Made by a program: the position numbers and the translations under genes | Origin: Impatiens glandulifera | Taxonomy: Eukaryota; Streptophyta; Magnoliopsida; Ericales; Balsaminaceae | DNA: 64,000 nucleotides | NCBI RefSeq assembly: GCF_907164915.1 | Contig: NC_061862.1 | Coordinates: forward strand, 31,025,628-31,089,627 | Direction: 5' to 3' | Shown: piece after piece, positions 1 through 64,000 of the stretch | How the letters are laid out: each line of letters begins with the position of its first letter | Numbering within the stretch: position 1 is the stretch's first letter | The notes under the pieces: model-generated | What the model was told of the DNA's origin: nothing | The model's input: only the letters and a program-made list of their open reading frames with translations | The model's database searches: none

Positions 1-2500
1 ACAATTTTTCACTAATTCAAAGATCACAAACAAATGCTTATGATTCTCCAATTTGCGAAAACTTATTCTCAATTTCTTTTCAAATTTGTACCATAATCTG
101 TTTGTTACTAACTTTAAGAGCATTGAGTGGTAAATCCTTAGTAAATTCTAATTTTAAACTCTAACTAATCCTCAACCAATCTAAGTCAAATAAATATATT
201 AAACTGTGATTAATACTTCTTAAGTCTTATAGTTGATGTGACAATATATATTAATGGATGAACTAGTTATTTAAGCATCAAAATATAAGGTCAAAAGGAA
301 CACATGACAAGTTCATGTATGGAGAATAAAAGGGTTAACCTAATTTCTTAAATGGCACTACTAATAAATTGATTAATAATTAGGGGGCTTACCCTTACCT
401 AATTGAGTTTAATTATGTTTTAAAGTTTAGGCTGTCCCAAAAAGTTGCATAATTAATGAACAAAAGTCAAAATAAATGAATGATGATGTTAATGAGATAA
501 TCAATAAAATAATTAAGCTTTCCACATTTTCATTAAAATCCCATTTCCATTCCCACAGCCACTCTTCCTTTTATGAACTCTTAGAAAAAAAAGTGTTGAA
601 TTCCTAAATTTTATACTAATAATTCACTTTAGCAAACTATATATATTATATTATAACCTAGTTATTGCTAACTAGGTAACTAGTATATATATAATGAATT
701 AAATTAGTGTCTATATGAATAAAAACTAGTAATTAAATAATGGGGAGGGAATGAATGTTGAAAGAAGATGATTTAAATGACAAAGTACACTTTCCAAGAT
801 AAGACATGCATTTGAAAATTGAGGACAAGAACATGGGAGATGAGACATGAGAGAGAGTGTGCCATGTTGGAATGGGACCAAGTTTCCTTCCCACATGGGT
901 TGTATGTACTTCTTGTATGGATCATGGTCCCTTATACTTCTACTTGTAGCCACCTCTCCATCAATATGCTTTATTTAGTGCTAATCTCAAAGGTTAAAAC
1001 ATGATTAGAGGGCTATCTATTAAAATCGAGTAAGATCTCACTAGAGTATACTATTGTAGCAAATTGATATATTAACTAATTTCATTGTTAATTTTGCTAA
1101 CAATTTTGTATTAGGAGTCATTGATCTAAATCGATAATTATAAGTGATTCGATGCATACACCTAGACCAGACCCATTGTTGCTTTAACTAGATTGGGTAG
1201 GTTAATCATGCTATTGGACAGGACCAAGTGTATGAGGAGAATGATGCATGACATCCACAACATGGAAAAGAGATGATATATATAATGGGTTAAAAAATTC
1301 ATAAGAGGTTGTCTTCGACAAAACCATGACGACGGGGGATCGAGAATTTATCAACTCTAAGCTAGAGCTTAATTCAAGTGATGATTGAGACGAAACACGA
1401 TCACAACCCATCAACCAATGTCAAGTCTCGACGCATCTAGGATTTGGGTAACGTTAAAAAGTTTAGGATGCCAATTATAATAATGATTCATATTCCTTTT
1501 CGTCTAGAATGAGTTTTGCTGTTGTTTGAAATATAGTCATTAACGGAATTTCATTTTTAACAATATTTTTTTTACTATTGTAACAAATAAAATCTAGATC
1601 CCAAAGCTAAATTGGCAAAAAAATCCATTAAAACCATAAATAATCACAATTTTTCTATATAAATTATAAAAAAAAAAATACATAAATTGACTGATTCTTC
1701 CAAAGTGGTTGGTTGAGTAGACAAAATGGGTACTTTTTTTCCATACTTTTAACCATTCAACTTCATCCCCATCTTCTTTTTGCAAAAGCAATGAAAAGAT
1801 GCTCCCCTGGTCCATACCCCCACAAACAAAAATATCAAACCAAATCATGTGAGAGAACCTTTCTTCCCTATAATAGTGAAACCCTAACGTACGAACCAAC
1901 ATAATAATAATAAAACAACACAAAAAAGATAATATAAAGAGTCGTTAAAGGTCTTTGCTAATTAGGGTATATTATTGAGAAACAAATTATAATCCTCCAT
2001 AGACCAAAATCCCCCCTACAATTCTCACACAATTAATCATGGTTAATCAATCAAAGAGGTGAGAAATATCCGATATTGCAAACAATTCATGAGTCCCTTC
2101 ATTTGATTTGTTATTTATATTTAAAACTTTAATATCAAAAGCAAACATATATGTAAATCCAAGTTTGTTTCACTTTCATGGTTGAAAATGAAATGAGACA
2201 AGTATAAGTGTCATTGTCATGTAAAAAACATTCCAATATTTTTTCATTACAAATACAAATCAAATTGACTAGTAACAAATCTAAAAGATAATTTTTTTTT
2301 TTTTTTTTTTTTTAATTTCTCATCGTTAAATGGTCCATTTAATAGCTAGTTTAAGAAACACATGCATTGTCTGATGGGTTAAAAGTTAAAACAAGACTGA
2401 CAAAACAAATAGTAATTAATAATAATGAATAATCCTTCATTGATTCCCGGCTGTTCATTTCCCGTGACAGTGAAGTAGTTTTCTCACTATCAAATATACT
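1..2500. other. Intergenic, no gene seen
   Basis: This is AT-rich sequence with only short ORFs that have no recognisable protein features and mostly overlap on both strands. A run of 22 T lies at 2292-2313. I see no RNA gene and no clear transposon end. The last few hundred bases are presumably promoter of the receptor gene that follows. Confidence 0.6.
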
Positions 2501-2644
2501 TTAAAGCTTTCTTCTTCAACACCATTTTCTCTCTCTGAAGAGTAAAGAGAGTGAAGAAGAGTGAGAACTAGGAAAGAAAGAAAGCACCTGACCCGTGAAA
2601 CCAGGGGCTAAAACCTTGTATTCTTCTTCTTCTTCCTCTGCACA

Positions 2645-2870
2645 ATGTTTGATCAGATAAAGCTTCATACTTCAAATTCAATTCATCTGTCTTTCCTTTC
2701 TCTTCAATCCTCTCTGTAGTTCCAAAATTAGTCATCTTTCTTCTTCATATTCACTGAAATCAAGGGCACCCATTTATTTCTTCTCTACTATATCATGTGT
2801 CTGTCTAGCTATCTAGTGTTCCAATAGTTTGCAGGAGGAATCCTTGGAAATGGCTCTTCAGAGAAGCTAA
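2645..2870 (+). promoter_or_regulatory. Leader of the receptor gene with three short upstream ORFs
   Basis: Upstream of the chosen start at 2955 are three closed ATG ORFs: 2645-2719 (24 codons), 2795-2827 (10 codons) and 2850-2870 (6 codons). All end before the main start. An acceptor-like tract (aatagtttgcag) ends at about 2834, so some of them may be removed by a leader intron. If retained, they would be expected to lower initiation at the main ATG. The transcription start is not visible, so this is inference. Confidence 0.4.
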
Positions 2871-2954
2871 AATAAACTGGGTTTCCTCTAGAAACCTTGT
2901 TTTCTTATTTCTGGTTTCTGGGTTTCCAAAGAGTTGAAGAAGAAACCTTCACAA

Positions 2955-5703
2955 ATGGCATTTTGGTGCATTTTATCCCTCTTCTTGCTATTGGGATGTC
3001 TGTTTAAGTCGTCTCAACCTGTGTTTGCTCAGGTTCTCGATGAAGAAGCTGCATTGGTAGTTGCAATCGGAAGAGACCTTAGATTGTCTGATTGGGGTTT
3101 CAACGGTTCCGATTACTGCTCCTGGCATGGTATCCGATGTAGCTCCGGTAATCGGACGGTGGAAATGCTCGATCTTTCTCACCGGGCGCTTCAAGGTAAT
3201 CTAACTCTGATCTCTGAACTTAAGTTCTTGAAATGGCTTGACCTTTCATACAACAACTTCCATGGAAGTATTCCTCCAGCTTTTGGGAACTTATCTCATC
3301 TTGAGTTTCTTGATTTGTCTTCAAATATGCTTGGAGGTGTAATTCCTTCAGAATTGGGTAAACTCAGAAACCTTTTATCATTAAACGTGTCTGGTAATTC
3401 AATCTCTGGAGAAATACCAAATGAACTTGAAGCTCTTGAGAATCTTCAAGATTTTCAAATCTTCACCAATAGGTTAAACGGTTCTATCCCGAATTGGATA
3501 GGAAACTTAACCAATCTGAAGGTGTTTACCGCCTATGAGAATGATTTCGTCGACGAAATACCCGACAACCTTGGGTTGAACTCCGAGCTACGAATCTTGA
3601 ATCTTCACTCCAACTTTCTGGAAGGAAGAATACCCGAAAGCATTTTCGCATCAGGAAAGCTGCAGGTTCTTGTTCTAACCCAGAACCGATTAGTCGGGGA
3701 TATTCCTGAATCGATCGGGGATTGCAAGGGACTTTCGAGCATTCGAATTGGTAACAACGAGCTCACAGGAAGGATTCCTCTCACAATTGGAAATATTAGT
3801 AGTCTTACATACTTTGAAGCTGACAGCAATAATCTCACTGGAGAAATTGTTTCAGAATTTGCTAAATGCACAAATCTTACTCTATTGAATTTGGCTTCTA
3901 ATGGGTTTACTGGAATCATTCCTACTCAGTTAGGAGATTTAATGAATTTACAAGAACTGATCTTTTCTGGTAACTTCTTGTTTGGAGAGATTCCCACTTC
4001 GATTCTCAGGATCAAGAATCTGAACAAGCTTGATTTAAGTAGTAATAGATTCAACGGTACAATACCAGCCGATTTCTGCAACACTTCTAGATTGCAATAT
4101 CTTCTTCTCGGCCAGAATTCAATTCGTGGCGAGATACCAAAAGAGATATCTAGCTGCGGTAGGCTGCTCGAATTGCATTTGGGTGGGAATTATCTGACTG
4201 GTTTTATACCCGCGGAGATTGGTCGCATTAAGAACTTGCAGATATCGCTTAATCTCAGCCATAATCATCTCGTTGGTGCGATCCCTTCTGATTTTGGGAA
4301 ACTCGACAAGCTTGTTTCTTTAGACATTTCTAATAACCAATTGTCTGGAAACATCCCCTCTGAACTTAAGGGAATGCTGAGTTTGATTGAAGTCGATTTC
4401 TCTCATAATCTCCTAACCGGACCGATACCCACGTTTACGCCATTTCAAAAGAGCCCGAATTCGAGTTTCCTTGCGAATAAAGCTCTATGTGGAGAGCCGT
4501 TGAGCTCTTGTGGGGACTCCTACGACGAAAACCATCGCGGGTTTCATCATAAGGTTTCTTATAGGATAATATTGGCGGTTATAGGTTCTGGTTTGGCTGT
4601 GTTCCTATCGGTAACACTGGTGGTTTTTCTATTCATGATGCGGGAGAGGCAAGAAAAGGCTGCTAAAGACGCGGGGATCATTGAAGACGATAGTAACAAC
4701 ACACCTGTGATAATATCGGGAAATGTCTTTGTCGAGAATCTCAGCCAAGCGATAGATTTTGATTCCGTGGTGAAAGCGACCCTTAAGGATTCAAATAAGC
4801 TGAGCAGTGGGACTTTCAGCATGGTTTATAAAGCTGTGATGCCTTCGGGAATGATATTATCAGTTAGAAAGCTGAAATCAATGGATAGAACGCTCGTTCA
4901 TCATCAGAACAAGATGATTCGAGAGGTGGAGAAGTTTGGGAAATTGTTTCACGAGAATCTGATGAGACCAATCGGATACGTGATTTACGAGGACGTCGCA
5001 CTCCTTTTGCACCAGTACATGCCAAACGGGACGTTAGCACAGTTCCTTCACAATCCAGATTACAAACCGGATTGGGTGCAGAGACTTGGTATAGCAATAG
5101 GGGTGGCAGAAGGGTTGGCTTTCCTTCACAATGTGGCGATAATTCATCTCGATATATCTTCTGGAAACATCTTATTGGATGCTAACTTCAAGGCTTTGGT
5201 TGGAGAAGTAGAGATCTCGAAGCTCTTGGATCCCTCCAGAGGCACAGCTAGTATAAGCGCGGTTGCAGGCTCGTTTGGCTACATTCCACCAGGTAACACT
5301 AAGTGAATTGAATTGCAAGTGTACTAAGATTAAACTAAATGAAATTATCGGGTAACTGAAATGATTTTTTTGAACAGAATATGCGTATACGATGCTAGTT
5401 ACTGCGCCTGGAAACGTGTACAGTTATGGAGTTATATTGCTGGAGATTCTAACTTCAAGAATGCCAGTTGAGGAGGTATTTGGAGAAGGAATGGATCTAG
5501 TGAAATGGGTTCAGACTGCCCCTGGTAGAGGAGAAACTCCAGAGCAAATATTGGATGCAAGGCTTAGTACAGTCTCGTTTGGATGGAGAAAGGAAATGCT
5601 TGCGGCTCTAAAGATCGCACTCATTTGCACCGATAGCACGCCTGCCAAGCGGCCAAAGATGAAGAAGGTGGTCGAAATGCTTCGAGAAATCTCAGAAAAC
5701 TGA
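2955..5703 (+). CDS. PXC3: LRR receptor-like pseudokinase, PXC3 type
   Basis: This is a plasma-membrane leucine-rich-repeat receptor-like kinase, closest in my recognition to Arabidopsis PXC3 (At2g41820), a PXY/TDR-correlated receptor linked to vascular tissue. Two exons, 2955-5292 and 5378-5703, flank an 85 bp GT-AG intron that splits a Glu codon just after the GYIPP motif. The product is 887 residues, against about 890 for the Arabidopsis protein. A TTG seven codons upstream is open but not used: the ATG at 2955 gives MAFWC, matching the family N-terminus. Order: signal peptide (1 to ~26), Cys-paired LRR N-cap, about 17-18 LRRs to ~510, a membrane helix at ~537-561, and a kinase fold from ~600. 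The kinase looks inactive: the VAIK lysine position is Arg638, HRD is HLD (731-733), and DFG is EVE (751-753). Function by family; no ligand can be read from sequence. Confidence 0.93.
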
Positions 5704-6169
5704 TATGAATGAATGAAGAAACCAATTGCTTATTAAATATGTCATGGTGGGTAATTGAGATTTTGGTTTTAGATGAGGAGATTGATGAAACTATGTTACT
5801 ATTATTATTGAAAGCTCAAATTTGACTCAAGAAAATGCTACTTTATATATGAAAGCTCAAATTTGGTCTATAATGATAATATCATAATGTAACAAATTTG
5901 AAACTATAATGGTAAGGATGTGAATTTGAAATCGTCCCACGAAAACTAAACCAAATTGCCCCGTTTGAAACGGTTTTCTCCAAAATGTCTTCCGTTTCAA
6001 TCTGCACCGAAAATTATAAAATATAATTAAATATATTAAATCATTAATATATTTATTTATTACGATATATATTATATTAAAAAATTCGTTTTATATAATA
6101 TTATTTTATTAAAAAAAATATTTTATTAACAATGTCTCGAGAATTTTAAAAAGCTGAGGACAAAGGTAA

Positions 6170-6470
6170 ATCCAAGTACAGACTGTAAGACTACATTCTC
6201 AAAACCATTAAATTCCAAATAACTTCTGTTTGGGTTCCAACATTTATTGAAAATATGCAAATTTTAAGCAAAATCTAAGAACAGATTTCAAATTTCAAAC
6301 ACCAAATGCACGAGATAAAGATAAATCAAGAACAGAATGTAAGACTACATTCTCAAAACCATTGTATTCCAGATAACTTCTGTTTGGGTTTACAACATTT
6401 ATTGAAAATATGCAAATTTTAAGCAAAATCCAAACCACCAAGATCACAATTTTTCAAAAAAATCTACTTC
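6170..6470. repeat. Two-copy direct repeat, offset 154 bp
   Basis: A block containing aagactacattctcaaaacc starts at 6187 and again at 6341. It continues through ataacttctgtttgggtt and tgcaaattttaagcaaaatc in both copies. It lies just downstream of the 3' end of the minus-strand gene that ends at 6492, so it may overlap its 3' UTR. Confidence 0.75.
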
Positions 6471-6491
6471 CACTTTCGTTGAAAGCAAACT

Positions 6492-6810
6492 TCAAGATTC
6501 AACACCAGACTTGACGATGAAATTTTGCCTGCTGATGGGATTCATCACAACTGGGGGTCCAGCAGTTCTTGGCCAAGCCTGGAACTTTTTGTCAGTCTCT
6601 TCCCACCATGCTTTGTTGGAAACAGTTGATGGAATAGTGCCTGATACCCACCAAAAGAAGTCAGAAAATGGTAAAAATAAGTTGCAAAAGAAAAGAAGCC
6701 CAAGTAGAACAACTACCTCCAAATATCTTGTAGTCTGAAACAATGTGATCAAGAACATATGCCACAGGAAAAGAAGCCACAATAGCACCAACTATATACT
6801 TGCCAGACAT
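6492..6810 (-). CDS. Small plant-conserved single-helix membrane protein, 80 aa
   Basis: Two minus-strand exons, 6717-6810 and 6492-6640, are joined across a 76 bp GT-AG intron (6641-6716). The split codon is Gly in FGG|TIPST. The joined product is 80 residues: MSGKYIVGAIVASF begins a hydrophobic segment (about residues 5-21), followed by a soluble, aromatic-rich tail with KAWWEETDKKFQAWPR and AGPPVVMNPISRQNF. The tail looks strongly conserved in plants. Size and layout resemble small accessory subunits of mitochondrial complexes, but I cannot assign one, so the role is left open. An acceptor-like tatacag at 6827-6833 suggests the ATG lies just inside an exon preceded by a long leader intron. 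Exon joining is supported by phase and sense on both sides. Confidence 0.72.
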
Positions 6811-6867
6811 GATGAATTGATCTTGCCTGTATAAAAAATCACAAATACACACCATATATATAATTTT

Positions 6868-7985
6868 TCCCATCAAATCTTAACAGTACAATTTCCATTG
6901 CATTAGCTAAGCTTTAAAATCATAAATGCACCCTTCTAACTTGATTTTCTCAACCTCCGTCAACCCTATTCATATAAAGAGCTAATACTAGAACAAATAA
7001 TCAAAATCTATCATGCTTCAGACACATATATCTTGAACCTAGATTCGAGCATCACATATTCAGAGATTGACATCAGTCTGCATAAGGTGAAGACACATTA
7101 CCTGCTAAGGATCTAAAATTTGATATCAACACGATATATAAATGTTCCCATCAAATCTTAAAAGTACAATTTCCATTGCATTAACTAAGCTTTTAAATCA
7201 TGAATGCACCCTTCTAACTTGATTTTCTCAACCTACGGTTAACCCTATTCATATAAAGAGCTGATACAAGAACAAATAACCAAAATCTATCATACTTCAG
7301 ATGCATATATCTTGAACCTAGATCCGAGCATCACATATTCATAAATTGACATTAATCTGCATAAGAGGAAAACACATTACATCACCTGCTAAGGATCTAA
7401 AACTTGATATCAACACGATATATAAATGTTCCCATCAAATCTTAAAAGTACAATTTCCATTGCATTAGCTAAGCTTTTAAATCATAAATGCACCCTTCTA
7501 ACCTGATTTTCTCAACCTACGATTAACCCTATTCATATAAAGAGCTGATACAAGAACAAATAATCAAAATCTATCGTACTTCAGATGCAAATATCTTGAA
7601 CCTAGATTCGAGCATCACATATTCATAAATTGACATTAATCTGCATAAGGTGAAGACACATCAACTTCTAAGGATCTAAAATTTGATATCAACACGATAT
7701 ATAAATGTTCCCATCAAATCTTAACAATACAATTTCCATTGCATTAGCTAAGCTTTTAAATCATAAATTCACCCTTATAACCTGATTTTCTCAACCTACG
7801 TCAACCCTATTCATATAAAGAGCTAATACTAGAACAAATCACCAAAATCTATCATACTTCAGATGCATATATCTTGAACCTAGATTCGAGCATCACATAT
7901 TCATAAATTGACATCAATCTGCATAAGGTAAAGACACATCACCTTCTAAGGATCTAAAATTGATATCAAAACGATACGATGAAAG
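6868..7985. repeat. Four tandem ~280 bp repeats, probably in a leader intron
   Basis: The marker gtacaatttccattgca (cntacaatttcc in copy 4) recurs with its t at 6887, 7165, 7449 and 7728, giving spacings of 278, 284 and 279. Each unit contains cacccttctaac, ctattcatataaagagct, tatcttgaacctagat and cgagcatcacatattca. Copies differ by scattered substitutions. The array lies between the acceptor at 6827 and a donor-like GTAAGC at 8119 on the minus strand. Confidence 0.88.
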
Positions 7986-8119
7986 AAAACGCACTGTAGA
8001 AAGAAGAAACAGAACCCTAAATGTCAAATTTTTTTGCCCTTGATCTGATGGTATGCTTCCCTACGCCAAACAAGACGCCACAGAACGATTCTTAAGAGAG
8101 AGATAGAGAGAAAGCTTAC

Positions 8120-8262
8120 ACGATCCACAGGAAACGCAGGATTGAAAGTTTCAGGAGAAGCGAATCTCTCACAAGCGATCGAACAAATGTTTGGACCAAA
8201 TTTAGGGCTTTTTTTTTCATTAATAAGCTCTGTTTGGGATACAACTTGCAAGAAACCAAACA
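8120..8262 (-). promoter_or_regulatory. Probable 5' leader exon of the 80-aa protein gene
   Basis: On the minus strand this stretch ends in gatcgt|gtaagctttctc, a good donor with GT at 8119-8118. An acceptor lies at 6827, giving a leader intron of about 1.29 kb. The 8024-8263 ORF on this strand has no family features and is most simply non-coding leader. The exact transcription start is unknown. Confidence 0.35.
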
Positions 8263-8369
8263 TGTCCCTGTACTTTTAATGAAACTTAAATCTTGAACTT
8301 AAACTACAATTTATATTTTATTCAATCACACGCTATTAATTCTTTTACAAATACTTCATAAATTGACAT

Positions 8370-8372
<3 letters not shown>

Positions 8373-8443
<71 letters not shown>
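8373..8443. repeat. (TA)n microsatellite, about 35 units
   Basis: This is an uninterrupted run of alternating T and A. Such runs are length-variable and prone to assembly error. Confidence 0.97.
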
Positions 8444-8445
<2 letters not shown>

Positions 8446-10238
8446 TTTACACAAATTGATAAAGTTACATACAAAAATGAATTGTAAGAAAATAGACTAA
8501 ATCACACATAATTAGAAGAAATTGATGGCAATATTAGTAGTTAATTAGTATGAGATTTGTTAATTTTCAACTGAATAATTTAACTACTAAATTTTAAATA
8601 ATAGAAGATTTTGACTATTAATTTTTTGAAATTCGGTATTTAAAATAATTAATTCTCTAAACATAAATAGTTAAATTAGTGATATTGATTTTTATTTATT
8701 TATTTATTTATAAATATTTTATAAATAATAAGTTAACTACGTTTAAAATGGTTAAAACAAAATCTATTTTGTATAATTTAAAAAAAAAAGAATTCAAAAA
8801 AAGGTTCGAAATTTCAATTAGCCTATATTAAGAAGCCTCAATTTGATAATTTATCTATATAAGATTAATTTAAAAAATATATATTATTTTAACTTATTAT
8901 TAAAATTAATCATTATTAACTATTTTGTATAAATTTTGAATAAAATAATGAATATACTTATTTATTATGCATAGGCTATGCATTTCTTTAAATTAACAAT
9001 TATAGTAATACTCATCAAAGTTTTCTCATATTATTTTTTTAAAAGCCAAGTCAAGAGGTTAAAACAATTATCTAAGATGACTGGACCTAATTTCTTCATC
9101 CAATCCATGCCAATACCATGTCACAACCTCCCAATTTCAAGTTAGATTAATGTAGTATACTACATCGATAGTATAATACTCCTGCGTTTGCAATAGTTAC
9201 CGATAGAGGCATAATTTCTCTTAAGCCGCAACCTAATTATTGAGTTGTTCTTTCGTCAATGAAGGGACACATACAACCATTATCCATCCATATAAACTAT
9301 ATAGTCAAAAAATTCCATTTCCAACATGTTTATTCTTTAGGCTGCAGTTAAGATGCTTCTTCCTCATTATTAATCGCTTCGAGTCGAAGTTATATCTCGA
9401 TTTCTTGATGTATGAGGTCAAACTGTTTGATATGAATTGTGCAACCATCTGTCTTTCTTACAAGTTTTGTATTTCTTGATATATTGTGTCCAATTGACTT
9501 GCAACTGTGACTTCTAACTTATCTTCAATGATAACTTCTATATTATTCAAACACTCTTTTAATAATTTATTATCTCAAACTATTTAGGCTTGCAATCTCT
9601 TCACAAGTCTTGACAAAGATTTAAGGCTCTAATTACACATACAGGAGGAAACTTAATAAAAATAAGTAAACAAAATAGAACAAGATGTGAAAAAATGTAT
9701 AAGTAGAAGATAAATAATGAGTTAACATCCTTAAAGATCTAGGTGATCAAAATATGTCATATAGAGAAGTTTGGGCTAAAGGGTTGTATTCTACAAAACA
9801 AAGATAAAAACTTCTATAACTATCAAAAACCTCCCTTAGTATATTGACCATAATGAAAACCCATAAAAGAGATTATAAAAATTATTTTGTCTACCATAAT
9901 ATATCCATTGTGATGGATATTATAAATAGAAACAAAACAGGAACTCAAAACTCAATAATGAAATTGATCAAAAAGCATTTGATACCACAATTGAGAAACA
10001 ATGGACAATAAGCATATATAATAATAATAAGTTGGAAGGGAATTCTCATCATATAACAAACAACCATTTCTAAACAAAATGTAGTTTTAACTCAAATTGA
10101 AACCAAAATTACTAAAAGCATCCATCATCCTCAGCAGCAGGAAAAAGAAAGTGCCAACATATTCAAGGAAATAACTAGTGTTGTAGAGAGATTAAGACAG
10201 AATAAGGGTTGTCTTGCAAATACATCCTTTTAACCAAA
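8444..10238. other. AT-rich intergenic, no gene seen
   Basis: The longest ORF (9240-9479) shows no recognisable domain. A sequence resembling a reverse-strand primer-binding site (TGGTATCAAATGC, complement of 9975-9987) hints at an old LTR element, but no LTRs could be paired. Confidence 0.5.
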
Positions 10239-11224
10239 TCAAGCATCAATCTTATCAGCAGAATCATCTACAAGAGTGATAAGCTTCCCTGTAGGCTTTG
10301 CCAAAAGATCTGTGTGTTCTTGGTAAGGTGTTCTTGAGAAACGTGTCTCCTTCCAGAATTCGGGAGTGAGGAAACCATAAGTCTTTAGAAGACAATCAAA
10401 TGTAGCCTGCATAAAATCATATTCATTCATTCAGTATCTAATACCATTATCATACATTAGACAGTTTGGATTAATCAAACCCATCATCAATCTAAGATAA
10501 AACTATGTAACATTAAACAACATTGATGTATGTAACGATATTAAGATAAAGAACTTACCTTGACAAAGTTTCCAAGTGTTTTAGTGGATCCACGTGAGGA
10601 AGTAAACACATCCTCAATACCAGCGAATTGAAGAACCTTTTTAGGAACCCTGGCAGCCACAATACCAGCACCACGAGGAGCAGGAACCATACGGACTGTC
10701 ACGGATCCACATTTGCCAGTTACCTTGCAAGGCACAGTATGGGGTTTACCGATCTTGTTACCCCAATACCCTCTCCTCACCGGAATAATCGATAGCTTAG
10801 CCAGAATGATTGCTCCACGGATAGCAGTGGCAACTTCTTTGCTGCACTTAACACCAAGACCGACATGTCCATTGGTATCTCCAACAACGACAAAGGCCTT
10901 GAATCGGGTCCTCTGACCAGCTCGGGTCTGTTTCTGCACCGGCATGATCTTCATGACCTCGTCTTTCAATGATGGACCAACCAATTGATCGACAATCTGA
11001 TGTTCCTTGATTGGGAGAGAATGAAGATAGATCTGTTCGAGGCTTCGAATCTTACCTTCCTTAACCAATCGGCCGAGCTTGGTAACTGGAACCCATTTCT
11101 CCTCCTCCTCACGGCGAGGTCCACGACGGCGACCCCTACCGCGGTCTCCACCTCTGCCGCCGCGACCGAATCCACGGCCAAAACCACCACGCTCTCCACC
11201 TCGCTCGCCGCCACGGTCAGCCAT
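10239..11224 (-). CDS. RPS2: 40S ribosomal protein S2 (uS5)
   Basis: This is a cytosolic small-subunit ribosomal protein near the mRNA entry channel, involved in decoding fidelity. Two minus-strand exons: 10559-11224 (222 codons, donor aag|gtaagt, phase 0) and 10239-10406 (55 codons plus stop, acceptor atgcag|gct). The product is 277 residues, normal for the plant family. Order: an Arg-Gly-rich N-terminal tail (1-36), [16 protein letters not shown], the S5 RNA-binding domain (~85-150, with [17 protein letters not shown] and [11 protein letters not shown]), then the S5 C-terminal domain with [19 protein letters not shown] and [16 protein letters not shown]. Exon 2 starts [18 protein letters not shown]. 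No defects seen. The 10985-11230 plus ORF and the 10966-11268 minus ORF are shadows. Confidence 0.97.
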
Positions 11225-11410
11225 GATTGAAAATAGGTTAGGTTTCTAGATGAAACGAAAGAGAACAAGGAGATATATGAAACCCTAGTAGTACAAAAGA
11301 ACTTATAACTGATGCAGTGAGAGAAAGATTAGGGTTTTTAATTATGTTTGGGCTTTTGTGGTGGTTTGGGTTTAGTAGGGTTTTTTATATAATGTGATAG
11401 CCCATTGGAC
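11225..11410 (-). promoter_or_regulatory. RPS2 promoter and leader with telo-box and site II motifs
   Basis: On the minus strand there are AAACCCTAA-type telo-boxes near 11331-11340 and 11374-11384, and an AAACCCTA-like motif on the plus strand at 11279-11287. TGGGCT site II-type elements occur near 11347-11355 (plus strand) and 11398-11405 (minus strand). This pairing is typical of plant ribosomal-protein gene promoters active in dividing cells. Transcription start not determined. Confidence 0.6.
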
Positions 11411-11903
11411 TCGTCATCAAGAGTTTCATTTCAATGGATTTAACCCAATTATATCATTCTTAATCATTTAATACATTTGTTAATCATTTTTAATTATATG
11501 AACTTCTTTTCTTTATTTTTTTTCTCAAATTATATGAACTTGTGTGTTTATTTTATTTATTTTTAAAGAAAAGGTGTTTATTTTTAATTATATGAATTTA
11601 TATTTATACAATTAAAATATATGTTAATAAAAACAAATATATTAAAATGGGTTATGGGTTAAATTAATTTGGGTTATGGGTTGAATTTATATTTATACAA
11701 ATAAAATATATTTTAATAAAAACAAATACATTAAAATAATATATGTTAATAAAAACAAATACATTAAAATGGGCATGATAAAGATGGAGGTAATATGCTA
11801 AAAACTCTTTAATCAAACGTTTATACGCTCTTACTAATAAACATGTTTGGTTTATGGTTAAATTAATGCACCCTATGTATGTATGTTCATGTTCATGAAA
11901 AGT
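11411..11903. repeat. AT-rich intergenic with short imperfect repeats
   Basis: The unit gttaataaaaacaaatacat plus tgggttatgggtt is repeated imperfectly between about 11625 and 11775. No gene is seen. Confidence 0.55.
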
Positions 11904-12072
11904 TGTTAAAATTTTGAAAAAGTGTAAACTGAAATTGTATTATTAAAAGTTAGTTTTCAAACAATTACATATCTCTCTTATATAGAAGTTCAATACTAAC
12001 TAATTAACCAAACTAACTAATCAGTTCCTAATTAATTAACGGTTTAATAAACCGTTAATTATTATTTTTACA
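11904..12072 (-). repeat. 3' LTR of the miniature element
   Basis: On the plus strand it starts TGTTAAAATTTTGAAAAAG and ends in TTATTTTTACA. It shares accgttaattattattt and tacatatctctcttatatag with the other LTR, with substitutions and one ~13 bp length difference. Confidence 0.88.
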
Positions 12073-12929
12073 TTCTCCTCTCAAAGAGAAACGTAGTAGA
12101 AACAAAGTTTCATCTTAACAAACAGAAGTCGATGAAACATCAAGCTACAATCATGCAACCATCGTCTTCAGCAAGCCCAATTTTCAGCAAACTTCATTTT
12201 TTTAGCTATCCAATTTAGACAGCCGAGCAAACCCAATTCAGCAAACTCCATTTTTTTTCCGAACTACGCGATATAGATAGCTCAATCTTTGTTAGTCCAA
12301 TCCACAACAATCATCATGAATTGTCTTTTCTTCATTAGCCACCAGCTTTCAACTTTTACAACTTTCATTTTTTTTTTTTCCAAAAAGCCAATTTAACATT
12401 ATTTTTTTATTGACAATTCTTGTCGACAAATCACTTTTTTTTCGATTACAAGGGAATCGCATCCGTAAGTTCACTTCTTCTATTTCCTTTTTCCCTTCAA
12501 TCAGATTCTTAACCCAATCGCACCAGAGAAACCATCAAATTCATGGTCTCTTTATCCACCCGATTCTCCTTCATCAGTGATATGCATGCACCATGTCAAA
12601 TTGAGAGAGACCACATTCCTGCACTTGGCAATACAATGGAGTCCCTCATTAGTTAGATTTTGAGCATACTTCCTTATCTCCTTTATAGCATTAGGAGCCT
12701 TCTTGAAGGTGCAACCATGGAGCGCTTGTGAAGATTTATGGTGTACTCCCTTGTGACCACCTCTTCCTTTCTGCCTTTGCTACCCTTCTCCACCATTTTT
12801 GTCTACGGCTTCTAGGAAGAGTTTAATAGAATTTATCTTTATCTCTCTCGGAAGAAATCTTATCCAAACAAAGGGTTGTTTTCTTCTTTCTTCCATCTTT
12901 TTTTAACATTGAAATCTGAATCAAGAAGA

Positions 12930-13425
12930 AGAAACCATTTCCTTTCGCATTCTCATTCTTATCACCCAAACAAGAAACGAATATATCACCCGAAGCAAGA
13001 CAATGGGCAGTATGTGGATAAGCTAATCCAGTTTTGGATATTATATCTTCAAGCTCAACCGCTTTATGCAGAATTGGTGCTATCGGATCTTTCAATGTGT
13101 CAATTGTACAAATCCGACCAGATACTAGAGAAGGCAAGACAAGGAAACGACGAGATACTTCAGAATCTTGGTAGCAAAAACTGCAAGCATTCCATCCAGA
13201 ATGATGTAATTTGTCTCTAATATGAGGTATACGAAGCCTGTGAATGATTTTTGAATAAGTTTCTGAACTTGGATCCAAGTTCCCTTCCCGTTCCTGTGTA
13301 AACGCAGGTAACATAGAGTATAGATTCTTTTGGTCCAGACATGGCTGCCATAGGAGAGCCATAACTTGGTCCGCCGCCGCCCTTCTTGCAACCGTTCCTC
13401 CCTGCTGGCGCCAATGTTTTAACTT
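12930..13425 (-). pseudogene. Captured fragment of selenium-binding protein (SBP56 family) cDNA
   Basis: In the minus strand, three frames together give the N-terminal part of a plant selenium-binding protein: an N-terminal start with AMSGPKESILYVTCVYTGTG, then LDPSSETYSKIIHRL, HHSGWNACSFCYQD, RRFLVLPSLVSGRI, KTGLAYPHTAHCLASGD and VSCLGDKNENAKGNGFF. The full protein is about 490 residues; only roughly the first 175 are here. Frameshifts near 13320 (with a short deletion) and 12965 break the frame. No intron-like interruptions are visible, which suggests capture from a spliced mRNA. The 235-codon ORF at 12823-13530 is a chance fusion of element sequence and this fragment. Confidence 0.85.
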
Positions 13426-13540
13426 TACAATCGAAACCCTCATCTTCTTTTCTTCAATAGTAATAATATAATAAAGTCCTCCGTCAATGGCTGCTTCGGC
13501 CACCGACAGAGGCAGCAGAAAACTCTCCAAAATTCTTAAC

Positions 13541-13558
13541 CTTGGAGCTCTATTACCA
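13541..13558 (-). other. Primer-binding site of the miniature element
   Basis: Reverse complement TGGTAATAGAGCTCCAAG directly abuts the CA end of the minus-strand 5' LTR. It matches TGGTATCAGAGC, the tRNA-iMet site, at 10 of 12 positions. Confidence 0.75.
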
Positions 13559-13714
13559 TGTTAAAATCTTGAAAAAGTGTAAATTGAAACTGTATTATTG
13601 AAAGTTGGTTTTTAAACAATTACATATCTTCCTTATATAGGAGTTTTTAACCAAACTAACTAATCATTACTAACTAATTAACGGTTTAATAAACCGTTAG
13701 TTATTATTTTTACA
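13559..13714 (-). repeat. 5' LTR of the miniature element
   Basis: Paired with 11904-12072. On the minus strand it starts TGTAAAAATAACTAACGG and ends AAGATTTTAACA. The target duplication AAAGT follows on the plus strand at 13715-13719. Confidence 0.88.
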
Positions 13715-14730
13715 AAAGTGAATTGAGCATTTGAACAAATCTAGTTAGAGAGAAAATATCGTGTTCGTTGAAAAATGTTATAAAACCAAAAGATAGTGCT
13801 ATGAAGATGATTGAGTTTAATTTTGGAGATTGTAACAACAATTTGTTTTGTCATTTCCATGGTTGAACATGAGTCCTTTAGCTCAAGGGTGCGGTCAACA
13901 TAAGTCATTTAGCCAAGCTGAATTATTTTTAGTTTGGGTGCAGTGAGCCAGTTTATTCGATGTATCCCAATGGTGTAAGGCCGTCGACTTATTGGAGACG
14001 TTTTTGATATGGCGGAAGAAGACTCTATTTTCCATGTAAACATAATGTGGATTCGCCCTTGGAGATGTTAGTATTAGGGACTTAAGAGTATGACTTATTT
14101 TTATTTTGGGCAGTCGGCCGCCTAGGCTACAGCTCAAATAGACATGATGAACGTGGATCTAACCTTACTTTAGCCTTAAACCATAGTTTCAAAATGTTAG
14201 AATGAAACTTGAATGTAAGAAAACTAATGTTAGGTATGTTTATGACGACGAATAGAATGAGATTTGATGACAATCAAGTTAAGGGATTCAGATTATCAAG
14301 AAAGTCATACTCTTGACATAACCGGAAAGATTACTGGACATAATCTGTGGAGTAAAAGTAACAAATATAATTTAACAATGTAACTTGACTTATATTTTAA
14401 TGTTAACTAATATTTTGATTTTGATTTTTTTAGTTTAGACCTATTGTGTTTATAAATTAGATACTAAGATTTGGAAGATGAGATGAAACCTTTCTAAATG
14501 TCTAGAAATATAATTTGTGAACAACACTTCATTATAACTCTTTTTTAAGTATAAAAAAATAAATCCCACATTTAATCCTTTATAAATATATACCAATCCA
14601 ACCTAGTTCATATCTTTTGTTAAAAAAAAATTAAGAACAAAAACTCTTATTTTCATATCTATCTTAATTCTGAATTGACTTATTAAAAAATTTGAATTTA
14701 TTGGAATCTTGTATGTCTATATTTCCCTAA
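13715..14730. other. Intergenic, no gene recognised
   Basis: An 80-codon minus-strand ORF (13895-14137) has no features I recognise. No repeats or RNA genes seen. Confidence 0.5.
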
Positions 14731-15325
14731 GAGCATCCTTATCCTTATCCATGACCCATTTTTTGGTTATGGCCATGATTATGAAAACAGCTTTATGACC
14801 AAGATTTTGGTCATTGTGCTTATCCATGACCAATCAAATCTTGATCATAAATTAAAAATTATTTTTTTAATTTTAAATTAAAAATATAATAAAAAATATT
14901 TAAATATAATAATAATATTTAATTTCTAATTTTTATACATTAATAATTTTTTTATACATATTAATTATGGATAATTGTAAACAAAAGAGGATAATCAGTA
15001 AAAATGGAGAAAATGGTGATTTTTTTTGTGCTCCGAAATATAACAAGAGTGGTCTATATTTATAGATCTCGAAAAATTATGAATTTTGATATAATTTTTT
15101 TTAAATTATAAATAATATTAAAATCGGGTTTTAAAGATAAGAGATAAAAAAAATCTGGGTAACCAATCAAATGCCGACAAATGACAGCATTTGATTAGAT
15201 GATCTTCGTTGTAATTTTTGTCGACAAAAACAAAGATCCAATGACTTGGTTTTGGTCATGGAATGTAAATTGACATGATCATCCATGACCAAGATCATCC
15301 TTATTTGGTCATGATAAGGATGGTC
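14731..15325. mobile_element. Harbinger/Tourist-like MITE, 595 bp
   Basis: Terminal inverted repeats: the left end is GAGCATCCTTATC and the reverse complement of the right end is GACCATCCTTATC (12 of 13). They are flanked by TAA on both sides (14728-14730, 15326-15328), the 3 bp target duplication of PIF/Harbinger elements. Further inward both ends carry catgacca-type words in opposite orientation. The middle is very AT-rich and has no coding capacity. Confidence 0.78.
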
Positions 15326-16159
15326 TAAAACAATGGTCAAACTCCTAAATGCTCAGTTCTTTTGCCATTCAGACTAAACCTGAATCTATTAATATATATT
15401 TTTTAAATAAATATTGTTTAGTGGATCAACAAGCTAATGAGAAGACCTCCATTAATCATTATAAAAATTTGAAAGACAAAAATAAATGTTCAATCATATT
15501 AAACCTTAAAGAGAAAAAAACAATCTTTTTACAAGGAAACCTAGAAAAGGGATAGGCTAGAAGAAACGACAGCAGCTAAATTTTGTTTTGTTTATTTGAC
15601 CGAATAACTTTTAATTTTTTATTAAGTAAGATATTAGTAATGTAGGGAAACAAAAACATTAGTGTTAAAAAGAGGTGGGCCAAGTGTAGACAAGAAGCAA
15701 AAAAATGTAACATACATTATCAACAAAATGATATTGAAATACTTGAGATTATAAATGACAAACAATAAATTTTTTGATTTGCAGAGCTATTCAATTAGTA
15801 ACTCGATTCTTACTAAGGAATTCCCGATAAGAACGCCTTGAATGAAGTTAAGACCCGTAAATATAGAGTCATGCTAACCATCTTTAAGGAATAAAGGTTA
15901 AAAAAAATGAAGGTCATGTAGTTCCAAAAAAGGAAGAAGCTAGCTGGTTAGTTCACTACACATTGAACAAGAACATGTGATACCGGTAAGGACAAATTGG
16001 TAACATAAAATAGATTTATAGCTAGCTATAAACACAACAAAAGATGCATTTTATTATTCCTACTGATTAAAGTGTAAGAAAAAGATTGACATTGAGATGA
16101 GCCTACAACCATATATAAGAAGAGCACTTGCACTAGCTTAAGCCAGTGGTGGATATAAT

Positions 16160-16453
16160 ATGCATGTACAAAACAGTCTAGCACCTCTAGTTGAGCCACC
16201 GTCGGAAATGGTGGCAGCGGTTGAGCCTGGAAGCTATTCTACAAACCGATCGATTGAGATCCTGGTGGTGGTGCTGGCAGTCATCACCATTGTTGCTGTT
16301 ATTGCAGGGGTCATAGCTCGACTCTGTGGTGGGACTCATTTTGGTGGAAATGGAGAACATGACATCGAGGGCTGGGTGGAGACACGTTGCAGCACCTGCA
16401 TCGCCAGTGGCCTTCATCAAACACCATCAACACCAGCTCAAGAAAAGAAATAA
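16160..16453 (+). CDS. Small plant membrane protein of unknown function, 97 aa
   Basis: This is a single-exon ORF of 97 residues with an ATG start. A soluble N-terminal part with LVEPPSE is followed by one hydrophobic helix (about residues 33-54, EILVVVLAVITIVAVIAGVI). Then comes a short cytosolic or lumenal tail, ARLCGGTHFGGNGEHDIEGW, with two further Cys in a CSTC motif. I recognise the pattern (helix, then RLCGG.HFGG.GE.DIEGWVE..C..C) as a family of uncharacterised plant transmembrane proteins. No function is known to me. No 5' regulatory sites can be defined. Confidence 0.7.
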   Translation: MHVQNSLAPLVEPPSEMVAAVEPGSYSTNRSIEILVVVLAVITIVAVIAGVIARLCGGTHFGGNGEHDIEGWVETRCSTCIASGLHQTPSTPAQEKK

Positions 16454-16619
16454 GAGATTTTTATGACATTTCCAGTTTTAACTTTTAAGATAAGATATTA
16501 TTAAGAGTACTGATTTTCTGCCATTGGCTTTCCCATGAGGTGAAAGTGAAACTAATAATAATGATTTCTCTGTGTTTTTCCCCAACAATTTGTCACGAGA
16601 GTGAGTCCTTTACAGCAGA

Positions 16620-17300
16620 TTCATAGACACAGATGCATAATGAGAAGAGGTTGACAACCCTTTCAAAAAAAACTTTGAATATAAACTGTTTAAAGTCAAT
16701 TTGGTCCTGCAGATAAGAAAAACATATTTGGCCACAATAACATACCTTCCTTCCTTCTTCTACCAAATTACAAAGTTCAGTTGAGATAGCTCCGATTATG
16801 CTGCCATACAGATAAGTTACTCATTGTGTTACCTAATACAAATGCGCAGAAGCTATTTGAGTCTTGCGGATCAATTTTCTTTAGAACATTAAGGATATTC
16901 AGAACAAGAAAAAACAGCAAATAAGGCGATTTCAGCAGTATCTAATAGTAGAATCCCCAACTCTGAATACAGAAAATCTAGGGCTTTAAGGATTGAAAAG
17001 AGGTTGAAAACCCTTTAAAGAAAACATTTTAAAGTCAATTTTGCTCCAACAGATAAGAATAACATACTTGGCCTAGCTATTTGTTAATGAAGAAGCATGC
17101 CACAATAACATATACCAAATTACAGGGTTCAGCTGAGATAGTTCTGATTATGTTTCCATACAGATATGTTAGTACATATAAGTAACAGAAAATTAGGGAT
17201 TTCAGAACAAGACAAGAGCAGCAAATACGGCAATTTCAGACGTGTCTGCTCGTAGAAACCCCAAATCTGAATACAGAAAATCTAGGGCTTTAAGGAATGA
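16620..17300. repeat. Imperfect tandem duplication, period about 305-340 bp
   Basis: Matching blocks include agataagaaaaacatatttgg (16711) against agataagaataacatacttgg (17051), and accaaattacaaagttcag with gccatacagata against their counterparts about 340 bp further on. The pair cagaaaatctagggctttaagga recurs at about 16970 and 17274 (offset 304). No gene is evident, although the minus strand has intron-like and telo-box-like words here. Confidence 0.65.
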
Positions 17301-18059
17301 AAACCAAAAACCACGCACTCTTAGAAGAAACAGAAGTCAACAGTTACAGTACGAAGGACAAATAATTTCTGCCGGTTCCATGATCTTCTGTTCATCACAT
17401 TAACAAACTAACCACACACGAAAAAAGAATCAGTTTATGTCTTAGATAAGGAAACAACACATAAAACCCTATTTGATCTTACTGTTGTTGAGATGCGAGG
17501 AAGCACAGACTAATCGCCAATTGCTGCCTTCTTAGATGAGCGGAGCTCAGATCATTGGCTAGAATCATTTCCACTTGATCGAGGGAGAATTACAACCCTG
17601 ACAAATGAAAGAAGCCCATTCTCTCCCCGCAAGATTCATTGTAGTTTAAGAACAGAATGAATCAAGGTGAGAAAGTACTGCTAGCATATGACTCATATGT
17701 ATGTACATGTTTGATTAGGTTCTGCTCATTTATCAAAATGGTAATTCTTCTCCGAACAACGCAAAGGTAAGAGGTTATAAACCACTCAATTTAAAAAATA
17801 TTAATGTTAAATTTCCCTAACTAGATAAATATATAACCTTAAACCTTAAATCCTAAACCTTTAACTGTGAGATTTATGTCGTACCTCCAATTCTCTCACC
17901 TTGCCTTATGTGTCTTAAAGCGTCGTCTCGATAACTCTCAATATCATCTTAATCAAATTTATCCTGAAATAAAACATTTTATAAGAAAAAAAATGATTAA
18001 TTTCGAACAGAAATGTATTAAAAACGATTAACTTATGATAACGGATTGACATAGAGTAT
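17301..18059. other. Intergenic, no gene seen
   Basis: A donor-like context (caacaacag|taagatc) occurs on the minus strand near 17480, but no coding exon follows. The left end of the CACTA element should lie hereabouts or be deleted; no CACTA-type terminus was found. Confidence 0.4.
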
Positions 18060-18416
18060 CTAAGATGGTGGGGGTAAGGTAACGCTAATGAACCGTGCAA
18101 TGTGGAATAATATTATTCTCTCGAACAATATGGCCCCCAAATGCCGACTCCACATGCCCCTATTTTTACAACACGACTTTCTTTCAATTAGGCTAAATGT
18201 GACCTGCACCTTTTCTCCATTAGCCGTCAATTTGGTCAATTCAAAGTTTTTGTTGCTACCTCGCCTTCTCTGGGAGCTTGAAGACTTTGTATTTGTGCCT
18301 TCATCCGTCAATTGTGTGGGTTCATCTAGATTTTGCACATCATTAGTGGATGACCGCTCATCAGTGGATGGTCGTGTGAGATCTACAAGATTTTGCTCCT
18401 CAGGGATATCCTTCAC
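18060..18416 (-). pseudogene. Second CACTA ORF remnant (plant En/Spm transposase, Transposase_24-like)
   Basis: The 118-codon ORF has an acidic, Thr/Ser-rich start, then RRRGSNKNFELTKL and GEKVQVTFSL. This resembles the conserved start (RGPTKM...GEKV.V.FN) of the plant Ptta/En/Spm proteins that follow TNP2 in many CACTA elements. The C-terminal part, CCKNRGMWSRHLGAILFERI, suits the same domain. Position and orientation downstream of TNP2 fit. Short and probably non-functional. Confidence 0.5.
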
Positions 18417-18689
18417 TCGAGTATGCGACGAAGACTCACCCTAATTCATTTTTTTTCTAAGGGAATTGAGTTGTGATTGTAAAAATCCAGGCTGAAAACT
18501 CTTTGGATGTGCCATTTATACCCGAAAGAAATATTTAACATCAACATTTAAACAATAATAAAGAATAATGAAGAAAACTAGCAATAGTAATATCATACAT
18601 TTGACTGTTTAGGATTTATCTTTATTACAATATCCCAACCCGGTTTATTACCAATGTCTTTTTGGCATAAAATATTTGTTTTGCTTGGG

Positions 18690-19409
18690 TTGCCAATATA
18701 AACGACTCATTTTGATATTGAGACTTCCGTTGACAATTTAGGCTAACAAATCCATATTTATCAGTTTAAAGTCGTGTAGCTCTAAAATGCACATCATACC
18801 AAATGCACTTAAATACAACAATTCGTTTACCACTAAGGTATTGCATTTCAATTATATCTATAAACACACTATAATAATTTCGTATTTCCGTGCCATGACA
18901 ACCAATCACGAGTATTTCACTATTCTAAGTCTTCAATCCAAGGTCATGTTTTCTAGTGGTGAATTTATATCCATTACTTTACACCAAATAAAATTTGACG
19001 CATATTGTGTGGGATCGATTCCTAACATTTGTAGCTCAAAACTTCTTCCGCTTTTGTCAGAAAGTTGTTGAACTCTATTTTTGAACCATGTGTTATATTC
19101 TTCATCGCATCGACCACTTGATCATTCTTGGATATACTCGCTGCATATTAAACGCATAATCAAATTTTTGATAACATTCATACGTATAAAAATACTTGAG
19201 AACATTCATACCGATAAAATGGCTCCACTTCTTCACAATTTTTTAGCACATATGAATGAGCCAATTCTCGTTCATTTGATTCGTAAATGTATGTTCTCCC
19301 TGATAATAATTCCTCAACAGATGAAAATATGACAAGAGAACTCGGTGGTTGGGGTGACATGTGCACCGCGAACTCTTGAAAATACGTAACACACAAGCTG
19401 ATACAATTC
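18690..19409 (-). pseudogene. TNP2-type transposase, C-terminal domains (DUF4216/DUF4218 regions), decayed
   Basis: Minus-strand frames give NCISLCVTYFQEFAVHM, then ELAHSYVLKNCEEVEPF. After stops come NYYSVFIDIIEMQYL, VVFKCIWYDV and DKYGFVSLN. These are the linker and C-terminal signature of plant TNP2 proteins. Multiple stops and frameshifts are present. The reading continues from 23060 across the Copia insertion. Confidence 0.7.
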
Positions 19410-20813
19410 TGTTGGGTCAAATTATTTTGACTAAAATAAACTAAAAAATAAGCTTATTTTATGCTGACTTTATTTTGATGACCTGTGTTAAAACTTAGTT
19501 GTGAATAAAGCTAAGTTGTCTATTTGTTTTGTGTAGGTGCATATATAAGACTATGCCACTTTAGACGTGGTCTAAATCAGACTATTTTAGACGTCAAACA
19601 TAGTTAGAGAAGGCCATCTAACTCCTTTAGACAAGGTCTAAAGGAAAACGTAGTTAGACGAGGTCTAAAGGGATACGTAGTTAGACTAGGTCATCTAACT
19701 CCTTTAGATGAGGTCTAAAGGGATACGTAGTTAGACGAGGACGTCTAACTCCTTTAGACGAGGTCTAAAGGGATACGTAGTTAAACGAGGTTGTCTAACT
19801 CCTTTAGACGAGGACATCTAACTCCTTTAGACGAGGTCTAAAGGGAAGCATAGTTAGACGATGTCGTCTAACTCCTTTAGATGAGGTCTAAAGGGAAGCG
19901 TAGTTAGATGAGGACGTCTAACTTCCTTAGACAAGGTCTAAAGGAGCACGTCTAATGCCTTGCTTTAGCAGCCGTCTGAAGAAAGCATATGTCTAACCAC
20001 GATCAACTAGCTGTCTGCTACTCCTACTCCACTCACTTCTGTACAGTCAGATAAGCCAACTAATTATATCAAATGAATGAACGCCACATACGCAAATATC
20101 CTTCCAACTGTTTGTCTAGTACAAGACAATATTAGAGGATATTCGGCGCACTACCAGTTTGGTATGGCCATGATCCAATTGCTCATGGCGGCCTTCCAAC
20201 AAATATATGTCACGTGTCCACAAAGAAGATTCGACCGTTGATATCCTTCTACTACAAATAGATGCTCAAGGAAAACAGACAAATCACTGAATCATTGAGA
20301 ATCTCTTGATCAATCGGATTACTTGAACACACGAAGTTACTTGTTCACTTGCCTTCTTACTGCCTTACTCACAATCTTACTCTTGTTCTTACTGACTTCT
20401 TACATCCTTCAAGATCAATAGAGAAGTTGAATTACTGTCTAGCTGTGAGAATATTGTAAGTTGAATAGAGGTTGTTCTGTTCAACAGAGAGTTAACTAGC
20501 TCAGTAAGTTGTATTTGATTCAAAGTATTTAGTGGATATCCTTCCGGTTGTGGAAGAAGGGTTGACGTAGGAGTTTTATCTCCGAACATCCATAAAACTC
20601 CATGTGTTCTTTACTTTCTGCCTTTTACCTCCGGTTGTTCAAAGTTTCAAATCCGACGAATACTTCCGCACTTGAATCCGTTTCAAGAGTTTTGAGGATT
20701 TGTGAAGAATAAAAACAAATACTAATTCCTCACAGGATTACTATCAAAGAATTTATCGTTAGATGCTAACAATAGTTAGACCCTAGTCTCTATTGGTAGC
20801 ACCGATCCAAACA
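19410..20813 (+). repeat. Left LTR of the deleted Copia element, about 1.4 kb
   Basis: It holds the GACGAGG hairpin array (19552-19975). It ends in the words ggtagcaccgatccaaaca, shared with the right LTR end at 23056. TG...CA termini. Confidence 0.7.
19552..19975. repeat. Hairpin minisatellite in the left LTR
   Basis: Alternating units such as GTTAGACGAGGTCGTCTAAC and CCTTTAGAC-n3-GTCTAAAGG, separated by ggatacgta or ggaagcgta, repeat through about 420 bp. Each unit is a near-perfect inverted repeat with 9 bp arms. Confidence 0.9.
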
Positions 20814-20815
20814 AG

Positions 20816-20827
20816 TGGTATCAGAGC
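20816..20827 (+). other. Primer-binding site (tRNA-iMet)
   Basis: TGGTATCAGAGC, two bases after the LTR end. Confidence 0.9.
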
Positions 20828-20866
20828 CTCGTTTTCTATTCTCAAGCACCAACAAGAACCTGAAAC

Positions 20867-21590
20867 ATGTTTGTCGTCAACCACATTCCTTTGCTCTCAA
20901 AAGAAAACTACGATTATTGGATTGTGAGAATGCAGGCTCATTTAGCAGCCCTCGATTACGACATGTGGGATGTCATCACTAATGGTCCTATAAAGATTGA
21001 GAAGTCAAGATGTAAATGGACAACTGAAGATAAAATATTGAACAACCTGGATAATGTCGCCAAAGATATTCTATACAAGTCGATCGACATGAATATATTC
21101 AGTGAGATCAAGTCATGCTCCTCCGCTAAATAAATTTGGGAGAAGATGATTCAAATATATGGCAGCAACGATCAAATAAAGGAGAACCGAAAAGAGCAGA
21201 AGATTCTTATGAGCGTTGAAAGCAAGTCCAAGCGAGCCAATAGCGACTCAGATGAATCATCTAGCAATAACGAAGCCGTCACATGCTTGATGGCAGACGA
21301 CCAATCCAAGGTATTCAACTTCTCTTCAAAAGAGTTTACAAGAGATGATTTAACTGCTGTAGTCAATAACATGATCACTGAGTACAATAAGTTATCAGAC
21401 TCATTTAATGAAATGAAATCAAAATATGAGACCAATAACTCTTTTTCATCTTAAGTTTTTGAACCAAAAGTTTCTGAAAACAAAGTGGCTGAGCTCTCAT
21501 CTGAGAATGAGACGCTCAAGGAAAAGATACAAACTCTTTCATCTGAAAACCTATATTTAACGTATATAGTCAGTTCTTGGACAAGGTCTA
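20867..21590 (+). pseudogene. Copia gag remnant
   Basis: The ATG at 20867 opens 88 codons with LLSKENYDYWIVRMQAHL and WDVITNGPIKIEKS, the typical start of a Sirevirus-type Copia gag. A TAA at 21131 ends it. The same frame then resumes with IWEKMIQIYGSNDQIKENR, and downstream sequence gives NEAVTCLMADDQSKVF and FSSKEFTRDDLTAVV, as in the C-terminal gag of Copia-1. The zinc finger and most of the middle are missing, and the end runs into LTR sequence. Not functional. Confidence 0.75.
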
Positions 21591-23056
21591 GAGATGCTAA
21601 AGTAGGCTATTTAGACGCCAAACGTAGTTAGACGAGATCGTCTAAATCCTTTAGACGAGGTCGTCTAAATCCTTTAGACGAGGTCTAAAGGGAAAAATAG
21701 TTAGACGAGGTCGTCTAACTCCTTTAGACGAGGTCGTCTATCTCCTTTAGATGATGTCTAATGGGATACGTAGTTAGACGAGGTCGTCTAACTCTTTTAA
21801 ACAATGTCTAAAAGGATGCTTAGTTAGACGAGGTCTAAAGTGATACGTGGTTAGACGAGGTCGTCTAACTCCTTTAGACGAGGTGTAAAGGGATGCGTAG
21901 TTAGACGAGGTCGTCTAACTCCTTTAGACGAGGTCATTTAACTCCTTTAGACGAGGTCTAAAGGGAAGTGTAGTTAGACGAGGACGTCTAACTCCTTTAG
22001 ACGAGGTTTAAAGGGAAGCGTAGTTAGACGAGATCGTCTAACTCCTTTAGATTAGGTCTAAAGGGAGGCGTAGTTAGACGAAGACGTCTAACTCCTTTAA
22101 ACGAGGTCTAAAAGGATGCGTAGTTAGACGAGGACGTCTAACTCCCTTAGACAAGGTCTAAAGGAGCACGTCTAATGCATTACTTTAGCAACCGTCTGAA
22201 GAAAGCATACATTTAACCATGATCAACTAGTTTTCTACTACTCCTGCTCCACTCACTTCCGTGCAGTCTGACAAGCTAACTAATTATATCAAATGAACGA
22301 ACGCCACGTACGCATATATCCTTCCAACTGTTTGTCTAGTACAAGACAATATTAGAGGATATTTAGCGCATTACTAGTTCGGTATGGCCACGATCCATTT
22401 GCTCAAAGTCTGCTGTACTCTAGTACTATGGACGACATTCCAACGGACACATGCCACATGTCCACAAAGAAGATTCGACCGTTGGTGTCCTTCTACTACA
22501 AATAGATCTCAAGGACAACGAATGAATCACTGAATCACTGAGAATCTCTTGATTAACCGAATTACTTGAACACACCAAGTTACTTGTTCACTTGCCAACT
22601 TACTACCTTACTCACAATCTTACTCTTACTTTTACTAACTTCTTACATCCTTCAAGATCAAGAGAGAAATTGAATTACTATCTAGCTATGAGAATATTGT
22701 AAGTTGAACAAATGTTATTATGTTCAATAGAGAGTTAGCTAGCTTAGTAAGTTGTATTCGATTCAAAGTATTTAGTGGATATCCTTCCTGTTGTGGAAGA
22801 AGGGGTGACGTAAGAGTTTTATATCCGAACATCCATAAAACTTCATGTGTTCTTTACTTTTTGCCTTTTACCTTAGGTTGTTCAAAACTTCAAATCCGAC
22901 GAACACTTCCCCACTTGAATCCGTTTCAAGAGTTTGGAGGATTTCTGAAGAATAGAAACAAATACTAATCCCTCAGAGGATTACTATCAAAGAATTTATC
23001 GTTTGTTGCTAACAATAGTTAGACCCTAGTCTTTATTGGTAGCACCGATCCAAACA
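21590..23056 (+). repeat. Right LTR of the deleted Copia element, 5'-truncated
   Basis: From agatgctaaagtaggctatttagac onward it matches the left LTR after its first ~150 bp. The GACGAGG array here (21600-22180) is longer than in the left LTR. The end matches the left LTR to CCAAACA. Confidence 0.75.
21600..22180. repeat. Hairpin minisatellite in the right LTR
   Basis: Same unit family as 19552-19975 with more copies (about 580 bp against 420 bp) and different unit order, so the arrays have changed since insertion. Confidence 0.88.
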
Positions 23057-23079
23057 CTTTCAATTATTAAATAACTCTA

Positions 23080-25020
23080 ACTAATTGATGTTTCCGGATG
23101 ATATTTATTTCGAACATATCCTTTCAAAGTTACCATATATTGTTCTATCAGATACATTCATCTATATTAAACCGACCCTCCAATCAAAGCCTCAATTGCT
23201 AAATGAACAGATAATGTATCATAATGTCAAAAAATCTAGGCAAAAATATTTTTTCTAACTTTCACACTATTATAACAATATCATTTTGAAGTTGTTCTAA
23301 GTCGGCTTTCAATAGTGATTTTGAACACAACTTCTGAAAGAATTTTGAAAGGCCCACAATAGCTTCATATACCTCATTCTCAAGTAAACTATGTGTCGCA
23401 AGCGGAATAAGATACTCTAGTAAAATATGGCAATCATGACTTTTTAATCCGATTTTTTTAAGTCTTTGACATTTATACATTCTCCAATGTTCGAGCAAAA
23501 CCCTTCTGGAACTATTATGTCTTTCAAAAATTGACACAACTTCAAATTTTTTCATTAGACAATGTATAAGAACCGACTGGATATTGAAGAACACCCCTCA
23601 TATCAACTGTTGCATGTAAATGATGACGTATATTCATGAGCTCCAAATCTTGACGTGTTTTTAAATTATCATTGGTCTATCCTTTTAGATCCATGATGCT
23701 TCCAAGAACACTATCACATATATTTTTTCCAATATGCATCACGTCTAAATTATGTCTCAGCAATAAATCTTTTCAATAAGGTAATTAAAAGAATATGCTT
23801 ATCTTATTCCAATTGTCACCCTGATTTTGTTGATTCAAAATATCATTTCTAGTGGGATCTCGAGTGAGAACTCTACCTTTCAAATCGCATACTTGTTTAA
23901 GAATCTCACGTCCTGATAATAATTGAGGCGCACTTCTCGATTCAATAATGCCATCGAACAATTCCTTCTGTCTACGAAATTTATGATTTGGTGGGAGAAA
24001 TTGTCGATGGCACATGTAACACTCTTTATTACCATTTGTCAATCTCATGGAGCAAGTGTTCTTATTAAAAGATAGGCATGCCAATTTTCCCTTTGTACTC
24101 CATCCAGACAAATTTGCATAAACAAGAAAGTCGTTTATTGTCCACATTAAACTAGCACGCAATTTAAAGTTCTTAGAAGTTGAGATGTCATAAGTTTCTG
24201 CGCCGATACTCCACAACTCACTTAATTCGTCAATTAACGGCCGTAAAAATACATCAATTTTATTGCCTGGACTCTTTAGACCCAGAATTAACATGGGTAG
24301 TATAAAATTGGAAGAGTTCATGCAAAGTGTCGGAGAAACGTTATAAGGAATGAAGATCACTGGCCAAATGCTATACAATGTCTTTCTATTTACAAACGGT
24401 TGAAATCCATCACATGCGAGATCAAGTCTTACATTACGAGGCTCAATTGTAAAAATACAAAATCTTTACAATAATACAAAATCTTATCATCTTTTCGATA
24501 CAACATATAACTGTTTTTACAAGCATCTATCTTCTCATAAGAAAGACCAACTTCTGTAAGAAACTTCTTACAATGATAATAAGAATCGAGCATATTAGAA
24601 TTCACCGGCAATATTTCCTCCTTGACAATTTTAACAACATGTAAAAAGAAGAATTTGTACATTGTCCAAATTTTTGAGGTGGATTAATTTTAATAATGTT
24701 GACGCCTTTGAAATTTGGGAGCCTTCATACAATGCTTCATTTTATTCGTTTAAGAGTCTATAGAATTTTTTGGCATCCTCATTTGCTCCTTCCTCATTTG
24801 CTCCTTCCTCATTTGCCCCATCCTCATTTGTCCCTTCCTCATTTGATGCATCAACACTACGTGAATATAAATCGTTTATTATATTTCTCATACAAATATC
24901 CCCATCAAAATCATTACGCTCCAAGTTTAGATACACTGTAGCATCGATATGAAGTTTTTCCAAATTATCTTCTTCAGTTTGTACATTAGAACTACTATCA
25001 ATCTGTACATCATTGTACAT
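23080..25020 (-). pseudogene. TNP2-type CACTA transposase, N-terminal and catalytic part, decayed
   Basis: TNP2 is the cut-and-paste transposase of CACTA elements. Minus-strand pieces in order: 24742-25020 (acidic, tandem EGANEEGANE units, then AKKFYRLL); 24429-24662 (LDSYYHCKKFLTEVGLSYEKIDACKNS, split here as the family motif); 23785-24378 (YSIWPVIFIPYNVSPTLCM, then FILPMLILGLKSPGNKIDVF, LRASLMWTINDFLVYANLSGW and STKGKLAC); 23262-23594 (GLKSHDCHILLEYLIPLA, EVYEAIVGLSKFFQKLC, LEQLQNDI). Then to 23080 come degenerate frames matching the following histidine-rich region. Several stops and frameshifts separate the pieces. Confidence 0.85.
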
Positions 25021-27110
25021 CAGCTGTAGCCATTGAGGATAACGAGGAAATTGATGCTTACGATTTCTCTAATGAAGAGGTCCAGGACAGTATAGAAAGT
25101 GAGGAACCCAACACTTATATTCATTCATGAATATAGTGACATGGAACATAAGAGGACTCAATGACCCTCTGAAATGCAAAGAAACAAGGAGGATAATTGA
25201 GAACCATAAGATCAATATTATGGGTATTCTTGAGACAAAATTCAAAAGCCGGAACATTGAGAAGGTTAGAAAGCTGTGTATTGATAGCAGCTGGGAAATA
25301 ATTCACAACTCAAATGACAAAACGGGAAGAATCTGAGTTATTTGGGATAACAAAATTGTTGAGGTTAGGGCTCTCTTTTCGAATGATCAAGCAATCCCGA
25401 TGGAGGTCAAAGGAAGAATCACAGGAATCGTGTTGAATATTGCTATTGTCTATGGTAGCAACTCAAGCACTGACAGAAGACTCCTATGGAATTCTCTTAG
25501 AAACTAGACCAGTAATGATAAATCTCGGGCTGTCCTCGGTGATTACAACATAACTAGAAACAAATCTGATTGTAGCTCAGAATCTGAAATAACTCGGGAT
25601 ATGCTTGACTTTAATGACTGTATCAGAGATACGAGTTGTATCGAGCCTACCAATTTTGGGAATTTCTTCACTTAGTCTTCTACGAGAGGAAATGAGAAAG
25701 TTAGAAGAAATAGAATTGACAGATGTCTGGTAAATGAGAACTGGATTAACCAATTTCCGATAAGTCAACTTCACGTCCTGAATCCGGGTATATCTAATCA
25801 CTGCCCGATTAAATTGTTTTGGAAAAAGGAAGAATGGTTCAAAAAGCCCTTTAAAAATTTCAATTTCTAGATGGAAAACGACAAATTCAAGGGTATTCTT
25901 GAAAGCGTATGGTCTAAAGATGTCAGAGGATCCAACATGTACATGGTTTTTGAGAAGCTTATGCTCCTAAAGAATCATCTTCAAAGCTTTGATAAGAAGA
26001 AGTTCAACAATATCTCCAATAGAGTTCTGGCTGCTAGAGAAGAACTAAAAGAAGTTCAGAAAAGGTTATTAAGGGATGATAGTGATGGACAACTCAATGA
26101 AACAGAAAGGGATGCACTTGAAAACTTCAGGAAGCGGAGTCAACTTGAAGAAAATTTTGTTAAACAGAAATCAAGATAGAGCTGGCTCTCGTTGGGTGAA
26201 AAAAACACAACTTTCTTCTATATAAAATACAAGGTTAGAAACATTAGAAATAATGTATACAGACTGAAGAATGATGATGGTGAATATGTTCAGGGTTAAA
26301 AGGGTGTACAAGATTTGACTATCTATTTCTATAAGCAACTTATGGGTAAAAAAGCAGCATCAAAGTCACCTGAATACCTTGTATCAGATTATTGATAGGA
26401 AAATCTCTGTAGAAGATAGTCGCGAGCTGATAAGGGTGGTCACGAGGGTTGAGGTTAAAGAAGATATGTTTAGTATTGATGTGAATAAAATCCTGAGTTC
26501 TAATGGGTTTAATGCACAGTTCTTCAAAGACAATTGGTCGGTTGTGGGTAAAGACGTTACTGATGGGTTCTAGAGTTTTTCAAGAATAAGAAGATGTTAA
26601 ATCAATGGAATACAGCGGTCCTAACCTTGATCCCCCAAACTACGGTACCCGAGAAAGTACAAGATTTCAGACCAATTTCCTGCTGCAATGTGATTTATAA
26701 AATAATTTCAAAAATAATTTCTAAACGATTTAAAAATGGCATAGGAAAAATTATAAATCTTAACCAATCTGCATTCATCCCCGGTAGGACAATCTCTCAT
26801 AATATTCTTCCATTGTAGAGCCTTTTAAAAGGCTACAGTAAAAAGAAAATATTACCGAGAGTGACTTTCAAAATAGATATCAAGAAAGCTTTTCACTCTA
26901 GTAGATGGGAAGCCATCTAGGACTTTCTAGTTGTTTCTTCTTTTCCTATGATTTTTATTGATTGGATTATGTAGTGCATTTCATCATCTTGCTTTGTTGT
27001 TAGCGTCAATGGAGTTCACAAATGTTATTTCAAGAGGGAAAATTGGGTAAGGCAAGGGGACCCCCTCTCTTCTTACATTTTCGTAGCTATCATGGCGATC
27101 TTTGAGAGCA
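25021..27110 (+). pseudogene. LINE (non-LTR) retrotransposon, copy 1: end of ORF1, endonuclease and part of RT
   Basis: The last ~32 codons of ORF1 (EDNEEIDAYDF...YIHS) end in a TGA that overlaps the ATG of ORF2 at 25127 (tcATGA). ORF2 starts MNIVTWNIRGLNDPLKC, the APE-type endonuclease start, with GDYNITRNKSD, RRNRIDRCLVN and ISNHCPIKL further on. RT follows with LIPQTTVPEKVQDFRPISCC, NQSAFIPGRTISHN, FKIDIKKAF and RQGDPLSSYIF. Many in-frame stops replace Trp (TGG to TAG or TGA) or Gln (CAG to TAG). It breaks at GAGCA (27106-27110), where Copia-2 sequence begins. The LINE's 3' half lies at 56990-58693. Confidence 0.85.
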
Positions 27111-27171
27111 TGTTAGATAAAATCAGATCGGTTAATAGAACTTAACAAAAACAAACTTCCTATGCAGGAAC
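27111..27171 (+). repeat. First 61 bp of the Copia-2 left LTR, duplicate copy
   Basis: TGTTAGATAAAATCAGATCGG onward is the same 61 bp as 42620-42680. It ends in GGAAC, the target site of Copia-1. Confidence 0.88.
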
Positions 27172-28428
27172 TGATAGAAAAATTAAGTAGATTAATTTTG
27201 GAACCGGCCAGACAAACTAAACAGAAGTTAAACTTCATGTGCAGGTACTTCTAAAACCGTATGAACCGGTTGGGGCATCAAAACTGGTTGCTACTACTTC
27301 AAAGAAACCAGCCTCAAGTGATCAAGTTAAGATCAGAGGAACCGATTCTACCTTCTCAAGCAACCGGTTGACGAAGAAGAAAGATTATACTCTCTAACCG
27401 GATGATACACTACAAGACACAAAAACCGGATGGTTCAGAACAAAAGTCAGAAGATTCAAAATTCAAGAGTGACGTACCATGACGGAAGAAACGTGTCTTG
27501 AAAGAATAAAAGAAGATTAGATCCGATCAGAAGCATGCGAGGAAAGCAATGATGCTTTGTTGATCTGATGCTGACAACCGGTAGTGGATGTTCAACACGT
27601 GTCACAATCTGAAAACCGGCTATGACATCCTTTGCTCAGAGTCACCTGCATGAATGCCAGGTGTTGAGTAAGTTGAAGCATGCAAGCAACCTTTCTGCAA
27701 ACAGGCGTGATAATGATCGACCAATCCGCAAGAAAGAGAAGAAAGTAACCGTTGGCTACTTTCAGCTATAAAAGGAAGTCGAAACGTCTTCATTCAATGT
27801 AGTTCGGAAATTGTAGTTGTGAGCATCATAAGTTCTGAAAGTCATAAAGCATTAAATTCTAGAGAGATAAAGTTCTATACTGTAAAACCGGTGTGTCTAA
27901 AACCGGAAGTTCCTTGTGTGTTATTGTGTTGTGTTATTGTATTACATCAAAAGTGTGAGTTTGGTGTAACCGGCGAGTAGCGAAGTTGGGCTCGACCGGA
28001 AGTGTAGTTGTAACTCTAAAGAGTTAGTGGAGATCCTTCTCATAACCTGAGAAGAAGGGGTGACGTAGGAGGGTTTGCTCCGAACATCCATAAACAAACC
28101 TCTTGTCTCGTGTTCTTTCATTTGCTTTCATTTCTCGCTTACTTAACCTTAACCTCAAAACCAATCATACTCCCAAAACCGGTCACTCATATCCATAAAA
28201 TCTATTCACTCTAAGACATCATCTAAAAGTCGCATTCGTTGCTTCAACCTGAAACAGACATTTCCGCCCTTGAACCCGGTTCAAGAGTCTGTGACAGATT
28301 GTGTAGTGCTGAGAACGGTTTTAGTCTTTAACCGGACTATCACCAAAGAGTGTTGTGTGTTGTAAGCGGCCACCCTTACCGAAACCGGAAAACACCCCGG
28401 TCCTCCAAGGGCGTCCCCGATCCTAACA
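27172..28428 (+). repeat. Copia-1 5' LTR, 1257 bp
   Basis: Begins TGATAGAAAAATTAAGTAG and ends CGATCCTAACA. Nearly identical to the solo LTR at 42681-43938 (constant offset 15509, then 15510 after a 1-nt indel). Confidence 0.93.
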
Positions 28429-28430
28429 AG

Positions 28431-28441
28431 TGGTATCAGAG
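28431..28441 (+). other. Copia-1 primer-binding site (tRNA-iMet)
   Basis: TGGTATCAGAG, two bases after the LTR end. Confidence 0.9.
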
Positions 28442-28473
28442 AGAGGTTCTTAGCACTCAAGCAACCGAAAAAG

Positions 28474-30339
28474 ATGGGAAGCATGACCCACAGCGACAAG
28501 CCGCCAATGCTAAACAGCGAAGCATTTAGCAGTTGGAAGAAACAGATGTATCTACATCTGATTACGTTAGATGATGAGATGAGCCGAGTCCTGAAAGAGG
28601 GACCGATCAAGATCAACAAGGAGGAAAGCCTATGGACGAGTGAAGATTGGAGAAGAAGTAATCTAGACAACCATTACATGAGGCATATATATAAGGCTAT
28701 AGATAACAACACTTTGAACAAAATATCAGAGTGTGAAAATGCAAAGGAAGCCTGGGAAACGATCATTCAGATCCACGAGGGAAACGAAAGAACCAAGGAG
28801 AACAAAATCTTGGTGGCTACGCAAAAGTATGAAAACATAAGGATGAAACCGGGGGAAAACATGAAGGAATTCAGCAACCGGTTCACCAGTGTAGTAAACG
28901 AGCTTCAGACACTCGGAAAGAAGTACGACAACCGAGAAGTGATCATCAAAGCTCTAAGATCTTTGCCAAGCACGTGGGATATCAAGACCATGGTGATGAG
29001 GGAGTCAAGCACCCTTGGGCAGATGAAGTTGCATGATGTGTTTGAGGACTTGAAAGCCTACGAATTCGAGATCAAGTCTCGGATCGAAGATGAAGCATCC
29101 ACATCAACCGCAACAAGAGCTTTGGTCACATCGGTGGAACCGGCAGCTCCAGTATCAACCGCACCGGCTCCAGTCAAAAATACCGATCAAATAACCGACG
29201 ATGTGATGGCAATGCTAGCCCAGAAATTCGGGAAATTCATGAAGAAGAGCCAACCACCATCTAATAATGATTTTAATTATAACTACGTAGATAAATCAAA
29301 CAAGAGATGTTATAACTGTGATGGTTTTGGACATTTCAGGTCAGAGTGTAGAAAACCAAGAAGAGACGATAGAAAACCGGAAGGAAACTATCAAGGAAAT
29401 AATTATCAAGGGAATAACTATCAAGGCAACCGGTATCAGGGAAACAATTATCAAGGAAACAATTATCGGGGTAATAACAATAACCAACGAAACGACTACC
29501 GAAGAAACGATGATCAACATGCTGATGAAGGAAAGGAGATTCAAAAAGCACTCATTGCATCCGACGGTGGAAGCGAGTGGGCATACTCCGATAATGAAGA
29601 TGGTGAAGAGAAAGTAACCTGCTTCATGGCAAACGACGAAGAGGTATTTGATTTCTCTTCTGATGAGTTTACTAAAGAAGATATAGTTTCTGCACTCAAC
29701 CAAATGGTTGCTGAGTTCAGAAATATATCTGCGTATATACCAACTCCAATAGAGCCTAAAACCGAACAACCAAATAATGAATATGATAACGACCATAAAA
29801 TCGAAACGTATGAACCGGATGGACTATTCTCAGACAATGAGAAGACAGTTCAACCGGTAACCGAAACCGATGAACGAGCAATGTACGTCACGGCTGCGTG
29901 GGAGAGATCACGTCAAGTAGTGAAACAAATGTGTAACTATAAAAGACATCCGAAGTGTAGATGTGGTATCGGTTATGAACTAAGTAAACAAAATGAAACA
30001 AAACAATCTAACGGGATGAAACTAACGAAAAATAATCTTCCATTTATAAAATTTGTCAAAAGTTCACAAACCGAAAATAACCTAAAACCGGAAGAAACGC
30101 TTAAATATGTAGGTCCTAATGAATCTGAAAAATGGCTTCATCCTGAGAGAAGGAAAGCCAACCGGAAACCAAGTAAAACAAATAAAACTCGACATCAAAG
30201 AAGCCCATCACCACATAAGGCATTCTTGAGCAACGGCCAAGAAGTTAAGCCAAATATTATCAAAACAATAACCGGGAAAGTGATCCGACTCATTCAAGTC
30301 TGGATCCCAAAGGGACTAATCAACCATGGACCCAACTAA
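28474..30339 (+). CDS. gag: Copia-1 Gag (capsid/nucleocapsid), 621 aa
   Basis: Structural polyprotein of the retrotransposon particle. ATG at 28474, 46 nt after the LTR. The N-terminal capsid region has [19 protein letters not shown] and [19 protein letters not shown], then [18 protein letters not shown]. It is followed by a CCHC zinc knuckle [14 protein letters not shown] and a basic, repeated GNNYQGN tract. A long C-terminal extension carries [20 protein letters not shown] and ends in [18 protein letters not shown], as in Sireviruses. The stop TAA overlaps the pol frame by 14 nt. After the stop the gag frame still reads MWVPK, the conserved gag-pol linker word of related elements, so the stop may be recent or regulated. 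No internal defects. Confidence 0.95.
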
Positions 30340-33300
30340 ATGTGGGTACCAAAAAGGTGTAAATAATTGTTTGTTGCAGGTTAGGAGGAGCAACCGGTTA
30401 AAGAATTCAGAATGGTACTTGGACAGTGGATGCTCAAGGCATATGACCGGAAACAAGGAGCTACTAACTGACATCAAGTACGAAACCGGAGCATTCATCA
30501 CATTCGGGGATAACTCAAAAGGTAAAACCGTGGGCAAGGGTAAGATTGTCCATGGTGAATTATCCATAAATAATGTACTATTGGTAGAAAAACTAAGCTT
30601 TAACCTGTTAAGCATAAGCCAAATGTGTGATGTGGGCTACAAAGTTGAATTTCATAAAAACTCATGCTTGGTCAAAAATCAAAATAATGACACTTTGCTA
30701 ACCGGTAACCGGATAGGAAATATTTACAAAGTAAATTGGAAAACTGATTTCGAAAAACCTGTGTGTATGATAGCCGGAAATGACCCAAACTGGCTTTGGC
30801 ATAAACGGTTAAACCACTTGAATTTCAAAACGATTAACTTCATTTGCTCCAAAGAACTAGTTCACGGTTTTCCAAAAGTTAAGTTTTCAAAAGATAAAGT
30901 ATGTGCTGCATGTCAAATGGGGAAACAAGTGAAATCATCTTTCAAAAATAAAGGAAATTATCAATCTGAAAGATGCTTAGAACTCTTGCATATGGATCTG
31001 TTTGGTCCGGTTAAAGTAACCAGTTTAGGAGGCATGCATTATACTATGGTGGTTATTGACGATTACTCCAAATTTACTTGGGTTACTTTTCTAGCTTCTA
31101 AGAATCAAGCAACTCCAAACTTGATTAAACTGATTTTAAGAATACAAAATGAAAAATCTATTCGAGTAAATAAAATCAGAAGTGATAGAGGAACTGAGTT
31201 TATAAACAGTAACTTAACTACTTTTCTTGATGATTCCGGTATTAGGCACGAGTTGTCTAGTGCCAGAACTCCTCAACAAAATGGCCTGACTGAGAGAAGA
31301 AACCGAACTCTCAAGGAAGCCGCAAGGTCAATGATAGCCGATTCGGGTATCGCTCAAAAATTTTGGGCTGAAGCTATCAACACCGCTTGCTATACACAAA
31401 ATCAATCTTTAGTAACTAAACGGTTTTCGAAAACTCCTTTTGAAATTTATTTTGATCAAGTTCCAAGTGTACGGTATTTTCGAATTTTTGGTAGTAAATG
31501 CTTTGTTCACAATAACGGCAAGAATTACTTGACCGCTTTTGATGCTAAATCCGATGAGGGAATAATGTTAGGATATTCAGCTGTGAGTAAAGCCTACAGA
31601 ATATACAATACTAGGACTTTAACAGTTGAAGAAACCGCACACGTTGTTTTCGATGAATCGGTTGAGCGAAACACTGCATTACCCTTCGACCTTCACAACA
31701 GAATGGAAAATTTCAATATCTATTCTGATGATGAAGACGAGGTTCCGGTTTTTAGACGCTTTGTCAAGGACCAAGCGGTTGATGTTGAAATTCAACCTGA
31801 TCAAGCTGCTTTACCGCAGAAAGTTGACGCTTCAGTTTCTACTGAAGAAATCGGTCGGTCTGACTCTGTTCAGCTTACCGATCAGTCTAACATTGATCAG
31901 CCAGCCGAAAGCTTGGTAGACACGTCTCGGATTAACCTCAGAAGGAACAAAAATCATCCTCTTGAACTAGTAATAGGTAACATATCCTCACCCGTCCGAA
32001 CTAGGCAACAAAATTTGGATCACTATGGAAACTCTGCTTTCATATTACAAATTGAGCCGAAAAAGGTGGATGAAGCACTGTCAGATCCAGATTGGATCTT
32101 GGCAATGCAAGAGGAATTAAACGAGTTTGAGAGAAATAAAGTCTGGTACCTAGTCCCTAGACCGAAAAACAAACCGGTTATAGGCACACGATGGGTATTC
32201 AGAAATAAACTCAATGAAGACGGTTTAGTTACGAGGAACAAAGCCCGGCTAGTGGCTCAAGGCTATAAACAGGAAGAAGGCATTGATTTTGAAGAATCAT
32301 TCGCCCCTGTAGCTAGACTTGAGGCAATTAGAATATTTTTAGCATATGCAGCTTTCAAAAACTTCAAAGTTTATCAAATGGATGTTAAGAGTGCTTTTCT
32401 AAACGGTAAAGTAAATGAAGAGGTGTATGTTAACCAACCTCCAGGTTTTAAAAATCCAGAACATGAAAATCACGTTTACCGGCTGAATAAAGCTCTTTAC
32501 GGTTTGAAACAAGCTCCAAGAGCTTGGTATGATACTTTGACACAATTCTTATTTGATCACAAATTTACAATAGGTTCAGTAGACAAAACTCTTTTCAAAT
32601 TTGAAAGAAAGGAACAAATTTTACTTGTTCAGATTTATGTTGATGATATCATATTCGGATCAACCGATCCAAAATTATGTGATAAGTTTTCGAAAATGAT
32701 GACTGATAGATTTCAAATGAGTATGATGGGGGAAATGAGTTTCTTTCTAGGACTTCAGGTTAAGCAGATTGAGGCCGGAATCTTTATAAGTCAACCGAAG
32801 TATACAACCGAACTGCTGAAGAGATTTGGGATGGATACATGTGCCGAAGCGGCTACGCCAATGAGTCCCTCCGTGAAGCTGGACAAAGATGATGATGGTC
32901 AAGCCGTTGACATCACAGCATATCGAGAAATGATCGGATCACTGCTGTATCTCACTGCAAGCCGACCTGACATTCTGTTTGCGGTTGGAGTGTGCGGAAG
33001 GTTCCAAGCAAATCCAAAGCAATCTCATTACACGGCTGCCAAAAGAATTTTAAAATATCTGAAGGGAACTCAAGAAGTGGGACTTTGGTACCCAAAAGAC
33101 TCGAGCTTCAATCTAATAAGCTATTCAGATGTCGATTACGCGGGATGCAAAATCGACAGAAAGAGTACAAGTGGAACCTGTCAGTTTCTGGGTGACCGGT
33201 TAGTTACTTGGAGCAGCAAGAAACAAACATCCGTTGCAACCTCAACCGCAGAGGCGGAGTACCTAGCGGCTGGAAGCTGCTGTGCACAACTCCTCTGGAT

Positions 33301-33589
33301 TCAACAGCAACTCAGGGATTTCGGAATCGAAGCAAAGGAATCTCCAATCTTCTGTGACAACACCAGCGCCATAGCGATCACATACAATCCGGTGTTGCAC
33401 TCAAGAACAAAGCATATCGACATCCGACACCATTTCATCCGGGAGCATGTTCAGGAGAAACACATCCGGCTGGAATATGTGTCGACCGAGCAACAAGTAA
33501 CGGACATCTTCACGAAACCGCTACAGGAAGCTAAGTTTTCACATTTTCGAAATATCTTGGGTCTTACTAATCTAAATCAATTGATATAA
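30326..33589 (+). CDS. pol: Copia-1 Pol: protease, integrase, reverse transcriptase, RNase H, 1087 aa
   Basis: Open throughout. Order: aspartic protease [13 protein letters not shown] (active Asp33); GAG-pre-integrase zinc region [11 protein letters not shown]...CAACQMGK; integrase core with [18 protein letters not shown] and [15 protein letters not shown] for the DDE triad; Copia RT with [38 protein letters not shown] and YVDD at 771-774; RNase H with [18 protein letters not shown] and [17 protein letters not shown]. The frame is +1 relative to gag. Its first ATG lies inside the gag end; in Copia-2 that codon is GTG, so initiation there may not be the expression route. A T-rich tract ending TTGCAG|GTTA at 30379 resembles a splice acceptor. 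Confidence 0.95.
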
Positions 33590-34204
33590 TCATAATGCAT
33601 GCTTATATATAAAACCGGGATATGTGTTCAGGGAGAAGCTAAAGCTTTTCAAACCATATTCAAATAGGCCATTAATAAATCAAATATGCTAACCGGGAGG
33701 AAGTCTCCGGTTATGCCCGATCACTTCATAATTTCAAATCAAATGTATGTTTACTATACGGTTAAAATAATCGGGCTGAAGTGGATAAAACAAATCCAAA
33801 GTTGAACAACTGTTGACATCAATCAACTTTTCTTCATAAATGGAAATATCCTACTAAAACCGATCATGGAAAACCGCCTAGTACATATGCACTCTGGTCT
33901 GATGAACTGAACTTTTCCGGTTAACCTGAGATGACTGACTAAGTTTTCATGCATATTTTGAAAAATGAAGTCTGTAATTAATAAAAACAAGTCCACCACA
34001 ATCAAGATGACGACATGTGTCCATCATCAAGAGAGGGAGACTCACATCTTGTCAATAGATATTTTTCATCATTGCTATCTTAATAATAATTAGATTTACC
34101 TTGGAAATAACCATTAGTTACCTCAACAAGTTAAGTCTATTAAATAGTTGATGACATCATCAGGCATGCTTAACCTCATTAAAGACCAAGCCGAATTCCT
34201 GGGC
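33590..34204 (+). other. Spacer between Copia-1 pol and accessory ORF A
   Basis: About 600 bp with no ORF of note and frequent CCGG words. It presumably holds the upstream part of the ORF A promoter. Confidence 0.5.
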
Positions 34205-34296
34205 TATATAAACCATCCTTAATCCTTTTCAAAACATCACAAGTTCACTATTCACAAGTATCATCCTTGAGATAAAATCCTCTCTCTCTCAAAAAC
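34205..34296 (+). promoter_or_regulatory. Putative promoter and leader of accessory ORF A
   Basis: TATATAAA at 34205-34212, 85-92 nt before the ATG. A pyrimidine stretch cctctctctctc sits just before aaaaacATG. Its counterpart in Copia-2 is at 50576. Confidence 0.6.
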
Positions 34297-35034
34297 ATGA
34301 ATACCAACTCCCTAGCCAAGAAAATCCTATTGGCAGATTTTGAATCAATCTACCAATATGAGGATCATGAAGTAAAGGAAATGTTCTTAGCCATAGAAAG
34401 GAGTGGGCTAAGAAGTTTTCTTGAGAACAGGTTCATCATCGACTACCTTGTAGTCGAAGAACTCTTTGAGACCGCGAAAGAAGTGCATCGAGATATACTC
34501 GTTGCACAGGTCTACGGTCAGAAATTCCTATTCAGCGAGACGGATTTCGCTGTATATTGCGGCTTACCCAATGAAGGGGTAACCGACATAACCTACTCCC
34601 CGGTGACAATGGAAGAAATGTGTCGCCGGTTCTCAGGATCTGACATCCCGGTTAAACCCTGGGGTGCTAAGAGTCAACTTTCTCACAAGTACCAGATTCT
34701 TTGCGAGATTCTGGGAAAATCTGTTTTGTGCAGAGAGAAGAGTTACTACTACACCCAGAGGGTCTTCGAGATGATGATCGCCGTAACGGTTGGGACACCG
34801 GTTAACTGGTCCTGGATCATCTTCAGTAACCTGAAGAAAATGCTTCTCTCCAACAAGACCGGCTACGCTCCTCAGCTGAGCGGTTTCTGTGCAAGTCTGG
34901 ACATCCACTCCGGACCCTTCGTCACTCTTCACCCAAGGCACGTACTCACCAAGGAAAGAGTACAAGAGATGATCGACCGGTGGGAAGCGGTTAAAGCCAG
35001 AAGAGCTCAAGCGACTGAGTCATCAAATGTCTAA
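34297..35034 (+). CDS. Copia-1 accessory ORF A, 245 aa, unknown function
   Basis: Complete ATG ORF. It shares with ORFs B and C a domain of about 220 residues: DFESI near the start, SGLRSFL at ~32-38, a FLFSETDFAVYCGLPNEG segment, HKYQILCEILGKSVL, then a core with MIAVTVGTPVNWSWIIFSNL followed by GYAPQLSGF. I recognise this as similar to the 'putative plant transposon protein' domain annotated widely in plant repeats (Pfam Transposase_32-like), which has no established function. No signal peptide and no membrane helix, so it is not envelope-like in this sense. Its equivalent in Copia-2 (50633-51375) keeps the same position. Expression from its own promoter is inferred. Confidence 0.8.
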   Translation: MNTNSLAKKILLADFESIYQYEDHEVKEMFLAIERSGLRSFLENRFIIDYLVVEELFETAKEVHRDILVAQVYGQKFLFSETDFAVYCGLPNEGVTDITYSPVTMEEMCRRFSGSDIPVKPWGAKSQLSHKYQILCEILGKSVLCREKSYYYTQRVFEMMIAVTVGTPVNWSWIIFSNLKKMLLSNKTGYAPQLSGFCASLDIHSGPFVTLHPRHVLTKERVQEMIDRWEAVKARRAQATESSNV

Positions 35035-35073
35035 ACTGTTTCTTCTCCTTTTTCTTTTATCTCTTTTCTTACA

Positions 35074-35103
35074 AAACCGGTACTTTTGCTGTACTACCGG
35101 TTT
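35074..35103 (+). terminator. 3' hairpin after ORF A
   Basis: A 9 bp stem AAACCGGTA / TACCGGTTT encloses the 12-nt loop CTTTTGCTGTAC, 40 nt after the stop. The loop contains TGTA, an element used in plant polyadenylation signals. Role inferred. Confidence 0.6.
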
Positions 35104-35349
35104 CGCACTCCAATTAATGAATCAGATTTCTTTCCTTTCCAAGTCAAAATCTAAAATATTCAATGCGTCATATCAAAATAAATCATATCACTCTTGGAAA
35201 CATAAATCCTCATTATCAAAAAGCATGCCTGACTTGATTTGACAAGACATGTCTTTATTCTCTTGGAAAATCACAAAAACATTAATGACTAAGCATAAAC
35301 GGCTAGATTTTTCAAATCCTCTCATTAAATGCTCTCATTCATTCCAGGC

Positions 35350-35460
35350 TATAAAAGGGGACTCAACCTCCATTTTCAAAAACACGCCTTCAAGCATTCT
35401 TCTCTCTAAAAACTCGAAAGCTCAAGAACTCTCTCAAGATCTTCTTCACCACTCATCACC
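35350..35460 (+). promoter_or_regulatory. Putative promoter and leader of accessory ORF B
   Basis: TATAAAAG at 35350-35357, 104-111 nt before the ATG, with a leader rich in ctctc words. Counterpart at 51703 in Copia-2. Confidence 0.6.
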
Positions 35461-36219
35461 ATGTCTGCTGAGCTAAGAAATACTCTTATCATTGATTTTG
35501 AGGATATCAAGCATAGCGCCTACTATGACTGCATTTTTCAGCATATCATAGAATCTGGCTTGCAAGGTTTTCTCAAAGGTTCGGACACCATCCTCGTGGA
35601 GGAGGTGTGCGAATTCTACAACAACGGTCACATTCTGGATGATGGCAGCATTCGCACCATCATCGACGGTCAATTCCTCCAGTTTTCTGAGGAGGAATTC
35701 GCCACATTCTTTCACCTTCCGACCGAAGATTTCTCTGATTTTCCGACGCCGCATTTACCGGCTATGGAAACCTTCTTCAAGATCTTCTCTTCATCCTACA
35801 CTCCTATTAAGGATTTTAGGAAGAAAGAAAATCTCGCCCCTCACTACCAGCTCTTTCACGATCTGGTCCAAAGGTCTATCATAGGCCGAATGCCCAACCA
35901 GAACTACAGCCGGGAGGCATTCGATATTATGATAGCCATCATCCGCGACTCCGCCATCAACTGGGCGTCCTATCTTTTCAATAAGCTGAAGCAGCTTATG
36001 ACCGGTAAAAGAGGAAAGATCAGCTACACTCCTCAAATCACCCGGTTTCTCATGTCCAAGCGTCGCAACCTTGGAACCGGTGTTCCGGTTGGACCATCCA
36101 ACACCATCTCCATAGAAATGATACACAAATGGTTAACAAGAATTGAGGAACGGTTTCCTCAAAACACCATTGGAAAGTGGTATGAAAGGAGGTTGGAAGG
36201 AGGATGGTTCACAGAATAA
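35461..36219 (+). CDS. Copia-1 accessory ORF B, 252 aa, unknown function
   Basis: Complete ATG ORF and a diverged paralogue of ORF A: IDFEDIKH, ESGLQGFLKG, FLQFSEEEFATFFHLPTEDF, HYQLFHDLVQRSIIGR, FDIMIAIIRDSAINWASYL, then ISYTPQITRFL and a final IHKWLTRIEERF. No membrane helix or known catalytic motif. Its equivalent in Copia-2 (51791-52491) keeps the order and spacing but has a 1-nt frameshift. ORFs A and B differ in most residues but keep the same motif order, so the duplication that made them is old. Function unknown. Confidence 0.8.
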   Translation: MSAELRNTLIIDFEDIKHSAYYDCIFQHIIESGLQGFLKGSDTILVEEVCEFYNNGHILDDGSIRTIIDGQFLQFSEEEFATFFHLPTEDFSDFPTPHLPAMETFFKIFSSSYTPIKDFRKKENLAPHYQLFHDLVQRSIIGRMPNQNYSREAFDIMIAIIRDSAINWASYLFNKLKQLMTGKRGKISYTPQITRFLMSKRRNLGTGVPVGPSNTISIEMIHKWLTRIEERFPQNTIGKWYERRLEGGWFTE

Positions 36220-36245
36220 ATTTTCTTTCTTTTCGCTTTCTTTCC

Positions 36246-36278
36246 GGTTTCTGGTCATTTTGCTGTACGACCAGAACC
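36246..36278 (+). terminator. 3' hairpin after ORF B
   Basis: Stem GGTTTCTGGTC / GACCAGAACC (one unpaired base) encloses loop ATTTTGCTGTAC, 27 nt after the stop. The loop equals the ORF A loop at 11 of 12 positions, while the stem sequence differs and still pairs. Confidence 0.65.
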
Positions 36279-36568
36279 GCTCCAAATGTTAATCATTTCC
36301 CTTATCTATTAATGAAATATTTCAATTCTTAAAAAATTTCCGGTTTTCCTTTGTCTTATCATTACTTCCGGTTTTTCAAACTTAAACAAAATGTTAAAGT
36401 TAACCTAAAATTTCCGGTTAACGAAATTTCAAGTGAAACCGGTCTCTCGAGCAAAGATGAAAATTTGAAAATTTAAACCGCCCACAGTTTTACCTCTCAA
36501 AGTTTACCGCCCATCGAATTTCCGTTTTTACCGCCGAAAGTTACGGCAGTAACTTTTTGGAGGGAAAG

Positions 36569-36746
36569 TTGGCGCCAAAACATCAAATTGACGGTTCATC
36601 TTCAAAACCGCTTGGAACCGCCATCTATATAAGTTCAAATCAGCCCATTCGACACATGTGCTTTCTCTCTCTAAGATTTCCAGAACTTCAAAAGCTTTTC
36701 TCTCTCCGATCATCACATTTCCTCATCCTTTCTCTTTAAAACCATC
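36569..36746 (+). promoter_or_regulatory. Putative promoter of accessory ORF C/D with an E2F-like site
   Basis: A palindromic TTGGCGCCAAAA (36569-36580) fits the E2F consensus TTTSSCGC on the reverse strand. TATATAAG follows at 36626-36633, then a ctttctctctct leader before the ATG at 36747. The block tttggagggaaa just upstream also occurs before ORF C' in Copia-2. Confidence 0.6.
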
Positions 36747-39605
36747 ATGGATCTAGGCAAAGCTCCATTTCAATGGATGTTACAAGTAGATTTCGCAGAT
36801 ATTGACGAGCATGTTGACGATAAGAACAAGGCTGTTCTTCAACTTCTACGAGAATCTGGGTTGGAAAAGTTCCTGTCTGGTCCGTTCATAAACCATCCGG
36901 CGGCGGTGACGGAATTCTTGGCGACGGCGACGCTGTCGAAGAGGAAGATATCGGCGACCGTTAACGGGAAGGCCGTCCTCATCACCGAAGAAATTTTTGC
37001 GGAAGCACTTGGTCTGCCTAACACAGGTTCGGACCTAAAGATTGACTTAACCGAGGCAGAATCAAATGCTGCCCGGTTGGTGGTATCTTTCTCAGGTCAG
37101 GATCTGGTGATCCACAACAGCCGAAAGATCAAGCTAAAACCGGAATACAGATGGTTAGTAACCGTCATCGCCAAATCAATCCAAGGAAGGGGAGGTAATT
37201 TCGACAACCTCACAAAACTTAAACTTAGAATGCTGTTAGCTATTGTCCGCGGCGACAAGGTGGACTGGGGGTACGTCATCTACGAAGAGTTCTGTCAAAT
37301 GGTAATAAAGAAAGATGGCCGGGTGCAGGCCTATGCTATGCAAATCGTCAAAATTCTTGAGTTTCTCAAAGTGGAACTCGGTGAAGGCATACCGCTTCCG
37401 ATCTCCAACATTCTTGACTCTGAGTCAATGATCGAAAAACCGGAGAAGACGATCAAACCTAAATCCTCAAAGACTAAATCATCCAAGGGAGCTAGTTCAT
37501 CGGTTCCAGTTGAAGAAGAAACCAGACAGAAGAAACCGTCAAGAAAGGCGGTTGAGGCAGAAGTTCCACCAGAACCGAAGAGGAGGAAGAAGGTAGCTGC
37601 GAAGAAGAGTTCAAAGAAACCGGCGGACTCCGAGAAAACGCTTTCCTCGGACAATCCACCGGAAAGAACCGCAGATGTATTTCAGCCCATCCCACTCAAC
37701 ACCGTCATTCCCGTCCCCATTTCATCCCATTCTCCAAGGCAAACCGAATCTTCGGGGAGGAAGGAGAACAAGTAAGTTTCCAAGGAGGAAGCAGAGGTAA
37801 CCATTCACTCTGAAACCTCCAAGTCACCAAGTAAGCGAATTGGAGAGGTATTGGCCGATGTGGGCTTGAATACCTCAGAAGCAATCAATAATGTGGTCCA
37901 AGAGATCACAAAGGAAACCGAAGAGGACGATGTTTCAAGTCGTCGGAAGCCAGATAATCAGGTTGAAATGCCTGATCAGACAGAAGCACAACCGGTCGAT
38001 GAGACGGCCAACACAATGGAAATCACACCTCCGGCTCAGGAGGGAAATATTGAAGACCAGGAACCTTCCGGTTCCGCAGGAGGGAAGACAGTCTTGGAAG
38101 TCCAACCGGCCTCAACACCTGAAGGCTCCAATCAGGTAAACAAAGGCAAAGGCATTCTCATTGAAGAAACAACGGCAACCGGAACAGGCACGCTGCAAAT
38201 CGACCCTCAACATGAAGCCATAACCGGGGACGAGGTTCCCTACACCACAGAGCAAGAAAATGAGATCTTCGAGGAACTCATTCAAGACATGAACAAAGGT
38301 GCAAGTGATGCGCTAGCGCCATACATCTTGTGGGTGAAGCTCCGATGCGAAACCAAGTTATCCGACATGGTTCCAGGTTTAAGTGGCAACAAACAGTGGG
38401 TCAAACTCATCAAGCTAGAAGAAAGGGTACTTACTTTGGCTAACACCAACCTAATTCAACCGGCGTTTAACAAAGCTCCGGTAATCATTGAAAATGCTCG
38501 GTTACAGGCAGTTGAGAATGCGTTTCAAGGAACCCAAGGAAAGAAGCTAAACCCGATTGAAATGAGGATGGCCGAACGATTTCTTGGGGTACGAGAACAG
38601 CTGGTGCGAAATCTTGATCGTCTTGACATGCAATGGTGGAAAAGTTGCCAACGTCAATTCAACAATGCCGAGTTATATCAAAGTAAGCCATTCTTTGTAA
38701 GTGGTGAGACATCCGGAACCTCTGAAAACCTGGAACAAGAAGCCTCTCAACCGGTCAAAGCCCTGGACATAGATCAAATCAAGCAAGCGATGGCTGAAAC
38801 AGTTGACTCATGCCTTGGAAATTTTAAAGCTGTAACCGACGAAAGAATTGCAGTGGCTGAAGATAAACTGTCAAACTCTCTACAAACCATGATGGACACG
38901 ACCATGCAGACAACAGTTAAAACCATGATTGCCGAGTCCGTCAAAGCCGCAACCGCTCCATTACTGGACATGCTGCAAGCAATGGCTATTCAAATCGGGG
39001 AAATGTCCAAGGTTCAAGACACCACAACTCTGACGCAAATCGAAAAGGATGTTGAAACCGCAAAGAAACTACAAGAGGAAGAGATAGAAAGGGAACGGTT
39101 ACAGAAGGAGAGTGAAGATAAAGACTATGCGCTTGCCCAACAATGCAACGAGGAAGAGCAGACCAACGTCCAGGAACTTCCACTGGCTCAACCGTCTCAT
39201 TCCATGAATACAAGGAACAAGAAGAAGCGAAGCGCCGTTAAGAATGTGATGAAGAGAGCAGAACAGAAAACAGCCTTACCGGTCGTGATAAATGCACAAC
39301 CGCTTGATGAAGAAGAAGAAGATCCGGAGGAACTCAATCAACGGAAGAGAAGGACAACCGGAGAATCCACAGCAACTCCAAGCTTCAGACCTCCAAATGC
39401 TCCACCGCCTCCACCTCCAAAACCAGTTTGTGCCAACTTCAATCTCAAGAATAAGGGCACCGGTCACTCAAGCGTATGGGCCGGTGTGCTGATCGACGCC
39501 GAAAGACGTGATAGAGAACACAAAGCAAGGCAAGAAGAAGAAAGAAGACGGTTGGAGAAGGAGCTGGAAAAAGAGCAACACAAGGGGGGATCATCCAAGC
39601 CCTAA
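36747..39605 (+). CDS. Copia-1 accessory ORF C/D, about 952 codons with one in-frame stop
   Basis: One frame runs from the ATG at 36747 to the stop at 39605, broken only by TAA at 37773-37775; the second part has no ATG at its start. The N-terminal ~220 residues are the same domain as ORFs A and B (VDFADID, SGLEKFLSGPF, EEIFAEALGLPNTG, LKPEYRWLVTVIAKSIQGRGG, AIVRGDKVDWGYVIYEEF). Next is a Lys-rich region with EPKRRKKVAAKKSSKKP, which could be a nuclear-localisation signal. After the stop come an acidic/Thr-rich region, a globular part near 38250-38700, predicted coiled coil (~39000-39150), NAPPPPPPKP and a final charged helix (EEERRRLEKELEKEQ). No signal peptide or membrane helix. The stop could be a mutation, read-through or part of an intron boundary (caa|gtaagttt). 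Confidence 0.7.
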
Positions 39606-39799
39606 ACCTCTTTCTTTGTTTTACTTTGAACAATTATGTTTTATTCTGTTTCAGAACTTGGTTACTCTGTTCTTTCTAATAGGTTCTAACATATTTCTCT
39701 CAAAAATCATACTCATGTTTTTGAAACATATTTTTCTCAAAAATCATACTCATGCTTTTGAAACATATTTTTCTCAAAACGATCAAACTCATGTTTTTA

Positions 39800-40065
39800 A
39801 ACCGGCCATATATTACATGTTTTGAATATTTATTTTAAATAATCAAAAAGGGAGAAATTGATAGAAAAATTAAGTAGATTAATTTTTCTAAACTGGCTAC
39901 TAAGCAAATTCTGTTAAAACCGGCCATATACTACATGTTTTGAATATTTATTCTAAATAATCAAAAAGGGAGAAATTGATAGAAAAATTAAGTAGATTAA
40001 TTTTGGAACCGGCCATACATTACAATTTTTGAATATTTATTCTAAATAATCAAAAAGGGAGAAAT
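39800..40065 (+). repeat. Three polypurine-tract/LTR-start modules of Copia-1
   Basis: The module ttttgaatatttattctaaa, then caaaaagggagaaat|TGATAGAAAAATTAAG, occurs three times. TG starts lie at 39859, 39977 and 40066 (spacings 118 and 89). Only the last is followed by full LTR sequence. Confidence 0.88.
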
Positions 40066-40365
40066 TGATAGAAAAATTAAGTAGATTAATTTTGGAACCG
40101 GCCAGACAAACTAAACAGAAGTTAAACTTCATGTGCAGGTACTTCTAAAACCGTATGAACCCGTTGGGGCATCAAAAACTGGTTGCTACTACTTCAAAGA
40201 AACCAGCCTCAAGTGATCAAGTTAAAGATCAGAGGAACCGATTCTACCTTCTCAAGCAACCGGTTGACGAAGAAGAAAGATTATACTCTCCAACCGGATG
40301 ATACACTACAAGACACAAAAACCGGATGGTTCAGAACAAAAGTCAGAAGATTCAAAATTCAAGAG
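40066..40365 (+). repeat. Copia-1 3' LTR, truncated to 300 bp
   Basis: Matches the 5' LTR up to attcaagag (27469), then switches to CACTA-derived sequence at 40366. Confidence 0.9.
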
Positions 40366-42619
40366 CATCGATATGAAGTTTTTCCAAATTATCTTCTCAT
40401 ACAAATATCCCCATCAAAATCATTACGCTCCAAGTTTAGATACACTGTAGCATCGATATGAAGTTTTTCCAAATTATCTTCTTCAGTTTGTACATTAGAA
40501 CTACTATCAATCTGTACATCATTGTACATCAGCTGTAGCCATTGAGGATAACGAGGAAATTGATGCTTACGATTTCTCTAATGAAGAGGTCCAGGACAGT
40601 CTAGAAAGTCAGGAACCCAACACTTATATTCATTCATGAATATAGTGACATGGAACATAAGAGGACTCAATGACCCTCTGAAATGCAAAGAAACAAGGAG
40701 GATAATTGAGAACCAGAAGATCAATATTATGGGTATTCTTAAGACAAAATTCAAAAGCCGGAACATTGAGAAGGTTAGAAACCTGTGTATTGATAGCAGT
40801 TGGGAAATAATTCACAACTCAAATGACAAAACGGGAAGAATCTGAGTTATTTGGGATAACAAAATTGTTGAGGTTAGGGCTCTCTTTTCGAATGATCAAG
40901 CAATCCCGATGGAGGTCAAAGGAAGAATCACAGGAATCGTGTTGAATATTGCTATTGTCTATGGTAGCAACTCAAGCACTGACAGAAGACTCCTATGGAA
41001 TTCTCTTAGAAACTAGACCAGTAATGATAAATCTCGGGGTGTCCTCGGTGATTACAACATAACTAGAAACAAATCTGATTGTAGCTCAGAATCTGAAATA
41101 ACTCGGGATATGCTTGACTTTAATGACTGTATCAGAGATACGAGTTGTATCGAGCCTACCAATTTTGGGAATTTCTTCACTTAGTCTTCTACGAGAGGAA
41201 ATGAGAAAGTTAGAAGAAATAGAATTGACAGATGTCTGGTAAATGAGAACTGGATTAACCAATTTCCGATAAGTCAACTTCACGTTCTGAATCCGGGTAT
41301 ATCTAATCACTGCCCGATTAAATTGTTTTGGAAAAAGGAAGAATGGTTCAAAAAGCCCTTTAAAAATTTCAATTTCTAGATGGAAAACGACAAATTCAAG
41401 GGTATTCTTGAAAGCGTATGGTCTAAAGATGTCAGAGGATCCAACATGTACATGGTTTTTGAGAAGCTTATGCTCCTGAAGAATCATCTTCAAAGCTTTG
41501 ATAAGAAGAAGTTCAACAATATCTCCAATAGAGTTCTGGCTGCTAGAGAAGAACTAAAAGAAGTTCAGAAAAGGTTATTAAGGGATGATAGTGATGGACA
41601 ACTCAATGAAACAGAAAGGGATGCACTTGAATACTTCAGGAAGCGAAGTCAACTTGAAGAAAATTTTGTTAAACAGAAATCAAGATAGAGCTGGCTCTCG
41701 TTGGGTGAAAAAAACACAACTTTCTTCTATATAAAATACAAGGTTAGAAACATTAGAAATAATGTATACAGACTGAAGAATGATGATTGTGAATATGTTC
41801 AGGGTTAAAAGGGTGTACAAGATTTGACTATCTATTTCTATAAGCAACTTATGGGTAAAAAAGCAGCATCAAAGTCACCTGAATACCTTGTATCAGATTA
41901 TTGATAGGAAAATCTCTATAGAAGATAGTCGCGAGCTGATAAGGGTGGTCACGAGGGTTGAGGTTAAAGAAGATATGTTTAGTATTGATGTGAATAAAAT
42001 CCTGAGTTCTGATGGGTTTAATGCACAGTTCTTCAAAGACAATTGGTCGGTTGTGGGTAAAGACGTTACTGATGGGTTCTAGAGTTTTTCAAGAATAAGA
42101 AGATGTTAAAGCAATGGAATACAGCGGTCCTAACCTTGATCCCCCAAACTACGGTACCCGAGAAAGTACAAGAGTTCAGACCAATTTCCTGCTGCAATGT
42201 GATTTATAAAATAATTTCAAAAATAATTTCTAAACGATTTAAAAATGGCATAGGAAAAATTATAAATCTTAACCAATCTGCATTCATCCCCGGTAGGACA
42301 ATCTCTCATAATATTCTTCCATTGTAGAGCCTTTTAAAAGGCTACAGTAAAAAGAAAATATTACCGAGAGTGACTTTCAAAATAGATATCAAGAAAGCTT
42401 TTCACTCTAGTAGATGGGAAGCCATCTAGGACTTTCTAGTTGTTTCTTCTTTTCCTATGATTTTTATTGATTGGATTATGTAGTGCATTTCATCATCTTG
42501 CTTTGTTGTTAGCGTCAATGGAGTTCACAAATGTTATTTCAAGAGGGAAAATTGGGTAAGGCAAGGGGACCCCCTCTCTTCTTACATTTTCGTAGCTATC
42601 ATGGCGATCTTTGAGAGCA
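40366..42619 (+). pseudogene. Second copy of the CACTA/LINE segment (LINE copy 2)
   Basis: 40396-42619 repeats 24887-27110 at a constant offset of 15509 with rare substitutions. It contains the CACTA fragment to about 40529, the LINE ORF1 end, ORF2 start at 40636 and the partial RT. It carries the same Trp-to-stop and Gln-to-stop changes, so the LINE was dead before it was copied. A ~30 bp filler, catcgatatgaagtttttcc onward (40366-40395), matches 24945-24974 and marks the breakpoint. Confidence 0.92.
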
Positions 42620-45049
42620 TGTTAGATAAAATTAGATCGGTTAATAGAACTTAACAAAAACAAACTTCCTATGCAGGAACTGATAGAAAAATTAAGTAGA
42701 TTAATTTTGGAACCGGCCAGACAAACTAAACAGAAGTTAAACTTCATGTGCAGGTACTTCTAAAACCGTATGAACCGGTTGGGGCATCAAAAACTGGTTG
42801 CTACTACTTCAAAGAAACCAGCCTCAAGTGATCAAGTTAAAGATCAGAGGAACCGATTCTACCTTCTCAAGCAACCGGTTGACGAAGAAGAAAGATTATA
42901 CTCTCCAACCGGATGATACACTACAAGACACAAAAACCGGATGGTTCAGAACAAAAGTCAGAAGATTCAAAATTCAAGAGTGACGTACCATGACGGAAGA
43001 AACGTGTCTTGAAAGAATAAAAGAAGATCAGATCCGATCAGAAGCATGCGAGGAAAGCAATGATGCTTTGTTGATCCGATGCTGACAACCGGTAGTGGAT
43101 GTTCAACACGTGTCACAATCTGAAAACCGGCTATGACATCCTTTGCTCAGAGTCACCTGCATGAATGCCAGGTGTTGAGTAAGTTGAAGCGTGCAAGCAA
43201 CCTTTCTGCAAATAGGCGTGATAATGATCGACCAATCCGCAAGAAAGAGAAGAAAGTAACCGTTGGCTACTTTCAGCTATAAAAAGAAGTCGAAACGTCT
43301 TCATTCAATGTAGTTCGGAAATTGTAGTTGTGAGCATCATAAGTTCTGAAATTCATAAAGCATTAAATTCTAGAGAGATAAAGTTCTATACTGTAAAACG
43401 GTGTGTCTAAAACCGGAAGTTCCTTGTGTGTTATTGTGTTGTGTTATTGTATTACATCAAAAGTGTGAGTTTGGTGTAACCGGCGAGTAGCGAAGTTGGG
43501 CTCGACCAGAAGTGTAGTTGTAACTCTAAAGAGTTAGTGGAGATCCTTCTCATAACCTGAGAAGAAGGGGTGACGTAGGAGGGTTTGCTCCGAACATCCA
43601 TAAACAAACCTCTTGTCTCGTGTTCTTTCCTTTGCTTTCATTTCTCGCTTACTTAACCTTAACCTCAAAACCAATCATACTCCCAAAACCGGTCACTCAT
43701 ATCCATAAAATCTATTCCCTCTAAGACATCATCTAAAAGTCGCATTCGTTGCTTCAACCTGAAACAGACATTTCCGCCCTTGAACCCGGTTCAAGAGTCT
43801 GTGACAGATTGTGTAGTGCTGAGAACGGTTTTAGTCTTTAACCGGACTATCACCAAAGAGTGTTGTGTGTTGTAAGCGCCCACCCTTACCGAAACCGGAA
43901 AACACCCCGGTCCTCCAAGGGCGTCCCCGATCCTAACAGGAACAGTTAAAGAATTCAACCGGTCAAGTAACTCAACCGGTTAAGTATCTCAACCGGTCAA
44001 GCAATTCAACCGGCCAAGAACCTAACCGATCAAGAAGATAAGACCGGTCAGATAAGAAGGCCAAAATCATTGGACATTCGGTCAATCTAAAGATATGAAA
44101 AACCGGAAATCATCCGGTTAACCTAAACAACCGACCGATGCAAATAGATACTTTGAGTATCTGTTGAAGATGATACCAAAGGACAGATCCTAGTATTACC
44201 ATATTCATACAAGTCTGAGGACAATTTGCAGGCTGCAGAAGATCGTCCGACAGGATCTTTCCACTCCAGGATAAATCAGAGACGCAATCCTCCAGGTACA
44301 GGTAACTGTCCAACCGACAGTTGCCATACTAAGTAAAAGACAAACCTAGCCGGTTTGACCTATACACTGGAAGTCTAGACTGCCAGGTCTGAATCACTGA
44401 ACCTCTGCTCAACCAATCAGATTCAAGGAAATGAAATGTGACCGTTGGCACATTTCACATATAAAAGAAGGAGCTCAAGAGGAATAAATGCGGTTACCAG
44501 TCCTACCAACTACAAGCTCTAAGATTTATTACAAGTTCATCTCTCTATAAGATTTAGAGCTTAAGTGTGTATTTGAAGTGTGATTACAATTTCGGTTAAA
44601 ATTGTACGGGTGTTATCGAGCAGCAAATAAATCTCGATCGGATTGTGTTTGTGTATTCATTAGTGAATATCCTTCTCGCGGTTTGGAGAGGAAGGGGTGA
44701 CGTAGGAGTTTTATCTCCGAACATCCATAAAAAACCGTCTTGTTATTTACTTTCTGCCGGCCTTATACTCTAACCGATTCGTACTATTCTAAACTGACTT
44801 ACCGAATCCTAAACGGACCTACCATACTCCAAACCGACCTTACCCAAATCCAGTTCTGTCTATCTCGTGTGTGTGTTGCTTCAACCTTAAACAAACCACT
44901 TCCACACTTGAACTCGGTTCAAGGGTTTGTGACAATTTGTGTAGTATTGAAACCCCGGTGTCAATCTTTAACCGGATTAATCACCAACTTTGAGTGAAAC
45001 GCGCTAACCGGCCAGACCCCGGTCCGCCAGCCACGACCTATATCCTAAC
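42620..45049 (+). repeat. Copia-2 left LTR, split by a solo LTR
   Basis: Parts 42620-42680 and 43939-45049 together are about 1167 bp once one GGAAC is removed, against 1159 bp for the right LTR. Starts TGTTAGATAAAATTAG and ends TATCCTAACA. Confidence 0.9.
42681..43938 (+). repeat. Solo LTR of Copia-1, 1258 bp
   Basis: Bounded by GGAAC on both sides (42676-42680, 43939-43943). Nearly identical to the Copia-1 5' LTR. No internal sequence remains, the usual result of LTR-LTR recombination. Confidence 0.93.
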
Positions 45050-45051
45050 AA

Positions 45052-45063
45052 TTGGTATCAGAG
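45052..45063 (+). other. Copia-2 primer-binding site (tRNA-iMet)
   Basis: TGGTATCAGAGC, two bases after the LTR end. Confidence 0.9.
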
Positions 45064-45089
45064 CAGTCAGCTTCAATACTCAAGCAAGC

Positions 45090-46856
45090 ATGTCTTTCGA
45101 TAGGCCCCCAATGCTAGAAGGTGACGGCTTTGCCAACTGGAAGGTACGCATGCATTTGCACCTAATTACCATGGATGACGAGATGCAGTTCATCCTGACT
45201 GAAGGACCGGTAAAGATTGACAAAGATAGAAAGGATTGGACGACTGATGATAGGAGAAGAAACAATCTGGACAACCATGCTAGAAACCGCATTACTAACG
45301 GTTTGGACAGAAATACATTCTGTAAGGTCAGAGATTACAAAACCGCAAAGGAAACATGGGAAGCGGTGATTCAAATTCATGAGGGAAATGAAAGAACCAA
45401 GGAAAACAAGATAATGGTGGCTACCTAGAAGTTTGAAAACATCAAGATGAAACCGGGAGAAACAATGAGGGAGTATAGTGACCGGTTCACAGATGTGATA
45501 GATGATCTATCAACTCTTGAAAAGAAGTATGACAACAAGGAAATCATCATGAAAGCGTTAAGGTCTCTCCCAAGTGCATGGGATATAAAGACGATGGTAA
45601 TGAGGGAATCAAACTGTCTAAGCAAGATGAAGCTACACGATGTGTTCGAAGATCTTAAGGCATATGAGTTTGAAATGAGATCTAGGATTGAAGATGAAGT
45701 TTCTGCCTCAACCTCCACAAAAGCATTAGTCACATCCATAGAACCGGTTGCTCCTGCACCGATCAGAACCGCTGAATAGTTTACCTAGGATGCCATGGCA
45801 ATGTTTGCACAGAAGTTTGACAGATTTATGAAGAGAAGCCAACCGACAAACAACAACAACTATAACTACGGTGATAAATCTAATGTTAGATGTTATAATT
45901 GCAACTGTTTAGGACATTTCAGGTGAGAATGCAGAAAACCAAGGCGGGACGAACGGAAACCGGACGATCAGAACCACCGAAATAACTATCCACAAACCGG
46001 TGAAGGAAGTGAAGTTTAGAAAGCACTGATAGCCGATGATGGAGGAAGCCTATGGGCACACAGTGACAGTGATGACGAACTCACATGTCTCATGGCAAAC
46101 GAGGAATAGGTATTCGACTCTCCTTGTGAAGAATTTACTAAGGATGAGTTATTTAATACAATAAATGATATGATAGTAGAATATAAGAACCTATTAACAC
46201 TAATACCAACCCAACTCAACTTTAGAACCGACCCTATAGAACCAGCCATGTCCGAACTCAATATCTATAGTGTTCAATCTAACGAAACCAAGGCAACACC
46301 TGAACTATCCTCTGAGACCGAACAACTCAAGGAGTCAGTTCAAGAGTTGACCGAGGAGGAAGATGCTCGAACCTAGTATCGAATAGCCGCATGGAAAAGA
46401 TCCAGTGAAATGGTGAACATAATGTGTAGTTATAATAGACATCCCAAGTGCATGTTTGGTCTCGGATACAAAAACAACAGATCCAACAACCGGAACCACT
46501 TCGACAAAATGAGGCTCACAAAGGATAATCTTCCCTTTGTAAGCTTTGTCAAGAGTTCCTTAACCGACGATGAGGAACTAAGTGCCTCATATCCTGAAGA
46601 CGAACTAATCTATGTAGGTCCAACTGATTCTGAAAAATGGCTTCACCCTGAGAAAAGGAAAGCCAACCGGCCTAAAGGTAAGAAATCTGAACCGCATAGG
46701 ATAAACCAAAGGCCACCCCCGAGTAAGGTACTCTTAGGAAAACAGAAAGACTCCAAACCGAGTGCAGGAAAACTAGTTAAAACCCTAATCGGGAAATTCG
46801 TCCGACTTATTAAAGTCTGGATACCTAAAGGGCTAATCACCTGTGGACCCAAGTAA
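45090..46856 (+). pseudogene. Copia-2 gag, broken by stops
   Basis: ATG at 45090 gives MSFDRPPMLEGDGFANWK. The frame matches Copia-1 Gag along its length but meets TAG at 45426 (where Copia-1 has Gln), TAGs around 45777 and 45786, a TGA inside the zinc knuckle (CYNCNCLGHFR*EC) and further stops near 46018, 46107 and 46374. It ends [18 protein letters not shown], followed by TAA and MWVP as in Copia-1. Confidence 0.9.
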
Positions 46857-49800
46857 ATGTGGGTACCAATTAGTTGTAAATATGTATATTTTGCAGGTTA
46901 TGAAGAAACGCCTAGGAAACTCTGAATGGTACCTGGACAGCGGTTGTTCCAGACATATGACTGGAAACAAAAACTTTCTAACCGACATTAGAATAGAAAC
47001 CGGTGCAATGATTGTCTTCGATGATAACTCAAGAGGTAGAACTGTGGGCAATGGTAAGATTGTCCATGGTAATTTAACAATTGATAATGTACTTTTAGTT
47101 GAAAACCTACACTTTAACTTGCTGAGCATTAGCCAAATGTGTGATGCTGGATACACTGTAGAATTTCTGAAACGTGCATGCTTAGTTAAAAACTCCCAGG
47201 GTAACATACTACTAACCGGAAATAGGTTAGGAAATATATACAAGGTAGACTGGAAAACTGAAGTAGAACATCCGGTTTGTAAGGTCGCTAAAATCGATCA
47301 AACCTGGCTGTGGCATAAAAGGTTAAATCACTTAAACTTGAAAACGTTAAACTATATCCGCGGTAAAAATCTAGTTGAAGGAATTCCTGATATAGTATTT
47401 AATAAGGATAAGGTTTGTTCAACATGTCAAATGGGTAAACAAACTAAGTCAACCTTTAAGAGTAAAGGACACATTCAGTCTAACCGATGCCTAGATCTCA
47501 TTCACATGGACCTATTTGGACCTATTAGGGTCGTCAGCCTAGGTGGTATGCTTTACACTATGGTAGTTGTGGATGATTACTCTAGATATACATGGGTAAT
47601 ATTTTTGGCATCCAAACGTGAAACCGCATCAAATTTAATTACATTGCTTAAACGTTTGCAAAATGAAAAATCAACACGCATAAATAGCATTAGGAGTGAT
47701 AGAGGAACCGAATTTACAAATAGTACTCTAAATGCATTTCTTGATGAATCCGGTATTAGACACGAGTTGTCTAGTGCTAGGACTCCTCAACAGAACGGCC
47801 TGGCCGAGAGAAGAAACCGAACTCTCAAGGAAGCCGCAAGGTCCATGATAGCCGATTCGGGCGTCGCTCAAAAATTCTGGGTTGAAGCTATCAGTACTGC
47901 ATGTTACACGCAAAACCGGTCTTTGATCAACAAATTTCACAACAAAACACCGTATGAAGTATACTTTGACAGGATTCCCAACATTAGGTATCTTAAAATT
48001 TTCGGTTGTAAATGTTACATTCATATAAATGGAAAAAACTACTTATCTCCTTTTGATGCTAAATCTGATATTGGGTTCATGCTTGGTTACTCAGCAGTTA
48101 GTAAAGCATATAAGAATGTATAACACTAGAACTTTAACCGTGGAGGAATCTCTTCATATCGTTTTCGATGAATCGGTTGAAAGTAACACTGCATCATCCT
48201 TTGATCTACACAACAGATTGGAAAACAACAATATCCATTCTGATAGTGAAGATGAGGTTCCGGTTTTCAGACGGTTTGTCCATGACCAAATGGGTAATGA
48301 TGAAACCCAACCGGATCAAGCTGTCACACAGCAGGAATCTGACACCTCGGTTCAAACTAAGGAAATCGGTCGGTCTGAGACTTTTGTTCAGCCTACCGAT
48401 ATGTCTAGCCTTGATCAAGTAAACGGTGATTTGGTAGACACTCCTGAACCGAATCTCAAAAGGAACACAAATCATCCTCCTGAGCTAATTATAGGTGACC
48501 CTTCAAAACCTGTTCGAACTAGGCGACAAATTCTGGAGGAATACTTTAATTCCGCTTTCATATCCCAGATTGAGCCGAAAAAGGTGGATGAAGCATTGTC
48601 AGATCCGGATTGGATCTTGGGAATGCAAGAAGAGTTAAATCAGTTTGAGAGTAATAAAGTCTGGTACCTAGTCCCTAGACCGAAAGATCAACCGGTCATA
48701 GGAACAAGATGGGTATTCAGAAATAAACTCAATGAAGACGGTTTGGTCACGAGGAACAAAGCCAGATTAGTGACACAAGGATACAAACAGGAAGAAGGCA
48801 TTGATTTTGAAGAATCATTTGTCCTTGTAGCTCGGATTGAAGCTATTAGGATTTTTCTAGCTTTTGCTGCTTTCAAAAACTTTAAGGTTTTTCAAATGGA
48901 TGCTAAAAGTGCATTTTTAAATGGTGACCTATGTGAGGAAGTATATGTTGAACAACCACCCGATTTTAAAAATGTTGACCTACCTAACCATGTATACCGC
49001 TTAAACAAAGCACTATACGGTTTAAAACAAGCTCCCAGGCTTGGTATGATACACTAATCGCAATCTTGTTAAATCATGACTTCATCATTGGTTCGGTGGA
49101 TAAAACCCTATTTAAATTTGAGAAAAAAGAACACATTCTACTTGTTCAAATATATGTGGATGACATCATTTTCGGTTCAACCGATCCCAAGCTATGTGAT
49201 AAATTCTCAACCTTAATGACTAACAAATTTGAAATGAGTATGATGGGAGAGTTAAGTTTCTTCCTAGGCCTTCAGGTTAAGAAACTCGAAGAAGGAACCT
49301 TCATAAGTCAACCCAAATACACAAAGGAACTTCTAAAGAAATTTGGGATGGACACATGCTCCTCTGCCGCTACTCCAATGAGTTCATCAATAAAATTGGA
49401 CAAGGATGACGACGGTCAGGCGGTAGATCTGACAGTTTACCGAGGAATCATCGGTTCTCTCCTATACCTAACAGCAAGTAGACCGGATATACTATTTGCG
49501 GTCGGTGTGTGTGGAAGATTCCAGGCTAATCCAAAACAGTCTCACTATACAACCGCAAAGCGAATCTTGAAATATCTAAAGGGAACCCCTGAAGTCGGTC
49601 TATGGTATCCAAAGGGTTCATCTTTCAACCTCACAAGCTACTCGGATGCAGATTATGCAGGTTACAAAGTGGACAGAAAAAGTACCAGCGGAACATGCAA
49701 ATTCCTAGGTGATCGGCTTGTTTCATGGCACAACAAGAAACAGACATCGGTTGCCACGTCAACCGTAGAAGCTGAATATCTGGCAGCTGGAAGTTGCTGT

Positions 49801-50118
49801 TCACAACTCCTGTGGATCCAACAACAACTGAAAGATTTTGGTGTCACAGCCGAAGAGTCTCCGATATTCTGTGATAACACAAGTGCTATAGCAATCACAT
49901 ACAATCCGGTTCTACATTCAAGAACCAAGCACATCGATATAAGACACCACTTCATCCGAGAACATGTTGTGCTGAAGAATATCCGGCTGGAATACGTATC
50001 AACAGAACAACAAGTAGCCGATATCTTCACAAAGCCCCTGCAGGAAGCTAAGTTTTCTCACTTCAGAAACATACTTGGTTTAACCGATATTAGTCAGCTC
50101 ATCTCTTCACATGTCTAA
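46843..50118 (+). pseudogene. Copia-2 pol, two frameshifts
   Basis: All domains are recognisable: [13 protein letters not shown] protease, RLNHLNLKTL...STCQMGKQ, integrase IRSDRGTEF and [17 protein letters not shown] with [14 protein letters not shown] and YVDD, RNase H with CDNTSAI. The frame breaks near 48115 (after SAVSKAYK) and near 49040 (APR|LGMIH in place of APRAWYD). The codon matching the Copia-1 pol ATG is GTG (46843). The RNase H motif [10 protein letters not shown] replaces [10 protein letters not shown]. Not functional as it stands. Confidence 0.92.
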
Positions 50119-50575
50119 AAAGGAAAATCGGTTCGAACAGACAAAATCGACAGTTCATCCTAACCTGTCGGAATTCGAATTCAACAAGGTATCTATTGAA
50201 GAATCGCATTGTCTACCAGTTACAGTAAACCGACCGGTTATTTAGTACATGCACCAATTAACCGCATCGGAACGAATAACTGAAAACCAACCGATTTGGA
50301 AATAGTATACTTTGGATTATTTGGCTTCCAAACATAAACGGAAAAACTATCTGCGTTTAAAGTTATCTGTTCTAAAAAGTTACATTTTCAAAGCAAAATG
50401 GTCATACCTCAAAAGACGTGAAGATATGATATCTTTCACCGTCCAGGCCTATGACTCACATCCTAGGTTGTAGACATGCCCATTTCATGCAAATATGTTA
50501 TATCCTCTGGTTAATACACCTTATCACCTGCTATACACTGGATAATACTATCATCCCGCCACTAATATATAAGTT

Positions 50576-50632
50576 AGACAAACATCAGACAAAATAATCA
50601 CAAGCTCCAACCTATCCTCTCACTAAGATAAA
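50576..50632 (+). promoter_or_regulatory. Putative promoter of ORF A' in Copia-2
   Basis: TATATAAG at 50576-50583, about 50-57 nt before the ATG at 50633; leader with cctatcctctc. Confidence 0.5.
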
Positions 50633-51375
50633 ATGTCTCAATTTCCTAACATCCTTCAAGTGGATTTCGATTCAGCTCAAGGTACAGAGCACTATGAAGT
50701 CTTCAAGATGATTAAGTCACTTCAAGACACCGGTCTAAAATACTTTCTAGATGACAAACATGTCATATTTCCCGAAACCGTCTTGGAGTTCTTCTATAAC
50801 GCCAGGGTTTTCCGAGGTACCCCTCACTTTGACACCCTCATTCAATCTAGGGTCGGAGGGACCATATTTGATTTTTCGGAAAGTGACTTCGCCAGATGCT
50901 TCGATCTTCCGAAGCAAGGGCTCACCGACTTGAACGTTCCAGCTGAACTAAAGGCCGAAATTTTCTTAAGCTTCTCTCGGTCAAACCGTCCGGTCAGTGA
51001 CCACGGTGCTAGGTCATCATTGAGAGCTGAATACCAGCTTCATAATGATATTATCGGTCGGGCATCCTAGGAAAGGATGTGACCAACACCTACTGTGCTA
51101 CAGCCTTCAATATGATGACCGCTATCACAACGGATACGCCGGTCAACTGGTCTAGGGTGTTGTTCGATGTCCTAATCTGGATGATCAACATTCGCCAAAC
51201 CGGCCTCATCCCTCAGATCAGCTGCCTACTTATGGAACTTGGGGTTCCACTCTGTCCGGATGAAGGACTGAATCAGGCCCAGGTCATAACCAAGGAAATT
51301 TCCGATTCATTCTATGAACGGTTCGAGAAGGCCTGGAAAAGGAAGAACCGACACCTCAACTCCTCCAGTAACTAA
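50633..51375 (+). pseudogene. Copia-2 accessory ORF A', frameshifted
   Basis: Counterpart of Copia-1 ORF A. The first 145 codons carry VDFDSAQ, DTGLKYFLDD, FDFSESDFARCFDLPKQG and EYQLHNDIIGR, with a stop at 51068. The rest is in another frame from about 51079: MTAITTDTPVNWSRVLFDVL, LIPQISCLL. The total of about 247 codons matches ORF A. Confidence 0.8.
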
Positions 51376-51389
51376 GTCACTCCTTCCTA

Positions 51390-51420
51390 CAACCGGTCAT
51401 TTTGTTGTACGCACCGGTTG
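51390..51420 (+). terminator. 3' hairpin after ORF A'
   Basis: 8 bp stem CAACCGGT / ACCGGTTG, closed by C51398-G51411 (one bulge), with loop ATTTTGTTGTAC at 51399-51410. It lies 15 nt after the stop. Confidence 0.65.
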
Positions 51421-51702
51421 TATCATTACTCCTCTCTATTATGATCATTTCGGTTTAGACTATGTTTCTTTCGGTTTCTTGTATTTCCCTTTCATTAATG
51501 AAAAGTAATTTTCAAATTCCAACTACATGGGAAATTACACAAACTTAGTTACTTTCTAACTAGATTCTCCACCTCGAGCTCCGCAACCGGTCAAAAGTAA
51601 CTCCTTCCCAAGGAGTTTTGGAAACATAAATATTCCCTTCATAAATAAGACAAAACTGAATTTCAGCATTAAATGCCCCTATTTTCCCTCCAATCTTAAA
51701 TC

Positions 51703-51790
51703 TATATAAGGAACCCCATCTTACCAATTCAACATACTTCCAAACAAATCAGAATTTCTTAAACTCTCTCTCTTGGTAAAATTTGAAAGA
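51703..51790 (+). promoter_or_regulatory. Putative promoter of ORF B' in Copia-2
   Basis: TATATAAG at 51703-51710, 81-88 nt before the ATG, and an aaactctctctct leader. Confidence 0.55.
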
Positions 51791-52491
51791 ATGTCGAGCC
51801 GCACACTAAGAAACTATATGTGCATTGATTTCGACTCAGTCCTCCAATTTGATGATCTGAAAGTGAAGGAACTCCTTCTTGAATCCCTAATCGATACCGG
51901 CCTTCGTGATTTTCTCGAAGAATCTGGACCTATGCTAATTCCAGAAGTGATGGAATTCTTCAACAATGCATCCATGAGTGGCGATGTCATTGTTTCCATG
52001 GTGAAAGGCGCTCCGTTTTTCTGAACGAAAGTGCATTCGCCCGAATGTTTAATCTGCCCACTGAAGGGTTTTCCGATTTCCCATCCCGGGTGGGCAGAGC
52101 AACAACTGACTATTCGGAATTGTTCTCCGGAACCGAGGTGCCGGTGGAGAACCATAGTCTGAAAACCCGCCTCGCCCATCACATACAACTCCTTCACGAG
52201 ATTGTCAACCGATCCATCATTTGCCAATCTCCAAACCACCACTACTCTAAGAGAGTCTTCGACATGATGACCTGCATCGTCAGCAACACCCCCATAAATT
52301 GGTCATCGGTCATCTTCAATAACCTGAGGACTATGGTCGAGACAAAGAAAGGTCTCGGCTACGCCCCCCACATAAGCCGACTCCTTCTTGCACATAGTCC
52401 AGATTTTGGACCGGGTACACCGGCGTCCTTATCAAATGTTCTCAATGAGGAAGGGGTGGAGGACAAGCTTTCTAAAATAATTATTACATAA
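51791..52491 (+). pseudogene. Copia-2 accessory ORF B', one frameshift
   Basis: ATG at 51791 (MSSRTLRNYMCIDFDSVL). The frame breaks in a T run at about 52018, with one extra base, then resumes with FNLPTEGFSDFPSR, HHIQLLHEIVNRSIICQS, FDMMTCIVSNTPINWSSVIF and LGYAPHISRLL. Counterpart of ORF B, about 233 codons. Confidence 0.82.
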
Positions 52492-52519
52492 GTTATAATC
52501 CTGTATCTTGTGTATCTTA

Positions 52520-52539
52520 AACCGATCTGTATATCGGTC
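52520..52539 (+). terminator. Weaker 3' hairpin after ORF B'
   Basis: Stem ACCGAT / ATCGGT with loop CTGTAT, 29 nt after the stop. The loop keeps TGTA only, so this is a degenerate member. Confidence 0.4.
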
Positions 52540-52774
52540 TATATTATGCTCTCTTTCATTGAATGATTATTTGAGTTTTTAAGCTAGAAAACCGAGTCAA
52601 AATCACATTATTAGAATATCTATCTAAATGAGTAACCGGCTAAAAACGCTAACTACCTCGTTGAATAACCGGTCAAAATTGCAAACCGCCTCTTCATCGG
52701 TTAAATAACCGCTTCGACTTATAATCGGTTACAAGAACAAACCGCTTCATCACCGGTTACACAACCGCTCAAAA

Positions 52775-52990
52775 ATTCCCGCCTCTCGTCTGCCGCTCAA
52801 ATCATTTTGGAGGGAAAATTCCCGCCCAAAGTTGACATGACAGTTCGCGGCTGTTGAACTTCCAACCCGCGACTATAAATAGGGTCCTTAGCCATTTTAT
52901 TTCATTCTCACGCGATTCGGCTTTCTCTCTCTAGATTTCATATCTTTCAAAACCTTCAATCCTTCGATCTTTCGTTTTATTCAACCTACA
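52775..52990 (+). promoter_or_regulatory. Putative promoter of ORF C' with E2F-like sites
   Basis: ATTCCCGCC at 52775-52783 and ATTCCCGCCC at 52818-52827 fit the relaxed E2F consensus WTTSSCSS. TATAAATAG lies at 52874-52882 and ggctttctctctctag follows. The tttggagggaaa block upstream is shared with ORF C of Copia-1. Confidence 0.6.
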
Positions 52991-55517
52991 ATGGGTCGCG
53001 AATCTGTGCTTTTCAACCACATCGTCCAGGTCGACTTCGATGAAATTCGGGCGAATGGTTCGGCGGAAGCAAAACGGGTGTTAACCCAGATCTCAGAGTC
53101 CGGTCTTGAACATTTCTTGAACGGACCGTTCGTCTTGTATCAAGAAGCGGTCAACGAGCTCTTTCAAACCGCCGTCCTTACTGAAGGAATGATAATCGCA
53201 ACTATAGGCGGAACACTGCTCAAGCTGACGAAGGAGACGGTTGCTGAAGTACTACATCTGCCTACCGAGGGGACTGACTTCTCGGTGGTTACAGACGAAG
53301 TAACATTCCAGGCGGCTTGCCGGGATCTTTCGGATTCGGAGGTCCCTATAGCGGTATCCGGTAAGAAAACCTCACTTAAACCGGAATATAGACCGCTATG
53401 CGAGATTTTCACCAAATCGGTTCAAGCGCGAGGAGGCAACTATGATAGCCTCACCCGGATAAAGATTGAGATGATTGCCGGTTTAGTCAACGACACCAAA
53501 ATCAACTGGGCCAAGGTGATCTTCACTAACTTATGTGAGATAGTGGATCCGACATCCAAACGGTCATGGGGATACGCCGTCCCACTCGGTAAACTGATGC
53601 GTCATTTCAACGCTAACACCGGCCCTGGTGTTTTCCTCGCCCCCAGCAAAATCGTGAAATCACATCAATTTATCAAACCGGAGGAGAAGCAAAGCAAAAA
53701 GAAGGCTTCCGGTTCTACAAGCGGCCGAAAGAAGAGACAAGCTAGAAAGAAAACAGTACCGGCTAAAGAAAAATCCGGTAGCAAGGCAGATAAGCGACCG
53801 ACCGGATCGGCCAATCCGCAGTCCGACACTATTCACACGGAAAATTCGGCATCCAGCTCTGGCCGAACCGCGTCACACCACACCGGAGGGGATCAGACTG
53901 GCAAAGGGAAAGAGTTGGTAGTCGAGGAACAATCGGCCAGAACGAATAGTATTGATGCCGGTTCGGGTAGACGACAGGAAGAAAATGAAACCTCGATGAA
54001 GCTACCGGACCTCCAAGCTGACCGAAAATTCGAAACACTAGTTGAGATGGAAGCAAAAGTAATCAACATAACAAAGGTTTAAAGCGTCCTGACCGCTCTT
54101 CGACGAAGCAGGATGGTTGAACCGCATGCCCGGTTACTGGGGCTAACCGAACACATCCAACGTCTTCAAGGAAAGCATATCCAAGGACATAGGACTCTCA
54201 ACTTGAGCTCTTGGTGCTGGATATGCTTGCGTTCAAAGAACAGGAACTGACCGAGGAACTGGCACTGTTGGAGGCGGAACCCGAGCATCAGGAGGCATCG
54301 CACTTCTCCAGATCTCCACCTGAGGATGAGGGCGCTCCAAATCCGATTGAAACTGAGCGTGTCTTCCCTGAACAGGAACCCATTACATACAACACCGATC
54401 TCAGGACGGGTACACCGCCCACCGACCAGCGAGTCTCTCTTCAAACCGAGGATTCGGTACCAGCGGTAACAGAAGACAGGGTAAAGGCCCTCATCGAGGA
54501 ATTTATCAATGACGCCATTCGACCGTGGCAAAAGAAGATCAAAGAAACTGCAACTAGATCCATCGAGATAATTGAGTCGACAAATAAAGAGCTACACACC
54601 GCGGTCGAACGAATCACATCCGTTGATGACAGATACGGCATGACCGACCTTCTGAATAACGACAATACCAACAGAACTAAGGAATTGGAAGCCGTCACTA
54701 AGAAGTTGGAAACCGACCTCGCCCTTACAAGCCAAAAGGTCGGTATGAAAGAACTAAACCAATTAACAACCGATCAAAAGCTGAAAAAGATTGACGGGGA
54801 TCTGGCTTTATCCGATATCCGGGCCGGTTCTACACTTGAGAGAGTGGTAATGCTTGAAGAAAAGCATGCCAAAACCGAGGCCGATCTAAAAGCGGTCACC
54901 GAACAGTTAGCGGAGATGATAGCGGCAAAGTTAGCAGACGATAAGGCACTTGAAGAAGCAAATGAGCTTGCGGCTCGGCAGATTCAAGACGCCCTAGACG
55001 AGCAAACCCGGCTTCAAAAGGAAACGGCAATAGCGGATGCGAACCTGGCAGGACATTTTCAAACATTAGAAACATCGCACTGGTCGTGGAGATCCAGCAA
55101 AATGAAGATGCGGCTCGACTAATCGGCCAACAGTCAGCATACAATGAGTTCGCCGAGGCTCACAAGAAGTCTAGAGCAGTTGCTTCCCCATCCGGTCCGG
55201 CTACAAGAAAAAGAAAGGCTCCGGCCAAAAGGGCAGCAATTTGAAAACTACTGGACAGAGTTACTGACACGATTGTTGACCCTCCAAGCAACCCGGTTTC
55301 ACATGAAGATGAAGATCTCGAGGAAGAACCCATACCGCTAAGCAAAAGACCGCGAGGTCTTGACGTAGCCCCAATTAGATCGTTTGCTCCACCGGCTTCC
55401 CCTTTCACCGGCACTTCAAGCGGTGAGGGATCTTCCTCCAAGCCTGTTCCAACGGTCAAGGGAAAAGCAACTAATGAACAGCTGGAAAAGTTCTTACCGC
55501 CCAGAATGAAGAAATAG
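52991..55517 (+). pseudogene. Copia-2 accessory ORF C'/D', broken
   Basis: The first 363 codons are open: HIVQVDFDEI, SGLEHFLNGPF, VLHLPTEGTDF, LKPEYRPLCEIFTKSVQARGG, GLVNDTKINWAKVIFTNL, then a Lys-rich GRKKRQARKKTVPAKEKSG. A stop at 54080-54082 is followed by a shifted frame (54211-55122) rich in predicted coiled coil (LEAVTKKLETDLALTSQKV) and more broken frames to the stop at 55517 (KFLPPRMKK). In both elements a stop sits between the domain-plus-Lys half and the coiled-coil half. Confidence 0.78.
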
Positions 55518-55599
55518 GGGCTTTCTTTTATTTTACCTATGTTCCCTTAGTATAATTTTTTATATATATATATCAAGTATTTTTGGAAATCGGCCTATA

Positions 55600-55830
55600 T
55601 TTGCATTCTTACATGGTTTTGAATATTTTAAATAAAATAATCAAAAAGGGAGAAATTGATAAGATAAAAGATAAAAAATTTTCTCAAAATTTTTCCAAAA
55701 TTTTTCGAAAAATTCTTCTAAGTCATTTTCCAAAAATCCGGCCAAATAAACTTTTAAAACAACCGGCCTACATTTTAAATCCTTACATAGTTTTGAATAT
55801 TTTAAGAAAAATAATCAAAAAGGGAGAAAT
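55600..55830 (+). repeat. Two polypurine-tract modules of Copia-2
   Basis: aataatcaaaaagggagaaat|TG occurs with TG at 55657 and 55831 (spacing 174). Each is preceded by acat(g/a)gttttgaatatttta. Only the second starts the LTR. Confidence 0.85.
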
Positions 55831-56989
55831 TGTTAAATAAAATTAGATCGGTTAATAGAACTTAACAAAAATAAACTTCCTATGCAGGAACAATTAAAGA
55901 ATTCAACCGGTCAAGTAACTCAACCGGTTAAGTATCTCAACCGGTCAAGCAATTCAACCGGCCAAGAACCTAACCGATCAAGAAGATAAGACCGGTCAGA
56001 TAAGAAAGCCAAAATCATTGGACATTCGGTCAATCTGAAGATATGAAAAACCGGAAGTCATCCGGTTAACCTAAACAACCGACCGGTGCAAATAGATACT
56101 TTGAGTATCTGTTGAAGATGATACCAAAGGACAGATCCTAGTATTACCATATTCATACAAGTCTGAGGACAATCTGCAGGCTGCAGAAGATCGTCCGACA
56201 GGATCTTTCCACTCCAGGATAAATTAGAGACGCAATCCTCCAGGTACAGGCAACTGTCCAACCGACAGTTGCCATACTAAGTAAAAGACAAACCTAGCCG
56301 GTTTGACCTATACACTGGAAGTCTAGACCGCCAGGTCTGAATCACTGAACCTCTACTCAACCAATCAGATTCAAGGAAATGAAATGTGACCGTTGGCACA
56401 TTTCACCTATAAAAGAAGGAGCTCAAGAGGAGTAAATGCGGTTACCAGTCCTACCAACTACAAGCTCTAAGATTTATTGCAAGTTTATCTCTCTACAAGA
56501 TTTAGAGCTTAAGTGTTTATTTGAAGTGTGATTACAATTTCGGTTAAAATTGTACGGGTGTTATCGAGAAGCAAATAAGTCTCGATCGAATTGTGTTTGT
56601 GTATTCATTACTGAATATCCTTCTCGCGGTTTCGAGAGGAAGGGGTGACGTAGGAGTTTTATCTCCGAACATCCATAAAAACCTGTCTTGTTATTTACTT
56701 TCTACCTTATACTCTAACCGATTCTATCTGAACTGACTTACCGAATCCCAAACCGACCTACCATACTCCAAACCGACCTCATCCAAATCTGGTTCTGCCT
56801 ATCTCGTGTGTGTGTTGCTTCAACCTGAAACAAATCACTTCCGCACTTGAACTCGGTTCAAGGGTTTGTGACAGTTTGTGTAGTATTGAAACCCCGGTGT
56901 CAATCTCTAACCGGATTAATCACCAACTTTGAGTGAAACGCGCTAACCGGCCAGACCCCGGTCCGCCAGCCGCGACCTAGATCCTAATA
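55831..56989 (+). repeat. Copia-2 right LTR, 1159 bp
   Basis: Starts TGTTAAATAAAATTAGATCGG and ends AGATCCTAATA, where the left LTR has CTAACA. Followed by GAGCA. Confidence 0.92.
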
Positions 56990-58693
56990 GAGCATCTTCG
57001 CAATGTTCCAAAAGAATCGTCCATACATCTTTCATCCATTATGTGAGGTTTAACTATTAATGAAAGCAAAAGTGTGGCATTTTATGGAGACGTGAAGGAC
57101 GAAACAATGCAGGACATCTTCAACATCATGGGCATCAAGGAAGGCAACTTTCCCGTAAGGTATTTAGGAATTCCGTTAACTGCGAAGTAGATCGAGATCT
57201 CACACTACAAGCCACTGATTGAAAAGGTAAAAAACACGATATCTAGTCGGGCATCGAAAAAATTTCTTATGCAGGGAGGATTGAACTTATCAAAACTGTG
57301 GTCATGGGCATAGTTGGCTACTAAGCGCAACAAATGGTCATTCCGAAGAAGGTAATGAAGGAGCTTGACACGCTGATGATGAACTTTATCTGGGGCAGTA
57401 GAGGAAGAGGAGGAAAGAAATTCAAATGGACCGCTCTATGCAAACCGAAGGACGAGGGAGGCATCGTCTTGAAGAACTATATCGAGTGGAACAAAGCTCT
57501 CACCTTCAAGCATCTGTGGGCTTTGGAGTATAATTAGGAATCACTATGGATCAAATGGATGTGTACGAGGTTTATGAAATACAAAACCATCATCTATACC
57601 TGTAAAATTCATGAAGGTATGAGCTGGTCTCTGAAAAAGATTCTTAAATTAAGAAACTATATTGCAGATCTTTATGACATCCGGTTAGGGGACATGAAAG
57701 ACACTCTATTCTGACACGACCCATGGTTCAAAAACTAGCCTATCATCCACAATGAGGAGTTTCAAAATACCCGTATCAGAAGGGACTGCACATAAGCGAA
57801 AATCAGAGACATTAAAGACGAGAATTGAGACTCACTCATGAGAAGAAATCTAGAAGGACATAGGATACTTGATCATATAAGTAACATACAACTACACGAT
57901 AGACCGGATATTCATGAATGGAAAACTAAGGACAATGGGAAGCTGGTATCGAAGAAAATATGGGAGGTAACCCGGGAAAAAGTGCAGAAAGTAGAATGAG
58001 CTCCTCTTATATGGTCAACGAAGATTATCCCTCGACATCAGTTCATCCTATGACTCTCTTTCTGGGAAAGACTCAACAATCGTGATCGTATCAGTAAGTA
58101 TATGAGTATTCCGGATGCGAACTGTCTTCTATGTAGAGGAAATGAAGAAACCATAGATCACCTATTCGGGAGCTGCTGTATTGTTTCGGAGCTTTGGGAC
58201 AGATTCTATAAAAGACTGGGGATGATCAGTTTCCCGAGCGAATGGAATGAAATCAATGAAGCGACACTACTCAAAGCCAAGGGAAATAGATTTATAACGA
58301 GCGTGTTCAAGTGCGGCTTTGGAGCTGTGGTGTATAACATTTGACAAGAACGGAGTGCAAGGGTATATGGCAGAACCCGCAGAAGCGTTGAAGAGTTATG
58401 GAAAGATATTATATTGGATTGCAGCGCCCTTGCGGGAACGTGGAGAAGAATTCCAAATACGGAGTAGAACTAGAATATTTGCAAGAACAAGAATTTATCG
58501 TTTTAGAACACACTAGAGTTGAAAGCTTTGTAATTAGATAATTCATTTACGTTTTTAGCTTTTATTCAGAATGTTACGACTTCAAAATCATTCTAGGCCT
58601 GTCTAGAATGATCTCTTAAACTCGTGGTTTTTTTTCTTCCTTTTTTGGGAATTTTTAATGAAATAACGCTAAGTCGTTTCCCCCCCAAAAAAA
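56990..58693 (+). pseudogene. LINE 3' half: RT end, zinc-binding domain and 3' tail
   Basis: Joining 42619 to 56995 restores one RT reading (IFESIFAMFQKNRPYIFHP across the site). After FHPLCEV the sequence jumps to GLTINESKS, so the FADD catalytic segment is deleted. Then come FPVRYLGIPLTAK, MMNFIWGSRGRGGKKF and the zf-RVT motif CLLCRGNEETIDHLFGSC. The frame is broken by many stops. The 3' UTR ends in aaataacgctaagtcgtttc, a C run and a short A tract at about 58693. Confidence 0.85.
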
Positions 58694-59834
58694 CAATCAA
58701 CAAAATCACAATTTTGAAACCAAATACATATATTAGCATTTAACCACACAAGCAAAAAAAAGAAGTTTCTAAATCATAAACCAAACATTACAGCCAAGAA
58801 CACATCAAATGAAAATTTACGAACAAACTAGAACATGACCTTTGTTTCATCCTATTTCACCAAATAAACAAAACTTTCAAGTTTCCTGGATCCTAAACCA
58901 GACATTAAACAACCAAGAAAACAACAAATGAAAATTTACTAACAAACTAGAACATGACTTGTGTTTCATTCTATTTCACCATACAAACAAAAACACATTT
59001 TGCCCAAACCAGTCTGAACAGATAACAAACACAAAATACAGAAATCCCGACTTTCAATACAAATTAAAACAAGACATGTTTCAAAACTGTAAGACTTCAA
59101 TTTCGTTTCTAAATGCATTAGGGAATATCTAATGTGTTCAGAAAAACCTAAGTGTATTCCAATTTCAGGAATAAGACCTGTACGACTACAATCTGAAAAC
59201 ACAACTTGAAGTTGAACTTTCCTCTTCCTAATTCTTTCTAGCATTTGTATTCTACGAGAGCTCCAGTCTTGACATGTCCATGAAACTAAATTTGTTTCTT
59301 TTGAATAAATTTGATACTGCCAGCTTATATATACATAATGGAATAAAAAATAACCAAAGCAACATAAATTCATATCAATCCACAATATTCCACTATTTTT
59401 AGTTCTCAAAACTTTAACCTTTATTGAAGCACTGGGTTCATCAAATAACAATCCAATCAACAAAAATAGGTGTAATTCTCAAGTTCTCCCAACTCATTCA
59501 TAAAGTAAATTAAACTTTCAGATATATTTCCATTTAGAAAGAACACAAGTATCTAAGGAAGACAATCGAAAAACAAATAATTAGAAACCAAAAATACACT
59601 GAAACTAGCACCAAACACTTTAACTCCACTAATGAGTCGATAACTGAACCAAAACAATAAAGTTACAAATTTCAAAAAACCTAAAACATCAAAGAATTAA
59701 GCTGCAAATTTCTTTGAAAAGTTATAGATTCTTTACTTATACAAATACATAACTGTAGGAAAACAAATAAAGCGAGAGAGACTTTTGTTTACCCACGAGA
59801 GGGAGAGCTTGAACGGTGAAGCGACTGCGGATTG
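58694..59834 (-). other. Probable 5' region of the CACTA element, part 1
   Basis: AT-rich, with no recognisable coding sequence. The 165-codon ORF at 58966-59463 (-) has no family features. On the minus strand a donor-like context (cgtgg|gtaaac) near 59795 suggests the end of a leader exon. Assigned to the CACTA because it lies between the LINE end and the CACTA terminus. Confidence 0.4.
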
Positions 59835-60972
59835 TGTTAGAAAAATTAAGTAAGTTAATTTTAACCCGACCAAAGAACTTAATCAGTCTCAATTTCCATG
59901 TGCAGGTACAACTTAAGCGCATCAGACCGATTGAAACTCCTGTTTCAAAATCCGGTCAGGATCAAGAAAGACCGGTTGAGCCCTTCTAACCGGATCGGCT
60001 GAAAGCAAAAAATGTCATTATCCGACTGGCTCAAAATATCAAGGATCATAAAGCTAAAACGGAAAACTATGTCAAATGATGAATCTGTGAAGATGACGTA
60101 ATATGATATCTCTTGGAAACATGCAAAAAGAAAGATCCGGATCAGAAATATGCAACTCATCAATGATGACTATTTATCTAAGTTTGCAAGCAACATCAGA
60201 TTCAGGCGGCCGGCCTAATGCATGTCTGCCAAATGTCCAAAATGGCAAGGCGTGCACGCAATATCTCTGAACCGACACGGTTTCCAGCGACCAATCTCCT
60301 AAAGAGAGAAAAAATGACCGTTGTTATCTTTTCACTATAAAAGGAAGTTGAAGCGCAAAAAGACAGAGAACAATAGTGAAAAAGAAATCTTACGTGCGAC
60401 CTTGAATAGTGATTGAAATTCCCAAAATTGTCTTGCATTTTGTGTATTTACAAATCCGTAAAAGTGTATTACAAATACTGTGTGAGTATTGTAAAGTGAA
60501 CGACGAGCAGTAAATAAGACTCGATCATGTTGTGTTGTTGAATATTACTTAGTGAATATCTTTCTCACTGTTTGAGAAGAAGGGGTGACGTAGGAGAGTT
60601 TGCTCCGAACATCCATAAAAATCTGTGTCTTGTGTTCTTCGTCTTTACTTTTCTGACTTACTATCATCAACCGAACCGAAACATCTAAATATCTCAACCG
60701 AACTAATTCATAACTTCTTTAACTAAACCGGTTCTCTCCTTAAACCGAGTCCTTCTAAAAACACCTTTCAAACCTTATCGTGTACGTTGCTTCAGATTGA
60801 AACAGACATTTCCTCCCCTGAACCCGGTTCAGGAGTCTGTGACAATCTGTGTAGTGTTAAGAGAGGTTCTAGTCTTTAATCGGATTAGTTCCAATTTGTG
60901 TTGTGAGTTGTGTTGTAAGTGATTACCGATAATCCGGACCCCGGTCCCCTATCGGCCATCCCGATCCTAACA
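59835..60972 (+). repeat. Solo LTR of a related Copia family, 1138 bp
   Basis: Starts TGTTAGAAAAATTAAGTAAG and ends CGATCCTAACA, with GATTG target duplications at 59830-59834 and 60973-60977. It shares start, tgtgcaggtac, the ggggtgacgtaggag block and the end words with the Copia-1 and Copia-2 LTRs, but is clearly diverged. Confidence 0.92.
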
Positions 60973-60977
60973 GATTG

Positions 60978-62098
60978 GCACTTCAAATCCTGCGATTTTT
61001 GGATTGAATAGACGAGATTGGTGAAGCGCTTCAAATCCTCCTCCAATTGGCAGCGACTGCGGATCTTGAACGGGGGTGGCTGCAGATCTTAAACGGCGAT
61101 TGCTGTGAATCGCGAATCTTGAAAGGGGTAAGCGGAGGAGAAAAAGATAGGATAAAAGAGATAAGCGGGAGAGTAGGGGAGGTTGTCAGCATGTAAATGG
61201 TTTTAATAGGAAATAGCAATTGGTGTGGGAACCAATTGCTAGTATCACTTAAGTAGATAGCGATTGGTCAATGTACCAATCGCTAGTATATAGGTAATTG
61301 CGATTGATCATTGCACCAATCGCTATTATGTTTGAATTATATTTTTATGACCATGTGGTCATGGGTTCGAGTCCCATGGTAAGAGTTAGTTTAAATGTTT
61401 TTTTTACTATTTTCAATAAATGTTTATAAAAATCAATTTTTGTGATGATGTTGAAAAAAATAAATTTAATTAGTAACAATTTTATATGGAATAGACTTTT
61501 GGGTAAATCTTTAACAAAATAAATAGTGCTGAAAAAATCTCATTATAATAATAAGTAATAATTTTGGTTACTCAAATAACAAATTTAAAAGAATATATAT
61601 TTTTAATAATAATTTTAAATGTGGATTAGTAAAAATGATAAAAATACAATAAAAACAAGATAACCCTAAAACTAAACTACAATAATTAACCCAAATTGAT
61701 GAATTTAAATGATATTATCAATGATAAAACAAAATCACGATGATTAACACAAATTAATGGTCTATATGCTATTATTATGAAGGATATCTAATATCTTCCC
61801 AATCAATAGCTAGTTTGGGAAATAATCTATTTTTTACCAAGTTATAGAGATTGGTCTAGTTTCAATCGCTAATATGCTTAAGGAATGACGATTGGTTACT
61901 TATCCAATCGCCACTAATAAAATCATAGCGATTGATTCCTTTTCCAATCTCTACTAATCTTCAAAACTGCGGCAAAAGCAGGCGCCATTTTTTCATGGTT
62001 TTTAATAGGTTTATAGCAATTGGTTTTGTAACCAATCGCCGTTATGTCAAGGTATTAGTCGCTATGTTTGCTCGCTAATTGACATTTTTTTACTAGTG
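60978..62098 (-). mobile_element. 5' terminal region of the CACTA element with subterminal repeats
   Basis: The right end reads, on the minus strand, CACTAGTAAAAAAATGTC, a CACTA terminus ending at 62098. From about 61201 inward there are repeated inverted pairs of AGCGATTGGT and ACCAATCGCT (e.g. 61258-61293, 61304-61325, 61884-61911, 62017-62040), the subterminal motif arrays that CACTA transposases bind. A tRNA-like B box (ggttcgagtcc, 61364-61374) lies between them. Confidence 0.75.
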
Positions 62099-62289
62099 TG
62101 CAGGGGATTTCCCAAAACCTAAACCGATGAGGATGATAGTACAAATAAATCCCTAAAGTAGAATGGGGCGGGGATGATAGTAAAAATAACCTCGAAGTAA
62201 AATGAGGCGAGAATGGTAAACGCATTTCTCACCCTGATCCACTTCATTGCCATCCGTACTCCTTCTCAAGATAAATATGTTTGAGGAAT
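62099..62289. repeat. GC-skewed gatggtaaa-type repeats
   Basis: Short degenerate repeats gaatggggcgggga / gaatgagg / gagaatggtaaa, as seen at the edges of many plant LTR elements. Identity not established. Confidence 0.35.
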
Positions 62290-63300
62290 AATTCTGAATG
62301 CATGGCTTTAAATTGTGGAAATTAGAAGGCTTTTGTGAAAATATCAGTAACTTGCTTCTTTGTAGGTACATGGTCGGGCTTAATTAAATTAGTTAATACT
62401 TGGTTTCTAACTCATGACAATCAATATTAGTTTTATTCTTTTATGGAAAATAAGATTTTTAGATATATGGATGACTGCTTGATTATCACATTTTAATGTA
62501 ATGGGAATATGAACATCAATTTTAAGATCTCTAAATATATATGAAATCTATTATATTTTTACAAAATGTGTAGAAAGACTACAATATTTAGATTCAATAG
62601 ATGATCTGAAAACTACAGTTTGTTTCTTTGTTTTCGAGCAGATTATTGAATCTCCCAAAAAGTGCAGTAACCAATTAAAAACTTCCTGGATTCCGGGCAT
62701 GAAGCCCAATCAAAGTCTGAATAAACATTAATGGAAATATTATTGTTGTAGGGATATTTTTTTTTTTTAAGAATATAGTCAAATTGAGATATTTAACAAG
62801 GTGTATTGCAACATTTAAATGATATATTAAAAGTTTATTCATTAATTGAGATAAAAATTGGACTATATAGTCTATGCCAGGTCTAGTATAATTAAAGTAT
62901 ATTAATCTACCCATCACTATCCTATACTTAGTTTCATTGTTAAATGACTATTTAGATCTTTAATCATGGGAGTGTTTATTGGCTTACACCCCATCAAACA
63001 TGCTTCATCAATCAAATCAATAATGTATTTTTTTTTTAAATTTAAAGTCCAAGAAATATTTTTTCCATTTTTTAGTCTTTATGATGTTTTGAATTGATAA
63101 AATTATTGATTTTTTTAATGTTTTCTAAATTATTTTTAAACAATTATCATGTTCTGATTTTTTATAACCCGTGAGAAACTTGATAGTTCAAAATATTATT
63201 GTCTTGAAACCTGTTTTAAACCATATAGATTTTTATTAATTTATAAATTTAATTATTGTACTTTCTGTCTACATTAATCCTTCAGGCAGTTTCATATAAG
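62290..63300 (-). pseudogene. Copia RT/RNase H remnant of another lineage
   Basis: Minus-strand frames from 63300 down give YMKLPEGL, a degenerate KSIWFKTGFK (from KSIYGLKQA), DEACLMGCKPINTPM, then MGRLIYFNYTRPGIDYIVQFLSQLM, CDNQAVIHISKN and [16 protein letters not shown]. This is the standard order of Copia RT to RNase H. Many stops and deletions. It is not closely related to Copia-1 or -2. Confidence 0.8.
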
Positions 63301-64000
63301 GATATAAGAAAAATTGAAAAAATCAATCCGAGTTCTGACCGATTCATAATTTTCTGTACCAATTCTACCTGGTTCAATTGTCAAATTAGATAATAAAAAC
63401 TCATAGTTTTGAAACCCGACCTGACCACTGGCCGGACCAGCAAACCTAGTGAACCGGTCGTCAAACCGTGTTAGGTTGATGAAAAAATCGAAAATGCAAT
63501 CAACCTAGTTAAACCCGGTTTGACTAGAAATCCGGAAGCCCGGGTTAACCCAACGGGTTTATCATATTTTTTTTATACAAAAATCATTTCTTTTCTTTCT
63601 CACTTATCATTCTCTCTCTCAGTTCCTCTTTCACCATTTTTGGTTCCCATTGGATTTACCTATTTCTAGTTTCATGTGAGTAGATTATCGATTTCTAGTT
63701 CTAGATGAGAATGACAAACTCTTTCATTCACCTCAAGCTCCACCTCTTACCTGAACTAGTTGATTCCGCTTTACTAGACAAAAAAAATGATTTAAGATCA
63801 AATCAAGAGTTCGCAATTACGATTCAATTGATTTGGAGGAGTTCCGTTCAACTCAATATTGGATTTGGGAATATGAGCCTCTAATTTTAACCATAAATGA
63901 AATGGAGACATTTAGAAAAGATTAGCAGAATGTAACATTGAAGTCTCTCACCATAATGGTGACTAATTATTTTTCTTGTATTACTTATTAGTTTATCAAT
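63301..64000. other. Repeat-like, CCGG-containing, no gene
   Basis: 63400-63560 holds gttttgaaacccgacctgac and accggtcgtcaaaccgtg words typical of degenerate plant repeats, perhaps a hAT-type MITE. No inverted termini could be fixed. The remainder shows nothing. Confidence 0.3.

Follow-up and report, generated by a model that had tools for sequence, protein, structure and literature searches.

The DNA analysed was a window of 64,000 nt from Impatiens glandulifera (NC_061862.1 in GCF_907164915.1, positions 31,025,628-31,089,627, forward strand); coordinates below are those of the window, and all features lie on its plus strand. The window contains a Ty1/copia element, E1, nested inside a second element, E2. 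The 5' LTR of E1 (27172..28428) is followed by a motif match to a primer binding site, TGGTATCAGAG (28431..28441), which we take to be of the tRNA-Met type, by gag (28474..30339), with a Retrotran_gag_2 match and a zinc knuckle just under its cut-off, and by pol (30326..33589), with integrase and reverse transcriptase. Three polypurine-tract-like copies (39847..40065, starting at 39847, 39965 and 40054) precede the 3' LTR, of which the initial 300 bp (40066..40365) are interrupted at a duplication junction. The LTR copies of E1 differ by only 1.1-1.3%, the full-length copy used lying beyond this junction, and the target-site repeat GGAAC is found at 27167-27171 and 43939-43943. The 5' LTR of E2 is split by the insertion of E1 into an initial part at 27111-27171 and a remainder at 43939..45048, followed by TGGTATCAGAG at 45053. 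The E2 pol (46843..50118) has 71-83% amino acid identity to E1 pol in three pieces, and the 3' LTR (55831..56989) is 95.7% identical to the 5' copy, with the target-site repeat GAGCA at 27106-27110 and 56990-56994. Judged by this LTR identity, E2 is the older copy.

Both elements are likely members of the Sirevirus lineage. As in the Sireviruses with an env-like extra ORF (eORF-3'F) described in passages of PMC2829016 and PMC6317226, they combine a copia-type gag-pol, in which Pfam matches gave gag_2, integrase and RVT_2 in the copia order, with a tRNA-Met-type primer binding site next to the 5' LTR, a cluster of identical polypurine tracts close to the 3' LTR (three copies in E1 and two in E2), CGG/CCG-rich motifs in the LTR and in the linker before the env-like gene, and sense ORFs in the stretch from pol to the 3' LTR. 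A tRNA-Met primer binding site is typical of most copia groups and so unspecific, according to part of PMC6317226. The polypurine tract differs from that of Sireviruses, its core being AAAGGGAG followed by AAAT/TG in E1 and E2 rather than the octamer AGGGGGAG followed by AT/TG, and the repeat motif is not confined to the LTR and linker but is spread over the whole element, including its coding sequence. The best identity among the 120 pol relatives listed was 69%, to an unnamed protein.

After a gap of about 700 nt from pol, E1 carries ORF A (34297..35034), encoding an accessory protein of 245 aa, ORF B (35461..36219), of 252 aa, and ORF C (36747..37775), of 342 aa, which contains a Transposase_32-like domain and a basic tail with a nuclear-localisation-like cluster. 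ORF D (37776..39605), of 609 codons and with an acidic C-terminal part, continues in frame with C past a single in-frame TAA at codon 343 (37773-37775). An earlier note on this DNA had the positions and sizes of these ORFs right and was mistaken in treating C/D as one frame. A, B and the N-terminal part of C are paralogues with 27-29% identity. Pairwise BLASTP gave 28.8% for A-B (E 8e-26), 27.4% for A-C (E 2e-19) and 28.3% for B-C (E 1e-15), E-values that relate to a six-protein database and have relative meaning only; tblastn of A against the 64 kb window recovers B at E 1e-23, and local alignments of the three pairs scored z 29-44 against 300 shuffles. The order of motifs is common to all three with some deviations, for example DW in C where A and B have NW. 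The shared domain proposed earlier is borne out by these comparisons.

The set is preserved in the same order in E2, as A' (50633..51375, with the frame broken into 50633-51067 and 51064-51375), B' (51791..52491, broken into 51791-52018 and 52024-52491), C' (52991..54082, 363 aa, Transposase_32-like at E 8e-5) and D' (54083..55518, in broken frames). Four of the five E2 pieces compared were clearly closest to the cognate E1 gene, and the fifth, B'p1, gave a near tie (94 against B and 90 against A, with z preferring A). The identical order in E1 and E2 and the age of the copies suggest a fixed gene set rather than an array that exchanges members, and the likeness to a gene cassette array drawn in the earlier note is not supported. 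The in-frame TAA in C/D and the broken A', B' and D' would fit a once-working set that is now decaying, with promoters and ORFs as relics and only the LTR-driven gag-pol of consequence in E1; this is unlikely, since E1 has open frames for A, B and C, and with E1 LTRs differing by 1.1-1.3% and E2 older, damage to single copies is expected. The description of Sireviruses as having a single envelope-like ORF roughly matches published passages, but a large survey (PMC6317226, in part) set 250 codons as the minimum length of an extra ORF. With A and B, of 245 and 252 codons from the ATG, at this limit, such sets may have gone uncounted.

Upstream stretches of 201-451 nt were searched for the pattern TATA(A/T)A(A/T), and each of the six ATGs was preceded by one TATA box and no more, at a distance of 67-121 nt. 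These boxes lie at 34205..34211 (A, 92 nt before the ATG), 35350..35356 (B, 111 nt), 36626..36632 (C, 121 nt), 50566..50572 (A', 67 nt), 51703..51709 (B', 88 nt) and 52874..52880 (C', 117 nt). Among 500 dinucleotide shuffles, a TATA box fell in the -130 to -60 stretch, which was picked after the finding had been seen, in 4.8% (A), 3.0% (B) and 1.2% (C) of cases, and the product of the six frequencies for E1 and E2 was 3.5e-9, likewise post hoc. Most of the six leaders are CT-rich, those of A, B and C being 60-68% C+T versus 45 +/- 8% in the E1 background, and five of the six leaders contain no ATG from TATA+25 to the start, versus an average of about 1.07 per 60 nt in the spacers. The distances and the CT-rich leaders reported earlier for E1 were confirmed by measurement, and the view that each paralogue bears sequence signs of its own promoter is strengthened by E2, a comparison the earlier note had not used. 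Several observations count against separate transcription: the A' leader is not CT-rich (47%), the C leader contains one ATG at 36656, and the TATA, leader and hairpin tests were all selected after inspection. Spacer conservation between E1 and E2, highest for B-C (z 7.5), is moderate for A-B (z 3.8) and slight for pol-A (z 1.3), and the two latter values also count against it.

For the env gene of Sireviruses, an internal promoter was put forward in 2002 but, according to a passage of PMC2829016, not conclusively identified. Expression of plant env-like ORFs from the LTR transcript, as in Bagy2 and SIRE1, has been described in PMC7264820 and in part of PMC2829016, and the accessory ORFs could be expressed solely in this way, through splicing or readthrough, with the TATA boxes as leftovers or chance matches. 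YAG triplets in the C, C', A' and B' leaders, which in C and C' follow pyrimidine runs, would allow a splice acceptor there. Neither CAG nor TAG occurs between the TATA box and the ATG of E1 A and B, which leaves no acceptor available in these leaders, and the gap between pol and A means that stop-codon readthrough of the SIRE1 type cannot serve A. Together with the similar placement of all six TATA boxes in two diverged elements, this makes sole expression from the LTR transcript rather improbable.

Candidate end signals were found downstream of the single-domain ORFs. Hairpins with the loop TTTTGCTGTAC follow A (35074..35103, with TTAATGAA at 35114) and B (36245..36279, with TTAATGAA at 36309), a hairpin with the loop TTTTGTTGTAC follows A' (51388..51422, with TTAATGAA at 51495), and a hairpin with the loop CTGTAT, not of the TTTTG form, follows B' (52521..52538). 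The sequence TTTTG(C/T)TGTA occurs three times on the plus strand of the 64 kb and not at all on the minus strand, and every copy lies in a hairpin loop, 25-50 nt beyond the stop codon of one of the ORFs A, B and A'. In plants, UUUGUA recurs as a far-upstream poly(A) motif (as stated in part of PMC10082929). The hairpins suggest that A and B have an end signal in addition to a promoter, in line with separate genes, with the TATA box, ATG-free leader and end signal recurring across the set except for the ATG in the C leader and the restriction of hairpins to A, B, A' and B'. Counting against this are the modest folding scores (z -2.7 to -3.5), one of four control stretches (that after D) reaching z -2.6, the low specificity of TTAATGAA (10 occurrences on the plus strand of the window), and the lack at B' of both a TTTTG loop in the hairpin and TTAATGAA. 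Predicted end signals within the element should also shorten its genomic RNA, a further point against this reading.

The domain of A, B and C appears to be distantly related to Transposase_32 (PF20167), the only noteworthy family matched by the accessory proteins. C matches at E 7e-8 (32.9 bits), C' at 23-24.5 bits, one B' piece at 18.2 and B weakly at 16.5 bits (E 0.008). These four span E 3e-8 to 0.008, and none of the scored proteins reaches the curated cut-off of 45 bits. At a threshold of E 1, Transposase_32 is matched by four of the eight members of alignment A2 and not by A, by either piece of A' or by the first piece of B'; A has no Pfam match. A position typical of env, and the frequency of such ORFs in SIRE-type elements (PMC6317226, in part), would fit envelope-like or movement proteins for cell exit or passage through plasmodesmata. 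Such a role is very unlikely, in agreement with the earlier note. In a plain hydropathy scan covering A, B, C, D, C' and D', no 19-residue window exceeded 1.27 in A-D (C' 1.46, D' 0.60) versus 2.57 in a control ORF of the window that was labelled by eye as LRR receptor-kinase-like; no envelope or movement family was among the Pfam matches; and C and C' contain basic clusters. No strong nuclear signal is present in A (none) or B (one KRGK), which counts against a nuclear role for these two. The accessory proteins evolve fast, yet are constrained, with pN/pS at 0.47-0.71 (95% bootstrap ranges for A, B and the C domain) versus 0.18-0.23 for pol, values that are rough because synonymous sites are saturated. 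An origin as captured host genes, or as an unrelated block picked up by chance, would suit units that look like entire genes, from promoter to end signal; gene capture by plant elements is documented (PMC7264820). Such an origin is highly improbable: E1 and E2 share all three genes in an unchanged order although their pol proteins have diverged by 17-29%, the accessory proteins are under constraint, their ORFs A, B and C in E1 are open and intronless, and the sole notable match is to a transposon family.

The reading preferred here, to which a probability of about 0.58 is assigned, is that A, B and C/D are old duplicates that are transcribed separately as accessory genes and encode nuclear, non-envelope proteins that aid transcription or counter silencing. 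One accessory gene would have been triplicated and would have joined the copia lineage before E1 and E2 split. Each gene would form its own RNA polymerase II unit of TATA box, pyrimidine-rich leader and ORF, with A and B ending at the hairpin and a poly(A)-like signal and C/D probably ending in the 3' LTR. A and B would be single-domain forms and C/D a form with a nuclear tail. The products are most likely nuclear regulators that assist the element in evading silencing of its own DNA or in having it transcribed, a function suggested by position, basic clusters and analogy. The LTR transcript would supply Gag-Pol and genomic RNA, and short internal transcripts would supply the accessory proteins, much as in foamy retroviruses. 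In foamy viruses an internal promoter serves accessory genes. This second promoter sits within the provirus, upstream of the genes at its 3' end (PMC7828637, in part); there is one such promoter there, and the likeness is drawn without a claim of sequence relation.

The three-gene set is a new variation on the known theme of env-like or extra ORFs, differing from Sireviruses in its three paralogues, separate TATA boxes and hairpins after A and B. Maize Grande, which we take to be a Ty3/gypsy element, has one such gene, in antisense, whereas the copia element here has three paralogues in sense orientation. Grande gene23 likewise is an accessory gene that lies between pol and the 3' LTR and has its own promoter, and its product is nuclear (PMC7264820). 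C, C', B and one B' piece also resemble the Transposase_32-type 3' extra ORF of sunflower Athila 14, which has a nuclear localisation signal (PMC11728184, in part); here the scores are below the cut-off, the host element is copia rather than gypsy, and there are three copies per element. The expression and role of the extra ORF after pol in plant retrotransposons have been in question for over twenty years. Two diverged elements, with six candidate promoters and four putative end signals between them, make the matter of how such genes are expressed directly testable.

The richness of both elements in AACCGG was unexpected, with pooled counts above the expectation from the protein code. VANDAL elements likewise have a high density of a short motif, which is scarce in nearby sequence and varies somewhat between related elements, and their VANC protein evolves fast and is encoded by the element (PMC5735166, in part). 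VANDALs differ in being DNA transposons whose motif lies mainly in non-coding tandem repeats, whereas here it is also in coding sequence. The VANC domains DUF1985 and DUF287 gave no match at E up to 10 in the 10 pieces scanned, with HMMER filters that drop many weak matches. By analogy with VANDAL and VANC, the copia lineage may carry a self-contained, sequence-specific anti-silencing module, in which three separately transcribed, paralogous nuclear proteins would recognise AACCGG or its variants accumulated throughout the element, the motif preference shifting from E1 to E2 as the proteins diverged; this proposal is speculative and on balance doubtful. If the proteins did act on AACCGG, an anti-silencing strategy known, as far as we are aware, from DNA transposons alone would extend to a retrotransposon, and the link reported for Sireviruses between repeat motif and env-like gene would gain a cause. 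The preferred motif differs between the two elements (AACCGG vs AACCGA). With about 2 per kb expected, AACCG/CGGTT stands at 15.9 per kb in the LTR of E1 and at 19 in the spacer between B and C, and is present mostly as half-sites, the full palindrome AACCGGTT being rare (five in E1 and three in E2).

The 64-kb window, plant DNA as judged from the named relatives of its pol, contains two nested Ty1/copia retrotransposons. The inner element, E1, interrupts the outer element, E2, inside the opening 61 bp of the latter's 5' LTR, with a target-site repeat of GGAAC, and E2 (27106-27171 and 43939-56994) is inserted in its turn in sequence labelled LINE-like by eye, with a target-site repeat of GAGCA. 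In E1 the 5' LTR spans 27172-28428 and is followed by a PBS-like sequence (28431), by gag (28474-30339) and by pol (30326-33589). Accessory ORFs come after pol: A, at 34297-35034, encodes 245 aa, B, at 35461-36219, 252 aa, and C, at 36747-37775, 342 aa; D is the C frame continued to 39605. These ORFs lie where the earlier note had placed them, except that C and D, given there as one ORF, are split by a single TAA at codon 343. The stop (37773-37775) has a GTAAGT context, by eye a possible 5' splice site; an intron there seems unlikely because the downstream sequence is not AT-rich. A 3.54-kb duplicate (24885-28428 and 40394-43938; identity 99.3% in the LINE part and 98.9% in the LTR part) truncates the 3' LTR of E1 at 40365. 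At its junction lie 33 nt (40366-40398) that were copied from a neighbouring site near 40450, as in end-joining repair; alternatively this is possibly a haplotype or assembly effect.

Alignment of A and B with the N-terminal 240 residues of C extends over most of their length. BLASTP E-values in a six-protein database were 8e-26 (A-B), 2e-19 (A-C) and 1e-15 (B-C), and local alignments of the pairs scored 29-44 standard deviations over 300 shuffles, bearing out the proposal that one domain is common to all three. The same three genes were found by tblastn 3' of the E2 pol: A' (50633-51067 and 51064-51375) and B' (51791-52018 and 52024-52491), each in a broken frame, and C' (52991-54082), with D', also broken, running to 55518. 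The cognate E1 gene gave the best score for four of the five E2 pieces compared (first A' piece, 183 against A and 162 against B; second A' piece, 137 and 84; second B' piece, 302 against B and 241 against A; C', 385 against C and 243 against A), the first B' piece being a near tie (94 against B and 90 against A; z 15.1 and 16.6, respectively). Identity between E1 and E2 was 71-83% for the pol proteins versus 35-39% for accessory proteins and their cognates; D and D' are barely similar (23% over 186 positions, E 0.001). Because the E2 pieces mostly match their cognates, and given these identities, the duplication that gave rise to A, B and C probably predates the split of E1 and E2. The order of the three genes is identical in both elements, and on that ground the gene-cassette array to which the earlier note had likened them was rejected.

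Between E1 and E2, pN was 0.41-0.44 and pS 0.68-0.80 for A, B and the C domain (235, 211 and 232 aligned codons). The 95% bootstrap ranges of pN/pS were 0.47-0.64 for A, 0.50-0.71 for B and 0.49-0.69 for the C domain, against 0.18-0.23 for pol (1103 codons) and 0.15-0.32 for gag (111 codons), ratios that are rough since synonymous sites are near saturation. The accessory proteins are constrained yet fast-changing: every range excludes 1, and their Ka of 0.60-0.66, compared with 0.15 for pol, is about four times the pol rate. The C tail (0.28-0.83, 29 aligned codons only) was kept out of this argument.

Exactly one TATA(A/T)A(A/T) word was found upstream of each of the six genes (201-451 nt searched), at -92, -111 and -121 from the ATG of A, B and C and at -67, -88 and -117 from that of A', B' and C'. 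The TATA boxes and CT-rich leaders described previously for A, B and C are present. In dinucleotide shuffles the per-gene frequency of a TATA word between -130 and -60 was 1.2-11%; multiplied together, the six frequencies give 3.5e-9, for a stretch chosen after the finding was known. Several of the tests reported here were likewise shaped after inspection of the sequence, and the comparison is one of two elements. The E1 interior (28429-40067) holds 10 TATA words, comprising the three accessory boxes, three overlapping words at 33604-33608 just past pol and four in gag; the E2 interior (45049-55835) holds eight, comprising the three accessory boxes, four overlapping words at 55561-55567 and one in pol. 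C+T makes up 54-69% of the leader in five of six genes (A' 47%; E1 background 45 +/- 8%). An upstream ATG, expected about once per 60 nt, is missing from five of the six leaders; the C leader has one at 36656. Neither CAG nor TAG occurs between TATA and ATG in the A and B leaders of E1, which argues against splicing into them; some are present in the C, C', A' and B' leaders. When spacers were aligned between E1 and E2, homology was clear for B-C (z 7.5) and D-LTR (z 9.6), weak for A-B (z 3.8) and absent for pol-A (z 1.3). The E1 B-C spacer also aligned with the E2 A-B spacer (z 4.1), perhaps through the end hairpins described below. An E2F-like site considered for the C promoters was not upheld (one site in C, shuffle P 0.19; two in C', P 0.033; none in the other four).

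The window has three copies of TTTTG(C/T)TGTA, all on the + strand and none on the minus; they lie 50, 39 and 25 nt past the stops of A, B and A', respectively. In all three cases the sequence occupies a hairpin loop, with arms that differ in sequence. Folding z-scores for these segments, picked by eye, were -2.7 (A), -3.5 (B) and -3.1 (A'); a B' hairpin with a CTGTAT loop gave -3.2. Four 100-nt control stretches gave -1.15, -2.62, -0.29 and +0.93, so folding energy by itself is a weak indicator; more weight falls on the constant loop and its position. Downstream of the A, B and A' hairpins lie three of the 10 + strand occurrences of TTAATGAA in the window. In plants, UUUGUA is described as recurring among far-upstream poly(A) elements (PMC10082929). 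The hairpins and TTAATGAA are read as candidate 3'-end signals.

Pfam profile searches matched Transposase_32 to C (E 7e-8), C' (8e-5), the second B' piece (0.0025) and B (0.008), but not to A, either A' piece or the first B' piece. Since all scores are under the curated cut-off of 45 bits, the matching proteins are, by profile score, relatives rather than members of the family. Protein searches with A (202 word-sharing candidates) and with an eight-row accessory alignment (1957 candidates) gave none at E 0.01. A pol query of the same database, with 8000 proteins scored, gave 6308 at E up to 1e-10; as these show that plants are present, the accessory relatives are diverged or unpredicted in the database rather than out of its scope. 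The accessory profile matched none of the best 120 of the 6308 pol relatives (best E 1.6) and no solved structure (best E 0.44). Among those of the 120 listed relatives that carry the FTKPL motif, only P0002, from Centaurea, extends by over 120 residues beyond its last copy; its last 197 residues match ATHILA ORF-1 weakly (E 0.012, under cut-off) and align with the accessory domain no better than five shuffled tails. Pol matched no viral contig, and none of 14 pattern-matching stretches in prokaryote contigs was a relative.

A hydropathy scan found no membrane-like segment in the accessory proteins, so an envelope role is unlikely, as previously supposed. A basic cluster lies C-terminal to the domain in C, and likewise in C'; B has one short KRGK and A none. 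D and D' have a strongly acidic character (net charge -29 and -24). The accessory motif I...V.G..i.FSe..FA...LP.EG is presumably similar to stretches of the plant mobile domain and of DUF1985, which we take as a lead only. A 3' ORF of a sunflower Athila element is reported to be Transposase_32-like and to include a nuclear localisation signal (PMC11728184). PMD is another transposon-borne plant domain, whose host relatives function in silencing; its anti-silencing use by elements is offered as speculation in the same source (PMC5418596).

Both elements are rich in AACCGG, with 69 copies on both strands of E1 (27173-40067; shuffle mean 4.2) and 53 in E2 (43939-56991; 5.0), spread over LTR, coding and spacer sequence. 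Of 512 strand-merged five-letter words, none outranks AACCG and ACCGG in either element. AACCG density per kb is 9.7 inside the elements (25 bins, lowest 2) and 1.4 outside (34 bins), five mixed bins being left out; the one outside bin with 9 holds a related, AACCGG-rich LTR fragment (60504-60973). The two LINE copies have one AACCG each, and most flanks are not rich. In 400 synonymous-codon shuffles the E1 coding parts had 39 AACCGG against 9.8 expected (maximum 21), and eight E2 coding pieces, without E2 gag, had 15 against 5.6 (maximum 13). The pooled excess is therefore unexplained by the encoded proteins; singly it was not significant in A (p 0.10), two of three E2 pol pieces, both A' pieces, the second B' piece or D'. 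A receptor-kinase-like host control showed no AACCGG excess (2 versus 0.8, p 0.2) and a mild AACCG excess (7 versus 3.4, p 0.04). Within pol, 10 of 26 E1 AACCG sites are co-located with one of 29 E2 sites; for ACCGG this holds for seven of 16 E1 sites, E2 having 13. Nucleotide identity of 76% gives 25% sharing under independent decay (0.76 to the fifth power); sharing being somewhat above this, some sites have been retained, while most have turned over at like density. The excess is seen in both orientations, biased 2:1 towards the + strand (85:44 and 86:48), and the base after AACCG differs between E1 and E2 (chi-square p 0.0025). CGG-CCG motifs are reported in Sirevirus LTRs and, in env-carrying Sireviruses only, in the linker, 77 of 79 upstream of env (PMC2829016); here, unlike that account, AACCGG extends throughout the entire element.

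Most likely, LTR transcription would supply gag-pol and genomic RNA, and three internal promoters would supply short mRNAs for A, B and C/D, whose products would function in the nucleus. The accessory proteins evolve fast, and the element that encodes them is dense in a short motif beyond the code's need; this suggests that these proteins, or something recruited by them, may bind AACCGG-type motifs and oppose silencing, by analogy with VANC of VANDAL elements (PMC5735166; PMC10398659). The motif density could also come from host MYB-type factors, from nucleocapsid binding or from a mutational habit of the lineage. Extra ORFs are a known theme: a SIRE survey reports 3' sense ORFs in 74% of elements, falling into 19 groups with hardly any resemblance to one another or none; its lower limit was 250 codons, right where the lengths of A and B fall (PMC6317226). 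For an accessory gene driven by a promoter of its own, the reported precedent is Grande gene23 (PMC7264820), and Retand elements are described with sense and antisense ORFs (PMC11963269). What appears new here is three paralogous sense ORFs, each with a candidate promoter; the accounts found by literature searches on this question describe no element with three that are separately promoted.

A third, short LTR element (19572-23056), with a PBS-like sequence at 20816, a gag remnant and GTCTA/AGACG-rich repeats, has no AACCGG excess, and no accessory ORF was seen in it. The window also holds a broken copia pol fragment (62274-63240, minus strand), about four tandem copies of a ~280-bp unit at ~92% identity (6856-7976), and two host genes, encoding ribosomal protein uS5 and an ORF labelled receptor-kinase-like by eye.
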